Assembly (NCBI GenBank): GCA_039030075.1
Contig: JBCCEW010000024.1
Span: 1-64,000, forward strand
Direction of reading: 5' to 3'
Source of the DNA: Myxococcota bacterium
Lineage (GTDB): Bacteria; Myxococcota_A; UBA9160; SMWR01
Length of the DNA: 64,000 nucleotides
Part shown: positions 1 through 64,000 of the stretch, piece after piece
Layout of the letters: each line of letters begins with the position of its first letter
Position numbering within the stretch: position 1 is the stretch's first letter
Notes under the pieces: model-generated
Databases searched by the model: none
Told to the model about the DNA's origin: nothing
What the model saw: only the letters and a program-made list of their open reading frames with translations
Program-made: the position numbers and the translations under genes

Positions 1-31
1 CGCTCGCAACGGTCCGCGGGAAGCGGGCGTG
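1..31. other. Window-edge sequence without a recognised gene
   Basis: Short stretch beyond the 3' end of the minus-strand cysteine-hydrolase-like gene. I see no gene, promoter or terminator in it. Confidence 0.4.
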
Positions 32-661
32 CTAGCGGGCGGAAGCCGCCCAGGCCGCTTCGACGGCGCGCGTATCGGTGAGCGTCGCGATGGCGCCCAG
101 GGTATGGGCGAAGACCTGGTCGACGTACTCGGCGGGAAAGCCCGCGACCGCATCGGTGGGCACGACCATCTGGTAGCTCGCGTTCACCGCGTCGAAGCAG
201 AAGTTCTGGATGGCGACGTTCACCGAGACGCCGACGCCCACGATCGTGGTGATGCCCTCGTTGCGCAGCCACGAATCGAGCTCGGTGCCCTGGAACGGAG
301 AGAGCCCGTGCAACCGCGTGGAGATCACGTCGTCGGGTTGGGCGCCGATCTCCGGGACCAGCGCCGCCGCCTCGGAGCCCGGGTGCAGGGGCCGCTCGGC
401 CTTCGCCATGTAGCCGAACAGGCGTGCGTTGCGGTTCGCGCCGAACCCGTCGGGACGTCGCTCCGCCACGCAGTGGACGATACGTACGCCGGCCGTGCGT
501 GCGGCGCGCATCAGCTGGGCGATGTGGCCGAGCATGTCGACGCGCGCGACGCCCGCGGCGAGGTCGGGAAGGGCGGATCCGACCCCGACGACGCCCTGCT
601 GGCACTCCTGGGTGATCAGGGCGGTGTGCTGCGGGTCGATCAGCGTGGCCAGCTCCGGCAC
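32..661 (-). CDS. Isochorismatase-fold (cysteine hydrolase family) protein with degenerate catalytic triad
   Basis: 209 aa with the overall pattern of the isochorismatase-like hydrolase fold: an N-terminal beta-strand (ALITQECQ, residues 14-21), a central SPFQGTEL stretch (about 121-128) and the late VGVGVSVNV strand (141-149). In active members the triad is Asp-Lys-Cys. Here the aligned positions read Glu19, Thr115 and Asn148, so the usual thioester mechanism seems unavailable and the protein may be a non-hydrolytic or divergent member. Start is GTG at 661, sharing one base with the stop of the upstream Nudix gene, so the two are probably co-translated. Function unknown. The fold assignment is fairly secure; the alignment of the triad was done by eye. 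Confidence 0.75.
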   Translation of the reverse strand: MPELATLIDPQHTALITQECQQGVVGVGSALPDLAAGVARVDMLGHIAQLMRAARTAGVRIVHCVAERRPDGFGANRNARLFGYMAKAERPLHPGSEAAALVPEIGAQPDDVISTRLHGLSPFQGTELDSWLRNEGITTIVGVGVSVNVAIQNFCFDAVNASYQMVVPTDAVAGFPAEYVDQVFAHTLGAIATLTDTRAVEAAWAASAR

Positions 662-1326
662 TAGTCGTCTCGCTCGTACCGCCAGCCCGACTTCAGCGTC
701 CAGAGTCGGTGGCGCGCGCCCGGGGCGTCGTGGTCATCGCTCTCGTAGCCCGCGTCACCGGGGTAGAGGATGCAAGCGCCTTCCTCGATGCGCTGGATGC
801 GCGGTCGGAAGGGCAGGGGTTTGCGATCGGGAAGGGTTTCCAGGGCCTGCGACGCCTGCTGGAACGCGTCGAGCCAGGTGACGGTCACGAAGGTGGGCGG
901 CGCGAGGCGCCGCTCCCCGGCGTGGTGGGCGGCCAGGGCGTCAGAAGGTCGCTGCCAGCCGTGGCCGCACATCTCGTCGCCGTCGACCTGGATCTCGGTG
1001 TCCGGCTCGATCGCGGTGGCGAAGAACCAGGTGTCGAAGCGCTTCGGGGAGACCGGCGGCGTGATCCAACGCGCGATCTCGACGAGCGCGTCGGACTCGA
1101 GTAGGAGCCCCGCTTCTTCCTGGGCTTCGCGCACGGCGGCGCGTCGCGCCCGGTCGCTGTCGCTCGCACCGGGAACCCGGTCGATGCGCTCGAGCTTGCC
1201 GCCCGGGAAGACCCAGGCGCCTTCTTTTCCGTCGCGCGGGCAGCGTTGTAAGAGGAGCACTTCGAGGTGCGGCGCGTCGCGCAACACGACCACCGTGCCC
1301 GAGGGTTTCGGTTCGGGAGCGTCCAT
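661..1326 (-). CDS. Nudix hydrolase, NUDT19-like (possible CoA/acyl-CoA diphosphatase)
   Basis: 221 aa. The Nudix box is recognisable as PGGK (41-44) followed by REAQEEAG (66-73), which supplies the metal-binding glutamates. The spacing between the first Gly and the RE pair is about ten residues longer than the canonical GX5EX7RE pattern. An insertion at that point is a feature of NUDT19-type CoA diphosphatases, and the following [16 protein letters not shown] stretch also fits that group. This would suit a locus full of acyl-CoA enzymes, but the substrate is inferred. It is the first gene of a two-gene minus-strand unit and overlaps the downstream gene by one base. It diverges from the fumarase gene. 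Confidence 0.8.
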
Positions 1327-1469
1327 CGGCCGCGGATTCTAGAGCAGCGATGGGATACTCTGCCGCCGGGCCCCGCTCTGCGGGGCCCATCTCGTTCGCG
1401 AGTGTCCCGCCGCCACCCGGAGAAGGATCCTCCGGCGTCCCTCGTGCGGGCCCCCCACGGAGAGCCGTG

Positions 1470-3125
1470 ATGCCGGATTTCGACTATCAGCCGCTCATCG
1501 AGCATGGACACGACGAGACCAGCTATCGACGTCTCGACGCCCTCTCCGACCTGGTGAAGACCCAGCGGGTCGGGGACCGCACGCTCCTCGAGGTCCCGGC
1601 CGAGGTCTTGCGAGGTCTGGCGGCGGCAGCGCTGGACGACATCTCCCACCTGCTGCGCCCGGCCCACCTGGCCCAGCTGCGCAAGATCCTCGACGACCCG
1701 GAAGCGAGCGACAACGACCGCTTCGTCGCGCTCGAGCTCTTGACCAACGCGAACATCGCCTCCGGTCGCGAGCTGCCGGGGTGTCAGGACACGGGCACCG
1801 CGATCGTGGTCGGCTACAAGGGCGAGCAGGTCTTTACCGGCACCGACGACGCCGAGGCGCTCTCTCACGGCATCTTCGACACCTATCAGACGCGCAACCT
1901 GCGCTACTCGCAGATGGCGCCTCTCGATCTCTACACGGAGAAGAACACGGGCACGAACCTTCCGGCCCAGGTCGAGGTCTACGCCACGCCCGGCAGCGAC
2001 TACGAACTGCTCTTCATCGCGAAGGGCGGTGGCTCGGCGAACAAGACCTTCCTCTATCAGGAGACGAAGGCGCTCCTGAACCCCGACTCGCTGATGAGCT
2101 TCCTCGAGGAGAAGATCCGCTCGATCGGCACGTCGGCGTGTCCGCCCTATCACCTGGCCATCGCCATCGGCGGCACCTCAGCCGAGTACACGCTGAAGAG
2201 CGTGAAGCTCGCGAGCTGCAAGGCGCTGGACGACCTGCCGACCACCGGCAACGAAGGCGGTCGCGCCTTCCGCGACGTCGTCCTCGAAGAGCAGGTCCAG
2301 AAGCTCTGCAACGAGATCGGCATCGGCGCCCAGTTCGGCGGGAAGTATTTCGCCCACGACGTGCGCGTCGTGCGGCTCCCGCGTCACGGCGCGTCGTGCC
2401 CGGTGGGGATCGGCGTTTCGTGTTCCGCCGACCGTCAGGCGAAGGCGAAGATCACGGCCGAGGGCGTCTTCCTCGAACAGCTCGAAACGAATCCGGCGAA
2501 GTACCTGCCCGACATTACCCCCGAGGAGCTGGGCGGCGAGGTCGTGAAGATCGACCTGCGACGCCCGATGGCCGACATCCTGGCCGAGCTGTCCCAGCAC
2601 CCGGTCGCCACGCGTCTCTCGCTCACCGGTCCGATGATCGTGGCACGCGACATCGCCCACGCGAAGCTCAAGGAACGGCTGGACGCGGGCGAGGACCTAC
2701 CCCAGTACTTCCAGGACCACATGGTCTACTACGCGGGCCCGGCGAAGACGCCCGAGGGCCGCGCGTCGGGTTCCTTCGGTCCGACCACGGCCGGCCGCAT
2801 GGATTCCTACGTCGATCTCTTCCAGAGCAAGGGCGGCAGCATGGTGATGCTGGCGAAGGGGAACCGCTCGAAGCAGGTGAGCGACGCGTGTGGTCGCCAC
2901 GGCGGCTTCTATCTGGGGTCGATCGGCGGCCCGGCGGCACGTCTGGCCGACCACAGCATCCGCAAGGTCGAAGTGCAGGAGTACGAAGAGCTCGGGATGG
3001 AGGCGATCTGGCGCATCGAGGTCGAGGACTTCCCGGCGTTCATCGTCACCGACGACAAGGGCAACGACTTCTACGCCGGGCTGATGGAGAAGCGTCCGAG
3101 CCCGACCCTGCAGATCCAGAGCTGA
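1470..3125 (+). CDS. fumA: Class I (iron-sulfur) fumarate hydratase
   Basis: 551 aa, close to the 548 aa of E. coli FumA. Interconverts fumarate and malate in the TCA cycle, in the cytoplasm. Cys105 (PGCQDTG), Cys224 (TSACPP) and Cys318 (GVSCSA) fall at the same residue numbers as the three [4Fe-4S] ligands of E. coli FumA, which also supports the chosen ATG at 1470. GGAG lies about 7 nt upstream. The frame stays open to 1350, but the upstream part is proline-rich and unlike the family. In this gene context it can process fumarate and succinate from steroid or fatty-acid breakdown, although it may simply be housekeeping. Confidence 0.93.
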
Positions 3126-3171
3126 GCGTGACGCCGGCCGCGTCCGGCGCGCACGCGGGGGGTGCCTGCTC

Positions 3172-4407
3172 TTGAGTGAATCGGCTTCGCGTCTCGCCGC
3201 CGCGTACGACCTGTTGTCGCCCGCGTTCCACGCGGACCCGCACCCGGTCTACGACGCCATGCGTCGGGAAGCCCCGATCTACGAGATGCCGTTCGGCGGC
3301 GCCATGGCCGTGTTCTTCACGCGCTTCGAGGACGTCGACGCGCTGATCTCGGATGAGCGCTTACAGATGTCGATGACCTCCTGGGAGGGCTTCGTGGCGG
3401 CGAGCCCGGACGATCCGCGGGCGAAGCTGATGACGATCTCCCAGGACGCCATGCCCGCGAAAGACGGTGCCGAGCACACGCGGCTGCGCCGGTTGGTGAA
3501 CCAGGGCTTCACGCCCCGCGCGATGAGAGCCTTCGACGCGAACCTCGTCGCGCTCGTCGACGCGTGGATCGGTCGCGTGGCCGAGCGCGAGCGCTTCGAC
3601 CTCCACGGCGACCTCGCCCAGCGCGTCCCGATCATCGCGATCTCGCGCCTGCTCGGTGTTCCCGAGGCCGACGAAGCACGCTTCGTGGCCTGGGCGGATG
3701 CCCTCGTGCAAGCGGCCGATCCGTTCGCCAGCGATGCCACGGCCCAGGCGGGCTCCGATGCCATCCACGAACTCGAAGCCTACGTGGCAGCGCTGGTAGC
3801 GGAGCGGCGCGGCGCGCCGGCGGACGACCTGTTGTCCTCGTTGGTCGCGGCCGAGGACGGCTCGGAAAGGCTCACGCTCCCCGAGATCCAGGCGCTCTGC
3901 ATGGCGTTGCTCGTCGCCGGGTCCGAGACCACCTCGAACCTGATCGACCTCGGCGTGAAGGCGCTCATCGAGTTCCCGGACGTCCGGCGTCAGGTCGAGG
4001 CGGCGCCCGAGCGGATCGCCGACGTCGTGGAAGAGGCTCTGCGCTTCGATCACCCGGGCAAGTTCCTCACGCGGGTCGCGAAGGAAGACTTCACCCTGCC
4101 GGGCGGGTTCGTCTTGCCGAAGGGCGCGCTCGCGATGTGCGGGATCGGTGCGGCCCACCGGGACCCGGCGCGCTTCCCCGATCCGGCACGCTTCGACCTC
4201 GACCGCGATCACCGCGACACGATCGTGTTCGGCAAGGGACGTCACTCGTGCCTGGGCTCGCGCCTGGCGCGCCGCGAGGGGAGCCTGGTGCTGGGCAAGC
4301 TCCTTCCCTGGATCGCCGAGCTTCGCTACGACGCCGACGCCATCGAGTGGCGTCAGAGCCTGATCGTGCGCGGCATGGACCGCTTCCCGGTCGAGCGCAC
4401 GGCCTAG
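3172..4407 (+). CDS. Cytochrome P450
   Basis: 411 aa, the usual length of soluble bacterial class I P450s. Visible signatures are the I-helix AGSETT (249-254), the K-helix ExxR (Glu288-Arg291) and the haem loop FGKGRHSC with proximal Cys360. It would need a ferredoxin and ferredoxin reductase; neither is adjacent. Start is taken as TTG at 3172, with a G-rich ribosome binding site about 9 nt upstream; the first ATG further in would remove the N-terminal helix. The haem motif is of the CYP105/107 style rather than an obvious CYP125 or CYP142 steroid C26-hydroxylase, so a role in steroid oxidation is possible but not shown. Confidence 0.92.
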   Translation: MSESASRLAAAYDLLSPAFHADPHPVYDAMRREAPIYEMPFGGAMAVFFTRFEDVDALISDERLQMSMTSWEGFVAASPDDPRAKLMTISQDAMPAKDGAEHTRLRRLVNQGFTPRAMRAFDANLVALVDAWIGRVAERERFDLHGDLAQRVPIIAISRLLGVPEADEARFVAWADALVQAADPFASDATAQAGSDAIHELEAYVAALVAERRGAPADDLLSSLVAAEDGSERLTLPEIQALCMALLVAGSETTSNLIDLGVKALIEFPDVRRQVEAAPERIADVVEEALRFDHPGKFLTRVAKEDFTLPGGFVLPKGALAMCGIGAAHRDPARFPDPARFDLDRDHRDTIVFGKGRHSCLGSRLARREGSLVLGKLLPWIAELRYDADAIEWRQSLIVRGMDRFPVERTA

Positions 4408-4417
4408 TCCACCGGAT

Positions 4418-5281
4418 TCAGCGGGACGGGCGCGGCGGCGGCCAGCCCGGTACGAGCCCGCGGTCCTTGCAGAAGCGCTGGGCGAAGACCGTCGTGCCGT
4501 GGAACTCGGCGGCGGCTTCTTCGTGCACGAGCCAGCGAATCACGGCCGCGGGCACCTCGGGCGGCGCGCCCTTCCAATTGTCGCCGAACTCCTCCAGCAA
4601 GCCGGTGGCGATCACCAACTCGGTGGTGATGAAGCCCGGCTCGACGTTGAAGAAGCGCAGGTCGGGGGCGTCCTTGCGATGCTCCGCCGCGAGCACGCCG
4701 ACCAGCCGGCCCAGCGCCGCCTTCGACGAGGAGTACGCGAAGCCCCAGCCGCCCTCGCCGGCGGGAGCGGGCGGGTCGATCAGGCCCGACTCGGAGACCA
4801 GGTTCACGATCGCGCCGCGGCCGCGCTCGACCATGCCCGGGAGCACGCGCTGGATGAGCGCGATCGGCGAGAGGATGTTGCCCCGGTAGATGCGCAGCAG
4901 GTTCTCTTCGGTGAGATCGCGCACCCAGTCCATCGCGCCGGCGGTCTGTACGATGCCGTTGTTCACGAGGACGTCGATCGGGCCCCACTGGCGCTCGGTT
5001 TCCGCGACCGCGGCCTCGAGGCTAGCGGGCTCGAGCAGATCGAGGCGGAGCGGAAGCGCCTCCCGGCCGCGTTCGCGCACGGCCTCGGCGGTCTCCTCGA
5101 GGCTGCCGGGCAGCGGGGTCAGGTCGGGTTGCCCGGCCTTGTTGCCGTGATCATGGACCTCGCCCTTGGCGAGGGTGCGCGCGGTGACCACCACGTCGTA
5201 GCCCGCGCCGGCCAGGGCGAGGGCGGTGGACTTGCCGATTCCTCGACTCGCTCCGGTGATGAACGCGATGCGACGACCCAT
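4418..5281 (-). CDS. Short-chain dehydrogenase/reductase (SDR)
   Basis: 287 aa classical SDR. TGASRGIG (residues 9-16) is the dinucleotide-binding motif, LVNNG the NNAG-type motif, and a Tyr-x3-Lys catalytic pair lies in FAYSSSKAA. An extended segment between the second strand and helix (roughly 40-65) is longer than in minimal SDRs. It would oxidise or reduce an alcohol/ketone with NAD(P)(H); the substrate cannot be read from sequence. It converges with the P450 (10 bp between stops) and lies 36 bp downstream of a small membrane-protein gene on the same strand, so the two probably share a transcript. Confidence 0.85.
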   Translation of the reverse strand: MGRRIAFITGASRGIGKSTALALAGAGYDVVVTARTLAKGEVHDHGNKAGQPDLTPLPGSLEETAEAVRERGREALPLRLDLLEPASLEAAVAETERQWGPIDVLVNNGIVQTAGAMDWVRDLTEENLLRIYRGNILSPIALIQRVLPGMVERGRGAIVNLVSESGLIDPPAPAGEGGWGFAYSSSKAALGRLVGVLAAEHRKDAPDLRFFNVEPGFITTELVIATGLLEEFGDNWKGAPPEVPAAVIRWLVHEEAAAEFHGTTVFAQRFCKDRGLVPGWPPPRPSR

Positions 5282-5317
5282 GGGTTGCCTCCCGGGCCAG
5301 GGGTAGCACGCGGTGGT

Positions 5318-5818
5318 CTAGAGCGTGGGCGTGGGCGGGTCGCGGCGCGCCGCGATGGCGGCGAGGGCCCCACCCAGCATGCCGGTCGGAATGATCATGA
5401 GCCAGCCCGTGATCTCGGCCCAGAGCGGGTAGCTCGCCTGGGTGGCGGCGGCTTCGGCGCTCGGGGGCGACGTCACCAACACGAGTGCCGAGATCGCGGT
5501 GCTCACGACGGCGACCCAACCGCCGTGGCGCACGTGGAGCTGACCCGCGAAGCGCGCGCCGAAGAAGGCGCCGAGCACTGTGCAGGCCCCGCCCATCGCG
5601 AGGCTCGCGAGAATGGCGGTGTCGGTGCTGAGGGCCTCCTGGGCGGCCTCGCGTGCCGCCGCGGTGTCGGCGAGTTCGGGGGTCAGCCAGATCGCGAGGG
5701 TCGTGAGCCCGATCATCGTCGCGAGCATGTCGACGCCGGCGCCGAGCAGGATCGCGAAGGGCCGCAGCCCGTCGAAGGTGCCCTCGGGCTCGACGCTCGG
5801 AATGTCGGGTTCGGACAC
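5318..5818 (-). CDS. Small four-helix membrane protein, unrecognised
   Basis: 166 aa with about four hydrophobic segments (near residues 23-45, 68-90, 98-117 and 132-155). No family was recognised. GTG at 5818 is chosen because GAGG stands the right distance upstream; extending to 5893 adds an Arg/Ala-rich run that looks non-coding. It precedes the SDR gene on the same strand and probably belongs to the same transcript. The small size and the glycine-rich helices give no clue to whether it transports anything. Confidence 0.65.
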   Translation of the reverse strand: MSEPDIPSVEPEGTFDGLRPFAILLGAGVDMLATMIGLTTLAIWLTPELADTAAAREAAQEALSTDTAILASLAMGGACTVLGAFFGARFAGQLHVRHGGWVAVVSTAISALVLVTSPPSAEAAATQASYPLWAEITGWLMIIPTGMLGGALAAIAARRDPPTPTL

Positions 5819-5959
5819 GGCCTGCCTCGCACTCGAAACTCGGAGGCTAGCCCTCGCCCGGGCGCGGGCCACGTTCGCGCACCGGCTGTCCACGGAGCGG
5901 GATCGGCGGTTCGCCCCCGTCGGAAGACGAGTTCCGTCGGTGCGACTAGAATCCCGGTC

Positions 5960-7408
5960 ATGAAGTCACGATGGTTTCGGGTGGGAATGATCGTCGGGGT
6001 GGCCGCGCTGCTCGGGGGCTGCGCGATGAACCCCGTCACGGGCCGGCCCATGTTCGTGCTGGTGAGCGAGGCCCAGGAGATCGAGCTCGGCAAGAGCTAC
6101 GCGCCCCAGATCGCAGCCTCGATGGGTCTCTACGAAGACGAGGAGCTCCAGCGCTACGTCGAGTCGATCGGCATGCCGATGGCCCAGGGCTCCGAACGCC
6201 CGGATCTTCCCTGGCAGTTTCGCGTGGTCGACGACGCGGCCATCAACGCCTTCGCCGTGCCCGGCGGTTTCATCTACGTGACGCGCGGGATCCTGGCTCA
6301 CATGGGCTCGGAGGCGGAGCTCGCCAGCGTGCTCGGACACGAAGTCGGTCATGTCACGGCCCGTCACTCGGTGTCGCAGATCTCGAAGCAGCAATTGGCG
6401 TCGATCGGACTGGTGGTGGGATCCATCGCGCTCGGGGAAGCCGCGGGCCTGCTCGTCCCGATCGCCAGTCAGGGCATGCAGCTCCTGTTCCTGAGTCACG
6501 GGCGCGACGACGAACGCCAGTCCGATGATCTGGGCCTCCGCTACATGACCGAGGCGGGCTACGACCCGCATCAGATGGTCGAGATGTTCCGCACCCTCGG
6601 CCGCAGCTCGCCCTCGGAAGGCGCGCGGGTGCCCGAATGGCTGTCGACCCACCCGAACCCGGAGAATCGCGAGGCGCGCATCGAAGCGGCGATCCTCGAA
6701 CTCGAGCGTGTGCCCGCCGACCCGAAGGTCGGTCGCGACGTGTTCATGCGGGCGATCGACGGTGTGGTCTACGGGCCCGACCCGCGGGCCGGCTACTTCG
6801 CGGATCAGCGCTTTCACCACCCGGATCTGAGGTTCCGACTCGACTTCCCGGAAGGCTGGAACACGGCCAACCAGACCCAGGCCGTGCTCGGCATCAGCGG
6901 CGAGCAGGACGCGATGCTCCAGCTCACGCTGGCCCAGGGCGAGACGGTGAAGGAGGCATCCGATGCCTTCTTCGCCCAGCAGGGGCTGCAGTCCGGAAAC
7001 ATCCAGACCACGAAGGTGAATGGACTCTCTGCGGTGACGGGCGACTTCGCCGTGGCCACCGCTCAGGCGAACCTGCGCGGCGTGGCCCACTTCGTCGCCC
7101 TGGGCGACCACATCTACCAGCTGCTCGGCTACGCCGCCGCGAATGCGTTCGAGGCCCGGGAAGGCGCACTGCGCGCGTCGCTCGGGAGCTTCCGGCGCGA
7201 AACGAGCCGCGCGGTGCTCAACGCGAAGCCGTGGCGGATCGACATCGTGCGTCCGAAGCGCTCGCTCAGCATCGCCGACTTCGCGCGGACCTATCCCGGG
7301 CCGGTCGAGGCCGAGGAGCTCGCGCGCATCAACGAGCTCGACGCCGGCGAGCGCTACCCGGCCGGTCGTCCGGCGAAGCGTGTCGTGGGAAGGGCGCTGC
7401 CCCGCTAG
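5960..7408 (+). CDS. M48-family zinc metalloprotease lipoprotein (BepA/YfgC-like N-terminal part)
   Basis: 482 aa. A lipoprotein signal with lipobox LGGC (Cys21) implies membrane anchoring in the periplasm. The gluzincin motif HEVGH lies at 127-131, with a probable third zinc ligand Glu185 in an ERQSD motif, as in M48 peptidases such as BepA and LoiP that act in outer-membrane protein quality control. The C-terminal 200 residues resemble a PsbP/MOG1-like accessory domain rather than TPRs. A TAGAAT -10-like box at 5946-5951 is only 8 nt from the ATG, so the message may be almost leaderless. It ends convergently, overlapping the glycosyltransferase stop codon by 4 bp. Confidence 0.9.
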   Translation: MKSRWFRVGMIVGVAALLGGCAMNPVTGRPMFVLVSEAQEIELGKSYAPQIAASMGLYEDEELQRYVESIGMPMAQGSERPDLPWQFRVVDDAAINAFAVPGGFIYVTRGILAHMGSEAELASVLGHEVGHVTARHSVSQISKQQLASIGLVVGSIALGEAAGLLVPIASQGMQLLFLSHGRDDERQSDDLGLRYMTEAGYDPHQMVEMFRTLGRSSPSEGARVPEWLSTHPNPENREARIEAAILELERVPADPKVGRDVFMRAIDGVVYGPDPRAGYFADQRFHHPDLRFRLDFPEGWNTANQTQAVLGISGEQDAMLQLTLAQGETVKEASDAFFAQQGLQSGNIQTTKVNGLSAVTGDFAVATAQANLRGVAHFVALGDHIYQLLGYAAANAFEAREGALRASLGSFRRETSRAVLNAKPWRIDIVRPKRSLSIADFARTYPGPVEAEELARINELDAGERYPAGRPAKRVVGRALPR

Positions 7409-8817
7409 CCCGCCGGCGGCCCCGCGCTCAGGCTCTCGGAGCCGGCGGCCTCCGGGGGAGTCGTGAGGTCTTCGAGGATCAGCGCCCGATGCGGCGCCAC
7501 CAGCGGGGTGGCCGCACAGGCGATCGCGCGGTTGGCGAACAGGGCGGCGTCCTGACGGGAGCCCATCGAGAGCGCGCCGACTACAGCCAGCAGCCAGGCG
7601 TCGAGGGAGCCACCCTCGGCCAGGGGCAGCAGCCGCGCGAGCGCATCGTCTTCGCGTCCACACAGCATCAGGGCTTCGGCGAGGCCGAGCTCGGCTTCGG
7701 TGCTGCCGGGTTCGGAGGAGAGCGCGGTTTCGAATGCGGCGCGCGCTTCGGGGCCCTGGCCGCGACGCAGGTGGAGCGTGCCCAGGCGCGTCCAGGCCTG
7801 CCAGCCGCGGCCGCCGGGAATGGGCTCGCCGTGCTCGCGTTCGTTCGCTCGCGAGAGGCAGGTGCGGTAGAAGCCTTCCGCCTCTTCGAGCCAGGGCTTG
7901 GGGTCGCGCTCGCGCAGCGAATGCTGCTCGGCGAGCACGCCGGAGAGGAAACAGAAGTTGCTGTGATCACCACTCCAATCGCGGGCGCGTGACAGCACCT
8001 CGGGCACTTCCTCGAGCCGACCGCGCACGATCAGCAGGTGCGTGAAGACGGTTCCGGGCAGGACCACGTCACACGTGCGATCGCCGGCGGTGCGAGCGTC
8101 GCGCAGGGCTCCCCAGGCGATCTCGGCCCGGGAGAGCGCGTCTTCGATCCGGCCCGCCCGTTGCAGCTCGAGGGCGTAGTAGGCCTGCACGCTCGGGTGG
8201 CGCGGTTCTTCGGCGGCGCGTCGTTCGAGCAATCGCAGGTTGCGCCCGTTTTTGTCGCGCGCCGTACGCGCCGCCTCGCAGGCGCCGTAGTGGACGATCG
8301 GTGCTTCGACGTCCCGCACGACGCGCGGCTTCGCCCATTCATCGACCGACTCGTGCACGCGCCCCTCCCAACGGAAGTCCGCGTCGCGACGGATGAGGCG
8401 GGGCACACGCACGGGCTCGCCCAGGCGCTCCTCGCCGGAGAGGACCTTCGCCGGCACCGCCTCGAGCCGCTTCGCGTGGGAGAGGGGCAGCTGTCCGAGG
8501 TCGAAATCGTTCGCGGCGATCGCCTCGCGGATCACTCGCTGGGCATCGCCGCCGAGTCGTTCGTCCGCATCGAGCACCAGCAGGAACTCGGTCTCGACGA
8601 AGGGCAGCGCTGCGTTGCGCGCGGCCGAGAAGTCGTCGTTCCACGGGTGTTCGATCACCTGGGCACCGAAGGAGCGGGCGATGGCGGGCGTGTCGTCGCG
8701 GCTCCCGGTATCGACGATCACCATCGCGTCGCACAGGCCCTGCACGGACTCGAGGCAGGCGGGCAGGTTCTCGGCTTCGTCGCGAACGATCATGCAGAGC
8801 GTGAGTCGGGTGGTCAT
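7405..8817 (-). CDS. Family 2 glycosyltransferase with C-terminal TPR region
   Basis: 470 aa. N-terminal GT-A domain (about 1-230): LCMIVRDEAENLPACLESV, the VDTGSRDDT nucleotide-sugar motif near 37-45 and a DADE metal motif near 83-86. Helical TPR-like repeats follow (about 240-450), typical of bacterial SunS-like and surface-glycan glycosyltransferases. It would transfer a sugar to a lipid-linked or protein acceptor at the inner face of the membrane. ATG at 8817 overlaps the stop of the upstream glycosyltransferase (ATGA), showing translational coupling. The open frame extends upstream to 9177, but that part overlaps the other gene and is arginine-rich shadow. Confidence 0.87.
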   Translation of the reverse strand: MTTRLTLCMIVRDEAENLPACLESVQGLCDAMVIVDTGSRDDTPAIARSFGAQVIEHPWNDDFSAARNAALPFVETEFLLVLDADERLGGDAQRVIREAIAANDFDLGQLPLSHAKRLEAVPAKVLSGEERLGEPVRVPRLIRRDADFRWEGRVHESVDEWAKPRVVRDVEAPIVHYGACEAARTARDKNGRNLRLLERRAAEEPRHPSVQAYYALELQRAGRIEDALSRAEIAWGALRDARTAGDRTCDVVLPGTVFTHLLIVRGRLEEVPEVLSRARDWSGDHSNFCFLSGVLAEQHSLRERDPKPWLEEAEGFYRTCLSRANEREHGEPIPGGRGWQAWTRLGTLHLRRGQGPEARAAFETALSSEPGSTEAELGLAEALMLCGREDDALARLLPLAEGGSLDAWLLAVVGALSMGSRQDAALFANRAIACAATPLVAPHRALILEDLTTPPEAAGSESLSAGPPAG

Positions 8818-10658
8818 TGGTGGTCTCCCAGGAAAGAGTCGGAGTGCCGCTCGAGGGGGACCCGCAGCGGCGACATCGGGACGTCGCCCTGCAGGAGTCG
8901 GTCGAGAAAGTCGTAGCGGCCGTAGGGGGCGCGCTTCGGCCCGCCCCATTTCAGCGCGAAGCGGCGCCAGTTCGCCTGCAAGTGGCCCCGGTGCCGGTCG
9001 GCCTTCGCCGCGTCTTCGTAGTGGGCGTGGTGGACGAACACGTCGTTTGCAAGCCGCGTCCGGTATCCCGCGAGCCGGGCCCGCAGGGAAAAGTCGTCGT
9101 CCTCGAATCCCCACGGCGAGAAGCGCTCGTCGAAGCCACCGATCGCCGTGAGCACCTCTGCCCGGACGAACACGCACAGCGAAGTGAACAGGATCTGATA
9201 TTCGCCCTTGCGATGGTGCTGCTCGGCGTGGCGGGCGGCGAAGGCGCGCAGGGCTTCGGGGGTCGAGGCGGCCTGGGTTTCGACCTGCTGGCCGTGGGCG
9301 GCGCGATCGGCGCAGGGCACCACGCAGCCCACCAGCGGGTCGATCGCGGCGTGGTAGCGGAGTCGCTCGAGCCAGCCCGGGTAGACGATCACGTCGTTGT
9401 CCAGGAACACGACGTCGCTCGGCGCGGCGCTCTCGAGGGCCTGGTTGCGCGCGCGCGGAGCGCCCCGGTTCTCGGTGTTCTCGATCAGGCGGATGTCGCG
9501 CTGGCTGCGCAGGAAGCGCAGGCTTCCGTCGCTCGATCCGTTGTCGACGACCGTGATCGTGATCGGGAAGTCCGGGTCTTCGGTCTTGCGGAGCGCTTCG
9601 AGGCAGTCACGTGTCTTGGCTTCGGCGTTGTAGGAGACCACCACGACGTGGGTCTCTTCGCCGCGCGGCGGGCCGGTCTCGACGACCTCTGCGGGATCCA
9701 GTCCGCCACGCTCGACATTGATGCCGCGCACCATCGAGACGTGGCGCATGTCGCCCACGACCCGGATCGCGCTCTGACGAGTCGCCTCGGGAAGCGACTG
9801 CCCTTCGCACTCGGCTTCGAGCCGGGCGAAGCTCGCCAGGCTGTTCCGGTAGGTCGGGTACAGGTTCTCGAAGATCAGCTGCAGCCGCTGCAGGGAAGGT
9901 TCGACGCGGTTGTCGTCCGAGATCCCGAAGAGCAGCGGGTCGCGGTGCTTGTGGTACATCCGCAGCAGGTTCGCGCCGTAGCGCTCCATGCGATGGAAAT
10001 AGCGCTCGGGACTGAGCCGGTGATCGTGCTCGCAGATGGCCTCCGGCACGTAGAGGACGCTCCAGCCCTGCTTGTCCAGCCGGTAGCCGAGCTCGGTGTC
10101 TTCCATCACCGGTTCCGCAAACTGCTCGTCGAAGCCGCCGACGTCGAGAATGGCCTGTCGTGACAGGCTGAGATTGCACGTCCAGAAGTAGTGCCAGTCG
10201 TGGAGGCGTCCGGGCGAGAGCCGCTGGAAGTCGAAGAGCAGGTCGCTGGTCGACAGCAGCTGGGTGAACGGTCCGCGCAAAGCCCGTGGGGCGAACGGGA
10301 AGCTCCCCATCACGGCCGTCTTCGGCGCCGCGGTGCGGTGCTTCGCGAGATGGATCTCGAGCAAACGCGGGTCGGGCAGGGCGTCGTCGTTCAGGATCAG
10401 CACGAGGTCGGCACGCGCGTGGGTGAGCGCGCGGTTGCGGGCGGCCGCAGGCCCGGCGTTCTCCTGGCGGTGTACCGAGCACGCGTAGGGCAGGGGGTCG
10501 GTATCGATCCGGATGGGCTCCGGGCTCCCGTCGTCCACCACCACCACCTCGAAGCGGTCGGGCGCGACGGTCTGCTGGCGCAGCCCCTCGAGGAGATTCT
10601 CGAGGCGCGTGCTGGGCCCATAGATCGGAACGATCAGCGACATCTCGGGTGCGGCCAT
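8814..10658 (-). CDS. Tandem-domain family 2 glycosyltransferase
   Basis: 614 aa with two GT-A domains. Domain 1 (about 1-290) carries VVVVDDGSPE (38-47), NDDA and a MEDTELGYRL acceptor-type motif. Domain 2 (about 335-600) carries VVDNGSSDGS, LDNDVIVYPGW and GFEDDDFSLR. Such double-domain enzymes commonly build alternating or two-sugar repeats of surface polysaccharide or O-antigen. It is the first gene of the two-gene minus-strand glycan unit and diverges across 248 bp from the capsule-type/methyltransferase fusion gene, which suggests a common glycan role. Acceptor and sugars are unknown. Confidence 0.9.
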   Translation of the reverse strand: MAAPEMSLIVPIYGPSTRLENLLEGLRQQTVAPDRFEVVVVDDGSPEPIRIDTDPLPYACSVHRQENAGPAAARNRALTHARADLVLILNDDALPDPRLLEIHLAKHRTAAPKTAVMGSFPFAPRALRGPFTQLLSTSDLLFDFQRLSPGRLHDWHYFWTCNLSLSRQAILDVGGFDEQFAEPVMEDTELGYRLDKQGWSVLYVPEAICEHDHRLSPERYFHRMERYGANLLRMYHKHRDPLLFGISDDNRVEPSLQRLQLIFENLYPTYRNSLASFARLEAECEGQSLPEATRQSAIRVVGDMRHVSMVRGINVERGGLDPAEVVETGPPRGEETHVVVVSYNAEAKTRDCLEALRKTEDPDFPITITVVDNGSSDGSLRFLRSQRDIRLIENTENRGAPRARNQALESAAPSDVVFLDNDVIVYPGWLERLRYHAAIDPLVGCVVPCADRAAHGQQVETQAASTPEALRAFAARHAEQHHRKGEYQILFTSLCVFVRAEVLTAIGGFDERFSPWGFEDDDFSLRARLAGYRTRLANDVFVHHAHYEDAAKADRHRGHLQANWRRFALKWGGPKRAPYGRYDFLDRLLQGDVPMSPLRVPLERHSDSFLGDHQ

Positions 10659-10906
10659 ATCGTCTTCGATCGCCGGCGCTTTTCACGCGCTTGAGTCTCT
10701 CGTGCAGAGAATCGCCGAGGTCGGCGAGCCGGGGTCGGATTTCGCGGTGGTGTGCGCGTTTTCCACGACGCCCGCTGGTTCGAAGCGCCGATCGCCCGGA
10801 CGCTTCGGCAGGTCCGAGGCGGGCTTGGCGTCGCTCTTGCCTCCGGACGATCGAGGACGCTCCCGAAACGCGAAGGAGACGCAGGACGCGACGAGGAGAC
10901 CCATTC
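10659..10906. other. Divergent intergenic region between glycan genes
   Basis: 248 bp separating the divergent glycosyltransferase (-) and capsule/methyltransferase (+) genes. It must hold promoters for both, but I could not pick out a convincing -35/-10 pair. AGGAG at 10894-10898 serves the plus-strand gene. Confidence 0.4.
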
Positions 10907-13336
10907 ATGCACGACAGCTCGAGCTTCGAGCACGCTCTCGCCCAGGGGATCGCCACGCTCGGACAGGGCGATCTGGACCAGGCGGCGGACGCCTTTGCCT
11001 GCGCTGCTCGCGAGGGACAGCGCGGGGGCTGGCGGTGCGAGAGCGAACGCCCGGTGGCGCTGCTCTTGGATCAGCCCTGGTGCGGCTACCCGAACGTCGA
11101 GCTGGTCGCGGCGCTCGCGGAACGCGGTTGTCTCCCGGTCGTGATGAGTCCCGAGGTGGCCCTCGGCGGCGCGCTGCCGGACGTGAACGCCGAGAACTGG
11201 CGCACGCTCCGCCACCGGGGCGTCTCGCTCCGGGACGTCGCAGCCTACGACCTCTGCGTGCGGCACGAGCGGACCCTCGCCGAGCTCGAAGCGGGCGCCC
11301 TCGCGCTCCCCGCCATCGCGGCCGAGTTCGATCGCGCGGTGCGGATGCTCGACCGCGCCGACGCCTTCCTGGAAGTCTTCACGCCCGCGGTAGTGGCCAT
11401 TGCCCAGGGGCACGTGCTGGCGAGCGCGGCACTGCGCGCACTGGCCCAGGCGCGCGGCGTGCGTGTGGTGGCGCTCGAGAACACGATGCACCGGGAACGG
11501 CTGCTGTGGGACGACGGCGCAGCGCTCCCTGTTGTGCACAATCCGGTGCGCGCGAGCTGGTGGTGCCGAAGCGCCGCGGACCCGGCGCAGGACACGGCCT
11601 ACGCCGAAGCGTTCCTGCGCGACGTGCGGGGGCTGAAGAGCGAGGAGCACGCGGGCCCGGCCCAGACTCCTTCTGCGTCCGCGGTGACCCCGGTTCCCTC
11701 GGCGCCCCCGGCCGGACAGACGCTGCTCTACCTCGGCCAGGTCTCCACCGACTCGGCGGTGCTGTGGGGGCTCTCGCCGGGCTTCGATCGCCAGGTCGAC
11801 GTGCTGCGATCCCTCACCGCGTACGCCGCCGATCGAGGCCTGCGGGTGCGCGCAAAGCTGCACCCGAAGGAGGCCGGAGGCGACAACCCCCTCGAGCTTC
11901 CCTACGACCGGCTCACCTGGCGGCAGGTGACAGCCGACCCGGAGCTCTCGCGTTGGATGGGGCAAGGAGTCCTCGAGGTGGATGCCGACAACGGCTGGGA
12001 CACCTATGCCGCGATCGAAGCCGCGGATGCGTGCGTCACGATCACCTCCCAGGCGGGCCTCGAAGCGCTGCTGGCGGGGCGCGAGGTGGTCCTGTGCGGC
12101 CGCGCGTTCTACGGCGGGCTCGGATTCACCCACGAGGCCGACGGACCCGAGACCCTGGCGGGTTGCCTGGACCGGGCCCTGCGTCGCGACGGACAGCGCA
12201 ACGATCCCGCGACGGTGCGCGCGTTCTTCCGGCACTACCTCGAGCAGCAGTGTGTGGCGAAGACGCCAGAGAGCGTCGCGGACGTGCTGTGCGCCGGCCT
12301 ATCGCTCGTGCCGAACGAGAAGCCCGAACCGGTGGGCAAGGACTTCGCGTACGAGAGTGGCGAACGTCAGACGGCGCTGCGCTACGACGAGATCCGTTAC
12401 GACCACCGGGCGCGCTACGAGTTCGCGGCCGAGGCCCTGCGTTCGATCGGCGGGAACCGGACGCTCGAAGGCGCCGACGTCTTCTGCGGCAACGGCTACG
12501 GCACCCGGTATCTCGCCGAAGGGAGCAGCGCCAAGCTGCAGGGCATCGATGGGAGTGCCGAGGCGGTGGCCGTCGCGGCGGATCGCTTCGCCCACCCGCG
12601 CGCTCGCTATGACCACGCCTGCTTCCCCTTCGCGCTGCCCGAGCGTTCGCTGGACTTCGCCGTGTCCTTCGAGTCGGTGGAGCACGTCGAAGCGGACACC
12701 GAGTTCGTGCGAATGCTCGCCGACGCCCTGCGTCCGGGCGGTCTGCTCTTCCTCTCGACGCCGAACGAGGCCGCGCTGCCCTTCCAGACGAACGCGGACT
12801 ACTTCGGGCACCACTGTCGTCACTACACCCAGCGCGAGATCGAGGACCTCGCTGGCCTCCGCGGGCTCGCACCGCGTTTGACGCTGGGCCAGGACTGCTA
12901 CCGACTGACGGGCAACCGCGTGAGTGGACTTCTCGACGAGCCGGCGATGGGTTTGCGCGACGACCTCGAGACACCCCAGTTCTGGGTCCAGGTATACGAA
13001 CGCATCGGCCTGGCCGAGGCGTCGCGTGCGGACGGGGTCCGTTTGGCGGGTATGCCGCTGGGCGATCTGGCGGGGCTCGGGCCCGGCGCCGTGGGGCACT
13101 TCGCGAGCCGCGAATTCGCCGATCCGAGCGAGCGTGAGAGGCTGACCGCGCAGCTGGGTCAGGTACGACGGGCGCTCGCGCCCGGCGGCAGCGTCGAGCT
13201 GCGACTGGGGTCGGGGGACGCTCTCCCGCGCTTCTCCGCGGCGCGCGCGGTGCTGCTCGGCGCAGGCTTCTGCGATGTCGTCGGGGTGCCGGGCGAGCGG
13301 AACGAGCTTCGCATCGCGGCCTGGCAGCCGCGCTAG
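10907..13336 (+). CDS. Capsule-polysaccharide-type transferase fused to a SAM-dependent methyltransferase
   Basis: 809 aa from the ATG preceded by AGGAG. The N-terminal half (about 1-460) resembles the Capsule_synth/KpsS-like glycosyltransferase fold: TLLYLGQVSTDS near 270, RAKLHPKE near 325, and ITSQAGLEALLAGREVV near 380, the usual donor-binding HP and SS/TS-x-G elements. The second half (about 495-690) is a class I methyltransferase: DVFCGNGYGTRYLA for SAM binding, an acidic GIDGS, and FESVEHVE. A poorly defined C-terminal module ends the protein. It probably assembles and methylates a surface glycan together with the divergent glycosyltransferases. The fusion is in one uninterrupted frame. 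Family calls are by eye. Confidence 0.75.
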   Translation: MHDSSSFEHALAQGIATLGQGDLDQAADAFACAAREGQRGGWRCESERPVALLLDQPWCGYPNVELVAALAERGCLPVVMSPEVALGGALPDVNAENWRTLRHRGVSLRDVAAYDLCVRHERTLAELEAGALALPAIAAEFDRAVRMLDRADAFLEVFTPAVVAIAQGHVLASAALRALAQARGVRVVALENTMHRERLLWDDGAALPVVHNPVRASWWCRSAADPAQDTAYAEAFLRDVRGLKSEEHAGPAQTPSASAVTPVPSAPPAGQTLLYLGQVSTDSAVLWGLSPGFDRQVDVLRSLTAYAADRGLRVRAKLHPKEAGGDNPLELPYDRLTWRQVTADPELSRWMGQGVLEVDADNGWDTYAAIEAADACVTITSQAGLEALLAGREVVLCGRAFYGGLGFTHEADGPETLAGCLDRALRRDGQRNDPATVRAFFRHYLEQQCVAKTPESVADVLCAGLSLVPNEKPEPVGKDFAYESGERQTALRYDEIRYDHRARYEFAAEALRSIGGNRTLEGADVFCGNGYGTRYLAEGSSAKLQGIDGSAEAVAVAADRFAHPRARYDHACFPFALPERSLDFAVSFESVEHVEADTEFVRMLADALRPGGLLFLSTPNEAALPFQTNADYFGHHCRHYTQREIEDLAGLRGLAPRLTLGQDCYRLTGNRVSGLLDEPAMGLRDDLETPQFWVQVYERIGLAEASRADGVRLAGMPLGDLAGLGPGAVGHFASREFADPSERERLTAQLGQVRRALAPGGSVELRLGSGDALPRFSAARAVLLGAGFCDVVGVPGERNELRIAAWQPR

Positions 13337-13367
13337 AGGCGGGCCGGCTGCCTGGCGGTGCCGGCCG

Positions 13368-13396
13368 TTGACGCTCTCAGGGGCGCCCCCGATACT
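13368..13396 (+). promoter_or_regulatory. Promoter of the TetR gene (TTGACG-17-GATACT)
   Basis: TTGACG at 13368-13373 and GATACT at 13391-13396 are separated by 17 bp, a good sigma-70-type arrangement. The start point would fall inside the palindrome at 13399-13418. Confidence 0.6.
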
Positions 13397-13398
13397 CC

Positions 13399-13418
13399 AC
13401 TTGGTCGCGCGACCAAGT
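13399..13418. promoter_or_regulatory. 20-bp perfect palindrome, probable TetR operator
   Basis: ACTTGGTCGCGCGACCAAGT is identical to its reverse complement over all 20 bases. It starts 3 bp after the -10 box and 71 bp before the TTG start of the TetR gene, the classic place for autorepression. The TTGGTCG/CGACCAA half-sites are of the form seen for TetR-family regulators of acyl-CoA metabolism. I did not see a second full copy in the window. Confidence 0.7.
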
Positions 13419-13488
13419 TCGCGCCCAGCGTCGTGTCCGTGAGGCATCTCGCCCGCCGGTCACCGCGCGTGGACTGCCTGGAGGCTCC

Positions 13489-14148
13489 TTGGCCCGCACC
13501 GACTCGCGCGAGCGCATCTTGAATGCAGCCGAGTCCCTGTTCGCGGAAAAAGGCGTGCGGGCGGCTTCGCTGCGTGAGATCGGGGCGCGAGCCCGGGCGA
13601 ACCCGGGCTCGATCTACTTCCACTGGAAGACCAAGGCCGAGCTGGTGCGCGAGGTGTTTGCGCGGCGCCTGGGCCCGCTCGACGCGGAGCGGTTGCGCCG
13701 GCTCGAGGCGGCCGAGAAGGAGCACGCCCCCGAGGCGGTTCCGCTCGAGGGCGTGCTCGAAGCGCTGGTGGCGCCGATGCTCGAATTGCTCACCCAGCAG
13801 CGGAGCGGCGCCGGCTTCCTGCGTCTGCTGGGGCGCACCTACAACGAGCCCGACCGCGATCTCGTGCGCATGCTGCGCCGGGACCACGGCGCCACCGTCG
13901 AGCGCTTTCGCGACGCGCTGGCGCGCGCGCTGCCCGAGCTCCCCGAAGAGCAGCTCTTCGTGCGGTTCCACTTCGCGCTGGGCGCGCTCGCCTACACCCT
14001 GGGCAGCGACGCCAGCTGGCAGCTGGTGGTGGGTGCGCGCAAGCGTCCCGCGTCCTGGGAGCAGGTGTTGAGCGAGCTGATGCCGTTCCTGGTCGCCGGG
14101 TTCGGTGCGCCGAGTGCCTTGCCCGACACGCGACGCGGAGCGGCCTAG
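13489..14148 (+). CDS. TetR-family transcriptional regulator
   Basis: 219 aa. N-terminal helix-turn-helix (about 6-52: RERILNAAESLFAEKGVRAASLREI, then SIYFHWKTK), followed by an all-helical ligand domain. TTG at 13489 is used; GGAGG stands 4 nt upstream and no other start in this frame fits. It lies 57 bp ahead of the ipdC homologue, transporter and crotonase, so it is a natural candidate to control them and possibly the whole steroid gene set, like KstR2 for HIP genes in mycobacteria. It is not clearly orthologous to KstR2. The palindrome at its promoter is the likely binding site. Confidence 0.88.
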   Translation: MARTDSRERILNAAESLFAEKGVRAASLREIGARARANPGSIYFHWKTKAELVREVFARRLGPLDAERLRRLEAAEKEHAPEAVPLEGVLEALVAPMLELLTQQRSGAGFLRLLGRTYNEPDRDLVRMLRRDHGATVERFRDALARALPELPEEQLFVRFHFALGALAYTLGSDASWQLVVGARKRPASWEQVLSELMPFLVAGFGAPSALPDTRRGAA

Positions 14149-14205
14149 CCACGCGGCCGCGCGAAGCGAAGCTACCCTGGACCTCGACCCGAAGGAGACC
14201 CCGTC

Positions 14206-15282
14206 ATGAGCCATCCCACCCTGCGCACCGTCCTGTGCGAACTCACTGGCGTCGAGTACCCGATCGTCCAGACCGGTATGGGCTGGGTGGCGAGCGCGAA
14301 GCTCGTCTCTGCCACGGCGAACGCGGGCGGCCTCGGCATCATCGCGTCGGCCACGATGGACCTGCGCCAGCTCGAGGCGGCGATCGCCGAGACGAAGAGC
14401 CGCACCGACAAGCCCTTCGGCGTGAACCTGCGCTCGGATGCCCCGGACGTCATGGACCGCGCGGCGCTGATGGTGCGCGAAGGCGTGAAGGTGGCGTCCT
14501 TCGCCCTGGCCCCCAGTGAGAAGCTGATGCGCTCGCTGAAGGACGAGGGGCTGGTGTGCATCCCGTCGATCGGCGCGAAGCGCCACGCCGAGAAGGTGGC
14601 GGGCTGGGGAGCCGACGCGGTGATCGTGCAGGGGGGTGAGGCCGGCGGTCACACGGGCAGCGTGCCGACCACGGTGCTCTTGCCGCAGGTGGTCGATGCG
14701 GTCGACATCCCTGTGATCGCGGCGGGCGGCTTCTTCGACGGACGCGGACTGGTCGCGGCGCTGGCTTATGGCGCGGCGGGCATCGCGATGGGCACACGCT
14801 TCCTGCTGACGAGCGACTCGCCCGTACCCGACGCGATCAAGCAGGTCTACCTGCAGGGGAAGGTCACGGACACGGTGGTCACGACCCAGGTCGACGGTCA
14901 CCCGCATCGCGTGCTGCGCACGCCGCTGGTGGAGCGTCTGCTCAAGACCAACGCGGTGACGAGCCTGCCCCGGGCGGCTCAGAACGCGCTCGCGTTCCAG
15001 CAGATGTCGGGTGCCTCGTGGTGGGATCTGATCCGCGAGGCGATCTCCATGAAGCGCAGCCAGGAGCTCTCCTGGAGCCAGGTGATCATGGCCGCGAACG
15101 CACCGATGCTGCTCAAGGGCACGATGGTCGAAGGCAAGGTAGACGCGGGTGTCATGGCGAGCGGGCAGGTGACTGGCCTGATCGAAGATCTCCCGAGCTG
15201 TGCCGAGCTGATCGGCCGGATCGTGGCCGAGGCCGAGGACACCCTGAACCACCTCGGGGCGAAGGCGCCCCAGGACGCCTAG
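14206..15282 (+). CDS. ipdC: IpdC-like flavin enzyme (nitronate monooxygenase superfamily), steroid ring C/D degradation
   Basis: 358 aa TIM-barrel flavoprotein. The start VQTGMGWVASAKLVSATANAG, the FMN-phosphate loop GGEAGGHTG (143-151, His149) and AAGGFFDGRG (172-181) place it in the nitronate monooxygenase/2-nitropropane dioxygenase family. From memory these segments match mycobacterial IpdC (Rv3553) much better than a true nitronate monooxygenase. IpdC acts on the CoA thioester of the C/D-ring indane intermediate in HIP catabolism. It follows the TetR gene, and the other ipd genes lie at 38.7-47.5 kb. Database annotation by family alone would give the misleading name nitronate monooxygenase. 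Confidence 0.82.
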   Translation: MSHPTLRTVLCELTGVEYPIVQTGMGWVASAKLVSATANAGGLGIIASATMDLRQLEAAIAETKSRTDKPFGVNLRSDAPDVMDRAALMVREGVKVASFALAPSEKLMRSLKDEGLVCIPSIGAKRHAEKVAGWGADAVIVQGGEAGGHTGSVPTTVLLPQVVDAVDIPVIAAGGFFDGRGLVAALAYGAAGIAMGTRFLLTSDSPVPDAIKQVYLQGKVTDTVVTTQVDGHPHRVLRTPLVERLLKTNAVTSLPRAAQNALAFQQMSGASWWDLIREAISMKRSQELSWSQVIMAANAPMLLKGTMVEGKVDAGVMASGQVTGLIEDLPSCAELIGRIVAEAEDTLNHLGAKAPQDA

Positions 15283-15300
15283 TGCCGTTCGGCCTGCCGG

Positions 15301-16554
15301 GTGGCCGGTGGGGCCACGCATCGGGACATCGCTGAGGACGCGTTGAGCTTCGCCGAGTTTCGCGGGCGCGCCTTCTGGGTGGTGCTGGGCTGCTTTGTCT
15401 GTCAGATGGGCCTGGGCTTCGGCTACGGCATGACGGCTCTGGCCCCGGCCCTGGTGGAAGACCTCGGCTGGTCGCGTGCCACCTTCTCGTCGGCACAGGC
15501 GCCCCAGGTGTTCTTCATCGCCGGGGCGAGCCCGCTGGTCTGGTGGGTGCTCCTGCGGCTCGGCGCGCGCGGCCTGTTCGCCTTGTCGGCGGTGCTGCTC
15601 GGGTCGGCCTACGTGATCGTCGCGGGCATGGATGCGTGGTGGGAGTTCGCCTTCGCCTGGGCGCTGGTGGGGCTCGCCGTCACGGGCCTCGGCGACATCA
15701 CGGTGGGCGCGGTGATGGCCCAGTGGTTTCGCGAGCGCCGGGGCCTGGCTCTGGGCATGGCGTACACCGGTTCGAACGTCGGCGGCTATCTCGCCACCAC
15801 CCTGATGGTGGCGCTCGCCGCCGGTGGCAGCTGGCGCGACGGTGTGGGCGCGATGGCGGGCGTGGCGTTCTGCGTGCTCCTGCCCGTGGCGCTCTTCGCG
15901 GTGCGCGAGCGCGGCAGCGTGGCCCGGGTGGAAGACGTGGACGCCGTGGGCGAGGAGACCGATCTCTCCCTCGGCGAAGCCGTCCGCACGCGCAGCTTCT
16001 GGATCCTCGCCTTCGGACTCGGCGTGTATTGGTGCGATCTCTATATCCTGCTGCACCACTTCGGCCTGGCCGCCGTCGATGCCGGGTTCGCGGCGGAACA
16101 GGCCGCGTTCTACTGGAAGAACGCGGTGCTGATGGGCTTGCTCAGCAAGGTGGCGTTCGGTTTCGTCGCCGATCGCCTGCCGGCGAAGGCGGCCATCCTG
16201 CTCGACTACGCGCTGCTCTCGGTCGCGATCGGTTCGCTCCTGTGGATCTCGGCCTGGGGAGCCTGGGGCGGCTGGGCCTTCGTCGTGGTCTTCGGGTTCG
16301 CGTACACCGCGCGCGATGTCGCGACGCCCCTGGCGATCGCCTACGCCTTCGGGGGTCGGCATCTCGCCCAGATCTACGGCGTGATGATGCTGACGATTCT
16401 GTTGGCGGGTCCCGGGCCCGTGGTCGCCGGAGCCATCCGCGATGCCACCGGGAGCTATGCGCCCGGGTTCGGCCTGTTGGCGGCGCTGAACGTCGTATCC
16501 TTCCTCGCGCTCTGGGCGTTGCGCGACGAGCGTCGTCGTTCGGCCCGGTCGTGA
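15301..16554 (+). CDS. Major facilitator superfamily (MFS) transporter
   Basis: 417 aa, about twelve hydrophobic segments with a charged loop in the middle (about 205-225), as in MFS permeases of the monocarboxylate/oxalate-formate type. Motif-A-like residues are present (QWFRERRGLALG near 141-152). GTG at 15301 gives the full frame; TTG at 15343, preceded by GAGG, is an alternative that still keeps the first helix. It sits between the ipdC homologue and a crotonase, so a steroid-derived acid or other carboxylate is a reasonable but untested substrate. Confidence 0.85.
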   Translation: MAGGATHRDIAEDALSFAEFRGRAFWVVLGCFVCQMGLGFGYGMTALAPALVEDLGWSRATFSSAQAPQVFFIAGASPLVWWVLLRLGARGLFALSAVLLGSAYVIVAGMDAWWEFAFAWALVGLAVTGLGDITVGAVMAQWFRERRGLALGMAYTGSNVGGYLATTLMVALAAGGSWRDGVGAMAGVAFCVLLPVALFAVRERGSVARVEDVDAVGEETDLSLGEAVRTRSFWILAFGLGVYWCDLYILLHHFGLAAVDAGFAAEQAAFYWKNAVLMGLLSKVAFGFVADRLPAKAAILLDYALLSVAIGSLLWISAWGAWGGWAFVVVFGFAYTARDVATPLAIAYAFGGRHLAQIYGVMMLTILLAGPGPVVAGAIRDATGSYAPGFGLLAALNVVSFLALWALRDERRRSARS

Positions 16555-16566
16555 CGGAGACCTGCG

Positions 16567-17322
16567 ATGGCCGATGAACTTCGCTTCGAGACCCCCGAGC
16601 CGGGGATTGCGGTGCTCACCCTGCACCGGCCCGAACGCCTGAATGCGCTGAACGCCCCGCTGATGGAGCAGCTCGACGCCGCGCTCGGGCGCGTGCGGGA
16701 CGATGCCGACCTGCGGGTGTGTCTGCTGCGCGGCGCGCCGCGCACGAACGGCACGCCGTGCTTCAGCGCGGGGGTCGACCTGAAGGCCTTCGCCGAGGGG
16801 CAGGGCGTGGGCTTCCAGCCGGGGATCCGGATCACCGACACCCTGGCCGCGCTGCCGAAGCCGACGATCGCGGTGATCGACGGGGTTTGCACCACCGGCG
16901 GCGCGGAGCTGGCGGTCGCTTGCCACCTCCGGCTCGTGGCCCCGACCGCACGCATCTCCGACTGGCACCTGAGGAAGCTCGGCACCGGCCTCGGTGCCTG
17001 GGGAGCGTCCACGCGCTGGGCGCGGCTGGTGGGCGCGGCGCGCACGCGGGAGCTGTTTCTCACCGGCCGCGAGATCGATGGCGAAGAAGCGCTGCGGATC
17101 GGCTTCGCGAGCCGGCTCGTACCTTCCGCGTCGCTCTTCGAGACGGCGCTCTCGCTCGCACGCGAGATCGCGACGCTCGACCCACGCGGGGTGGCCATGA
17201 CCCTGGCCCACCTGGCGCGCGTCGACGACCAGAGCGAGGCCCAGGCGCTGGCCTTCGCGGCCCAGGCGCCGGACTGGTTCGGGATCCAGCCGGACCTGGG
17301 GCAGGACCCGGGCGCGGAGTGA
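16567..17322 (+). CDS. Enoyl-CoA hydratase/isomerase (crotonase) family protein
   Basis: 251 aa. Crotonase signatures: LHRPERLNALN (about 18-28), oxyanion-hole segments CFSAGVDLKAF (about 64-74) and CTTGGAEL (about 107-114). The segment that normally carries the first catalytic Glu reads LRKLGTGLGAWG here, without that acid, so classical hydration may not be its reaction; CoA-thioester isomerisation or ring hydrolysis are alternatives. It begins 12 bp after the transporter gene and ends the tetR-ipdC-MFS-crotonase run. Confidence 0.85.
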   Translation: MADELRFETPEPGIAVLTLHRPERLNALNAPLMEQLDAALGRVRDDADLRVCLLRGAPRTNGTPCFSAGVDLKAFAEGQGVGFQPGIRITDTLAALPKPTIAVIDGVCTTGGAELAVACHLRLVAPTARISDWHLRKLGTGLGAWGASTRWARLVGAARTRELFLTGREIDGEEALRIGFASRLVPSASLFETALSLAREIATLDPRGVAMTLAHLARVDDQSEAQALAFAAQAPDWFGIQPDLGQDPGAE

Positions 17323-17362
17323 GCGGCCCGCCACGCCCGGCGCCCATGAAGCGATTTCTCAT

Positions 17363-17390
17363 TTGCCATTTGTGGAACGGGGCGTATCGT
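17363..17390 (+). promoter_or_regulatory. Promoter of the first ACAD gene (TTGCCA-16-TATCGT)
   Basis: TTGCCA at 17363-17368 and TATCGT at 17385-17390, spacer 16. The 10-mer CGTATCGTAT (17383-17392) recurs at 20134-20143 ahead of the paralogous ACAD. The local A+T richness stands out from the surrounding sequence. Confidence 0.6.
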
Positions 17391-17431
17391 ATTTGGGAGC
17401 CCGCGGTTCGCCGGGCGGTGCGGAGGCTTGC

Positions 17432-18607
17432 ATGGATTTCGACTTCAGCGACGAAGAGAAGGCGTTCCAGAAGGAGGTCGAGGCCTTCCTCGCCGCCGAA
17501 GCGTCGCCCGACGTGATGGACGCGCATCCGGAGCAACTCTCCCAGACCGTGGATACGCCGCCGAAGCGGGCCTTCATGCGCAAGCTGGCCGAGCGGGGCT
17601 GGCTCGGGATGTCCTGGCCGAAGGAGTACGGCGGTCAGGAGCGGAGTGGCATCTACGACTTCCTGCTCACCGAGGCGCTCTCGCGCTGGGGTGCACCCCA
17701 GCCGGGGAAGGGCGTCGGGATCGTCGGCAAGACGATCATTCGCCACGGCAACGAGAAGCTGAAGAAGACCTTCCTGCCGAAGATCATGCGTGGCGAGGTC
17801 GAGTTCGCGATCGGTTACAGCGAGCCCCAGGCCGGATCCGACGCGGCGAACATGCAGCTGAAGGCCCAGAAGGTCGACGGCGGCTGGAAGCTCGACGGCA
17901 AGAAGATCTGGACCACCTCGGCGCACTTCGCCGACTGGTACTGGGTGGGCGCCCGCACGGATACGAGCCACAAGCACAAGGGCATCACCCTCTTTCTGAT
18001 CGAGATGAACCACCCGGGTCTGACCCTTAGCCCGACCTGGACGATCGGCGACGAGCGGACCAACGAGGTGTTCTTCGACGACGTGTTCGTCAGCGACGAC
18101 TTCGTCGTGGGCGAGGTCAATCACGGCTGGACCTATATCTGTGAAGCCCTCGACCTCGAGCGCTTCGCGATGATGCCGGTCGGCTGTCTCGAGAAGAAGG
18201 TCGAGGCGCTCTGCGAGCACGTGGCCACCACGAAACGCGACGATCGCCCCCTGCGCGAGGATCCCGGCGCGCGGCGGGCCGTGGCCCAGACCGTGACCCA
18301 GCTGGAAGTGGCGCGCATGCTCCAACGACGGGTGATCAGCGAGGCGCTGAAGGACCGCGTCCCCACCGTGGAGTCGTCCCAGTACAAGCTCTACATGAAC
18401 GAGACCGGCCAGCGCATGACGAACGCGACCCTCGACCTGCTCGGCTCCGAGGGCCTCCTGAAGAAGGCGAACGCGTCGGCGCCGATGGGCGGGCGCTTCG
18501 AGCGCTCCTATCGCTACACGGTCGTCGACACGATCGGGGGCGGGACCTCCGAAGTGCAGAAGAACATCATCGCGCGGCGCGGGCTGGGACTTCCGGCGAA
18601 CTTTTGA
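17432..18607 (+). CDS. Acyl-CoA dehydrogenase, alpha-type subunit (FadE)
   Basis: 391 aa from an ATG with CGGAGG 5 nt upstream. ACAD fold: FAD/substrate motif GYSEPQAGSDAA (about 128-139), WTTSAHFADWYW, and the isovaleryl-CoA-dehydrogenase-type catalytic Glu in DLERF (about 240). The C-terminal GGGTSEVQKNII segment binds FAD. It oxidises an acyl-CoA to the enoyl-CoA and passes electrons to ETF. It is a close paralogue (perhaps two-thirds identical) of the protein at 20252-21433. The gene stands alone behind its own promoter; a catalytic-Glu-less partner could come from elsewhere in the window. Confidence 0.92.
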   Translation: MDFDFSDEEKAFQKEVEAFLAAEASPDVMDAHPEQLSQTVDTPPKRAFMRKLAERGWLGMSWPKEYGGQERSGIYDFLLTEALSRWGAPQPGKGVGIVGKTIIRHGNEKLKKTFLPKIMRGEVEFAIGYSEPQAGSDAANMQLKAQKVDGGWKLDGKKIWTTSAHFADWYWVGARTDTSHKHKGITLFLIEMNHPGLTLSPTWTIGDERTNEVFFDDVFVSDDFVVGEVNHGWTYICEALDLERFAMMPVGCLEKKVEALCEHVATTKRDDRPLREDPGARRAVAQTVTQLEVARMLQRRVISEALKDRVPTVESSQYKLYMNETGQRMTNATLDLLGSEGLLKKANASAPMGGRFERSYRYTVVDTIGGGTSEVQKNIIARRGLGLPANF

Positions 18608-18655
18608 ACTTCGTTCGGCTGCGCCTCACGGCGCGCGGCCTTCGGCCGCTTGCGG
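18605..18655 (-). repeat. Interspersed hairpin repeat, copy 1
   Basis: 51-bp copy of an element shared with 42312-42364 and 44651-44700; this one is in reverse orientation. Read on the minus strand it starts CCGCAAGC, forms the stem GCGGCC-GAA-GGCCGC, then CGCC-GTGA-GGCG (a GNRA tetraloop) and ends AAGTTCA. The last bases cover the TGA stop codon of the ACAD gene. A degenerate copy follows at 18671-18701. Confidence 0.75.
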
Positions 18656-18670
18656 TTGGGTCCCACTGAG

Positions 18671-18701
18671 GTTCACGCGCGCCGCCTTCGGCCGCGTGCG
18701 G
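18671..18701 (-). repeat. Degenerate partial copy of the hairpin repeat
   Basis: On the minus strand it begins CCGCACGC and continues GGCCGAAGGCGGCG, matching about the first 30 positions of copy 1 with a few changes. The rest of the 18608-18787 gap holds further GC-rich fragments of similar type (around 18717-18750) that are too weak to define. Confidence 0.5.
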
Positions 18702-18787
18702 TCGCTGTCTCGCTGAAGTTCACGGGCGCGGCCCCGATGAGGTTCGCGCGCGCGACTCGGGGTCCCGAACGCGCGAGGTGAGACGCG

Positions 18788-19162
18788 CTACTGCTGGGCG
18801 ATGGCGCCGATCGGGCCCGGGTCGAGGTACTCCTCGATGCGCGCGATACGGCCGTCTCGGACGCTGACGAGCGCGATCGCCTCGGTCGAAACCGTCTTCC
18901 CGTCATTCAGCTCGAGCACGAGGCTGTGCTGCTGGAGATAGCCGCCCTCGACGGCTTCGAGCCGGCGGATCTGGTAGCGCCGCGCGCGACAGCGCTTCGC
19001 CATCCAGCCGAGCAGGGCCAGGTTCTCGTCGACGCTCTGGGTCTTGCCGTCGTAGTTGTGCCAGATCCCGGCGTCGGGCTGGAAGCAGGCGCGGGCGGCC
19101 TCGATGTCGCCGGCTTCCACGGCGTCCATGAAGCGGCGGGCGAGGGCGAGGGCGTCGGACAT
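18788..19162 (-). CDS. SnoaL-like/nuclear transport factor 2 fold protein
   Basis: 124 aa, full length for the NTF2-like cone fold. The pattern ALARRFMDAVEAGDIEAARACFQPDAGIWHN is typical of SnoaL/limonene-epoxide hydrolase/ketosteroid-isomerase-like proteins. In a steroid gene region an isomerase or cyclase-type role is tempting, but the catalytic Asp pair of ketosteroid isomerase cannot be assigned confidently. It starts 4 bp after the stop of the upstream lipoprotein gene, so the two share a transcript. Confidence 0.82.
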   Translation of the reverse strand: MSDALALARRFMDAVEAGDIEAARACFQPDAGIWHNYDGKTQSVDENLALLGWMAKRCRARRYQIRRLEAVEGGYLQQHSLVLELNDGKTVSTEAIALVSVRDGRIARIEEYLDPGPIGAIAQQ

Positions 19163-19166
19163 GGGG

Positions 19167-19949
19167 TCAGGGTATGGGCATCGCGCCGCCGACGCCCGGC
19201 GCCGGGCCGCCGCTGCTGGGAGGCGGCTCGGTCACCATGACAGGCGGAGCGAGGACGGCGGCGCAGGCGTCGAGGTCGGGACCCGTCGGGACCTCGCCGA
19301 CCGTGCGGAAGGGCAGGTCGCCTTCGAGGGTCAGTCCGTCGATGGTGCGGATGTCCGTCTCGAGCTCGAAGAAGACCGGCGTGACCAGCGAGAGCGGCGG
19401 CGCTTCGCCGCCGAGCCAGCGCAGCAGGTCGTAGAGCGTGAAGTCCCCGGCTGCGTCGATCGTGATCGGCACCGGGAAGGGCTCGCCGCCGAGGATCATC
19501 TCGGCCACCGGGTGGATCGTCGCCACGCGGGTCGGCACCTCGGCCCGCAGCGCGATCTCGCGGCGCTCGAGAGAGATCTCGAAGCGGCCGGAGCCCGCAA
19601 CCTCCGTGTCCAGGGATTGGCAGAAACCGGATTCGAGCGGGAAGGGCGGGGCGATCCGGATCGGGGCGCCGGCGATGGCGACCTCCTGCACCTCGAAATC
19701 CCCTTCGAGGGGAAGCCCGAAGAGCAGGTGCCAGATGGAGATTTCGAGGGTCGCCCGCGCGGTCAGGCTGCCCGAGAGCGCGGTCGTCTGGAAGTTCGCC
19801 GGCGGGATCAGGATGTCGTAGGCGGCCGCGTCTTCCTCGAGCGCCAGGATCCACTCCTGTTCGAGCTGGCACGCGGTGGCGCCCAGCGCGACGCTGGCGA
19901 GGGCGAGCAGGCGCACGAGTCGGGAAGCGGTGCGGTGGCGGGGCGGCAT
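19167..19949 (-). CDS. Exported protein or lipoprotein of unknown function
   Basis: 260 aa from the ATG at 19949. Arg-rich n-region, a hydrophobic core (LVRLLALASVALG) and ATAC with Cys27 form a signal peptide with a weak lipobox. The mature part looks like a beta-rich domain (alternating short hydrophobic stretches) and ends in a Pro/Gly-rich tail. No family recognised. The frame stays open to 20225, but that region contains the divergent promoter of the ACAD gene. It leads a two-gene unit with the SnoaL-like gene. Confidence 0.7.
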   Translation of the reverse strand: MPPRHRTASRLVRLLALASVALGATACQLEQEWILALEEDAAAYDILIPPANFQTTALSGSLTARATLEISIWHLLFGLPLEGDFEVQEVAIAGAPIRIAPPFPLESGFCQSLDTEVAGSGRFEISLERREIALRAEVPTRVATIHPVAEMILGGEPFPVPITIDAAGDFTLYDLLRWLGGEAPPLSLVTPVFFELETDIRTIDGLTLEGDLPFRTVGEVPTGPDLDACAAVLAPPVMVTEPPPSSGGPAPGVGGAMPIP

Positions 19950-20251
19950 GGGCGTCGGCGAAGGGATCCCGGTCGGGTTTCGAGCGTCGGACGAGGCTAC
20001 CAGTGGAAGCCATAGTGCGGGAAGCGAATTCCCGGCCTCCGGTGCGACCGCGGGCGGACTTTGCAGCGCAAGGTCGCCGGCTTGGCGGGCGCACTTGCCG
20101 GTGGCGCGTCGATTGGCGATTTCCAATACGCTCCGTATCGTATATATTCTGAGCGAGCGCCGGCGGGAGGTCTGCCCCCGCACCAGCGTGTCCCCGATCT
20201 CGCGATTTCCCGTCGCCTCAGGCAAGCGCCCAGAGCGCAGAGGAGTGTCTC
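19950..20251. other. Divergent promoter region (302 bp) without a gene
   Basis: Lies between the minus-strand exported-protein gene and the plus-strand ACAD operon. It contains the A+T-rich promoter at 20113-20148, an inverted repeat ATACG-CTC-CGTAT (20126-20138) that could be an operator, and the AGAGGAG ribosome binding site at 20239-20245. The 150 bp nearest the exported-protein gene show no clear signal. Confidence 0.55.
20113..20148 (+). promoter_or_regulatory. Promoter of the side-chain-type operon (TTGGCG-17-TATCGT)
   Basis: TTGGCG at 20113-20118 and TATCGT at 20136-20141, spacer 17. An alternative pair TTCCAA (20121) and TATATT (20143-20148) overlaps it. The 10-mer CGTATCGTAT is shared with the promoter at 17363-17390. 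Confidence 0.6.
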
Positions 20252-21433
20252 GTGGACTTCGATTTCGATTCCCAGGAACAGGCCTTCGCCGAAGAAGTGG
20301 AGAAGTGGCTCGTCGAGAATCACGACCCGGTCGTGATGGACCCGACCCGCGAGAACTTCACCCAGCTCGCCGACACGCCGGAGCGTCGCGACTTCATGAA
20401 GAAGCTGGCGGCGAAGGGTTGGCTCGGCATGTCCTGGCCGAAGGAGTACGGCGGACAGGAGATCGAGGGCATCTACGAGTTCATTCTGAACGAGGCGCTC
20501 TCGAAGCACGCTGCGCCCCAGATCGGCAAGGGTGTCGGCATCATCGGCAAGACCTTGATCCGCCACGGCAGCGAGAAGCTCAAGCGGGAGTTCCTGCCGA
20601 AGATCCTGAAGGCCGAGATCGAGTTCGCGGTGGGCTACAGCGAGCCCGAGGCCGGTTCGGACGCCGCGAACATGCAGCTCAAGGCCGAGAAGGTCGACGG
20701 CGGCTGGAACCTGAACGGCCAGAAGATGTGGACCACCTCGGCGCACTTCGCCGACTGGTACTGGGTCGGCGCCCGCACCGACCCGGACAAGCGGAAGCAC
20801 GATGGCCTCTCGCTCTTCCTGATCCCGATGGACCACCCGGGTCTCGAGGTGCAGAGCTTGCCGACGATCGGCAAGGACACCACGAACCAGGTGTTCTTCG
20901 AGGACGTGTTCGTGCCCGACGACTACCTGGTCGGCGAGCGCGGTCGCGGCTTCCAGTACATCTCCGAAGCCCTCGACCTCGAGCGCTTCACGATGTTCAC
21001 CCTGTCGCCGATCACCGAGCGCACCCGCGTGCTGATCGACCACGTCAAGCAGGCGAAGCGCGACGGTCAGCCCCTGAAGGACGACCCGACCGTCCGCCGG
21101 CTGATCGCCCACATCGCGACCGACACCGCCGTCGCGAAGGCGCTCTCTACCCGCTTCGTCTCCGCGGCCCAGTCCGGAGGCAAACCGCCGACGATCCCGT
21201 CGTCCCAGTACAAGCTGTTTACGACGTCCCTGTCCCAGCGCGTCTGCAAGGACGCGCTCGACATCTGCGGCGCCTCGGGAACGCTGCGGGTCGATCAGGA
21301 CGTCGCGCCGGTTTCGGGCCGCTTCGAGGGCGCCTATCGGGCCACGGTCAACGAGACCGTGGGCGGAGGTTCCTCGGAGATCCAGAAGAACATCATCGCC
21401 CGGCGTCACCTGGGCCTCCCGAAGAACTTCTAG
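20252..21433 (+). CDS. Acyl-CoA dehydrogenase, alpha-type subunit (FadE)
   Basis: 393 aa, GTG start with AGAGGAG upstream. GYSEPEAGSDAA (about 128-139), WTTSAHFADWYWVGARTD, catalytic Glu in DLERF (about 241), and GGGSSEIQKNIIARRHLGLP at the C-terminus. Nearly the same architecture as 17432-18607. It heads an operon with a racemase-like CoA enzyme, two MaoC-like proteins, a beta-type ACAD and an LLM oxidoreductase, the gene content of a branched or steroid side-chain beta-oxidation cycle. The beta-type ACAD at 23706 is the natural partner for a heteromeric enzyme of the ChsE type. Confidence 0.92.
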   Translation: MDFDFDSQEQAFAEEVEKWLVENHDPVVMDPTRENFTQLADTPERRDFMKKLAAKGWLGMSWPKEYGGQEIEGIYEFILNEALSKHAAPQIGKGVGIIGKTLIRHGSEKLKREFLPKILKAEIEFAVGYSEPEAGSDAANMQLKAEKVDGGWNLNGQKMWTTSAHFADWYWVGARTDPDKRKHDGLSLFLIPMDHPGLEVQSLPTIGKDTTNQVFFEDVFVPDDYLVGERGRGFQYISEALDLERFTMFTLSPITERTRVLIDHVKQAKRDGQPLKDDPTVRRLIAHIATDTAVAKALSTRFVSAAQSGGKPPTIPSSQYKLFTTSLSQRVCKDALDICGASGTLRVDQDVAPVSGRFEGAYRATVNETVGGGSSEIQKNIIARRHLGLPKNF

Positions 21434-21442
21434 GGGCACCCT

Positions 21443-22612
21443 GTGGCCGCGACCCCCGCACCGCTCGACGGCGTCACGGTGCTCGACCTTTCGACGGTCG
21501 GGCCCGGGACCCGTTGTACGCGCATCCTCGCCGACTACGGCGCGGAGGTCGTGAAGGTCGGGGTGCCGCCGAAGAAGTCGGGCCTGCAGACCCAGCCGGC
21601 CTTCTGGTCGTACTCCGCGAACCGCGGCATGCGCCAGGTGCGTATCGATCTGAAGGACGCCGATGGGAAGGCGGCCTTCGAGGCGCTGGTCCGCAAGGCC
21701 GACGTCGTGCTCGAGAGCTATCGCCCGGGTGTGATGGCGCGCCTCGGCATCGATTACGAGCAGCTGCGCGCCCTCAACCCGCGCATCATCGTGTGCTCGA
21801 CCAGCGGCTATGGCCAGGCGGGGCCCGCTTCCCAGTACGCCGGGCACGACATCAACTACCTGGCCGTGGGCGGCTTTCTCCACACGAGCGGGCGCCGGGG
21901 CGACGGCGGTCCGCCGCTGCCCGGCGCCACGGTCGCCGACAGCGCGGCGGGCGGGATGCACGCGGCGATCGCGATCCTGGCCGCGCTGATGCGTCGGGAG
22001 AAGACGGGCGAAGGCGAGTACCTGGACGTCAGCGTCGCCGATGGGGTGCTGCTCCTGACCTCGCTCTACGTCGATCAGTATCTCGCGACCGGTGCCAAGC
22101 CCGGGCCCGGCCACGACATCCTCACCGGCCGCTACGCCTGCTACAGCACCTATGAGTGCGCGGACGGGAAGTGGGTGTCGGTGGGCGCGATCGAGGGGCC
22201 GTTCTACGCGAACCTCTGCAAGCTCCTGGGCTGCGAGCAGTGGCTCGAGCACCAGCACGACGATGCGGTGCAGGAGAAGATCCGCGACGACTTTGCGGCG
22301 GCGTTCCGCACCCGCGATCGAGACGCCTGGGTCGCCGAACTCGCGCCGGCGAACACCTGCGTGGCTCCCGTGTATGCGATCGACGAGCTCGCCCAGGACC
22401 CCCAGTTCCACGCGCGGGGCATGTTCGTCGATGCCGAGCACCCGACCGAGGGACGCTTCCGCCAGGTGGCGCCGCCGCTCGCCGGAATGCCGCGTGCCGA
22501 GGTGACTCCGGTCCCCGACGGCGCGAAGACCGATACCGACCGTTTGCTCGCCGAGGCCGGAGTGGCCGCAGAGGCGATCGAGCGGATGCGGGGCGCAGGC
22601 GTCATCGCCTGA
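21443..22612 (+). CDS. CaiB/BaiF family protein, alpha-methylacyl-CoA racemase-like
   Basis: 389 aa class III CoA-transferase fold. The AGHDINYLAVGG segment (His135, Asp136) and ATVADSAAGG (Asp166) correspond to the His126/Asp156 catalytic pair of M. tuberculosis MCR, favouring 2-methylacyl-CoA epimerisation over CoA transfer. Such a racemase is needed for (25R)/(25S) steroid or other 2-methyl-branched side chains before an ACAD can act. GTG start, 9 bp after the ACAD gene. CoA transferase remains possible. Confidence 0.82.
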   Translation: MAATPAPLDGVTVLDLSTVGPGTRCTRILADYGAEVVKVGVPPKKSGLQTQPAFWSYSANRGMRQVRIDLKDADGKAAFEALVRKADVVLESYRPGVMARLGIDYEQLRALNPRIIVCSTSGYGQAGPASQYAGHDINYLAVGGFLHTSGRRGDGGPPLPGATVADSAAGGMHAAIAILAALMRREKTGEGEYLDVSVADGVLLLTSLYVDQYLATGAKPGPGHDILTGRYACYSTYECADGKWVSVGAIEGPFYANLCKLLGCEQWLEHQHDDAVQEKIRDDFAAAFRTRDRDAWVAELAPANTCVAPVYAIDELAQDPQFHARGMFVDAEHPTEGRFRQVAPPLAGMPRAEVTPVPDGAKTDTDRLLAEAGVAAEAIERMRGAGVIA

Positions 22613-22632
22613 GCTCAGAAGGAGGAGCCTCC

Positions 22633-23145
22633 ATGTCTGATTTGCCGGCCGAGGTCCAGGGATGGATCGGCGAGAAGCGCTACGAGATCGAAGGCGAGTT
22701 CGATGTCGAGCGCGGCTACATCTTCACCACCTGCTCGTCGGTCCAGAACGGTAATCCCATCTTCTGGGACGAGAAGGCGGCGAACGACATCACCGATGGC
22801 TTCATTGCGCCGCCGGCGATGATCTCGGTGTGGTTCCGGCCGCACCACTGGGCGCCGAATCGCGCGGAGGAGCAGGCGCTCCCGTTGCAGGTGCACTTCG
22901 ACCTGAAGCGCGTCTTCGAACTGCCCGAGGCGGTGATGAGCGACAACACGGTCACCTTCGGCGCTCCCGTGCGCCTCGGCGACCGGCTGAAGACCTGGCA
23001 GGTGCTGCGCAACGTCAGCAGCCCCAAGACCACGAAGCTCGGCAAGGGTCGCTTCTGGGACATCGACGTCGAGTATCAGAACCAGCGCGGCGAATGGGTC
23101 GGCACCGAGAGCTACACCGGCTTCGGTTATCGGAGGGATTCGTAA
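22633..23145 (+). CDS. MaoC-like dehydratase N-domain protein (ChsH2-like subunit)
   Basis: 170 aa with the hot-dog fold of the MaoC_dehydrat_N (FAS1-like) family; FIAPPAMISVWFRPHHW (about 57-73) is characteristic. It lacks a catalytic Asp/His pair of its own and therefore should pair with the next gene, as ChsH2 does with ChsH1 in cholesterol side-chain hydration. Unlike ChsH2 it has no C-terminal DUF35 domain. ATG at 22633 follows a strong GGAGGAG site. Its TAA stop shares one base with the next ATG, indicating coupled synthesis. Confidence 0.78.
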   Translation: MSDLPAEVQGWIGEKRYEIEGEFDVERGYIFTTCSSVQNGNPIFWDEKAANDITDGFIAPPAMISVWFRPHHWAPNRAEEQALPLQVHFDLKRVFELPEAVMSDNTVTFGAPVRLGDRLKTWQVLRNVSSPKTTKLGKGRFWDIDVEYQNQRGEWVGTESYTGFGYRRDS

Positions 23146-23636
23146 TGGCGTACGAAGGCATCGTGGCATCCGATGTGAAGGCGGGCGACAGCCTCCCCGA
23201 GCTCGCGATCGACGTGGAGCCCGTGACGATCGTGCTCGGCGCGATGGCGAGCCGCGATTGGCGGCCCCAGCACCACGACTACAAGTTCGCGACCGGCAAC
23301 AACGGCGTGCAGGACATCTTCATGAACACGCCGAACCTGGCCGCGTGGTTCGAGCGCTACGTCACCGACTGGACCGGCCCCTTCGGCCGCATGGGTTGGA
23401 TCCGCTTCCGCATGAAGGATTCGGTCTTCCCGGGCGAGTCGATGGTGTTCGGCGGCAAGGTGCTCGGCGTCGACACCGACGATCAGGGCTGCGCCTGGGC
23501 CGAAGTGGAGCTCGAACTCAAGGCGGGCGGTCGCGTGACCACCGTCTGCACCGCGCGCGTCGCGATTCCCCAGGACGCGGGCGACAACCCCTGGAAGCGT
23601 CAGGGCGACGACTGGCGCCCGCGCGCGGCGGCCTAG
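23145..23636 (+). CDS. MaoC-like enoyl-CoA hydratase subunit (ChsH1-like)
   Basis: 163 aa hot-dog protein. The hydratase-2 motif SRDWRPQHHD carries the catalytic Asp38 and His43, and QDIFMN...ERYVTDWTGP resembles ChsH1 (Rv3541c). With the preceding subunit it would hydrate the enoyl-CoA made by the ACADs of this operon. Start overlaps the previous stop (TAATG). The two-gene hydratase and adjacent ACADs are the arrangement known from mycobacterial cholesterol side-chain genes, although the substrate here is inferred. Confidence 0.82.
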   Translation: MAYEGIVASDVKAGDSLPELAIDVEPVTIVLGAMASRDWRPQHHDYKFATGNNGVQDIFMNTPNLAAWFERYVTDWTGPFGRMGWIRFRMKDSVFPGESMVFGGKVLGVDTDDQGCAWAEVELELKAGGRVTTVCTARVAIPQDAGDNPWKRQGDDWRPRAAA

Positions 23637-23705
23637 ATACCGGCGAGAACGCCCACCCCAGCTTCGGCGGCGCCAGTTCGCGCGCCGCGACAGAGAGGAC
23701 ATCCC

Positions 23706-24824
23706 ATGGATCTCGAGTTCACCGAAGAACAGCAGCTCATGCGCGACATGACGCGCACCATGCTCAGCGAGCATTGCCCGGTCGACGTGGTGCGCCAGAT
23801 GGAAGACGACCCGAAGGGTTATCCCGACGGGCTCTGGAAGCAGGTCAGCGAGCTCGGTCTCACCGGCATGCTGATCCCCGAAGACTTCGGTGGATCGGGG
23901 CAGACGCTCCTCGAAGCGGCGCTCGTCTACGAAGAGTTCGGCCGCACGATGGCGCCGATCCCGCACTTCGAGAGCGCGGTGATGTCGGCGGGCATCCTGC
24001 TCGCCGCCGGGGACGACGCCCAGAAGGGCGCCTGGCTCGAGCGGATCGCGAACGGCTCGGCGATCGTCAGCCCGGCATGGCTGGAGCCTGAGCGCGGCTA
24101 CGGCCCGGTCGGCGTGCAGCTCGATGCGAAGGTAGACGGGGACGGCTTCGTGCTGAACGGCGAGAAGCGCCACGTGGGCTTCGCGCGGGCGGCGGATCAG
24201 CTGATCGTGCTCGCGCGCTCGACCGACGGCATCGACCTCTTCCTGGTGGATCCGACAAGCGAGGGCATGGCCCTGACCCAGGAGCTCACCCTCGGCTCGG
24301 ACTGCCAGTACCACGTGGCCTTCCGCAACGTGCGGGTGCCGGCCTCGGCGCGCATCGGCGCGGCGGGCAGCGGTTGGAAAACCTGGAGCCGTGTCCTGCA
24401 CCAGGGGATCATCCTGCTCGCGGCCCAGGCGATCGGCGGAGCAGACCGCGCACTCGAGATCACGGTCGAGTACGCGAAGGAGCGCAAGCAGTTCGACAAG
24501 CCCCTCGGCGCTTTCCAGTCGCTGGCCCACTACATGGCCGACACCTCGACCCGCATCGATGGTGGCCGCACGCTGGTCTACGAGGCGGCGTGGAACGACG
24601 CCCAGGGCCGCTCGATCTCGCGGCTCGCACCGATGGCGAAGCTCTTCGCCTGCGAGACCTACCGCGAAGGCACCCGGGTCTGCGAGCAGATCTGGGGCGG
24701 TGTCGGCTTCACGATCGAGTACGACATCCAGCTCTTCTTCCGGCGCGCGAAGCACCTGCAGCTCTCCTGGTGGGATACCCCCTACCTGGAGGAGCTGGTG
24801 GCGGCGGACGTCCTCGACAGCTGA
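23706..24824 (+). CDS. Acyl-CoA dehydrogenase, beta-type subunit without catalytic Glu
   Basis: 372 aa ACAD. FAD-binding elements are present (ERKQFDKPLGAFQ near 258-270 and CEQIWGGVGFTIEYD near 325-340), but the helix that carries the catalytic Glu in alpha-type subunits reads RVLHQGIIL here, with no acid. This is the pattern of the non-catalytic half of alpha2beta2 ACADs such as FadE27/FadE29/IpdE2. The likely partner is 20252-21433 in the same operon. ATG start. Confidence 0.88.
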   Translation: MDLEFTEEQQLMRDMTRTMLSEHCPVDVVRQMEDDPKGYPDGLWKQVSELGLTGMLIPEDFGGSGQTLLEAALVYEEFGRTMAPIPHFESAVMSAGILLAAGDDAQKGAWLERIANGSAIVSPAWLEPERGYGPVGVQLDAKVDGDGFVLNGEKRHVGFARAADQLIVLARSTDGIDLFLVDPTSEGMALTQELTLGSDCQYHVAFRNVRVPASARIGAAGSGWKTWSRVLHQGIILLAAQAIGGADRALEITVEYAKERKQFDKPLGAFQSLAHYMADTSTRIDGGRTLVYEAAWNDAQGRSISRLAPMAKLFACETYREGTRVCEQIWGGVGFTIEYDIQLFFRRAKHLQLSWWDTPYLEELVAADVLDS

Positions 24825-24871
24825 TCGGTGACCACGCCGGGCGTCCCGGAGGCGCCCGGACCGGGGCGAGC

Positions 24872-25714
24872 ATGAAGTTCGGGATCACCATGTTCGCGAC
24901 CGACCAGGCGATGAACCCGGTCGAGCTCGCGCGCGAGGCGGAGCAGCGCGGATTCACGTCGCTCTTCCTGCCCGAGCACACCCACATCCCGACCAGTCGA
25001 CGCACCCCGCCGCCCACCGGCGACGAGGTGCTGGCCGAGGAGTACAAGCGCACCCTCGATCCCTACATCGCCTTGGCGGCCGCGGCGTCGGTCACCGAGC
25101 GCATCCGGTTGGGGACGGGCATCGCGCTGGTCGCCCAACACGACCCGATCACCTACGCGAAGGAGCTCGCCACCCTGGATCTGCTCTCCGAGGGCCGGCT
25201 GGTCCTGGGCATCGGCTACGGCTGGAACCACGAAGAGATGGAGAACCACGGGATCGACGTGAAGCGGCGTCGGGCCCGGGTGCGCGAGACCCTGCTGGCG
25301 ATGCAGGTGCTCTGGACCGAGGAGCGCGCCTCCTTCGACGGCGAGTTCATCCAGTTCGAGGAGAGCTGGCAGTGGCCGAAGCCTCTCCAGCAGCCGCGGC
25401 CGCCGGTGCTGCTCGGGGGCGCTGCCGGGCCCACGCTCTTCCGGCACATCGCCGAGTACGGGGACGGCTGGCTCCCGATCGGCGGGGCAGGGATGAAGGC
25501 CTCGCTCGACGAGCTGCGTCGGGTGGTGGAGAGCGCCGGTCGGCGCTTCGAGGAGCTCGAGATCATGCCGATGGGCGTGCTGCCGACGCCCGAGAAGATC
25601 GCCTACTACCGCGATCTCGGTGTCACCGAGTCGGTGCTGCGCGTGCCCGGCGGACCGCGAGACGAGGTGTTGCCGGTCCTCGACGCCTTCGCCGCTCAGT
25701 ACGTCGAGGCCTAG
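24872..25714 (+). CDS. LLM-class (luciferase-like) oxidoreductase, possibly F420-dependent
   Basis: 280 aa TIM-barrel flavin/F420 oxidoreductase. FGITMF, LFLPEHTHIP, RIRLGTGIALVAQHDPITYAKELATLD and LVLGIGYGWNHEE are hallmarks of the mycobacterial-type LLM proteins (TIGR03619-like). Such proteins (for example Rv3520c) occur in cholesterol gene regions, but neither cofactor nor substrate is established. ATG at 24872 starts the family-length protein; the long upstream extension of the frame is shadow of the ACAD gene. It closes the 20.3-25.7 kb operon and converges with another LLM gene 6 bp away. Confidence 0.87.
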   Translation: MKFGITMFATDQAMNPVELAREAEQRGFTSLFLPEHTHIPTSRRTPPPTGDEVLAEEYKRTLDPYIALAAAASVTERIRLGTGIALVAQHDPITYAKELATLDLLSEGRLVLGIGYGWNHEEMENHGIDVKRRRARVRETLLAMQVLWTEERASFDGEFIQFEESWQWPKPLQQPRPPVLLGGAAGPTLFRHIAEYGDGWLPIGGAGMKASLDELRRVVESAGRRFEELEIMPMGVLPTPEKIAYYRDLGVTESVLRVPGGPRDEVLPVLDAFAAQYVEA

Positions 25715-25720
25715 GTGGGC

Positions 25721-26641
25721 TCAGCGCAGGGGCCGCAGCACCTCTTCGCCGAACCGGGCGACGGCCTCGCAGTACTCCGCGCGAGACTCGGCGGGCATGG
25801 CGAGCGTCAGCCAGGTGACGCCGCGCGCGCCCAACGAGTCGACCACCTCGGCGAATCGCGAGGGTTCGACGGGCTCCTTGCGGTGCATGGTGACGCCGAA
25901 GGGAATGAAGCTGATGTCGAGGGGCGCTTCGCGACCGACCGCCTGGGCGTGCTCGCGGGCGTAGGCAATGCGCGCGTCGAGATCGTCGAGGTTCTCGATG
26001 GAGGCGGTGCGGACGCGATCGCTCGGAATGCCCGGGGTCGGGAAGGGTACCCAGCCGTCGGCGAGTTCTACCGCGCGTCGGATCGCGCGGCGGCTGTTGC
26101 CGCCCACCCAGATCGGGGGGTGGGGCTGCTGGACGGGACGCGGGCGCATGGTGTTGCCCGTCGCCGCCCATTCGCGGCCGATCAGTTCGACGCCGTCTTC
26201 GGTGAAGGCGCGCTTCATCGCGCGCAGGGCCTCGTCGGCGATGTCGTTGCGGTTGTCGAAATCCGCTCCGAGGGCGCGGAACTCGGGCTTCAAGTAGCCC
26301 GCCGCGACGCCCAGGATCACGCGGCCTTCGGACAGGACGTCGAGGCTGCTGACCGCCTTCGCGGTGAGGAACGGGTTGCGGTACCCGATCACGATGATGT
26401 TCGTCTGGAGCCGCAGTCGCTCGGTGGCGGCGGCGGCGAAAGAGAGCGCGATCCACGGATCGAGGGCATGGTGCCCGCCACTCGCCAGCCAACGGTCGCC
26501 GGGGAACGGGTGATCGGTGACGTAACAGGCGTCGAAGCCGGCGGCCTCGACGGCCTGCGCCATCTCGCGAATCGCCGCGGCGGAAACGAACTCGTCGCCG
26601 GCGTCGACCCGGTCGGTCGGGAGCTGGACGGAAAAGCGCAT
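25721..26641 (-). CDS. LLM-class oxidoreductase, possibly F420-dependent
   Basis: 306 aa. MRFSVQLPTDR start, CYVTDHPFPGDRW, RLRLQTNIIVIGYRNPFLTAKAVSSLDVLS and VILGVAAGYLKPEF identify the LLM family. ATG at 26641 is the family-typical start. It is transcribed away from the ACAD pair at 26909 across a 267-bp intergenic region and converges with the other LLM gene. The frame remains open to 27778, but that part is antisense to an ACAD gene. Confidence 0.87.
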   Translation of the reverse strand: MRFSVQLPTDRVDAGDEFVSAAAIREMAQAVEAAGFDACYVTDHPFPGDRWLASGGHHALDPWIALSFAAAATERLRLQTNIIVIGYRNPFLTAKAVSSLDVLSEGRVILGVAAGYLKPEFRALGADFDNRNDIADEALRAMKRAFTEDGVELIGREWAATGNTMRPRPVQQPHPPIWVGGNSRRAIRRAVELADGWVPFPTPGIPSDRVRTASIENLDDLDARIAYAREHAQAVGREAPLDISFIPFGVTMHRKEPVEPSRFAEVVDSLGARGVTWLTLAMPAESRAEYCEAVARFGEEVLRPLR

Positions 26642-26752
26642 CGGCGCAGCATACCCCCCTCGGGCGGCGGAGCCGCCCCAGGGCTCGGTGGTTCGTTCGG
26701 AGTCGCCGGTTCGACCAGGATCGCAGGTTCGTCCAGAGCGCCGGACGGTTGC

Positions 26753-26781
26753 TTGGCAGTGCGAGACGCGGCTCCTATCGT
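26753..26781 (+). promoter_or_regulatory. Promoter of the second ACAD-crotonase operon (TTGGCA-17-TATCGT)
   Basis: TTGGCA at 26753-26758, TATCGT at 26776-26781, spacer 17. The same -10 hexamer is used in front of the other two alpha-type ACAD genes. It implies a leader of about 120 nt. Confidence 0.6.
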
Positions 26782-26908
26782 CCCCGAGCGCACGCCCGCC
26801 ACCGTCGGCACCCAGGATGGGTTCCTCGTCGCGTCGCTCTGGCGCGCTGCCCCGCTCTCCGCACCCCCGTCTTCCGGCCCGTTCCCGGGTCGCCCTTAGG
26901 AGTTCCCC

Positions 26909-28096
26909 TTGGATCTTCGCTACTCGGAATCCGACGAAGCCTTTCGCAAGGAGCTGCGCAGCTGGCTCGACAGCGAGGTGCCGGCCCACGGGCGTCCGCC
27001 TTCGGAGCACGACTGGCCCGCACGACGCGAGTACGACACGGCCTGGCAGCGGAAGCTCTACGAGGCGGGCTACGCGGGCATCAACTGGCCGAAGGAGTTC
27101 GGCGGGCGCGATGCGTCGCTGACCGAACAGCTCGTCTACTACGAAGAGATCGCGCGGGCGAACGCGCCCTACGTCGGGGTCAACTTCGTGGGCCTGCTCC
27201 ACGGCGGCCCGACCCTGATGTCCGAGGGCACGCCCGAGCAGAGGGAGAAGCACATCGGGCCGATCATCCGCGGCGAGGAGGTCTGGTGTCAGGGCTTCTC
27301 CGAGCCGTCGGCGGGTTCGGACCTGGCTGCGCTGAAGACGAAGGCCGAGCTCGACGGCGATCACTACGTCGTGAGCGGCCACAAGATCTGGACGTCCTTC
27401 GCCCAGGTGTCGGACTACTGCGAGCTGCTCGTCCGCACGAACCCGGAGGAGAAGCACCGCGGGATCACCTGGCTCGCCATGCCCATGGACCTCGAGGGCA
27501 TCGAGATCCGGCCGCTGCCGACGATCGTGGGGTCGAGTGAGTTCAGCGAACTCTTCCTCGAGAACGTGCGGGTGCCGGTGTCCTGCCGCATCGGCAAGGA
27601 GAACGACGGCTGGCGCGTGACGAACGTGACCCTCTCCTTCGAACGCGGCACGGCCTTCGCGAGTGACATCTACCAGCTGCAGGAGTCGCTCCGCGAGCTC
27701 ACCCGGCTGGCGAAGGTGCTGACGCGCGACGACGCCGTGGCCTGGGAAGATCGCACGCTGCGCCGGGACGTCGGGCACCTGGCCGCCGAGCTGGACGGGC
27801 TCTGGGCCCTCGTGAAGTACATGGTCTCGGAGGCGGGGAAGACCGGCGTGCCCGGCCTGACGGGCTCCTGCGTCAAGCTCTACTACACCGAGCTGAAGCA
27901 GCGGCTCGGAGATCTCTCGCTGCGGCTGCTCGGGCGCGCGTCGCTGTCACGCGACGACGTCGGCGGCATGGCGAGCGAGACGATCGTGTACGAGGCGCTG
28001 CAGTCGCTGTCCATGACGATCGCGGGCGGCACGTCGCAGATCCAGCGCAACATCATTTCCGAGCGGGTCCTGGGGCTGCCCCGGGAACCGCGCTAG
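26909..28096 (+). CDS. Acyl-CoA dehydrogenase, alpha-type subunit (FadE26/FadE30-like)
   Basis: 395 aa; TTG start with AGGAG 6 nt upstream. GFSEPSAGSDLAALKTKAELDG (about 130), IWTSFAQVSDYCELLVRT, catalytic Glu in SFERGTAF (about 247) and GGTSQIQRNIISERVLGLPRE at the end. Similar to mycobacterial FadE26/FadE30 alpha subunits of heteromeric ACADs. The gene 10 bp downstream is a shorter, Glu-less beta subunit, so the two should form one enzyme. Confidence 0.92.
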   Translation: MDLRYSESDEAFRKELRSWLDSEVPAHGRPPSEHDWPARREYDTAWQRKLYEAGYAGINWPKEFGGRDASLTEQLVYYEEIARANAPYVGVNFVGLLHGGPTLMSEGTPEQREKHIGPIIRGEEVWCQGFSEPSAGSDLAALKTKAELDGDHYVVSGHKIWTSFAQVSDYCELLVRTNPEEKHRGITWLAMPMDLEGIEIRPLPTIVGSSEFSELFLENVRVPVSCRIGKENDGWRVTNVTLSFERGTAFASDIYQLQESLRELTRLAKVLTRDDAVAWEDRTLRRDVGHLAAELDGLWALVKYMVSEAGKTGVPGLTGSCVKLYYTELKQRLGDLSLRLLGRASLSRDDVGGMASETIVYEALQSLSMTIAGGTSQIQRNIISERVLGLPREPR

Positions 28097-28106
28097 AGGG
28101 ACGGCC

Positions 28107-29087
28107 GTGGACTTTCAGCTGACCGAAGATCAGGAAGCGCTGCGCGACGGCGTCCGCTCGTTCTGCGAGGGACGGGTCTCGATCGACGCCCTGCGCGAAC
28201 TCGAGAAGACCGGCTTCGACCGCGAACTCTGGGGCGAACTCGCCGAGATGGGTGTGTTCTCCCTGCGCCAGAGCGAGGACGCCGGGGGCGTGGGCCTCGG
28301 GAGCGCCGATGCGGTGCTCGTCTTCGAGGAACTCGGGCGCTGCCTCGCGCCCGGCCCGGTCACCTGGTCGCATCTGGCCGCGGACCTCGTGGACGGCGCG
28401 GCGACGGGCGAATGCGTCGTCGGCGGAATCGATCTCTCGCGAACGAACTCGGATCCGCTCCTGATCGAGCATCTCGAACACATCGATGCGCTGTTGGTGC
28501 TGCGTCCCGATGGCATCGAGCGGATCGATCCGAAGGCGCTCTCGGGCCGGGCGATCGAGCGACCCCTCGACCCGTTCACACCGGTGCACGAAGTGGCGGA
28601 GCTCCCGGCCGGGGAGCGTCTCGGCGACGCCGAGGCGGCCGCGCGCTTCCGTCTGGAGGGGGCGGCGCTGGCATCGGGGATGCTGCTCGGCATCGCCGAA
28701 GCGAGCCAGGAGCTCGCGACGGACTACGCGAAGAAACGCGAGCAGTTCGGGCGTCCGATCGGCGGCTTCCAGGCGCTGAAGCACAAGCTCGCCGACTGCT
28801 ACACGCGCCAGGAACTGGCCCGCGCCGCGGCCTATGCGGCCGGGGCGACCCTGGACGATCCCGAGGTCGGGGACGTGTTGCGCGCCGTCTCGACGGCGAA
28901 GGTGCTCACCGGCGATGCGGCCATGGAGAATGCCCGGGCCTGCGTCCAGATCCACGGCGGCATGGGATACACCTGGGAGGTGCCGGCGCACTACTACCTG
29001 AAGCGGATCTGGGTGCTCGAGAACCAGTTCGGAACCGTCGGCGAGCACGCCGAGCGCGTGGCCGAGCGCATCGCGGTCGGCGACTGA
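28107..29087 (+). CDS. Acyl-CoA dehydrogenase, beta-type subunit (short)
   Basis: 326 aa, shorter than typical ACADs because the middle beta domain is reduced. KKREQFGRPIGGFQALKHK (about 210-228) and CVQIHGGMGYTWEVP (about 280-294) keep the FAD and ETF-side elements, whereas the catalytic-Glu position is occupied by non-acidic residues (RLEGAALASGML). Fits the beta half of an alpha2beta2 ACAD with the preceding gene. GTG start with GAGGGA upstream. Confidence 0.88.
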   Translation: MDFQLTEDQEALRDGVRSFCEGRVSIDALRELEKTGFDRELWGELAEMGVFSLRQSEDAGGVGLGSADAVLVFEELGRCLAPGPVTWSHLAADLVDGAATGECVVGGIDLSRTNSDPLLIEHLEHIDALLVLRPDGIERIDPKALSGRAIERPLDPFTPVHEVAELPAGERLGDAEAAARFRLEGAALASGMLLGIAEASQELATDYAKKREQFGRPIGGFQALKHKLADCYTRQELARAAAYAAGATLDDPEVGDVLRAVSTAKVLTGDAAMENARACVQIHGGMGYTWEVPAHYYLKRIWVLENQFGTVGEHAERVAERIAVGD

Positions 29088-29088
29088 G

Positions 29089-29889
29089 ATGGGGTTCGAC
29101 ACGCTCGGCTACGACCACGCGGGGAAGGTGGTGACCCTCACCCTGAACCGCCCCGAGAAGCGCAACGCCTTCAACATGCACATGGCGGGCGAGCTGCGGC
29201 AGGCCTGGCAGCAGATCAAACAGGATGCGTCGGTGGTCGCGGTGGTCGTCACCGGCGCCGGCGAGAAGGCCTTCTGCACCGGCTTCGACGTCTCGGACAT
29301 GGCGTCGGGCGAGAGCGCGAAGGAGGCCGACGCCAGCTACGAGGCGTCACCGCTGCTCAAGCTGACGGCCATCCACAACCGCTGCTGGAAGCCGGTGATC
29401 ACCGCAGTGAACGGCATGGTCAATGGCGGCGGGCATCACTTCCTGGCCGACAGCGATCTCATCGTCGCCGCCGAGCACGCCACCTTCTTCGATACCCACG
29501 TGAAGCTCGGGCTCGTGGCCGGGCTCGAGCCGGTGGGTCTGGCCCGGCGGATTCCGCTCGAAGCGGTGCTGCGCATGGCCTTCCTCGGTGGGAGCGAGCG
29601 CCTCTCGGCCGCCGAAGCGAAGGCGATCGGTCTCGTCGGAGAGGTCGTGCCGGCTGCGGAGCTCTTGCCGCGCGCCCAGGCGCTCGCGGCGATGATCGCC
29701 GAACACTCGCCCTCGGCGCTGCAGCGCTCGAAGCGGGCGATCTGGGAGAGTCTCGATGGAGGGCTCGACGCCGGCCTGCGCCACGCCTGGGACCTGATCG
29801 GAGCTCAGACCGCGCACCCGGACCCGATGGAAGGCGCCACCGCCTTCATGGAGAAACGCGCGCCCCGCTGGGCCGACCACGAGGAGTAG
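29089..29889 (+). CDS. Enoyl-CoA hydratase/isomerase (crotonase) family protein
   Basis: 266 aa. LNRPEKRNAFN (about 19-29), FCTGFDVSDMAS (about 63-74) and VNGMVNGGGHHFLADSD (about 105-121) form the oxyanion hole and CoA site. The usual Glu after the GGG segment is replaced (HVKLGLVAGLEPVG), so the exact reaction is uncertain. Starts 1 nt after the ACAD beta stop; part of the four-gene run to 30660. Confidence 0.88.
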   Translation: MGFDTLGYDHAGKVVTLTLNRPEKRNAFNMHMAGELRQAWQQIKQDASVVAVVVTGAGEKAFCTGFDVSDMASGESAKEADASYEASPLLKLTAIHNRCWKPVITAVNGMVNGGGHHFLADSDLIVAAEHATFFDTHVKLGLVAGLEPVGLARRIPLEAVLRMAFLGGSERLSAAEAKAIGLVGEVVPAAELLPRAQALAAMIAEHSPSALQRSKRAIWESLDGGLDAGLRHAWDLIGAQTAHPDPMEGATAFMEKRAPRWADHEE

Positions 29890-29910
29890 CCGCAGCGCGG
29901 CGCGAACCCG

Positions 29911-30660
29911 ATGACCGAGACGATCACGACCGCCGTTGCCGATGGCATTGCCACCTTCACGCTGAACCGGCCCGAGAAACGCAACGCGTACACGCCGCTG
30001 ATGGGCGAGGAGCTGGTGGCCGCGTTTCGTGACGCGCGCGAAGACCCGGAAGTGCGCGTCGTCGTGCTCACTGGCGCCGGCAAGGGCTTCTGCGGCGGCG
30101 TCGATCTCGAGGTGCTGCAGGCCGCGAATGCCGGACAGGACACGGGAAAGGGACCGAAGCTCGGGGAAGAGGAGTTCATCAACGGCTTCCCCCTCGAGCT
30201 GCTCTCGTTCCCGAAGCCGGTGATCGCTGCCGTGCACGGTGCGGCGATCGGGGTGGGCGTGACGATGATCCTGCCCTGTGACATCCGCATCGCGGCCGAA
30301 GGGGCGAAGCTCGGCCTGACGTTCACGAAGCTGGGCATCCTGCCGGGGCTCGGGAGCACCCATCTGCTGCCGCAACTCGTTGGCCTCGGTCGGGCCCAGG
30401 AGCTCGTCTTGACCGCGCGCATCGTCCAGGCCGAAGAGGCCTGCGAGATGGGGCTCGTGAACCGCGTGGTACCGGCCGACCAGCTGCTCGACGCAGCCTA
30501 CGAGCTCGCGGCGGCCGCCGCCGCCTGCGATCCGGACGCGCTGGCGATCGCGAAGACCGCGCTCCAGCGGGGCGCGACCAGCGACATGGCCGCGGCGATC
30601 GAACACGAGAAGGCGTCGAACGCACTGCTTCGCGAACGCAAGGCCGCTCGCAAAGGGTAA
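29911..30660 (+). CDS. Enoyl-CoA hydratase/isomerase (crotonase) family protein
   Basis: 249 aa. LNRPEKRNAYT, GFCGGVDLEVLQ, AAVHGAAIGVGVTMILPCDIR and FTKLGILPGLGSTHLLPQLVG are the crotonase signatures; the last is typical of hydratases/isomerases of the EchA/PaaG type. It directly follows another crotonase, so the operon may need two consecutive crotonase steps or an isomerase and a hydratase. Confidence 0.9.
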   Translation: MTETITTAVADGIATFTLNRPEKRNAYTPLMGEELVAAFRDAREDPEVRVVVLTGAGKGFCGGVDLEVLQAANAGQDTGKGPKLGEEEFINGFPLELLSFPKPVIAAVHGAAIGVGVTMILPCDIRIAAEGAKLGLTFTKLGILPGLGSTHLLPQLVGLGRAQELVLTARIVQAEEACEMGLVNRVVPADQLLDAAYELAAAAAACDPDALAIAKTALQRGATSDMAAAIEHEKASNALLRERKAARKG

Positions 30661-30669
30661 GCTGGTCCG

Positions 30670-32190
30670 ATGCGGACCGTGTGCCCTCGCCACCGAGTCG
30701 TCAGCGTCGCCCTCGCACTCGCTGTCGGCGTCTCGCTGGGCTGCGCCTCCATCCGGACCCCGTCGCTCGCCTCGTCGTGGATCCGGGTCGAGACGGCTCA
30801 CCTCGAGATCTGGAGCGAGGTCTCCGAGGAAGAGACGCTGGAGATCGCGCGCGAACTCCAGTTCTTCGCGGAGGTGGTCCGGCGCGTCACCGGGCTGCAG
30901 CGGGTCACGTCCGAGCGCCCCACGCGGCTCTTCGTATTTGCCGAGGAGACGTGGGATGAGCTCGTCGAGTCGCGTGCGACGGGACTCTTCACCGCGGATG
31001 CCCGTCGCAACACGCTGCTCATGCAGGCCGACGAGGAGCATGCGTTCATGACGCGCCACGTGCTCTTCCACGAGTACGTGCACTTCCTGGTCGCGAACCA
31101 GGGGAACCAGGACGAGCTTCCGTACTGGTACAACGAGGGCTGGGCCGAGTTCCTGGGGACCGTGCGGCAGCGCGGCGACGTCGTCACGGTCGGTGAGGCA
31201 GCCGTTCTGCGCTGGCAGCACCTCCACGCCGGCTTGGATTGGCTCGACATGGGGGACGTCCTGCGAGCGGAGCGTGGTCCGAGTGGGAACAACGATGTCC
31301 TGATGCTCTACGCTCAGTCCTGGGCGCTGGTGCACTACCTGCGCGTGGGGCGCGACGAGCGTCGTTTCTTCACCGACCAGTTCGCAGACTATCTGGCCGC
31401 GGTTCGCAGCGGGGAGGACGACGTCGAGGCGTTCGAGGTCGCCTTCGGGATCGAGGTGGACGCGCTCGAACCCGCGATCCGGGAACATCTCGCGGATCTC
31501 CGGCGCATCCCCTATCTCGAAATCCCGGTGCGAGCGCTGCCCGAGCCGCCCCCGGTGCGCGTGACTGCGGCGGCGCGGGGGGCCGTGGCCGAGGCGCTCG
31601 GAGAGCTGGAGACCAGCCTCCAGGATTACCGGAGCGCCTCGTACTACCTCGCCGCAGCCCTCGAAGCGGACCCGACGAACGCCCGTCTACGGGCGTCTTA
31701 CGGCGTCGCCGAGGCCTATCGGGGGCGGGAGCAGGCGGGTCTCGAAGCCGTCGAGGAGGCGCTCGCGGCCGAACCCGAGGACGCCCGTCTCCACGTCGAT
31801 CTGGCGCGGGTGCTCCTCGCCGGGGTGGACTACGGAAACCTGGAGGCGCGACCCGCGGGTTGGGACCGCGCGAACGTCGCCGCGAAGAAGGCGCTGCGCC
31901 TCGATCCCGACTCGGCAGAAGCGCACTTCTTCCGCGGGTACTTCCTGTTGGCCGAGCGCCGACCGGACGAGGCGATCGAGCATCTGGAGCGGGCTACGAA
32001 CCTGCTCCCGGGCTACGTCGGGGCGCGGCTCTACCTGGCGCGGGCCTACGTGCGGCGTGGGCGGGTCGCCGAAGCGGAACGCCACCTTCGCGGCCTCGAG
32101 TCGTCGGCGCACAACGAAGACATCGAGGGCGCGATCGCCACGATTCGCGCAGAGATCAACGACGTCGCTGCCGGTCGCGCGGAAGACTAG
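30670..32190 (+). CDS. Gluzincin metalloprotease-like lipoprotein with TPR repeats
   Basis: 506 aa. Lipobox SLGC (Cys25) marks it as a lipoprotein. Zinc motif HEYVH at 134-138 and NEGWAE at 155-160 match the peptidase-MA-like/DUF1570 pattern (HExxH plus a downstream Glu). From about 310 on, at least three TPR units appear (for example AHFFRGYFLLAERRPDEAIEHLERATNLLPG). Probably periplasmic and bound to the membrane, with the TPRs presenting partners. It follows the crotonase genes by 9 bp, but its function is not obviously linked to them. Its stop overlaps the stop of the convergent DUF3604 gene. Confidence 0.85.
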   Translation: MRTVCPRHRVVSVALALAVGVSLGCASIRTPSLASSWIRVETAHLEIWSEVSEEETLEIARELQFFAEVVRRVTGLQRVTSERPTRLFVFAEETWDELVESRATGLFTADARRNTLLMQADEEHAFMTRHVLFHEYVHFLVANQGNQDELPYWYNEGWAEFLGTVRQRGDVVTVGEAAVLRWQHLHAGLDWLDMGDVLRAERGPSGNNDVLMLYAQSWALVHYLRVGRDERRFFTDQFADYLAAVRSGEDDVEAFEVAFGIEVDALEPAIREHLADLRRIPYLEIPVRALPEPPPVRVTAAARGAVAEALGELETSLQDYRSASYYLAAALEADPTNARLRASYGVAEAYRGREQAGLEAVEEALAAEPEDARLHVDLARVLLAGVDYGNLEARPAGWDRANVAAKKALRLDPDSAEAHFFRGYFLLAERRPDEAIEHLERATNLLPGYVGARLYLARAYVRRGRVAEAERHLRGLESSAHNEDIEGAIATIRAEINDVAAGRAED

Positions 32191-34055
32191 GGGCGCGGCG
32201 CCCGATACCAGATCGGCGAGGTGTAGGCGCGCTCCTGGAGCGTAGTCGGGTGCCCGGTCTCGGCCGGATCGATGCCCAGGGCGATCGCGTCGAGGAGCGA
32301 ATGGCGCGGTGTCGGGATCTCGAGCACCCGCACGTAGTAGAAGGCGTCCTGGCTCGCGTCGAAGTCGGGATCGCTCCACAGGGCGGCGAGTTCACCGGCA
32401 CCGGTCGCCGCGTCGTAGCGGCCCGTCGTCGGGTCGACGGTGTTCGCCAACGCGGGGACGACGCCGTCGGCGGCGGGGGTGCGATCGCCCGACCACACGA
32501 CGTCATGGATGCGCTCGTGCGCTTTGCCCGACGCATCCACCCAGCCCTTGATGATCTGCACGCGATCGAGCGGTGCGCTCTTCGGGTCCTGCAGCGCCTG
32601 GACGCGGAACTGGGGAGTGGCGCCGGAGGGGGCATCGCGCAGGTCTCCGCCCATCGGCACGGCATCGCCCGCGAGCAGGGCTTCGAGGTCGTCGCCGTCG
32701 AGGTCGAAGCCGCCTGCGACGCGGACCGCGATGCGCGGCCCCGTCGTGCCGTACACCTCCTTGCGACGGAACGCTTCCAGGAGCGCTTCCCGGGTATTCT
32801 CGGTGGCCCACACGCCGGCGAGGCCGGCTGCGCCCATTGACCAGCCCGTCAGACCCGGTCCGCGACGCGAGAGCCCCTTGTTCTCGGGGATCGAGTCGGT
32901 CGCCATCTTCCCCCAGAAGTTCGGCTCTTCCGCCGACGCCACGCCGGTGTGCGCGTCGGTCGCCCCGATCACACCCATCCGATAGGGGTTGCCCCCGCTC
33001 TTGCCTTCGAGTTCGAGGCCGCGGAGCCAGGCCGTGCGCAGGTAGTCGCCGGGCTGCGCTGCGTAGGGCTCGGGCGTCTGCTGGATGTAGTACGGGTATT
33101 CCTCGTAGTCGGCGAAGGGATCGTCGGGTGAAAGAGCGGGGTGGGTCTCGGAGTCGCCCTTGAACTGAGTGATCTCGGCGACGGGCTCCCAGCGCATGCG
33201 CTTCGCGGCCATGGCTTCGTCGTAGGCGTTCCCGCGCAGGGTCGTCTCGGCGAACATGATGCCCTTCGAGATGTTCGAGTTGTGGGGGATCGCCACGAAC
33301 TCGGCACCGGTCGCCTGGGTGGTCTCGTCGAGCCAGCTCCACAGATCTTCCGGGTACATGCTGTCCGCCGAGCTCATCGGACGGAACTGCTGCGCCAGCT
33401 CTGCCGAGGCGCTCGTGAACACCACGCGGTGCAGGTTCGCGCCGGCGGGAAGCGAACTCCACTCCCATCCGATCAGGGTGGTGAAGCGCCCAGGGTCATT
33501 GAAGGCGTCGGCCGTGTTCGTCGCATTCACCCATACCGACCGCTCGATCCGTTCCGAGTTCGGAATCGGAGAGGGGAGGCGCGAGTTCGCAGCGGCTTCC
33601 CGCGGATCGCCGGGCTGGGGGAGGAAGCTCGTGAACGCTGCGGCGCCTTCCCCGTCTTCGACGACGCCACGCAGCCATCCCTCGGCGAGTCGGGCGCGGA
33701 TGCGTTCGCCGAAGCCCAGGCCCTCGCGCGGGATCCCGTGCTCGACCGTCGTGCGCATCACGCCGAGCAGCTCGGCGTGGTCGGCGATCACCAGGAAGTC
33801 GAGCGGCGTCTCGATCTGGATGCGCGCGCGGTGGAAGGGGTGGATCACCGGCAAGCCCTGGGCGTAGCGGTACGCGGTGGCCGGGTCGGCGGTGTCGTTC
33901 TGATTCAGGTAGGCGTCGAAGGAGTTGTTCGTGTGGAGGTGGGTGTCGCCCCACAGCAGCTGTTTCTCTGCCGTGGCTGGCACGCTGGCCGCGAGTGCCA
34001 ACGCGACCAGCCAGCCGTTCCCGAGACCCATTCCCCGCCGCTTGCCGTTCCGCAC
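32187..34055 (-). CDS. DUF3604 family exported protein (PHP-like metal site)
   Basis: About 622 aa with a Sec signal peptide (WLVALALAASVPATA). The mature start LLWGDTHLHTNNSFDAY, then DHAELLGV, IPHNSNISKG and GATDAHTGV supply the His/Asp residues of a PHP-type metallo-hydrolase centre, characteristic of DUF3604. Members occur widely in marine Proteobacteria and Planctomycetes; the substrate is unknown. GTG at 34055 is chosen because AGGAGG lies 7 nt upstream; TTG at 34061 is too close to that site, and ATG at 34031 would still leave a signal peptide. Confidence 0.85.
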   Translation of the reverse strand: MRNGKRRGMGLGNGWLVALALAASVPATAEKQLLWGDTHLHTNNSFDAYLNQNDTADPATAYRYAQGLPVIHPFHRARIQIETPLDFLVIADHAELLGVMRTTVEHGIPREGLGFGERIRARLAEGWLRGVVEDGEGAAAFTSFLPQPGDPREAAANSRLPSPIPNSERIERSVWVNATNTADAFNDPGRFTTLIGWEWSSLPAGANLHRVVFTSASAELAQQFRPMSSADSMYPEDLWSWLDETTQATGAEFVAIPHNSNISKGIMFAETTLRGNAYDEAMAAKRMRWEPVAEITQFKGDSETHPALSPDDPFADYEEYPYYIQQTPEPYAAQPGDYLRTAWLRGLELEGKSGGNPYRMGVIGATDAHTGVASAEEPNFWGKMATDSIPENKGLSRRGPGLTGWSMGAAGLAGVWATENTREALLEAFRRKEVYGTTGPRIAVRVAGGFDLDGDDLEALLAGDAVPMGGDLRDAPSGATPQFRVQALQDPKSAPLDRVQIIKGWVDASGKAHERIHDVVWSGDRTPAADGVVPALANTVDPTTGRYDAATGAGELAALWSDPDFDASQDAFYYVRVLEIPTPRHSLLDAIALGIDPAETGHPTTLQERAYTSPIWYRAPRP

Positions 34056-34161
34056 CCGCAACCCTCCTGGCTTCGCCCCGGATCGAGGCGGGCACAGCTT
34101 GGGCTGGATGGCGGCGAATGTCGAGCGGGTCGGGGGACGCGACCGGGTGTCGCGTCACGGT

Positions 34162-35103
34162 TCAGTTCCCGTTCTGAAGGGCGCGCCGGACGAAGTGGCG
34201 CGTGAGCGGGAGCCGGGCCACGGCCTCCTCGCGCATCTCCTGACCGTCGCCGGTCCGAATCCACGCGCCGAGCTGTCCGGCCTCGCAGCCGGGACATTCG
34301 GAGAGGCGGATCCGCATCCGCACCGGGAGCTTCTCGGCCTCCCGCATCGCGATCGCGCGTTCGGTCGCGGACGCGGCGAAACCGGCGGCATCGCCATCGG
34401 TCGCGAGCTCGGTGAGTGCCTGAGCGTGATCGAGGGACTCTTGCAGGCAGCTCTGCTGACTCGCCTCGTAGTTCTCGCGTTCTGCGGCATCGAGCTTGCG
34501 GAGCTTCTGGGCCGGCAGGCTGGCCGCGAACCACAGGGACTGACGGTCGCGCATGTAGAGCGCGCACGGCTCGCAGTAGGGCTTGTCGCGCAAGGCGATC
34601 GGCCCGAAGAGACTCGCACCCGCGAAGCCCACGACTTCCAGGACGCGCAGCACGTACCCATAGCCGCCCAGGGCGAACCCGGCGCTGCCGTCGTCCTCGT
34701 TGAACGCGTAGGAGCGGGTGAGCAGATCGAAGTAGGCCCAGAACGAGACCTGCGACCCGTCTTCCCACACGAGTTCCAACATCCGGAACTCGAGATACTG
34801 ACCGGCGAAGTAGGCACCAGTCTGGAGCACGACGATCGCCGCGAGCAGGCCGCCCGAGATCTTCACGCCGCTCCACCAGGAGCCGAGCGCGTATCCGCTC
34901 GACGCGATGGCGCCGACCAGGATGGCGCCAACCGGTACCGCGTAGAGCCAGTACCAGCCCATCACCTGGAAGTCGTCGAAGTGGAAGGCGGCCCCCTGGA
35001 CGCCGCCGAGCGCCAGGGCGGAGCTGGCGATGCCGCACAGGACCACGGCCACGGGGTTCGGAGCGCGGCCGGTTCCGGCCGCGAAGTCGGGGGAGGTCGA
35101 CAT
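34162..35103 (-). CDS. Unrecognised four-helix membrane protein with two CxxC motifs
   Basis: 313 aa. Four hydrophobic segments (about 18-42, 47-77, 83-107 and 143-170) are followed by a soluble C-terminal domain with YCEPCALYM (about 178) and LSECPGCEAG (about 270). The paired CxxC motifs suggest metal or redox chemistry at one face of the membrane. Good start: ATG with GAGGAG 6 nt upstream. I do not recognise a family. It stands between the DUF3604 gene and the thiolase gene with about 100 and 80 bp gaps. Confidence 0.65.
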   Translation of the reverse strand: MSTSPDFAAGTGRAPNPVAVVLCGIASSALALGGVQGAAFHFDDFQVMGWYWLYAVPVGAILVGAIASSGYALGSWWSGVKISGGLLAAIVVLQTGAYFAGQYLEFRMLELVWEDGSQVSFWAYFDLLTRSYAFNEDDGSAGFALGGYGYVLRVLEVVGFAGASLFGPIALRDKPYCEPCALYMRDRQSLWFAASLPAQKLRKLDAAERENYEASQQSCLQESLDHAQALTELATDGDAAGFAASATERAIAMREAEKLPVRMRIRLSECPGCEAGQLGAWIRTGDGQEMREEAVARLPLTRHFVRRALQNGN

Positions 35104-35181
35104 GGAGGGCTCCTCGGGTGGAGCCTCTCTTTTCGGAGGTTCGCGGCGCAGCCTGAAGAACGGGGCCGACGCCCTGGTGTG

Positions 35182-36372
35182 TCAGCGCGTGACGATCACC
35201 GAGGAGCCGTGGCCGAACAGGCCCTGATTCGCCGTGATTCCGGCCTTCGCGCCCTCGACTTGCCGGCCGCTTGCCTGTCCACGGATCTGCCAGGCGAGCT
35301 CGCAGACCTGGGCGATCGCCTGGGCCGGCACCGCCTCGCCGAAGCAGCCGAGGCCGCCCGAGGGATTCACCGGGATCTTGCCGCCGAGGGTGGTGTCGCC
35401 GTCGCGCAGCAGGCGCTCGGCTTCGCCGGGCTTGCAGAGACCGACGTTCTCGTACCAGTCGAGCTCGAGGGCCGAGGAGAGGTCGTAGACCTCGGCCATC
35501 GACATGTCTTCCGGCCCGAGGCCGCACTCTTCGTAGGCGGCGTAGGCGATCGAGTCCTTGAAGCCCTTGTCGGGCGCCTGGATCCCGGCGGCCGAGTCGG
35601 TGGCGAACTTCGGCATGTCGATCACGACGTCCGGGTAGGTGGGCGTGATCGTCGAGATCGCCGCGATCTTCGGGAAGTCGGTCGCGTGCTTGCGCGCGAA
35701 GTCGAGCGAGCTGAGGACGATCGCGGCGCCGCCGTCGCTGGTGGCGCAGATCTCGAAGAGGCGGAGCGGGTCGGCCACCAGCGGTGAGCCGAGCACCTCT
35801 TCTTCGGTGAAGACCTTCTTGTAGCGAGCATTCGGGTTCGCGTGCCCGTGCTTGCTGTTCTTCACCTTGATGTGGGCGAAGTCCTGCTCGGTGGCGCCGA
35901 AGAGGTCCATGCGGCGGCGCGCGTAGAGGCCGAAGTAGGTGGGGTTGGTCGCGCCGAGCAGGCGGAAGCGCAGCCAGTCGGGGTCGAGGGTGCGCTCGCC
36001 CTTGTTCGGCGCGAGGAAGCCCTTCGGCGTGGTGTCGGCGCCGACCACGAGCGCGACGTCACACATGCCGGCCAGGATCCGCGTGCGCGCGGCTTCGAGG
36101 GCCTGGGTGCCGCTGGCGCAGGCCGCGTAGTTGCTCGAGATCGGAATGCCCGTGTAGCCGAGGGCCTGGGCGAAGCTCGAAGCGGCGACATAGCCCGGAT
36201 AGCCGTTGCGGACCGTCTCACCGGCGGCGAGGAACTCGACCCGGCGGTAGTCGACGCCGGCGTCGTCCAGCGCGGCCTTCGCCGCGTGCACGCCGTACTC
36301 GACGAAGTTGCGCCCCCACTTGCCCCAGGGATGCATGCCGACCCCGAGGATCGCGACTTCATGATTGGCCAT
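35182..36372 (-). CDS. Thiolase-superfamily lipid-transfer protein (SCP-x/Ltp type)
   Basis: 396 aa thiolase fold of the SCP-x/lipid-transfer group. Cys85 in SNYAACASGTQAL is the nucleophile; IPVNPSGGLGCFGEAVPAQA and GLFGHGSSV supply the C-terminal elements. Related proteins in steroid degraders are beta-ketothiolases or retro-aldolases that need a DUF35 partner, and the neighbouring gene 75 bp upstream encodes exactly such a protein. Likely role: C-C cleavage of a steroid or fatty acyl-CoA. ATG at 36372 is the conserved start; the extension to 36420 is Arg/Pro-rich. Confidence 0.87.
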   Translation of the reverse strand: MANHEVAILGVGMHPWGKWGRNFVEYGVHAAKAALDDAGVDYRRVEFLAAGETVRNGYPGYVAASSFAQALGYTGIPISSNYAACASGTQALEAARTRILAGMCDVALVVGADTTPKGFLAPNKGERTLDPDWLRFRLLGATNPTYFGLYARRRMDLFGATEQDFAHIKVKNSKHGHANPNARYKKVFTEEEVLGSPLVADPLRLFEICATSDGGAAIVLSSLDFARKHATDFPKIAAISTITPTYPDVVIDMPKFATDSAAGIQAPDKGFKDSIAYAAYEECGLGPEDMSMAEVYDLSSALELDWYENVGLCKPGEAERLLRDGDTTLGGKIPVNPSGGLGCFGEAVPAQAIAQVCELAWQIRGQASGRQVEGAKAGITANQGLFGHGSSVIVTR

Positions 36373-36447
36373 TCGGATTCTCCTGCGAGAGCGGGGTCGC
36401 CGCGGCGGGCACCACCGCACGGGGTAGGGTGAGCTGGGTGGGGTGGG

Positions 36448-36885
36448 TCAGGCCGCGACGGGCTTCCACTTCCAGATGATGTGTTCGTGCTCGTCGTCCT
36501 CGAAGAGGGTGTCGAGGATGAGTTCCATCTCCATCCCCACTTCGAGCGATTCCGGGTCGACGCCGGGAGCCAGCTGCCCCAGTACAACCATGCGCTCCTC
36601 GGGCAGCTCGACCGCGGCGACGGTGTAGGGCTCGAAGGGCTCGGCTGACACGTAGGGCGCCGGCGGCTGGTAGTGATTCGTCGTGTAGGACCACAGCTTG
36701 CCGCGACGCGACAGCGGCGCCTCCTGCAGCTCCGCGCCCGCGTAGCCCGGGGCGGCGGAGATGGCGACGTCCTTCGGGAAGAAGTAGCTGCCGCTCTGGG
36801 GATCGTGCAGGCCGAGCAGCCGGGGTTCGTCGTCCATCGTGAACCAGTTCTCGATGGCGGGAATGCGGGTCTTCTCGGGGGGCAT
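36448..36885 (-). CDS. DUF35 OB-fold protein, zinc ribbon degenerate
   Basis: 145 aa. The order is a short N-terminal helix, the ribbon region (LGLHDPQSGSYFFP), and an OB-like beta-barrel with YTVAAVELPEERMVVLGQL and MEMELILDTLF. DUF35 proteins normally hold two CxxC pairs in the ribbon; none is left here. DUF35 partners are required by thiolase-like retro-aldolases such as Ltp2, and the gene is next to a thiolase of that superfamily, so complex formation is expected. ATG at 36885 has GAAGGA upstream. Confidence 0.8.
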   Translation of the reverse strand: MPPEKTRIPAIENWFTMDDEPRLLGLHDPQSGSYFFPKDVAISAAPGYAGAELQEAPLSRRGKLWSYTTNHYQPPAPYVSAEPFEPYTVAAVELPEERMVVLGQLAPGVDPESLEVGMEMELILDTLFEDDEHEHIIWKWKPVAA

Positions 36886-36948
36886 GGGTCGGTCCTTCGG
36901 TTTGGCGTCGGGGGAGAGGTGTAGCACGGGGCGCGTCTTGCCCGGGGC

Positions 36949-38499
36949 CTAGATCGCGCGCTCCCGGTCCTTCCAGTATGGATCGCGCAGCTTGCGCACG
37001 TAGAGCTTCCCCGAGGCGTGGCGGGGCAGGGTGGTCTCGAAGTCGATGCTGCGGGGCACCTTGTAGCGGGCGATGCGCTCGCGGGCCCAGTCGAGGATCG
37101 CCGTCTCGAGCGCCTCACTCGCGGTCTCGCCCGGCATCAGCTCGACGGCGGCCTTCACGCTCTCACCCCATTCGTCGTCCGGGATCCCGAACACCGCGAC
37201 GTCGGCGATCGCCGGGTGCTCTTGCAGCGCGGCTTCGACCTCGGCGGGATAGATGTTCACGCCGCCCGAGATGATCATGTGCGACTTACGGTCCGCGAGG
37301 TAGACCCAGCCGTCTTCGTCGACGCGACCGATGTCGCCGATCGTGAAGGTGTAGTCGTCGAGGAAGCTCTCGGCCGTCTTCTCGGGCGCGCCGTGGTACG
37401 CGAACCAGTGGGGCGTCGTCTTGTGACGGGCGTAGAGCAGCCCGTTCTCGCCCGGCGGCAGGCGTTTGCCGGCGTCGTCGGCGGCGAAGAGATCGAAGGC
37501 CGGCAGCATCTTTCCCACTGTGGACGGGTGCTCCATCCATTCCTTCGAGTTCGCGAGGGTCATCACGCCGCTCTCGGTGGACCCCCAGTACTCGACCAGG
37601 ATCGGGCCCCACCAGTCGATCATGCGCTCCTTCACCGGACGGGCGATCGGCGCGGCGCCGTGGAGCACGAGGTGCAGCGCCGGCGCCGAGAAGCGCGCTC
37701 GCTCGTCCTCGGGCAGGTCGAGCAGGCGCACGAACATCGTCGGGACGAGGTGGGTCTGACCGACCTCGCGCTCCTGGAGGAGCCGAAGCGCTTCGCCGGC
37801 GTCCCAGCGCGGCATGACCAGGATCGGCGCGCCCGTCGACTGGCCGTAGATCGCGAACATCAACGGCGAGGCGTGGTAGCAGGGGCCCGTGATCAGGTGG
37901 GGACCCGGTCCGTCGAGCCCGGTGTTGCGCGCGTAGGCGCGCTGGCCCTCGCGCGCTGCGCCGAGGCTCGGGGGCCGGTGCCGCTGCACGCCTTTGGGCC
38001 GGCCGGTGGTGCCGCTCGTGTAGATCATCGGGCCGCCGGCGGGATCTTCCGCACGGAAGGGCGTGTCCGAGGCGTCGGCGAGGCCCGCCTCGAAGCCGTC
38101 TCCCGTGCTGACGACCGGGCCGTCGAACACGGCCTGCGCGAGCGCGGCGTAGTCCGGGTCGGTGAACAGCACCCGGGCGTCGGAGTCGGCCACCACGTAG
38201 GCGACCTCCTCCTGGGACAGGTGCCAGTTGATCGGCGTGAGCCACACCCCGGCCTGGATCGAGGCGAGCATCAGCTCCACGCACTCGGCGCGGTTGCCCA
38301 TCAGGGTGGCGATGCGGTCGCCCGGTCTCGCGCCGAGTTCGTGGATCCAGCGCGCGAGGCGCGTGGTGCGATCGGCGAGCTCGGCCCAGCTGCGCTGCAG
38401 GTGGCCGTCGTCGAGGGCCAGACCCTGGGGATCGGAGTCGCACTGGGCGTCGAAGAGCATGGGGGAGGGGGCCTCGCTGCCGGAGAGCGCGTTGGTCAC
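36949..38499 (-). CDS. Acyl-CoA synthetase (AMP-forming, FadD type)
   Basis: 516 aa ANL-superfamily ligase. P-loop MIYTSGTTGRPKG (about 158-170), EYWGSTESG (about 297-305), TIGDIGRVDEDGWVYLADRKSHMIISGGVNIYPAEVE (hinge) and PRHASGKLYVRKLRDPYW (catalytic Lys) are all present. It activates a carboxylate to its CoA thioester. The C-terminal RKLRDPYW resembles FadD19/FadD4 rather than FadD3, so the substrate may be a side-chain acid or HIP; only experiment can say. GTG at 38499 is assumed; ATG at 38460 would also leave an intact enzyme. Divergent from ipdA. Confidence 0.88.
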   Translation of the reverse strand: MTNALSGSEAPSPMLFDAQCDSDPQGLALDDGHLQRSWAELADRTTRLARWIHELGARPGDRIATLMGNRAECVELMLASIQAGVWLTPINWHLSQEEVAYVVADSDARVLFTDPDYAALAQAVFDGPVVSTGDGFEAGLADASDTPFRAEDPAGGPMIYTSGTTGRPKGVQRHRPPSLGAAREGQRAYARNTGLDGPGPHLITGPCYHASPLMFAIYGQSTGAPILVMPRWDAGEALRLLQEREVGQTHLVPTMFVRLLDLPEDERARFSAPALHLVLHGAAPIARPVKERMIDWWGPILVEYWGSTESGVMTLANSKEWMEHPSTVGKMLPAFDLFAADDAGKRLPPGENGLLYARHKTTPHWFAYHGAPEKTAESFLDDYTFTIGDIGRVDEDGWVYLADRKSHMIISGGVNIYPAEVEAALQEHPAIADVAVFGIPDDEWGESVKAAVELMPGETASEALETAILDWARERIARYKVPRSIDFETTLPRHASGKLYVRKLRDPYWKDRERAI

Positions 38500-38710
38500 C
38501 CGAGCGTGACGGGTTTCCCTTGCGGGGACGGCCGTTTACAGAAACGGAACGTCTCGTTATCTTACTCGCCGCTCGGCGCTGCCGCAGCGCTGCGCCCCGA
38601 AAACGGATCGCGGAACCGACCCGGAACCGCGCCGCGACTCCCCCGCGTGCCAGGCCCCGCGCATTGCCGAGGGCCTCGGGGACGCGACGGGTCCGGAGCC
38701 AGGAGACCCG
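38500..38710. other. Divergent promoter region between fadD-type and ipdA genes
   Basis: 211 bp. Contains the ipdA promoter at 38535-38562. An AACG...CGTT inverted pair (38544-38558 region) overlaps its spacer and could bind a regulator; the TetR palindrome of 13399-13418 is not repeated here. Confidence 0.45.
38535..38562 (+). promoter_or_regulatory. Promoter of the ipd operon (TTTACA-16-TTATCT)
   Basis: TTTACA at 38535-38540 and TTATCT at 38557-38562, spacer 16, in a local A+T-rich island. It implies a leader of about 140 nt before ipdA. Confidence 0.55.
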
Positions 38711-39559
38711 ATGGACAAACGCACCTCGCTCACCGAGGCGGTCGGCGAGCTTCGCGACGGCATGACCATCGGGATCGGTGGTTGGGGTTCGCGTCGCAAG
38801 CCGATGGCGGTCGTGCGCGAGATCCTGCGCACCGACCTGAAGGACCTCACGATCGTCTCCTACGGTGGGCCCGACATCGGGATCCTGTGTGCCGCGGGCC
38901 GGGTCCGGAAGGCCTGCTTCGGCTTCGTCTCCCTCGATTCGATTCCCCTGGAGCCCCATTTCCGGAAGGCGCGACAGGAAGGCTCGATCGAGACCTTCGA
39001 GCTCGACGAGGGCATGTTCCAGTGGGGCCTGTACGCGGCGGCGACCCGGCTGCCCTTCCTGCCCACGCGCGCGGGCCTCGGCTCCGACGTGCTGACCCTG
39101 AACCCCGAGCTCGAGACGGTTCAGTCGCCCTACGACGACGGCGAGACGCTGGTAGCGATGCCCGCCCTCGAGCTCGACGTCGCCTTCGTCCACATGAACC
39201 GGGCCGATGCCCAGGGAAACGGCCAGTTCCTGGGGCCCGACCCGTTCTTCGACGACCTCTTCTGTATGGCGGCGAAGCAGCGCTTCCTGACCTGCGAGCA
39301 GCTGATCCGCACCGAGGACTTCCTCACGGAAGGCAGCGTTCACACCCTGCTGCTCAACCGCACGATGGTCGACGGCGTGATCGAGACGCCGAACGGCGCG
39401 CACTTCACCGAGTGCCCGCCCGACTACGGTCGCGACGAGCCCTTCCAGAAGGAGTACGCCGCGACGGCGAAGGATCCGTCGGCCTGGGAGAGCTTCTACG
39501 CGAAATACCTGGCCCTCGACAGCGAGGCCGAGTACCAGAAGGCGGTGGCGGCGAAATGA
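38711..39559 (+). CDS. ipdA: IpdA, alpha subunit of the steroid ring-opening CoA-dependent hydrolase
   Basis: 282 aa. The start MDKRTSLTEAVGELRDGMTIGIGGWGSRRKPMA and the segments SYGGPDIGILCAAG and GFVSLD match, from memory, mycobacterial IpdA (Rv3551) closely. IpdAB has a CoA-transferase fold but hydrolyses a C-C bond of COCHEA-CoA, opening the last steroid ring (ring C). ATG has AGGAG 5 nt upstream. The gene overlaps ipdB by ATGA, as expected for a 1:1 complex. It is the first gene of a nine-gene plus-strand run to 47537. Confidence 0.92.
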   Translation: MDKRTSLTEAVGELRDGMTIGIGGWGSRRKPMAVVREILRTDLKDLTIVSYGGPDIGILCAAGRVRKACFGFVSLDSIPLEPHFRKARQEGSIETFELDEGMFQWGLYAAATRLPFLPTRAGLGSDVLTLNPELETVQSPYDDGETLVAMPALELDVAFVHMNRADAQGNGQFLGPDPFFDDLFCMAAKQRFLTCEQLIRTEDFLTEGSVHTLLLNRTMVDGVIETPNGAHFTECPPDYGRDEPFQKEYAATAKDPSAWESFYAKYLALDSEAEYQKAVAAK

Positions 39560-40320
39560 GCGACGCAACCCGAGCCGAAGTGTGTGCGATCGCGATTGCC
39601 GAGTGCTTTCGCGACGACGGCGAGATCCTGGTCTCTCCGATCGGGAACCTGCCCCAGATCGGGGCGCGCCTGGCGCGTTCGACCTTCGCACCGGACCTGT
39701 TGATGACCGACGGCGTGGCGCCGCTGCTCGCCAACGTGCTGCCAGTGAGCGGGAGCGATCGGCCCGACCCGGTCGTCGAAGGCTGGCTCCCCTACCGGAG
39801 GGTCTTCGACAACCTCTGGTCGGGACGCCGGCACGTGATGATGGGCGCCACCCAGATCGATCGCTACGGCAACCAGAACATCGCCTGCATCGGAGACTAC
39901 GCGAAGCCGAAGGCCCAGCTGCTGGGCATGCGCGGCGCGCCGGGCAACACCATCAACCACACCACCAGCTACTGGGTGCCCGGCCACTCGGACCGGGTCT
40001 TCGTGCCGAAGGTCGATGTAGTCACGGGCATCGGCTACGACCGCGCCCGCGAGCTCGGCGAGCGCGCCACCCGCTTCCACGAGATTCGTCGCGTCGTCTC
40101 GAGCCTGGGCGTCTTCGACTTCCAGACCGACGACCAGCGCATGCGCATCGCGTCGGTGCACCCCGGTGTCTCGGTGCAGGACGTCGTCGACAACACCGGC
40201 TTCGAGCTGGTGGTGCCGAGCGACGTCCCCACGACGCGCGAACCGACCGCGGAAGAGCTGCGGCTCTTGCGCGAAGTGATCGACCCGGGCGGACTCGCGA
40301 ACGGCGAAGTCCGCGCCTGA
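39556..40320 (+). CDS. ipdB: IpdB, beta subunit of the steroid ring-opening CoA-dependent hydrolase
   Basis: 254 aa CoA-transferase beta-type fold. VSPIGNLPQIGARLARSTFAPDLLMTDG, MMGATQIDRYGNQNIACIGDYAKPKAQLLG and GAPGNTINHTTSYWVPGHS are present, whereas the SENG-type Glu motif of ordinary beta-ketoacyl-CoA transferases is absent, as expected for IpdB, which hydrolyses rather than transfers CoA. Starts inside the ipdA stop (ATGA) and is followed 10 bp later by echA20. Confidence 0.92.
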   Translation: MSDATRAEVCAIAIAECFRDDGEILVSPIGNLPQIGARLARSTFAPDLLMTDGVAPLLANVLPVSGSDRPDPVVEGWLPYRRVFDNLWSGRRHVMMGATQIDRYGNQNIACIGDYAKPKAQLLGMRGAPGNTINHTTSYWVPGHSDRVFVPKVDVVTGIGYDRARELGERATRFHEIRRVVSSLGVFDFQTDDQRMRIASVHPGVSVQDVVDNTGFELVVPSDVPTTREPTAEELRLLREVIDPGGLANGEVRA

Positions 40321-40330
40321 GGGGAAGACC

Positions 40331-41086
40331 ATGGCTTTCCGCTCCGACGTCCAGGACGGCATCGCCGAACTCGTCATCGACAACCCGCCGGTGAATGCCC
40401 TGACCACCCAGGGGTGGCTCGACTTCGCTCGCGAGATCGCACGCCTGGGCGAGAGCTCCGACGTGCGGGTGCTGCTGATCCGCGCCGATGGGCGAGGCTT
40501 CCAGTGCGGGGTCGACGTGAAGGAGCTCGCGGCGGACGGCTCGAAGATCGTCGACGCGAACCGGGGCTGCTACGAGACCTTCGGCAACATCTACGACTGC
40601 CCGGTACCGGTGATCTCGGCCGTGCACGGCTACTGCCTGGGCGGCGGAATCGGGATCGCCGGGTCGAGTGACTTCGTGCTCGCGTCCGAGGACGCCACCT
40701 TCGGCCTGCCCGAGATCGATCGGGGCGCGATGGGAGCCGCGACCCATGCGATGCGCATGTTCGGGGTCCAGGAGGCCCGCCGCATGCTGCTCACCGGCGA
40801 GCCGATCGACGCGGCCGAAGCGCTGCGCCTGGGCGGCCTGCTCTCGGTGGTCCCGGCAGAGAAGCTGCGCGATGCCGCGCTGGAGCTGGCGACGAAGATC
40901 GCGACCAAGAGCCCGGTGGCCGTGCGCGCGGCGAAGGCCTCGCTGAACGGCATCGAACTGCTCGATCCGAAACAGAGCTACCGGTTCGAGCAGGGCTTCA
41001 CGCTCGAGCTGTACACGATGGGCGACTCCCAGGAAGCCCGCGACGCCTTCGTCGAGAAGCGCGACGCGAAGTTCGACGACGAGTAG
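40331..41086 (+). CDS. echA20: EchA20-like crotonase, steroid ring D hydrolase
   Basis: 251 aa. IDNPPVNALTTQGWLDF, GRGFQCGVDVKEL, ANRGCYETFGNIYDCPVPVISAVHGYCLGGGIG and ATFGLPEIDRGAMGAATH match, from memory, M. tuberculosis EchA20 (Rv3550). EchA20 hydrolyses the five-membered ring of HIEC-CoA to give COCHEA-CoA, the substrate of IpdAB. Its place directly after ipdAB supports this role. RYRMEQGF-type C-terminus (SYRFEQGFTLEL) is also conserved. Confidence 0.88.
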   Translation: MAFRSDVQDGIAELVIDNPPVNALTTQGWLDFAREIARLGESSDVRVLLIRADGRGFQCGVDVKELAADGSKIVDANRGCYETFGNIYDCPVPVISAVHGYCLGGGIGIAGSSDFVLASEDATFGLPEIDRGAMGAATHAMRMFGVQEARRMLLTGEPIDAAEALRLGGLLSVVPAEKLRDAALELATKIATKSPVAVRAAKASLNGIELLDPKQSYRFEQGFTLELYTMGDSQEARDAFVEKRDAKFDDE

Positions 41087-41117
41087 CTCCCCGAAAACAC
41101 CGCGAAGGCGACTCTCC

Positions 41118-42278
41118 GTGGATCTCACCTACACCCCCGCACAGCAGGCCTTTCGCACCGAGGTGCGCGACTGGCTCGGTGCCCACGTCCCGAAGGAGCC
41201 CCTCGCGTCCTTCGACACGAAGGAAGGCTTCGAGGCGCACCGTGAGTGGGAGCACGTGCTCAACGATGGCGGCTACGCGATGGTGCCCTGGCCCGTCGAG
41301 TATGGCGGGCGTGGGGCGAACCTCCTCGAGTGGCTGATCTTCGAAGAGGAGTACTACCGGGCGGGTGCGCCGAAGCGGGTGAACCAGAACGGGATCTTCC
41401 TGCTCGGTCCCACCATCATGGAGTATGGGACGCCGGACCAGAAGGCACGCTTCCTGCCGAAGATGGCCGCGAGCGAAGAGGTCTGGGCCCAGGGCTGGTC
41501 CGAGCCCAACGCGGGCAGCGACATGGCCAACATCCAGGCCACGGCGATCCGCGACGGCGATCACTACGTGATCAACGGTCAGAAGACCTGGGCGTCGCGC
41601 GGTGCCTACGCCGACTGGTTGTTCGGGATGTTCCGCACCGACCCCGAGAGCGAGCGACACCGCGGGCTGACCTTCGTCCTGGTGCCGCTGGACCTGCCCG
41701 GCGTCACGGTGCGACCGATCGCGCAGCTCGACGGTCTGCCGGGCTTCGCCGAGGTGTTCCTCGACGACGTCCGGGTGCCGGTCGAGAACCGGCTCGGCGA
41801 CGAAGGGAAGGGCTGGCAGGTCGCGATGGCGACGGCCGGTTTCGAGCGCGGCCTGATGCTGCGCAGCCCCGCGCGCTTCCAGGAAACCGCGCGGCGCTTG
41901 ATCGATCTCTATCGCGATCACGCGGCCGAGGCGGCGCCGGGCGTCCGCGAGGCGGTGGTCGACTGTTGGAGCCAGGCCGAGGCCTACACGCTCGAGACCT
42001 ACCGCACCGTGTCGCGCCTGCTCGCGGGTGCGAAGATCGGCTCCGAGGCGAGCCTCAACAAGATCTTCTGGTCCGAGCTCGACCTGCGCATGCACGAGAT
42101 CGCGCTCCAGATCCTCGAAGAGCGCGGGCAGCTCTTGCCCGGCGCGCCGGCCGCGGGCGACGTGGGCAGCTGGCTCGACGGCTACCTGTTCGCACTGTCG
42201 GGACCGATCTACGCGGGCACCAACGAGATCCAGCGCAACATCATCGCCGAGCGCATCCTCGGCATGCCCCGGGCCTGA
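41118..42278 (+). CDS. ipdE1: IpdE1-like acyl-CoA dehydrogenase, alpha subunit (FadE30)
   Basis: 386 aa; GTG start. GWSEPNAGSDMANIQATA (about 131-148), TWASRGAYADWLFGMFRT, catalytic Glu in GFERGLMLRS (about 246) and GTNEIQRNIIAERILGMPRA. Resembles FadE30/IpdE1, which with IpdE2 dehydrogenates 5-OH-HIC-CoA in HIP catabolism. The next gene encodes a shorter beta-type ACAD, so the pair should form the IpdE1-IpdE2 heterotetramer. One repeat copy lies in the gap between them. Confidence 0.85.
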   Translation: MDLTYTPAQQAFRTEVRDWLGAHVPKEPLASFDTKEGFEAHREWEHVLNDGGYAMVPWPVEYGGRGANLLEWLIFEEEYYRAGAPKRVNQNGIFLLGPTIMEYGTPDQKARFLPKMAASEEVWAQGWSEPNAGSDMANIQATAIRDGDHYVINGQKTWASRGAYADWLFGMFRTDPESERHRGLTFVLVPLDLPGVTVRPIAQLDGLPGFAEVFLDDVRVPVENRLGDEGKGWQVAMATAGFERGLMLRSPARFQETARRLIDLYRDHAAEAAPGVREAVVDCWSQAEAYTLETYRTVSRLLAGAKIGSEASLNKIFWSELDLRMHEIALQILEERGQLLPGAPAAGDVGSWLDGYLFALSGPIYAGTNEIQRNIIAERILGMPRA

Positions 42279-42311
42279 CGATGAACTCACACCGTCGACC
42301 GAGGATCATGA

Positions 42312-42364
42312 CCGCAAGCGGCCTCTGGGGCCGCGCGCCGCGAGGCGAAGCCGAGCAAAGTTCA
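42312..42364 (+). repeat. Interspersed hairpin repeat, copy 2
   Basis: 53-bp copy. CCGCAAG, stem GCGGCC with a tctgg-type loop and GGCCGC, then CGCC-GCGA-GGCG and AAGCCGAGCAAAGTTCA. The last base is the A of the ipdE2 start codon, so the element ends exactly where translation begins. Confidence 0.75.
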
Positions 42365-42373
42365 TGAACTTTG
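42356..42373. repeat. 18-bp perfect palindrome over the ipdE2 start codon
   Basis: CAAAGTTCATGAACTTTG is identical to its reverse complement. The ATG (42364-42366) lies at its centre. It can act as a DNA operator or fold into an RNA hairpin that hides the start codon. There is no clear Shine-Dalgarno sequence in front. Confidence 0.7.
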
Positions 42374-43416
42374 ATTTCACCGAGGACCAGCGACTGCTCC
42401 AGGAAACCGTGCGCGGTTTTCTCGAGGGCGAGTGCACGCCCGAGGCCATCCGCGCCCTCTGGGAGACCGACACGGGGCGCTCCTCCGCGCTCTGGAAGCA
42501 GCTCGCCGAAGTGGGACTGGCGGGTCTGCTCGTGCCCGAGTCTCAGGAAGGCATGGGGCTCGGCGAGACCGACTTCGTGTTGCTCTGCGAGGAGACCGGG
42601 CGTGTCGGCCTGGCCGAACCCGTCGTCAGCACGGCGGCGGTCGCCGCACCCCTGCTGCGCGACCTCGGTGGGGAGCTCGCCGAGCGCTGGCTCAAGCCCC
42701 TCGCCGTCGGGGAAGCGATCGTGGCCGTCGGCCATCCGTGGAGCCCGTTCGTGGACGATGCCCACGTCGCCGACCTGCTCCTGCTCTTCCGGGACGGAGA
42801 GCTCCACGCGCTCCAACCCTCGGACGCCACGCTCGAGGCCCAGCCCGCCAACGATCCGGCCCGCCGCATCGCGAAGGTCTCCTGGCAGCCGAGCGCCGAG
42901 ACCCGGGTCGCCGAGGGCGCGCGCGCGGCCGAACTCGAGGCCGTGTCCCTCGACCGCGGTGCCCTCGCCTGTGCGGCCCAGCTGCTCGGTGCCTGTGACC
43001 GCCTGATCAACGAGGCCGTCGACTACACGAGCCAGCGCCAGCAGTTCGGGGTCCCGATCGGATCCTTTCAGGCGGTCAAGCACATGCTGGCGAATGTGAA
43101 AGTAAAGCTCGAATACGCACGACCGCTGGTCTACCGGGCTGCGGCGTCGGTCGCCGAGGGGCACCCGCAGCGCGGCGTCCACGTGTCGATGGCCAAGGTC
43201 GCCGCCACCGAGGCGGCCGAGGTCGGGACGCGCCAGGCGCTCCAGGCCCACGGCGCCATCGGGTACACCTGGGAGCAGGACCTCCACATCTGGATGCGCC
43301 GCTCCTGGACCCTCGCCCAGAGCTTTGGCTTGTCGCGGCGACACCGCGAAAGGATGGCAGAATTCGCCCTGGGCGATGCCGCACCGATCGGTGCGGGCGG
43401 CACCTTCGGCGGCTAA
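42364..43416 (+). CDS. ipdE2: IpdE2-like acyl-CoA dehydrogenase, beta subunit (FadE33)
   Basis: 350 aa. Start MNFDFTEDQRLLQETVRGFLEG; reduced middle domain; TSQRQQFGVPIGSFQAVKHML (about 220-240) and LQAHGAIGYTWEQDLHIWMRR (about 295). The catalytic-Glu position reads SLDRGAL (Asp shifted), so it is a non-catalytic beta subunit, like IpdE2. The ATG is embedded in an 18-bp palindrome. An in-frame upstream extension overlaps ipdE1 and the repeat and is not used here. Confidence 0.85.
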   Translation: MNFDFTEDQRLLQETVRGFLEGECTPEAIRALWETDTGRSSALWKQLAEVGLAGLLVPESQEGMGLGETDFVLLCEETGRVGLAEPVVSTAAVAAPLLRDLGGELAERWLKPLAVGEAIVAVGHPWSPFVDDAHVADLLLLFRDGELHALQPSDATLEAQPANDPARRIAKVSWQPSAETRVAEGARAAELEAVSLDRGALACAAQLLGACDRLINEAVDYTSQRQQFGVPIGSFQAVKHMLANVKVKLEYARPLVYRAAASVAEGHPQRGVHVSMAKVAATEAAEVGTRQALQAHGAIGYTWEQDLHIWMRRSWTLAQSFGLSRRHRERMAEFALGDAAPIGAGGTFGG

Positions 43417-43432
43417 GGCCGAAGCGTCGGCC
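43417..43432 (+). other. Short perfect hairpin between ipdE2 and fadA6
   Basis: GGCCGA-AGCG-TCGGCC directly after the ipdE2 stop: 6-bp stem with a 4-nt loop. There is no clean T-run after it (CTCTCTTCGTTTCCCG), so it may slow but not end transcription. Confidence 0.45.
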
Positions 43433-43490
43433 GCAGCCCTCTCTTCGTTTCCCGTTTCACGCGCGCCGGACGCGCTCCAAGGAGAACCCC

Positions 43491-44642
43491 ATGGCCGAGG
43501 CCTACATCATCGACGCCGTTCGAACGCCCGTCGGCAAGCGCGGCGGCGCGCTTGCTTCGGTGCACCCCGCCGACCTCGGTGCTCACGCGATCCAGGCGCT
43601 GATGGACCGGACCGGGGTCGACCCGGGCGCGGTCGAAGACGTGATCTTCGGCTGCTGCGACACGATCGGGCCCCAGGCCGGCGACATCGCCCGCAGCTGC
43701 TGGCTCGCGGCCGGGCTGCCCGAACACGTGCCGGGCGTGACGATCGACCGTCAGTGCGGTTCGTCCCAGCAGTCGGTGCACTTCGGGGCTCAGGGCGTCA
43801 TGAGTGGCACCACCGATCTCGTCGTCGCGGGCGGCGTGCAGAACATGAGCATGATCCCGATCTCGTCGGCGATGACCTGCGCCGAGCCCCTCGGCTTCAG
43901 CGATCCCTTCTCGGGTTCGAAGGGTTGGGTGGATCGCTTCGGTACCCAGGAGGTCTCCCAGTTCCGCGGCGCCGAGATGATCGCGGACAAGTGGGACCTC
44001 TCCCGGGAAGACATGGAGCGCTTCGCGCTCGAAAGCCACGAGCGCGCCCTGCGCGCGATCGACGAGGGCCGGTTCGAGGGCGAGATCGCGCCGCTCGGGG
44101 ACCTGTCCATCGACGAGGGGCCGCGGCGCGGCACGACCCTGGAGAAGATGGGGAAGCTCCCGTTGCTCGAGGGCTCGAAGAAGCTCACCGCCGCGGTCGC
44201 GAGTCAGATCTCGGACGGCGCCTCCTGCGTGCTCGTCGCGTCGGAGCAGGCGGTGAAGGATCACGGCCTCAAGCCGCGCGCGCGGGTGCACCACGTGAGC
44301 GTGCGGGCCGACGATCCGATCTACATGTTGACGGCCCCGATTCCGGCGACCCGCCATGCCCTCGAGAAGACGGGCCTCACGATGAACGACATCGACGTCG
44401 TCGAGATCAACGAGGCCTTCGCGTCGGTGGTGTTGGCCTGGGAGAAGGAGCTACGCCCCGACATGAGCAAGGTGAACCCGAACGGTGGCGCGATCGCCCT
44501 GGGTCACCCGATCGGTGCCACGGGGACGCGGTTGATGACGACCCTGCTCTCCGAGCTCGAGCGCACCGGCGGCCGCTATGGCCTGCAGACCATGTGCGAG
44601 GGCGGCGGCCAGGCGAACGTCACGATCCTCGAGCGGCTGTAG
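43491..44642 (+). CDS. fadA6: FadA6-like beta-ketothiolase
   Basis: 383 aa. Cys89 in DRQCGSSQQ is the nucleophile; His339 (ALGHPIGATG) and Cys369 (CEGGGQANV) complete the active site. From memory the protein tracks M. tuberculosis FadA6 (Rv3556c) along its length (AEAYIIDAVRTPVGKRGGAL, GGVQNMSMIPISSAM, EEVSQFRGAEMIADKW-like segments). FadA6 thiolyses the dioxo-dioyl-CoA formed after ring C opening. AAGGAG precedes the ATG. Fits the order ring D opening, ring C opening, thiolysis within one operon. Confidence 0.9.
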   Translation: MAEAYIIDAVRTPVGKRGGALASVHPADLGAHAIQALMDRTGVDPGAVEDVIFGCCDTIGPQAGDIARSCWLAAGLPEHVPGVTIDRQCGSSQQSVHFGAQGVMSGTTDLVVAGGVQNMSMIPISSAMTCAEPLGFSDPFSGSKGWVDRFGTQEVSQFRGAEMIADKWDLSREDMERFALESHERALRAIDEGRFEGEIAPLGDLSIDEGPRRGTTLEKMGKLPLLEGSKKLTAAVASQISDGASCVLVASEQAVKDHGLKPRARVHHVSVRADDPIYMLTAPIPATRHALEKTGLTMNDIDVVEINEAFASVVLAWEKELRPDMSKVNPNGGAIALGHPIGATGTRLMTTLLSELERTGGRYGLQTMCEGGGQANVTILERL

Positions 44643-44650
44643 AGAAGGGT

Positions 44651-44700
44651 CCGCAAGCCGCCGCAGGCGGCGCGCCGTGAGGCGAAGCCGAACGAAGCCA
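44651..44700 (+). repeat. Interspersed hairpin repeat, copy 3
   Basis: 50-bp copy between fadA6 and the SDR gene. The first stem is GCCGCC-GCA-GGCGGC, differing from copies 1 and 2 by one base on each side so that pairing is kept. The CGCC-GTGA-GGCG hairpin and the AAGCCGAACGAAG tail are conserved. Confidence 0.75.
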
Positions 44701-44716
44701 AGAAGGAACTCTTTGA

Positions 44717-45619
44717 ATGGGCATCTGTGACGGACGCGTGGTCATCGTAACCGGGGCGGGGCGCGGCATCGGCCGAGCCCACGCGCTGGCCTTCGCCGCC
44801 GAAGGCGCCAAGGTCGTGGTGAACGACATCGGCGTCTCGCTGGCGGGCGACGGGGGCTCTCAGGGGCCGGCCGAGGAAGTCGTCGAGACGATCCGCGCGA
44901 ATGGCGGCGAAGCCGTCATCGAAGGCTCGGACGTCGCCGACTTCACCCAGGCGGGACAGCTGGTGAAGACGGCGATCGACACCTTCGGTGGTCTCGACGC
45001 GGTGGTGAACAATGCGGGCATCGTGCGCGACCGGATGTTCGTGAGCACCTCCGAAGAGGAGTGGGACGCCGTGATCCGCGTGCACCTGCGAGGGCACTAC
45101 GCGGTCACGAGCAATGCCTGCGCGTACTGGCGCAACCAGTCGAAGGCCGGTGAGGCCGTCGACGCACGCATCATCAACACCAGCTCCGGCGCCGGGCTGC
45201 AGGGCAGCGTGGGCCAGAGTGCCTACTCGGCGGCGAAGGCCGGGATCGCGGCGCTGACGCTCGTGCAGGCGGCCGAGCTCGGGCGCTACGGGATCACCTC
45301 GAACGCGATCGCGCCCTCGGCGCGCACGCGCATGACCGAGGAGGTCTTCGCCGAGATGATGGCGAAGCCCGACTCCGGCTTCGACGCGATGGCGCCCGAG
45401 AACGTGTCCCCGCTCGTGGTCTGGCTCGGCAGTGCCGAGTCGAAGGACGTGAGCGGGCAGGTCTTCGAGCTCGAGGGTGGCAAGATCTCGGTCGCCGACG
45501 GCTGGCGGAAGGGCCCCGAACAGGACAAGGGCAACCGCTGGGCGCCGGACGAAGTCGGTTCGGTCGTGCACGACCTGCTCGGCAAGGCCGTCGCGCCCCA
45601 GAAGGTCTACGGCACTTGA
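44717..45619 (+). CDS. Short-chain dehydrogenase (multifunctional-enzyme-type 3-hydroxyacyl-CoA dehydrogenase-like)
   Basis: 300 aa SDR. VTGAGRGIGRAHALAFAAEGAKVVVNDIG, VVNNAGIVRD and the Ser-Tyr-Lys set in TSSGAGLQGSVGQSAYSAAKAG. The NDIG/VRD signature and 300-residue length are those of peroxisomal MFE-2/17beta-HSD4-type dehydrogenases, which act on 3-hydroxyacyl-CoA or 17-hydroxysteroids; mycobacterial Rv3548c is similar. ATG with AAGGA 9 nt upstream. Stop overlaps the TTG start of the next ACAD. Confidence 0.87.
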   Translation: MGICDGRVVIVTGAGRGIGRAHALAFAAEGAKVVVNDIGVSLAGDGGSQGPAEEVVETIRANGGEAVIEGSDVADFTQAGQLVKTAIDTFGGLDAVVNNAGIVRDRMFVSTSEEEWDAVIRVHLRGHYAVTSNACAYWRNQSKAGEAVDARIINTSSGAGLQGSVGQSAYSAAKAGIAALTLVQAAELGRYGITSNAIAPSARTRMTEEVFAEMMAKPDSGFDAMAPENVSPLVVWLGSAESKDVSGQVFELEGGKISVADGWRKGPEQDKGNRWAPDEVGSVVHDLLGKAVAPQKVYGT

Positions 45620-46755
45620 GATTCGCGTTCACCGAAGAACAGGAGGAGCTGCGCGCCTCGGCGCGGGCTTTTCTGGCGGATCACTCGGGCTCCGAGCAGA
45701 TCCGGGCGGCCATGGAGAGCGACCTCGGCTACGACGCCGACGTCTGGAAGCGGATCGGCACCGAGCTCGGCTGGCCGGCTGTGATCGTCCCCGAAGAAGC
45801 CGGCGGGATCGGCCTCGGCGCCGTCGAACTGGTGGCGCTCCTCGAAGCGATGGGCGAGACACTGCTGTGCTCGCCGTACTTCGCGACCGTCGGCCTCGCG
45901 GCCCAGGCGGTGATCGCCGCGGGCACTGCGGAGCAGCAGGCGCGCTACCTCGGCCCCCTCGCCGAGGGTGAGGTACGCGCCACGCTGGCCACCACCGAAG
46001 CGGGCCAGGCGTTCGACGAGGTCACGCTCGTGGCTCGCGCCGACGGCGACGACTTCGTGCTCGACGGGACGAAGCGCTACGTGGTCGACGGACACCACGC
46101 CGATTGGATCGTCGTGAGTGGCCGGTCGCCGGGATCCGCGGGCGACGACGGCATCGGGCTCTTCGTCGTGCCGGGGGATGCCGGCGGCCTGACGCGCACG
46201 CCCCTCGCCACCATGGACATGACGCGCCGCCAGGCCGAGCTGCGCTTCGACGGCGTGCGCGTCGCGGGCGATGCCCGACTCGGGGGCGCCGCACCCGGCG
46301 CCCCGGCGTTGCGCCGCGCGCTCGACCGAGCGGCGATCGCGCTCGCCGCCGAGCAGGTGGGTGGTGCTCAGCGCTGCCTGGATCTCTCGGTCGCCTACGC
46401 GAAGGAGCGCGAGCAGTTCGGACGCCCGATCGGCTCCTTCCAGTCGATCAAGCACAAGTGCGCCGACATGATGGTGCTCGTCGAGACCGCTCGTTCCGCG
46501 GTGTACTACGCGGGCTGTGTCATCGACGACGGCGACGACGCCACCGTCGCCCGGGCCGCGTCCCTCGCGAAGGCGTATTGCAGCGAGGCCTACTACCGCT
46601 GCGCGGCGGAGAGCATCCAGATCCACGGCGGGGTCGGCTTCACATGGGAGTACGACCCGCACCTCTACTTCAAGCGGGCACGCGCCTCGGAGGCCATGCT
46701 CGGGACGCCCGACTGGCATCGCGAGCGCGTCGCCGGGTTTCTCGGGCTGGTCTAG
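45616..46755 (+). CDS. Acyl-CoA dehydrogenase, beta-type subunit (FadE31/32-like)
   Basis: 379 aa; start is TTG overlapping the SDR stop (TTGA), so translation is coupled. KEREQFGRPIGSFQSIKHKCADM (about 258-280) and SIQIHGGVGFTWEYDPHLYFKRA (about 335-357) are intact. The catalytic helix reads ALDRAAIALAAEQVGG, lacking the Glu of alpha subunits. A partner alpha subunit is not next to it; the unpaired alpha-type ACAD at 17432 is a candidate. May oxidise a ring-opened dioyl-CoA after FadA6. Confidence 0.85.
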   Translation: MRFAFTEEQEELRASARAFLADHSGSEQIRAAMESDLGYDADVWKRIGTELGWPAVIVPEEAGGIGLGAVELVALLEAMGETLLCSPYFATVGLAAQAVIAAGTAEQQARYLGPLAEGEVRATLATTEAGQAFDEVTLVARADGDDFVLDGTKRYVVDGHHADWIVVSGRSPGSAGDDGIGLFVVPGDAGGLTRTPLATMDMTRRQAELRFDGVRVAGDARLGGAAPGAPALRRALDRAAIALAAEQVGGAQRCLDLSVAYAKEREQFGRPIGSFQSIKHKCADMMVLVETARSAVYYAGCVIDDGDDATVARAASLAKAYCSEAYYRCAAESIQIHGGVGFTWEYDPHLYFKRARASEAMLGTPDWHRERVAGFLGLV

Positions 46756-46757
46756 CG

Positions 46758-47537
46758 ATGGCGATCGAGATCGATCTCGCCGGCAAGGTCGCGATCGTCA
46801 CCGGCGGCACCCGCGGCGTCGGCCGCGGCATTGCCGAGCGGTATCTCGAGGCGGGCGCCGAGGTGCTCGTCTGCGGGCGCAACGAACCCGAGTCATTGCC
46901 CGCGGCCGGCGGCCGCGAGGCCCATTTCGTGGCCGGCGACGTCCGCGAGGTCGAAGCCATCGACGGCATCGCCCGCCAGGCCGAGGAGCGCTTCGGGCGG
47001 CTCGACGTGCTGGTGAACAACGCGGGTGGCGCTCCGGCTGTCGACGCCGCAACCGTGTCGCCGCGCTTCCACGAGTCGATCATCCGCCTGAACCTGATCG
47101 GCCCGCTCCACTTTGCCCAGCGCGCGAACCAGACCATGCAGCAGCAGGACACGGGCGGCGTGATCCTCAACATCTCGAGCGTGAGTGGGCTGCGTGCCTC
47201 GCCGGGAACGTCGGCCTACGGTGCGGCGAAGGCGGGCCTGTTGTCCCTGTCCCAGAGCCTCGCCGTCGAGTGGGCGCCGAAGGTGCGCGTGGTGGCGGTG
47301 GCGGCCGGGATGGTGCGCACGGAGCAGAGCGAGCTGCACTACGGCGACGCCGAGGGCGTGGCGGCGGTGGGCGCGACCGTGCCGTTGGGACGCCTCGCCG
47401 AGCCCGTCGAGATCGGCGACGCCTGTGTCTTCCTGTCGTCGCCGCTGGCGAGCTACGTCAGTGGAACCCACCTGCTGCTGCACGGCGGCGGCGAGGCGCC
47501 GAGCTTCCTCGGCGCGGCGAAGAACACCCAGGACTGA
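46758..47537 (+). CDS. ipdF: IpdF-like short-chain dehydrogenase
   Basis: 259 aa. VTGGTRGVGRGIAERYLEAG, VLVNNAGGAPAVDAATVSPRFHE, NISSVSGLRASPGTSAYGAAKAG and the C-terminal LLHGGGEAPSFL. These segments, especially the AVEWAPKVRVVAVAAGMVRTE stretch and the HGGGE tail, resemble mycobacterial Rv3559c (IpdF), which interconverts the 5-hydroxy and 5-oxo forms of HIP-pathway CoA esters. Starts 2 bp after the ACAD stop. Assignment to IpdF rather than another SDR of the same group is moderately certain. Confidence 0.78.
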   Translation: MAIEIDLAGKVAIVTGGTRGVGRGIAERYLEAGAEVLVCGRNEPESLPAAGGREAHFVAGDVREVEAIDGIARQAEERFGRLDVLVNNAGGAPAVDAATVSPRFHESIIRLNLIGPLHFAQRANQTMQQQDTGGVILNISSVSGLRASPGTSAYGAAKAGLLSLSQSLAVEWAPKVRVVAVAAGMVRTEQSELHYGDAEGVAAVGATVPLGRLAEPVEIGDACVFLSSPLASYVSGTHLLLHGGGEAPSFLGAAKNTQD

Positions 47538-47565
47538 ACGTCCGGCACGGCAAAGAGGACGCGAC

Positions 47566-49044
47566 GTGGCGAAGCAGGCTCCCGATCTCGGCAACCCGGC
47601 GCAGGCCCGCGACGCGAGCGACGTCACGCATTGGCACCGCGAGACCGACGTCGTCGTAGTGGGGGCCGGCGGCGCGGGCGCCTGCGCGGCGCTCGAGGCG
47701 CGCGCCGCCGACGCGGACGTCGTGGTGCTCGAACGTGCCTGGAAGGGCGGGGGCACCTCGGCCCAGGCCAGTGGTCAGCTCTATCTCGGCGGCGGCACCG
47801 CGCTGCAGAAGGCCTGCGGCTTCGAGGACGACCCGGAGGAGATGTACAAGTACCTGATGGCCTCGTGTGGCCCGGGCGCCGACGCCGACAAGGTGCGCAC
47901 CTACTGCGAGGGCAGCGTCGAGCACTTCGACTGGGTGACGAGCCAGGGGGTCCCTTTCAAGAGCACCTATCTCCCGGTCGAGGAGGGCACCGATCCCTAT
48001 ACCGACGACGGGCTCTCCTACACGGGCAGCGAGCTCGCCCATCCTTTCTGCGAGATCGCGAAGCCGGCACCGCGCGGACACACCGCCCAGCAAGAGGGGG
48101 AGAACGCCGGGCTGATGATGATGGAGACCCTGCTCGGGCGCGTGGCCGGTTCGGGCGCCGAGATCGTCACCGACGCTGTGGTCGAGCCGCTGATCCAGGA
48201 CCACGAGGGGCGGGTCGTCGGCGTGGTGGCGACGGTGGACGGCACCGAGCACTGCATCCGGGCCCGCCGCGGGGTCGTGCTGACCGCCGGCGGCTACATC
48301 CACAACAAGGCGATGCTCGAGCGCTACGCCCCGGTGACCCGCAAGGTGCGTTTCCGGCTCGGCTGCGACGGCGACGACGGCCGCGGGATCCGCATGGGGA
48401 TGGGCGTCGGCGGCGACGCGATCCGCATGGAGGCCGCCTGCATCGTCGTCCCGTTCTCTCGGAACCGGCAGTTCGTGAAGGGCGTGCTCGTCAATGAGGC
48501 GGGCCAGCGCTTCTGTGCCGAGGACCTCTACCAGTCGCTGCTCGGCGAGATCGGCATGTGGCGCCAGGAGGGCCGGGTCTGGCTGGTGCTCGACGACAGC
48601 CTCTACGAGCAGCCCCAGCTGCCCACCGAGATCGCCGCGGTCGCCGAGAGCTTCGAGGAGCTCGAGGCCGAGGCGGGCTGCTTTCCGAAGGGCAGCCTCG
48701 TGCACACCCTCGAGCGCTACAACGCGGCGGCGAGCCAGGGCCAGGATCCGGACTTCCGCAAGGAGGCGCGCTGGCTCCAACCGCTGGCGAAGCCGCCCTA
48801 CGTGGTGCTCGACCTCACCCTCGAGAAGTATCCGTTCTGGTCGGCCTTCACGCTGGGTGGCCTGCACACCCGCCCGACCGGGGAAGTGCTGGACGCCGAT
48901 GGTGCGGTGGTGCCCGGGCTCTATGCGGCGGGGCGCAACGCCTCGGGTGTGCCGGCCCACGGCTACAACAGCGGGCTTTCCCTCGGCGACGCGACCTTCT
49001 CGGGGCGGCGCGCGGGCGCTGCCGCGGCGCGCCACACCGACTGA
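47566..49044 (+). CDS. FAD-dependent dehydrogenase of the fumarate reductase/3-ketosteroid dehydrogenase family
   Basis: 492 aa; GTG start with AGAGGA upstream. Rossmann motif VVVVGAGGAGACAALEAR (GAGGAG at 33-38), covalent-site-free FAD domain with GGTSAQASGQLYLGGG, and a closing YAAGRNASGVPAHGYNSGLSLGDATFSGRRAG. The family includes 3-ketosteroid-delta1-dehydrogenases and flavocytochrome-type reductases. The usual KstD tyrosines cannot be placed by eye. Last gene before a terminator, so probably the end of the ipd operon; a role in redox steps on steroid intermediates is inferred from position. Confidence 0.82.
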   Translation: MAKQAPDLGNPAQARDASDVTHWHRETDVVVVGAGGAGACAALEARAADADVVVLERAWKGGGTSAQASGQLYLGGGTALQKACGFEDDPEEMYKYLMASCGPGADADKVRTYCEGSVEHFDWVTSQGVPFKSTYLPVEEGTDPYTDDGLSYTGSELAHPFCEIAKPAPRGHTAQQEGENAGLMMMETLLGRVAGSGAEIVTDAVVEPLIQDHEGRVVGVVATVDGTEHCIRARRGVVLTAGGYIHNKAMLERYAPVTRKVRFRLGCDGDDGRGIRMGMGVGGDAIRMEAACIVVPFSRNRQFVKGVLVNEAGQRFCAEDLYQSLLGEIGMWRQEGRVWLVLDDSLYEQPQLPTEIAAVAESFEELEAEAGCFPKGSLVHTLERYNAAASQGQDPDFRKEARWLQPLAKPPYVVLDLTLEKYPFWSAFTLGGLHTRPTGEVLDADGAVVPGLYAAGRNASGVPAHGYNSGLSLGDATFSGRRAGAAAARHTD

Positions 49045-49100
49045 GCCGTGCCGTCGCCGGGCGGGCCGCCATTGGGGCGCTCACGGGCGAGCAGGCATAC

Positions 49101-49130
49101 GCCCAAATCCGCGCCGGATCTGGGCTTTTT
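49101..49130 (+). terminator. Rho-independent terminator after the ipd operon
   Basis: Stem GCCCAAATCC / GGATCTGGGC with one A-C mismatch, 5-nt loop (GCGCC) and a run of five T (49126-49130). It separates the steroid operon from nqr. Confidence 0.7.
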
Positions 49131-49144
49131 CCGGGGTCGGGACC

Positions 49145-49173
49145 TTGAGAGGGCGCATCCGGCCCCCTAATCT
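49145..49173 (+). promoter_or_regulatory. Promoter of the nqr operon (TTGAGA-17-TAATCT)
   Basis: TTGAGA at 49145-49150, TAATCT at 49168-49173, spacer 17. The start point would be near 49180, giving a leader of about 225 nt. Confidence 0.6.
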
Positions 49174-49201
49174 TTGGCCGCCTCCGGGGGGATCGGCTGC
49201 G

Positions 49202-49283
49202 GGGTCCCGACTGGCGAGCCGAAGCCAGAACCCGCGCCGAGCGCGGAGGCACACGGTGCCTTGGCCGCGATCCGGCGGATCGT
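49202..49283 (+). ncRNA. Structured leader of the nqr operon (candidate regulatory RNA)
   Basis: Four hairpins follow each other: CTGGC...GCCAG (49211-49228) inside an outer GGGT/ACCC pairing (49202-49233), CCGCGC-CGA-GCGCGG (49232-49246), GGCAC-ACG-GTGCC (49248-49260) and CGATCC-GGC-GGATCG (49268-49282). A fifth small one is CGCG-TTT-CGCG (49329-49339). The outer pairing and the second hairpin overlap by two bases, so they are alternatives. High GC makes chance stems easy, but the density is unusual. No known riboswitch class was recognised. Confidence 0.4.
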
Positions 49284-49403
49284 CGGGCGAAGGCGACAGC
49301 GACAACTAGGGTAGGACCGCCGACGGTTCGCGTTTCGCGCGAGACGGAAGCGGTCCGTGCGTCGCGCTGCGACATCCCAAGCAACGAGCCACCCACGAAG
49401 CCA

Positions 49404-50774
49404 ATGGCCATTCACGAAATCGAAAAAGGGCTCGACCTGCCGATCTCCGGATCTCCGATCCAGCGGATCAGCGGGTCGGCGTCCGTCGACCGCGTGGCGG
49501 TGATGGCGGACGACTTCCCCGGCATGAAGCCCGCGATGCGGGTCAACGAAGGCGACACGGTCAAACGCGGCCAGGTTCTCTTCGAAGACCGCAAGACACC
49601 GGGCGTGCTCCACACCGCACCCGGAGCCGGTCGTGTCATCGCGGTGAACCGCGGGGCGAAGCGCGCGCTCCAGTCCGTCGTGATCGCGCTCTCGGAAGCC
49701 GAGCGCAAGGGCTGGCCCCTGGTGCCCGAGCAGGAGAGTTTCTCCTCCTACTCGCCGAACGCCGCCGACAGTCGCGATTCGATCGTGGCGCTGCTGGTCG
49801 AGTCGGGCCAGTGGACGGCGCTGCGTCGGCGGCCCTTCGCGAAGGTGCCGAACCCCAGCGAGGTGCCGCACTCGGTCTTCGTGACGGCGATCGACACGAA
49901 TCCGCTGGCGCCGCTGCCCGACGTGGTGATCGAGAAGCGCCGCGAGGATTTCCTCCGCGGACTCGAGATCGTCGCAAAGCTCAGCCCGAGCAAGACCTAC
50001 CTGTGCATCGGCCCGAACTCCGACGCCGACGAGGGTGTTCCCGAGAAGATCACGGTCGAGCGGTTCACGGGCCCCCACCCGGCGGGCAACGCGGGTATGC
50101 ACATCCACACGCTCGATCCGGTGAACCGCGAGAAGTGCGTCTGGCAGATCGGCTACCAGGACGTGATCGCGATCGGTCACCTCTTCGCCACTGGGGAACT
50201 GGACGTGACCCGGGTGGTCTCGATCGGCGGCCCGGTCGTCGCCGACCCGCGCCTCGTGGAGGCCCGGCTCGGCGCCTCGGTCGATGACCTGGCGGGCGAC
50301 GAGGGCAACGGCCAGGACGTCCGCACGATCGCAGGCTCGGTCTGGAGCGGGAAGACGGCGTCGGGCGAGGTGTTCGGATACCTCGGGCGCTACCACAACC
50401 AGGTGTCCGTGCTGGCCGAGGGACGCGAACGCGTCTTCCTGGGCTGGCTCACGCCGGGTTGGAACGCCTTCTCATCGATCCCGATCTACCTCTCGCGGAT
50501 GATGAAGAAGAAGTTCGACTTCACCACCACGACGAACGGCTCGCCGCGGACGATGGTGCCGATCGGGATGTACGAGCAGGTGATGCCCATGGACATCCTG
50601 CCGACCTTCCTGCTGCGGTCTCTGGTGGTGGGCGACATCGAAGAGGCCGAAAAGCTCGGCGCTCTCGAGCTCGAGGAAGAAGATCTCGCGCTCTGCTCCT
50701 TCGTGTGTCCCGGAAAGACCGACTACGGTCCGCTGCTCCGGAAGAACCTCGAAATGATCGAGAAAGAAGGCTGA
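49404..50774 (+). CDS. nqrA: Na+-translocating NADH:quinone oxidoreductase subunit A
   Basis: 456 aa, the usual NqrA length. It begins [13 protein letters not shown], the conserved NqrA start; [19 protein letters not shown] and [23 protein letters not shown] form the lipoyl-like domain, and [36 protein letters not shown]-type C-terminal sequence is conserved. Membrane-peripheral subunit of the Na+ pump. First gene of nqrABCDEF-apbE-nqrM. TGATG overlap with nqrB. Confidence 0.95.
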
Positions 50775-51991
50775 TGAAGATCCTCCGCGATCTCCACGAC
50801 AAAGCCGACCCGCTCTTCGCGAAGGGCGGGCCGTTGGAGAAGCTCTACCCGCTCTGGGAAGCCCACGACACGGCGATGTTCACGCCGGGGGAAGTCACTC
50901 GCACGGCCCCTCACGTTCGCGACGGCCTCGACCTGAAGCGCATGATGATCACCGTCGTCGTCGCGCTCGTGCCCTGCATCGTGTTCGCCATGTACAACAC
51001 GGGCTACCAGGCGATGCTCGCCATCTCGGAGGGGGCCGCGCCGCTCGACGACTGGCGCATGGCGATCTACCAGGGCCTCGGACTCTCCTTCGACCACACC
51101 TATCCGATCCTCTGCGTGATCTTCGGCGCGCTCTACTTCCTGCCGGTCTGGATCGCGGGCATGATCGTGGGCGCCGTGGTCGAGATCGGCGGCGCGATCA
51201 TCCGCGGCCACGAAGTGAACGAGGGCTTCCTCGTCACCGGCATGCTCCTGCCCCTGACCCTGCCGCCCACCATCCCGCTCTGGATGGTCGTGCTCGGCAT
51301 GGCCTTCGGCCTGATCTTCGGGAAGGAGGTCTTCGGCGGGACGGGCACCAACTTCCTGAATCCGGCGCTCACCGCGCGCGCCTTCCTCTTCTTCGCCTAC
51401 CCGGCGTGGATGAGCGGCGACGCGCCCTGGATCGCCGCCGACTTCCTGAGCGTCGACTCGTTCAGCGGCGCCACCTGGCTGGCCCAGGCGGCGGTGACGC
51501 CGGGCGCCCTCGAGAACGCGAGCTTTGCCGATGCCTTCTGGGGCTTCGTCCCGGGTTCGATGGGAGAGACCTCGGCGTTCGGTGCCCTGTTGGGCATGGG
51601 GATCCTGCTGGTCACCCGGATCGGGTCCTGGCAGACGATCACCGGCGTGACCCTCGGTACGATCGTGATGGCCTCGATGCTGAATGGCATCGGCTCGAGC
51701 ACGAACCCGATGTTCGAGGTGCCTTTCTGGTGGCACATGGTGCTGGGCGGCTGGGCCTTCGGGATGGTCTACATGGCTACCGACCCGGTGTCCTCGGCTT
51801 TCACCTCGCAGGGGAAGTTCGTCTACGGGCTCGGGATCGGCGTGCTCGTGATCCTGATCCGGGTGGTCAACCCGGCGTATCCCGAGGGCATGATGCTGGC
51901 GATCCTGTTCATGAACATGTTCGCCCCGCTCTGCGACCACGTCGTCAAGAACGCGAACGTGCAACGGAGGCTCGCGCGCAGTGGAGCATAG
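50774..51991 (+). CDS. nqrB: Na+-translocating NADH:quinone oxidoreductase subunit B
   Basis: 405 aa integral membrane subunit with about ten hydrophobic helices. The SGAT motif at 231-234 holds Thr234, the site of covalent FMN attachment (Thr236 in Vibrio). HEVNEGFLVTGMLLPL and GGTGTNFLNPALTARAFLFFAYP are NqrB signatures. The flavin transferase ApbE is encoded downstream. Overlaps nqrA by one base and nqrC by 11 bp. Confidence 0.96.
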   Translation: MKILRDLHDKADPLFAKGGPLEKLYPLWEAHDTAMFTPGEVTRTAPHVRDGLDLKRMMITVVVALVPCIVFAMYNTGYQAMLAISEGAAPLDDWRMAIYQGLGLSFDHTYPILCVIFGALYFLPVWIAGMIVGAVVEIGGAIIRGHEVNEGFLVTGMLLPLTLPPTIPLWMVVLGMAFGLIFGKEVFGGTGTNFLNPALTARAFLFFAYPAWMSGDAPWIAADFLSVDSFSGATWLAQAAVTPGALENASFADAFWGFVPGSMGETSAFGALLGMGILLVTRIGSWQTITGVTLGTIVMASMLNGIGSSTNPMFEVPFWWHMVLGGWAFGMVYMATDPVSSAFTSQGKFVYGLGIGVLVILIRVVNPAYPEGMMLAILFMNMFAPLCDHVVKNANVQRRLARSGA

Positions 51992-52760
51992 TTCCCGCTA
52001 CATCGTGGGCTTCGCGGCGGCCGTCTGCGGGGTCTGTTCGATCTTCGTGGCCACGGCAGCCGTGTCCCTGAAGGACCGTCAGGAGCTCAACGCTCAGCTC
52101 GACGTGCAGAAGAAGGTGCTCGAGTTGGTCGGTCTGATGGAGCCGGGCGCCAGCCTGGAGACCGAGGAGATCCAGACGCTCTACCGCGACAGCATCGAAG
52201 CCCGCGTGGTGAACCTGGCGACCGGCAGCATCGTCGAGGACGTCGATCCGGCGCTCTTCGATCAGCGCGCTGCTGCGGCCGACCCGGACACGAGCCGCGA
52301 GGCGCCACCGAACCAGGCGAAGGTGCGCCGCGTCCCCGAACAGGGACTGGTCTACCTGCTCCGTGAGGATGGTCAGATCAAGACGCTCGTCTTCCCGGTC
52401 GAAGGGAAGGGACTGTGGTCGACTCTCTACGGCTTCCTCGCCCTCGAGTCCGACGCCCGGACGGTCGCCGGCATCACCTTCTACGAGCACGGCGAGACGC
52501 CGGGCCTGGGCGGTGAAGTCGACAACCCGCGCTGGAAGGCGCTGTGGAAGGGCCGCAAGGCCTTCGACGAGCAGTGGCAGGTGGCGCTCAAGGTCAAGAA
52601 GGGCGCCGCGGGCCCGGTCGAAGCGGATCCCTACCAGGTGGACGGCCTCTCGGGCGCCACCATCACCAGCCGCGGCGTGAGCGGCCTGGTGTCGTTCTGG
52701 CTCGGGCGGGAGGGCTACGGGTCGTATCTCGAGCAGTACCGCTCCGAAAGGGGAATCTAG
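51981..52760 (+). CDS. nqrC: Na+-translocating NADH:quinone oxidoreductase subunit C
   Basis: 259 aa; one N-terminal membrane helix and a periplasmic FMN-binding domain. [12 protein letters not shown] contains Thr227 (SGAT at 224-227), the covalent FMN site (Thr225 in Vibrio). GTG start lies inside the end of nqrB; the stop overlaps the GTG of nqrD by one base. Confidence 0.95.
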
Positions 52761-53431
52761 TGGCATCCGAAAGTCGGGACGCGCTTCTCGACCCGCTCTT
52801 CAACAACAACCCGATCGCCCTGCAGGTGCTCGGGATCTGCTCGGCACTGGCCGTGACGACGAAGATGGAGACGGCCTTCGTGATGACGCTCGCCGTCATC
52901 TTCGTGCTGGTCTTCTCGAATCTCTCGGTCAGCCTGATCCGGAATCTGATCCCTTCGAGCATCCGCATCATCGTGCAGCTGACGATCATCGCCTCATTGG
53001 TGATCATCGCGGACCAGGTGCTCAAGGCCTTCGTCTACGACATCAGCAAGCAGCTGTCGGTGTTCGTAGGCCTGATCATCACCAACTGCATCATCATGGG
53101 GCGGGCCGAGGCCTTCGCCATGCAGAACAAGCCGTCCCTCTCGGTGATCGACGGTCTCGGCAACGGTCTGGGCTACGGCCTGATCCTGCTGGTGGTCGCG
53201 GCGTTCCGCGAGATCTTCGGTTCAGGCACGTTCTTCGGATACACGCTTCTCAAGCCCGTGACCGAAGGCGGTTGGTATGTCCCCAATGGCTTGATGGTTC
53301 TCGCCCCGGCGGCGTTCTTCCTGATCGGCGTCTTCATCTGGGTGATCCGCAGCTACAAACCCGAACAGGTGGAGGAGGAGTTCCATGTTGGAGCACTACT
53401 TGAGCCTGGCCACGAAGGCCACATTCGTTGA
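52760..53431 (+). CDS. nqrD: Na+-translocating NADH:quinone oxidoreductase subunit D
   Basis: 223 aa, about six membrane helices. Cys27 ([10 protein letters not shown]) and Cys110 ([14 protein letters not shown]) correspond to the membrane cysteines that, with two from NqrE, hold the intramembrane Fe-S centre. The C-terminus runs 47 bp into nqrE and ends in a non-conserved tail ([11 protein letters not shown]), longer than most NqrD proteins. Confidence 0.95.
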
Positions 53432-53996
53432 GAACATGGCCTTGGCCTACTTCCTCGGGATGTGCTCCTTCCTGGCCGTCTCGAAGAAGGTAGAAACAGC
53501 CGTAGGCCTCGGGATCGCCGTCATCTTCGTGTTGGCGGTCACGACCCCTCTGAATCAGCTCCTCGTCGAGGCGCTCCTGCAGCCCGGCTCGCTCGCCTGG
53601 GCGGGACTGCCCGATCTCGATCTCTCGTTCCTGTCGTTCCTGACCTTGATCGGGACGATTGCGGCGACGGTGCAGATCGTGGAGATGACCCTCGATCGCT
53701 ACGCGCCAGCGCTCTACAACGCGCTCGGCGTGTTCCTGCCGCTGATCGCGGTGAACTGCGCGATCCTCGGCGCATCGCTCTTCATGCAGGAGCGCGACTA
53801 CACCTTCGGCGAGGCCGCGGTGTTCGGGCTCGGCTCGGGCGTCGGTTGGGCGCTCGCGATCATCGCGCTGGCCGCGATCCGCGAGAAGCTGAAGTACAGC
53901 GACGTCCCGGAGCCCCTGCGCGGCCTGGGCATCACCTTCATCGTCGTGGGTCTGATGAGCGTCGGCTTCATGGCGTTCTCGGGAATCCAGCTCTAA
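53385..53996 (+). CDS. nqrE: Na+-translocating NADH:quinone oxidoreductase subunit E
   Basis: 203 aa membrane subunit paralogous to Nqr[36 protein letters not shown] is the standard NqrE start; Cys27 and Cys125 ([12 protein letters not shown]) are the Fe-S cysteines. GTGGAGGAG inside nqrD provides its ribosome binding site, so translation of the two is coupled despite the 47-bp overlap. Confidence 0.96.
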
Positions 53997-54042
53997 AGCA
54001 GGTACAGGGTTTGCGGGGCTCGGCGCCCCTCAGGATGGCACC

Positions 54043-55266
54043 ATGGAAACGATTCTCTTCGGCGTGCTCGGCTTCACCTTCGTGGTGGTGGCGTTGGTCC
54101 TCGTGCTGATGGTGGCGAAGGCCCAGCTCGTCCCGTCGGGCGAGGTGACCATCGACATCAACGGCGATCCCGAGAAGGCGATCAAGACCCGGGCCGGCAG
54201 CACCCTGCTCGGGACCCTCTCGGCCCAGCAGATCTTCCTGCCCTCGGCGTGCGGCGGGAAGGGCAGTTGCGGCGTCTGTACGGTCAAGGTCTGCGAGGGC
54301 GGGGGCGCCATCCTGCCCACCGAGCTCTCCCACATCAGCCGCGGGGAAGCCCGTGAGGGCGTGCGCCTCTCCTGTCAGGTGAAGGTGAAGCAGGACATGA
54401 AGATCGAGGTCCCGCCCGAGGTCCTCGACGTCAAGAAGTGGAAGTGCAAGGTCCGCTCGAACGACAACGTGGCCACCTTCATCAAGGAGCTCATCCTCGA
54501 GCTTCCCGAGGGCGAAGACGTCCCGTTCCGCGCCGGCGGCTACATCCAGATCGAGTGCCCGCCCCACGAGATCGCCTACAAGGAATACGAGATCGGCGAC
54601 GACTACCGGGAAGACTGGGACAAGTACGACCAGTGGAAGTACGTCTCGAAGGTGACGAGCGCCGAAGAGCGCGCCTACTCGATGGCGAACTACCCGGAAG
54701 AGAAGGGCATCATCATGCTCAACGTGCGCATCGCGTCGCCGCCGCCGCGGCAGCCCGACGTGCCGCCGGGCATCATGTCGTCCTACATCTTCGGCCTGAA
54801 GCCGGGCGACGAAGTGACGATCTCGGGCCCCTACGGCGAGTTCTTCGCCAAGGAAACCGACAACGAGATGATCTTCGTGGGTGGCGGCGCCGGCATGGCG
54901 CCGATGCGCTCCCATATCTTCGATCAGTTCCGGCGCATCCACACCGACCGCAAGGTGTCGTTCTGGTACGGCGCACGGAGCCTGCGCGAGGCGTTCTACG
55001 TCGAGGACTTCGACACGATCCAGTCCGAGAACGACAACTTCCAGTGGCACCTCGCGCTCTCCGAGCCCCTCGAGGAAGACAACTGGGAGGGTCACACCGG
55101 GTTCATCCACCAGGTGCTGCTCGACAACTACCTGAAGGACCACCCGGCACCCGAGGACTGCGAGTACTACCTCTGCGGGCCGCCGATGATGAACGAGGCG
55201 GTGCAGAAGATGCTCGAAGACCTGGGCGTCGAGCCCGAGAACATCGCCTTCGACGACTTCGGCTGA
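54043..55266 (+). CDS. nqrF: Na+-translocating NADH:quinone oxidoreductase subunit F (NADH dehydrogenase)
   Basis: 407 aa. N-terminal membrane helix, [2Fe-2S] ferredoxin domain with Cys70, Cys76, Cys79 and Cys111, the same numbers as in Vibrio NqrF, then an FAD domain (RAYSMANYP) and an NADH domain ([22 protein letters not shown]). Accepts electrons from NADH and passes them to the other NQR subunits. Confidence 0.97.
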
Positions 55267-55309
55267 GCCGAAGCGTCCGCGCTTTCGCGAACCCCCACCC
55301 GAGGCGGAC

Positions 55310-56452
55310 GTGAGCGAGCCGAAGCCGCTGCTGTCCGGACGGGCGCGCTGGCTCGTGCCTGTCTTGTTGCTGGTGCTGCTGGTCGTGTCGGTGCACCGCT
55401 ACCAGGTGGCGGTCACGACGCTGCGGGTCGAACTCGGCGGCGAAGCCCTCGGCACCACCTGGAGCGTGAAGCTCGCGGGCGAGCTGGCTCCCGAGCGCCA
55501 GCGTTCGCTCCAGGCGGCGCTCGAGAACGCACTGGCGCGCGTGGACGCCCAGATGTCGACGTGGCGCGACGACTCGGAGCTCTCGCGTTTCAACCTCCTC
55601 GGCGCGGACGCGCCCTTCGTGTTCTCGCCCGAGGCCTTCGCGGTCTTCGCCATCTCCGAGGAGGTCGCGGTGCGTTCGGGCGGCGCCTTCGACGTCACGG
55701 TAGGGCCGCTGGTGGACGCCTGGGGGTTTGGTGCGAGACCGCGCCGGGCCACGGCGCCCGAGGCCGAACAGCTCGCGTCCCTGCGCCGCGACGTGGGACG
55801 CCACTGGCTGCGCCTCGACGCCGTCGAGCGCAGCGTCGAGAAGCGCCGCGCGGGCGTGCGGGTCGATCTGTCGGCGGTCGCGAAGGGCTACGCCGTGGAT
55901 CTCCTGGCCCAGACCGTGTCCGAGCGGGGACACGCCAACTTTCTGGTGGAGATCGGCGGGGAGCTGCGCGGGGCCGGGGAACGTCCCGGGGGCGGCCCCT
56001 GGCGGGTGGCGATCGAAGAACCCCGCGAGGAAGGGCGCCAGGTGCACCGGATCGTCGCGTTGTCGGATGCGGCGATGGCCACCTCCGGCGACTACCGCAA
56101 CTTCTTCACCGACGACGCCGGGCGCCGCTTCTCGCACACGATCGACCCGCGGACCGGATCGCCGATCGCGCACCCGTTGGCGTCGGTCACCGTGGTGCAC
56201 CCGAGCGCGGCCTGGGCCGATGCCTGGGCCACCGCGCTCAATGTCCTCGGGCCGGAGGCCGGCTATGCTCGCGCCGAGTCCGAGGGGCTGGCGGCGTACT
56301 TCCTGGTGCGGGAGCAGGACCCGGAACCCGGGCTCGGGTCCGACCCCGGGAGTGCCGATGCGCATCCCACGGACGGCGCCTTCGAGGCGCGCTGGACCCC
56401 CGCCTTCGAACCGCTCTTGCTCCCCGATCCTCGCTCCGGAGACGACTCATGA
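55310..56452 (+). CDS. apbE: FAD:protein FMN transferase ApbE
   Basis: 380 aa; GTG start; N-terminal membrane anchor (LVPVLLLVLLVVSV). ALGTTWSVKLAG, MSTWRDDSELSRFN, VDLSAVAKGYAVD and the C-terminal HTIDPRTGSPI with TALNVLG are ApbE motifs. It attaches FMN to the SGAT threonines of NqrB and NqrC. The C-terminal 40 residues are rich in Pro/Gly/Asp and not conserved. Overlaps nqrM by ATGA. Confidence 0.93.
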   Translation: MSEPKPLLSGRARWLVPVLLLVLLVVSVHRYQVAVTTLRVELGGEALGTTWSVKLAGELAPERQRSLQAALENALARVDAQMSTWRDDSELSRFNLLGADAPFVFSPEAFAVFAISEEVAVRSGGAFDVTVGPLVDAWGFGARPRRATAPEAEQLASLRRDVGRHWLRLDAVERSVEKRRAGVRVDLSAVAKGYAVDLLAQTVSERGHANFLVEIGGELRGAGERPGGGPWRVAIEEPREEGRQVHRIVALSDAAMATSGDYRNFFTDDAGRRFSHTIDPRTGSPIAHPLASVTVVHPSAAWADAWATALNVLGPEAGYARAESEGLAAYFLVREQDPEPGLGSDPGSADAHPTDGAFEARWTPAFEPLLLPDPRSGDDS

Positions 56453-56628
56453 CGACGATCCTGGTCACTGCGCTCTTCATCGGTGGGCTGATGTTCGCCA
56501 TGGCGATCGGCGTGATGGTGCAGGGGAAGGCGCTCAAGGGCTCCTGCGGCGGAACGGGCACCGGCTGCCCCTGCACCGATCGCGAGAAGCGGGCCTGCGG
56601 GGCGCGGCGGCAGCAAGAGGCGGCCTGA
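56449..56628 (+). CDS. nqrM: NqrM, Na+-NQR maturation factor
   Basis: 59 aa: one membrane helix followed by Cys33, Cys40, Cys42 and Cys50 (SCGG, GCPC, RAC). Four conserved cysteines after a single helix are the mark of NqrM (DUF539), which is needed to deliver iron to the NqrD/NqrE centre. ATG overlaps the apbE stop. With it the operon contains everything known to be required for a working pump. Confidence 0.9.
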   Translation: MTTILVTALFIGGLMFAMAIGVMVQGKALKGSCGGTGTGCPCTDREKRACGARRQQEAA

Positions 56629-56851
56629 CCCGAGGCAAGCCGCCAGAGCCTCGCGAGGCCACCCCTGTGACGCGCGCTTGACGTCTGCGGCTTCGCGCAG
56701 GATCCTGCGCACTGCACTGTGATCCGCGGGAACTCCCCGCGCTCACTCCATCGGATCTCCGCGCAGCGCGCGTGCGCTGCAAGACCGGAGGTCTGTCCCA
56801 CGGAGCGAGCGCCGGGACGCCACACCTTCGGCCGGGCTCGCCGGAGGAGCC
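56629..56851. other. Gap between nqrM and the HEAT-repeat gene
   Basis: 223 bp. No gene, T-run terminator or clear promoter recognised; GGAGGAG just before 56852 is the ribosome binding site of the next gene. Confidence 0.4.
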
Positions 56852-57382
56852 ATGACCGAGAACGACCCGCAGATCCACTACCGCGCCCTGGTCGCCCGAC
56901 TCGCCCACGACGCCGAGCGCGAAGCCGCCTTCGACGCCTTGAACGCGGCCGGCCCCGCCGCCCGCGACGCGGTTCGGGCGGGCCTCCGCCACGGGCATTG
57001 GCAGGTGCGGCGCTGGTGCGCGATCTGGTTCGACCACCACGCCGATCCCGACTCGCTGCCCGCCCTGATCCCGCTGCTGCGCGACCCGAAGAGCGCGGTG
57101 CGTCTCTTCGCGGTGCATTCGATCAGCTGCGATCGCTGCAAGGAGGGCGAGCCCACGCTCGACGTCGTGCCGCTCCTGATCGAGCGGGTGCAGCAGGACG
57201 AGAGCATCCGCGTGCGACGGATGGCGGTCTGCATGCTCGCCCACCAGCACGCCCACCCCGATCTCGAGGGCTTCTTCCAGCAGCTCCTCGACACCGAGAC
57301 CGACGCGAAGCTCCACAAGCACGCCGGCTTCGGTCTGCTCTTCTGTCGCCAGCAGCGGGAGGCGGCGGCCGCAGGCGGGTAG
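56852..57382 (+). CDS. HEAT-repeat (PBS lyase-type) protein
   Basis: 176 aa of about four or five helical repeats: for example WQVRRWCAIWFDHHADPDSLPALIPLLRDPKSAVRLFAVHSI and RVRRMAVCMLAHQHAHPDLEGFFQQLL. These match HEAT/PBS-lyase-like repeats that act as protein-binding scaffolds. No catalytic domain. Convergent with the patatin gene, 9 bp apart. Function unknown. Confidence 0.82.
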   Translation: MTENDPQIHYRALVARLAHDAEREAAFDALNAAGPAARDAVRAGLRHGHWQVRRWCAIWFDHHADPDSLPALIPLLRDPKSAVRLFAVHSISCDRCKEGEPTLDVVPLLIERVQQDESIRVRRMAVCMLAHQHAHPDLEGFFQQLLDTETDAKLHKHAGFGLLFCRQQREAAAAGG

Positions 57383-57391
57383 GGCGACGGG

Positions 57392-58885
57392 TCAGCCCTC
57401 GTCGGGCGGCACCCACCGCACGCGCTCGAAGTACTTCTGGATGCGGGGGAGTTCGCGGGCCATCTGGGCGCGTCCCCAGGCGACCGCCCGATCGATCTCG
57501 CGGGCACGCGGCAGCAGGTTGAGCGGTGAGAGCGTGGGCTTGAACTCGATGCGCTTCTGGGCATAGCGCTGGTTCAGCGCGACCTGGAGCGCGATCAGGC
57601 GGGTGATCGGCTGGAGCCAGACGTGGCCCATGCCGATCTGGGGGTGGAAGCAGTCGAAGGCGAGCACGAAGGCGTTGCGGGTGCCGATCTTGCCCGCGCG
57701 CACCTGGCGCCAGGCGATCCGGGACGGAACGTTGTTGGCGACGCCCCCGTCGACGAGCGCCACCACCTCTTCGCGCTCGAAGAGATCGGTCAGGGGCGCA
57801 TGCATCGGCGAGTCTTCCTCGCTGACGTCGTAGTGGAGGATTCCGGGGATCGCGGCCGAGAAGCCTGCGGCGTCGACGGCGTCGAAGTCGCCGGTGAGGT
57901 CGTCGGCCCCGATCACGATCTCCTGGGCCGCGCGCGGGTTGAAGAAGCCGACCATGCGCACCAGCTGGGCCGCGATCTGGGCGCGCATTTGCAGGGCCCC
58001 CGGCCGCTTGTCCTCGTGGAGATGGTGGGAGCGCGCGTAGCCCTCGAGGCCTTCGCGGACCGCGCTGCGACGCAGCCCGGCGACCACCGCCTCGTAGGGG
58101 ATCTCGAGATCGGGGATGCGCAGGGGAGCGCCGCTCTGGTTGGAGAGGGCGCTGCCGATGCCACCGCGGAGCACCAGTCGCATGACGCCGGGCAGGCCGT
58201 ACTGGGTGCGCAGGCTGACGAAGCGGAAGATCTCTTCGGGCTTCAGGCCTTTCGCCAGCGCGACGTACTCGTCGAGATCGCCGTCGCGCCGCAGCGCCCG
58301 GAACAACCCGAGCACCGCGCCCATCGAGGCGCCGATCAGGTAGCCCGGGATCAGGCCAGCCGCCTGCAGCACCTCCCAAGCGCCGATGTACACGTAGGCC
58401 GAGCCGCCCCCGCCCCCGGCCACGTTGACCAGGGTCTTGATGCCGATCTCCTGGTCGAGATGCCGGGCCGAGAAGTCGTTCGCGTACTTCTCGAGGATCT
58501 CGTCGCGGGTTCGCGCCATCAGCGGTAACAGCGGTTGGAGCTTCTCGGCGGCCGTCTCCACCCGACGCTTGCTGTCGGTCGTGTGGAGCAGCGTGTCGGC
58601 CAGGACTTCCGGCAGGCGTTCGCGCCAGCGTGCGAGACGAGGGGTACGCACCCGCACGTCCGGGTTCTGATTGCGGCGCCCGCGGCGGGCGGCGCCGGGC
58701 TGGAAGGTGTCGAGGGCGGCGAGCCCGATCGCGTAGCGCAGCTGGTGCTCGGTCTTCCGGCTTACCACGCCTGGGTGGTCGAAGAGCCCGACGACGAGCT
58801 TCGTCTCCATCCGCTGCAGGCGGAGCAGGGCGTCTTCCCGCTCGCTGGGCGGAGCGGCCGGAACCGGCAGGGCAGATTGGGACAC
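57392..58885 (-). CDS. Patatin-like phospholipase (lipid acyl hydrolase)
   Basis: 497 aa. Patatin core: oxyanion loop GGGGGSAYVYIG (157-168), nucleophile Ser188 in GASMG, and Asp379 in DGGVANNVP completing the Ser-Asp dyad. About 150 residues of helical N-terminal extension precede the core, and a C-terminal helical part follows. Hydrolyses acyl esters of lipids. GTG start 18 bp after the TetR gene stop; could be the last gene of the carboxylase operon or have its own control. Confidence 0.9.
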   Translation of the reverse strand: MSQSALPVPAAPPSEREDALLRLQRMETKLVVGLFDHPGVVSRKTEHQLRYAIGLAALDTFQPGAARRGRRNQNPDVRVRTPRLARWRERLPEVLADTLLHTTDSKRRVETAAEKLQPLLPLMARTRDEILEKYANDFSARHLDQEIGIKTLVNVAGGGGGSAYVYIGAWEVLQAAGLIPGYLIGASMGAVLGLFRALRRDGDLDEYVALAKGLKPEEIFRFVSLRTQYGLPGVMRLVLRGGIGSALSNQSGAPLRIPDLEIPYEAVVAGLRRSAVREGLEGYARSHHLHEDKRPGALQMRAQIAAQLVRMVGFFNPRAAQEIVIGADDLTGDFDAVDAAGFSAAIPGILHYDVSEEDSPMHAPLTDLFEREEVVALVDGGVANNVPSRIAWRQVRAGKIGTRNAFVLAFDCFHPQIGMGHVWLQPITRLIALQVALNQRYAQKRIEFKPTLSPLNLLPRAREIDRAVAWGRAQMARELPRIQKYFERVRWVPPDEG

Positions 58886-58903
58886 GGACCGGGAGAGTAG
58901 GCG

Positions 58904-59554
58904 TTACCGAGCTTCCAGGCCGCGAATCAGGATCTCGAGAATCGCGTCGGCGGTGTGCTGCGGAGACCCTGCGATCAAGGGAATCACCTGGGGCCGCGCG
59001 AAGAAACCACCGAGACCGCCCAGCACCAGGGCGAGGGCGCCGGTGTCGACCGGTTGGATCTGACCGGCCTCGATCGCGCGATCGAGCAGAGTTCGCGTCA
59101 CGGCGATCACGTAGTTGCCGTGCTGGTTCATCAGGCGATCGGCCCCGGGCACGGCGTCGAAGGAGCGCGCGAAGGTTTCGGTGGTGGGGCCGATGGCGAG
59201 GTTGGTCGCCTGGAGGTACGCGCGCAGCGCCGAGAGCGCGTCGAGATCCGGAGCCACGGCCGTCATGGCGGCGCGCCCGATCCGGTGCAGCCGACGGTCC
59301 ATCACCATCAGCTGCAGCGCGTCCTTGCTCGGCGCCAGGCCGTAGAGGGTGCGCAGCGAGCAGTTCATGCGCGCGGCGAGCTGGGCCATCGTCAAGCCGG
59401 CGAAGCCGTCCTCCACGATCGCGGCTTCCAGCTCGTCGAGGATCTCGCGCTGACGCTCGGTGAGCTTGCGCTCCGCCGCCTCGGGCAACAGCCGCTTCGG
59501 GGCGCGGACCCCAGCGAAGGGCTTGCTGGGCTCGGCGGCGAGAGCCGGACTCAA
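58904..59554 (-). CDS. TetR-family transcriptional regulator of the carboxylase operon
   Basis: 216 aa. Helix-turn-helix in ILDELEAAIVEDGFAGLTMAQLAARMNCSLRTLYGLAPSKDAL, then a helical ligand domain. TTG at 59554 overlaps the stop of the AtuA-like gene (TTGA), so it is co-translated with the genes it probably regulates; the upstream open frame is shadow. The serine-rich recognition helix (NCSLRTLY) is typical for the family. Operator unknown; the promoter lies beyond the window. Confidence 0.82.
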   Translation of the reverse strand: MSPALAAEPSKPFAGVRAPKRLLPEAAERKLTERQREILDELEAAIVEDGFAGLTMAQLAARMNCSLRTLYGLAPSKDALQLMVMDRRLHRIGRAAMTAVAPDLDALSALRAYLQATNLAIGPTTETFARSFDAVPGADRLMNQHGNYVIAVTRTLLDRAIEAGQIQPVDTGALALVLGGLGGFFARPQVIPLIAGSPQHTADAILEILIRGLEAR

Positions 59555-61301
59555 GACAGCAGCGCCTCGGGCAGCTCGACTTCGCGCGCGCGCAGCCACT
59601 CGCCGAGGCTCTTGGCCTGGCCGTCCTGTCGGGTCGACGCCGCCACGCCTTCCTCGAGGAGGCCGTGCACCAGGAAGTTGAGCGAGCGCAGGTTCGGCAG
59701 GCGGTGACGATCGACGCGGAGCGGTGCCGTTTCGGGGAGGAGCTCCTGGAGCTTCTCGGTGGTGAGGAAGGCATCGAGCCACGCCCAGGCGGCGTCGCTG
59801 CGGGCGAAGACGCCCAGGTTGGCGTTGCCGCCCTTGTCGCCCGAGCGCGTGCCGTAGACGAGACCGAAGGGCGCGTGTCGCGTGGCGCCGCCGGGTGCGC
59901 CGGCCGAGGGCTCGGCCGGCGGGGTGACCTGCACCTCTGCGGCGGGGATCACCGACGACACCTCCCGGGTGTCGTTGCCGACCGTGACGCTCTGGGGCAC
60001 CCGATCGGCGGGCACGCAGGCGGGCTCGTACACGCCGAAGGGACGCCCGGCACTGGGCCCCCCACCGACGCCGAAGAACCCCGGGATCGTGGCGAGCCCG
60101 AGCTCGGTGATCGAGTTCGAGAACGCCCGGCCGACCTTCTTCTCGTCCGGATCCTTCACGCTGATCTTGAGGATCGCGACCCCTTGCTCGTTCGTCTCGG
60201 GGTCGGGCTTGTCGTTGCGCATCAGGTGGGTCGACACGTGCTGGAAGTCATCAGGCCCGAAGGGGCAGGCGTACCAGAACGCGTCCTCGATCAGCTTCGC
60301 CTTCTCCTCGATGTCGAGACCGGTCAGGCAGACGCTCATGTCGTTGCGGAAACCGCCCGGGCGGTTGATGCAGACCTTCAGCGTCGACGGCGGCGGTTCG
60401 CCCTGCACGCCGGTCATCGCGACCCGGTCGGGCCCGCTCTGGGCGAGCTCGATGGTGTCGAAGCGGGTGGTGACGTCCGGACCGAAATACTCGGGACCGC
60501 CGATCTCGTAGAGCAGCTGGGACGTGATGGTCCCCACCGAGACCTCGCCGCCGGTGCCGTCGTGCTTGCCGAACACGGTGGAGCCGTCGGCGGCGATCTC
60601 CGCCCAGGGGAAGCCGATCCGGGTCATGCCCGGGACTTCCTTGAAGAAGGAGTAGTTCCCGCCCGTGGCCTGGGTGCCGCATTCGATCACGTGGCCCGCG
60701 GCGACGGCGCCGGCGAGCGCGTCGAAGTCGGTGCGCGACCAGCGGTGGTGCCAGGCGGCCGGGCCGCACACGACGGCGGCGTCGGTGCAGCGGCCGGTGA
60801 TCACGATGTCGGCCCCGCGGTCCAGGGCATCCACGATCCCCCAGCAGCCGAGATAGGCGTTGGCCGTGAGGAACGCCGACGCATCCTTGATCGGCTCGCC
60901 GGTCTCGAAGTGGGTGAGTTGGTTGCCGGCGATCAGTTCGTCCATCCGGGGAAGCAGGTCGTCGCCATCGACCGTGGCGATCACCGGCGAGAGCCCGAGC
61001 TTGTCGGCGACGCCCGCCACGGCTTCGGCGCAACCCGCCGGGTCGAGGCCACCGGCGTTGGTCACGACCTTGATGCCGCGATCGAGGCAGGTGCCCATCA
61101 CCTGCTCCATCTGGGCGACGAAGGTGCGGGCGTAGCCCCCGTTCGGGCGCTTCATGCGCGTGCGCGCCAGGATCAGCATGGTGAGCTCGGCGAGCCAGTC
61201 GCCGGTGAGCACGTCGATCGGACCCCCCTCGACCATCTCCTTCGCCGCGCTGAGCCGGTCGCCGAAGAACCCGGAGCAGTTCGCGATACGGATCGGATCG
61301 G

Positions 61302-61305
<4 letters not shown>
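59551..61305 (-). CDS. atuA: AtuA-like protein (DUF1446 family)
   Basis: 584 aa. RIANCSGFFGDRLSAAKEMVEGGPIDVLTGDWLAELTM is the characteristic DUF1446/AtuA start; ECGTQATGGNYSFF, GTGGEVSVGTI and the AtuA_C-type C-terminus YGTRSGDKGGNANLGVFAR follow. AtuA is needed in acyclic terpene (citronellol/geranyl-CoA) utilisation in Pseudomonas, but its chemistry is unresolved. It lies next to a biotin-dependent acyl-CoA carboxylase, as in atu and related clusters. ATG overlaps the carboxylase-alpha stop (ATGA). Confidence 0.87.
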
Positions 61306-63241
<1,936 letters not shown>

Positions 63242-63245
<4 letters not shown>

Positions 63246-64000
63246 AGCCGGAACACTCCGTAACCCGGGGCGCCCTCGATCGGGCGGTTGCGAACGACGG
63301 ACAGGCAGAGGCTCAGTACGGTACGGGTGTCGCGCGGGTCGATGATGCCGTCGTCACTGATCGCGCCCGTGGCCTCGAGCGCGATCGATCCCGCTTCCTG
63401 GCGTTCCTCGACGCCCGCGCGGATCTCGGCGTCGGCTGCTTCGTCGAAGGGCAGGCCCTTCCGCGCCGCCTGTCCGCGACGCACGATCGACATCACGCCC
63501 GCGATCTGCTTCCCGCCCATCACCGCGATCTTCGCGCTGGGCCAGATGAAGGTGAAGCGGTTGTTGAAGGCGCGACCGGACATCGCGTAGGTGCCCGCGC
63601 CGTACGACGCGCCGACGATCACCGTGAGGTGGGGGACCGTCGAGTTGGTGACCGCGTTGATCATCTGGGAGCCCTTCTTGATGATCCCCGCGTGTTCGGA
63701 GTCCTTGCCGACCACGAACCCGGTGAGGTTCTGCAGGAAGATCAAGGGCACGTCGATCTGGTTGTTCAGCTGGATGAAGTGAGCGGCTTTCTCGGCCGCC
63801 TCCGGATTCAGGACGCCGTTGTTCCCGAGGATCCCCACCGGGTAGCCCTGGATCCGCGCCCAGCCGCAGACGAGGGTCGTGCCGTAGCGCGGCTTGAACT
63901 CCTCGAAGCGCGAACCGTCGACGATGCGGCCGATCACGTCCCGGATCTCGACGGGGCGCCGGAGGTCCGGGGAGACGAGGCCCGTGAGCTCCTCGGGGTC
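63242..64000 (-). CDS. Acyl-CoA carboxylase, beta (carboxyltransferase) subunit, 5' end outside window
   Basis: At least 252 codons visible; the reading frame runs off the window end, so the N-terminal half is missing. It ends with RRPVEIRDVIGRIVDGSRFEEFKPRYG and continues NLTGFVVGKDSEHAGIIKKGSQMINAV, VIVGASYGAGTYAMSGRAFNNRF and WPSAKIAVMGGKQIAGV, the C-terminal carboxyltransferase domain of MCC/GCC beta subunits. GASYGAGTYAMSGR differs slightly from both MCC and GCC versions, so the substrate is not settled. The internal GTG at 63937 is not the true start. Confidence 0.9.

Follow-up and report, generated by a model that had tools for sequence, protein, structure and literature searches.

A PsrA-like TetR regulator and a palindromic candidate operator very probably linking two steroid operons in an uncultured Myxococcota-like lineage

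A perfect 20-bp palindrome, ACTTGGTCGCGCGACCAAGT, was found at positions 13399 to 13418 of the 64,000-nucleotide stretch of DNA analyzed here (the window). There is a high probability that it is the operator of the adjacent tetR gene, the product of which would be an autoregulating TetR protein of the PsrA lineage that governs a steroid regulon of two operons. As a near-copy of ACTTGGTCGCGCGACCAAGT occurs at one other place in the genome, before steroid side-chain genes, it is very likely a repressor site. The argument draws on what can be read from sequence, namely, the anatomy of promoter and box, their conservation, the two sites per genome, the co-occurrence with the regulator, the identities of the genes, and an altered recognition helix. 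The control logic appears to be that of ordinary TetR proteins in a new setting, with one PsrA-lineage regulator and an operator word of its own serving two steroid operons. The operator finding is real, and it is better supported than the author of the preliminary description of this DNA could have known.

At the tetR promoter, a −35 hexamer (TTGACG; 13368 to 13373, plus strand), identified by reading and by a promoter scan, is followed by a 17-nt spacer, a −10 hexamer (GATACT; 13391 to 13396, plus strand), the dinucleotide CC, and then ACTTGGTCGCGCGACCAAGT, in which 10 of 10 pairs match. This arrangement is exactly as the preliminary description had it, and its placement of the palindrome over the start of tetR transcription also holds, with the expected start at approximately 13402 to 13404 lying inside 13399 to 13418. 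The palindrome is 70 bp upstream of the TTG start codon of tetR at 13489, and a likely ribosome-binding site (GGAGG; 13480 to 13484, plus strand) was recognized by reading. Searching the 951 bases from 13300 to 14250 for sigma-70-type promoters returned only the tetR promoter, with a match of 9/12, while shuffles of the same region gave a mean of 0.0 matches (n = 50). Within the window, ACTTGGTCGCGCGACCAAGT is the sole perfect palindrome of at least 20 bp, and at 15 sites no more than one of the ten pairs is mismatched. Dinucleotide-preserving shuffles contained a mean of 0.27 perfect 20-bp palindromes per window; because 14 of 60 shuffled windows equaled its length with at least one such palindrome, length alone is weak evidence. 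Unlike length, the position of the palindrome together with its conservation is strong evidence. A position weight matrix built from six box sites scored 31.1 at 13399, with the next best position in the window scoring 3.6. Elsewhere in the window, an A-T-rich near-palindrome, GCAAAGTTCATGAACTTTGA, is located at 42355 to 42374, just past an open reading frame ending at 42278, and is unusual for a window of 69% G+C.

Conservation was assessed across 79 genomes of the order, including the source genome (G000), 17 of the family, and 377 drawn from the phylum. Close orthologues of the regulator were identified in two of the 78 other genomes of the order: G013, from the same genus (85%), and G001, from another genus of the family (65%). 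Among the 377 phylum genomes, no further close orthologue exceeded 42% identity at an E value of 1e-40, and the best relative (G077, 42%) has a different type of upstream palindrome, which contains a TTCAAACATACG stretch. Both orthologous tetR genes have kept the −35 hexamer, the 17-nt spacer, the −10 hexamer, and the box, with TTGACG-17-CATACT preceding ACTTGGTCAGGCGCCTAAGT in one promoter and TTGATC-17-CATACT preceding ACTTAGTCAGCTGGCTAAGT in the other. The suggestion that this is an autoregulated TetR promoter thus gains support, as promoter and box are kept at three of three orthologous tetR genes. In pairwise comparisons, 13 to 16 of the 20 letters of the tetR box are common, with 10 to 14 of 40 in the 40-nt flanks; in the tetR box of G013, 6 of 10 pairs match by reading, which leaves it only partly symmetric. 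When the sites of both promoters are pooled, 13 to 20 of 20 letters are identical in the box versus 9 to 16 of 40 in the flanks, so that the flanks have drifted to noise level while the box was kept. The genes upstream of tetR differ among the three genomes, and the box stays. The system is known from three genomes only, two of them from one genus.

The preliminary description had proposed an exact search for TTGGTCGN0-4CGACCAA as a way to find the regulon. This did not succeed, as a literal scan of the source genome yielded a single match, the query site itself. A second site, which has one asymmetric A/G half-site, appears only when the consensus is relaxed from the orthologues. The relaxed 18-mer CTTRGTCN4GNCYAAG, with zero mismatches, was found in three of the 17 family genomes, the same three that carry the orthologue, at two places in each. 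The 20-mer ACTTRGTCN4GNCYAAGT likewise matched in 3 of the 79 order genomes, again the same three at the same two places, with its reversed-pattern control matching in 2 of 79. The second sites are independent finds, since it was the three tetR promoters that supplied the consensus. With up to three mismatches allowed, a 16-mer returned 25 sites versus 45 for the reversed control; the 16-mer being the rarer, mismatch counting alone reveals no regulon. Allowing one mismatch in the 18-mer gave 3 + 2 matches in the source genome versus 17 + 18 for the reversed control, the box again being rarer. One extra site from that search (C5, 278355), asymmetric and located before what by eye is a universal stress protein-like gene, was set aside as chance. 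The weight-matrix scan of the window found no box before its other steroid genes, fadD and ipdAB; therefore, part of the pathway would lie outside the regulon.

The second box in the source genome is at 147980 to 147999 of contig C7, a different contig from that of tetR, and lies 46 nt before the start codon of an acyl-CoA dehydrogenase gene. In all three genomes a −10-like TATCCT or TATTCT closely precedes it, and orthologous acyl-CoA dehydrogenase genes follow it; no clear −35 hexamer was seen at these promoters. Between genomes, 16 to 20 of the 20 letters of this box are common, with 9 to 16 of 40 in its flanks. Homology searches identified the genes behind it (contig C7, locus L062, minus strand) as a chsE-chsH2-chsE-chsH1-ltp2 operon, comprising a first acyl-CoA dehydrogenase, ACAD1 (4x28_A, E value of 2e-127), a ChsH2 with a DUF35 part (4w78/4wnb, 3e-39; 6ok1_B, 2e-37; Pfam ChsH2 domains), a second acyl-CoA dehydrogenase, ACAD2, ChsH1 (4wnb_B, 6e-33), and Ltp2 (6ok1_A, 2e-174), with a P450 gene near them. 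The order of the five genes is kept in G001 and in G013, where ltp2 runs off the contig end. The steroid side-chain operon igr of mycobacteria has a gene set of the same type (chsE, chsE, chsH2, chsH1, and ltp2). An Ltp2-ChsH1/H2 pair has been described (PMC10398937). The preliminary description had left the putative regulon as one for steroids or acyl-CoA; the steroid alternative is now supported, as the one other box of the genome stands before this operon. Near the side-chain operon, all three genomes also carry a ferredoxin-reductase-like oxidoreductase gene (PaaE type, below cut-off; L062, 14036 to 15151; L063, from 9215; L064, 17358 to 18437), the product of which is a possible partner of KshA.

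In the window, tetR leads into an ipdC-type flavin reductase gene of the NMO family (14206 to 15282, plus strand), which adjoins tetR in three of three genomes. Against curated models, its product resembles FabK (263 bits, with a cut-off of 453), as IpdC is reported to do (PMC5380842). It is 60 to 68% identical to plasmid-borne homologues from Streptomyces, Tsukamurella, Nocardia, Nonomuraea, and Rhodococcus; the Tsukamurella homologue lies directly behind genes for an enoyl-CoA hydratase and two CoA-transferases, a gene order that matches the one expected for echA20-ipdA-ipdB-ipdC. These homologues, the CoA-transferase context of one of them, and the constant adjacency to tetR bear out the earlier naming of the gene as ipdC. 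The operon presumably extends past ipdC. Judged by an 18-bp gap between reading frames, an MFS transporter gene (15301 to 16554, plus strand) probably belongs to it, and genes for an enoyl-CoA hydratase family protein (16567 to 17322, plus strand) and an acyl-CoA dehydrogenase (17432 to 18607, plus strand; the frame opens at 17363 and the start is a probable one) possibly do so. These three genes are not all kept behind ipdC in G013, where an MFS gene with a product 55% identical to that of the window lies further downstream and no counterpart of the hydratase gene was found near tetR.

Further steroid genes are present in the window, where positions 35185 to 46755 hold a steroid C/D-ring type cluster encoding an Ltp-like thiolase, an acyl-CoA ligase, IpdA, IpdB, a hydratase, acyl-CoA dehydrogenases, a thiolase, and an SDR. 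The ipdA and ipdB genes (6co6_A, E value of 1e-106; 6co6_B, 1e-84) share a stop-start overlap at 39556 to 39559. Window genes also score above the cut-offs of PRK07938, PRK07801, PRK07791, and PRK06059, which we take to represent EchA20, FadA6, IpdF, and an Ltp. The KshA_C domain was found above its Pfam cut-off in three of three genomes with the box and in none of 14 controls, and the two KshA_C-type oxygenases of the source genome are encoded on contigs C4 (60022 to 60615; L119) and C35 (31000 to 31581; L122). Such oxygenases may point to aerobic attack on the steroid rings in the lineage. For HsaA, the source genome gave sub-threshold matches only (best, 228 of 450 bits), seven of the 14 control genomes also matched, and the open reading frames in the neighborhoods of three of these matches revealed no obvious ring-cleavage cluster; a complete 9,10-seco pathway is therefore not demonstrated in this genome.

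The regulator (13489 to 14148, plus strand; 219 amino acids from a TTG start) belongs to the TetR family, with a TetR_N helix-turn-helix at the N terminus (PF00440, 3.6e-15) and an all-helical C-terminal domain of the TetR_C_30 type (PF17939, 1.5e-29), both above cut-off. Its predicted model is all-helical, with a pLDDT of 91.6. The best full-length relative of solved structure by sequence is 2fbq (PA3006; E value of 1e-28), which we take to be PsrA; it is also the best match in a fold comparison (Z of 20.4 over 208 residues, root mean square deviation of 2.6), where the nicotine regulator NicR2 ties with it (Z of 20.3). Against the NCBIfam PsrA model, NF053516, the name of which suggests that it is Vibrio centered, the regulator scored 132.1 bits, below the cut-off of 300, and it is PsrA-like, not PsrA. 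The KstR2 structures 4w97 and 4w1u match at residues 7 to 60 only, within the DNA-binding domain (1.5e-5), and KstR2 is absent among the best 50 fold matches listed. Two further PsrA-like TetR genes are present in the source genome, L026 (C29), which has a TCGAACG-type palindrome upstream, and L022 (C5).

This kinship makes it possible, though rather unlikely, that the protein is an ordinary PsrA-type fatty-acid sensor controlling acyl-CoA genes, with steroids not the signal. The match to 2fbq in both sequence and fold speaks for such a sensor, and PsrA is described as responding to oleic acid (PMC13104628). However, the score of 132 bits is below the PsrA cut-off of 300, the operator is unlike the published PsrA word, and both target operons encode steroid-type enzymes. 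The recognition helix was compared in 32 sequences, the three orthologues and 29 other PsrA-like proteins; L012, L019, L025, L027, and L071 (partial or stop containing), L028 (the same gene as L007), L032 and L035 to L038 (near-duplicates), and L039 to L054 (partial matches) were left out. G40, S41, Y43, F44, and K47 are common to the three orthologues. In the 29 others, position 44 is always Y and position 47 always G, and positions 40 and 43 are never G and Y. An oriented upstream scan identified TTCAAACG-type palindromes at L011, L069, L070, and L073 and TCGAACG-type palindromes at L015 and L026, with none reported at some other PsrA-like loci. As relatives with the other helix carry palindromes of these types, the helix change seems to go with the operator change, a correlation. 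The helix of the three-orthologue clade presumably also resembles common TetR helices. The TTCAAACG-type word resembles TTCAAACN4GTTTGAA, a published PsrA word (PMC13104628). One excluded PsrA-like homologue, L071 (G062, contig C127), is interrupted by a TGA in the matched frame and is preceded by a long palindrome, TATGATTGAATCATATGATTCAATCATA.

It is improbable that the box belongs to another DNA-binding protein, such as a different TetR or a global factor, and adjoins tetR incidentally. The source genome does encode TetR paralogues that could serve (two further matches, with E values of 4e-21 and 1e-20), but several of the PsrA-like paralogues scanned carry TTCAAACG- or TCGAACG-type palindromes instead, and the box stays where the genes upstream of tetR vary. 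Box and close orthologue occur together, in the same three of 79 genomes. A match to the orthologous acyl-CoA dehydrogenase is present in 68 of the 79 genomes (at least one each). The box was found at three of 30 inspected promoters of these genes and was lacking at 27, with the whole-genome scan covering the rest. G005, of the same family, has ACAD1 (75% identical) with ChsH2 adjoining and ipdC (72%), but the box and a close TetR orthologue are both absent, and its ipdC is not preceded by a tetR gene.

An RNA hairpin, serving as terminator of the upstream gene (stop at 13336) or within the tetR leader, is a very remote alternative: an 8-bp stem with a 4-nt loop could form 63 nt past the upstream stop codon, but no T run follows, a second copy stands at the start of another operon, and the tetR copy of G013 breaks the stem while retaining much of the half-site words. 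A terminator scan found no terminator-like match, and this reading was rejected. That a chance palindrome happened to fall near a promoter, as the shuffled windows might suggest, has next to no probability given that the box is conserved between flanks that have drifted, is placed identically, and recurs before orthologous operons in three of three genomes.

If ACTTGGTCGCGCGACCAAGT is the operator, a TetR dimer on the start point would block RNA polymerase and so repress its own gene and the ipdC-type gene, and the same protein, presumably binding both boxes, would repress the operon for steroid side-chain removal from the box on C7. Repression by blocking of the polymerase, rather than activation, is suggested as the box overlies the start point. 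The repressor would leave its sites in response to a pathway catabolite. By analogy with the effectors of KstR and KstR2 as stated in PMC8700777, a steroid-derived CoA thioester is the likeliest inducer, fatty acids being the main rival. The chances seem evenly balanced that a PsrA-lineage TetR changed helix and operator together and became a steroid repressor, sensing a steroid CoA thioester and placing ipdC and side-chain removal under common control, in this uncultured Myxococcota-like lineage, an independent origin of KstR-type control. If so, such control arose independently outside the groups with known steroid regulons. Surveys from 2016 and 2018 confine the 9,10-seco pathway to Actinobacteria and Proteobacteria, the latter including deltaproteobacteria under their older taxonomy (PMC4810484, PMC5790920), and no steroid regulator of this lineage appeared among the open-access papers listed. 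Steroid breakdown outside the two surveyed groups can now be assigned a candidate regulator, together with its operator and the two operons it would target. The system also offers a natural test of a joint change of operator and ligand in a TetR protein, as well as a possible part for a steroid-CoA biosensor.

Among known systems, PsrA of Pseudomonas and relatives shares the TetR_C_30 subfamily and provides the best fold and sequence match, 2fbq; it autoregulates through a palindrome at its promoter, with the word C/GAAACN2-4GTTTG/C (PMC13104628). That word is absent here, ACTTRGTCN4GNCYAAGT standing before three of three orthologues, and the recognition helix and the score below the PsrA model cut-off are further differences. 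KstR2, a TetR protein of actinobacteria that represses the steroid C/D-ring regulon, is alike in its palindromic operator near its own gene and its ipdC-type target, and it acts on few promoters, three in each genome (PMC3068626). Its operator, AnCAAGnnCTTGnT (PMC3068626), differs from the present word, in which CTTG and CAAG stand in the opposite order. As to the C/D-ring (ipd) genes that KstR2 controls, an ipdC-type gene directly follows tetR in three of three genomes, but the ipdAB genes of the window lack a box in front of them; in contrast to KstR2, the side-chain operon here has an operator in common with the ipdC promoter. The second target resembles igr in its chsE, chsE, chsH2, chsH1, and ltp2 homologues and nearby P450 but differs in gene order and in the operator held in common with the ipdC promoter. 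In mycobacteria, igr is under KstR. EdcR, set beside our regulator by its description, is likewise a TetR protein that represses steroid catabolism in a Gram-negative organism, namely, estradiol degradation in Caenibius tardaugens (PMC8700777), but acts on another pathway and has estradiol and estrone as inducers. The best reading is that the regulator works like KstR, KstR2, and EdcR, a likeness of mode that makes no claim of orthology to any of them.
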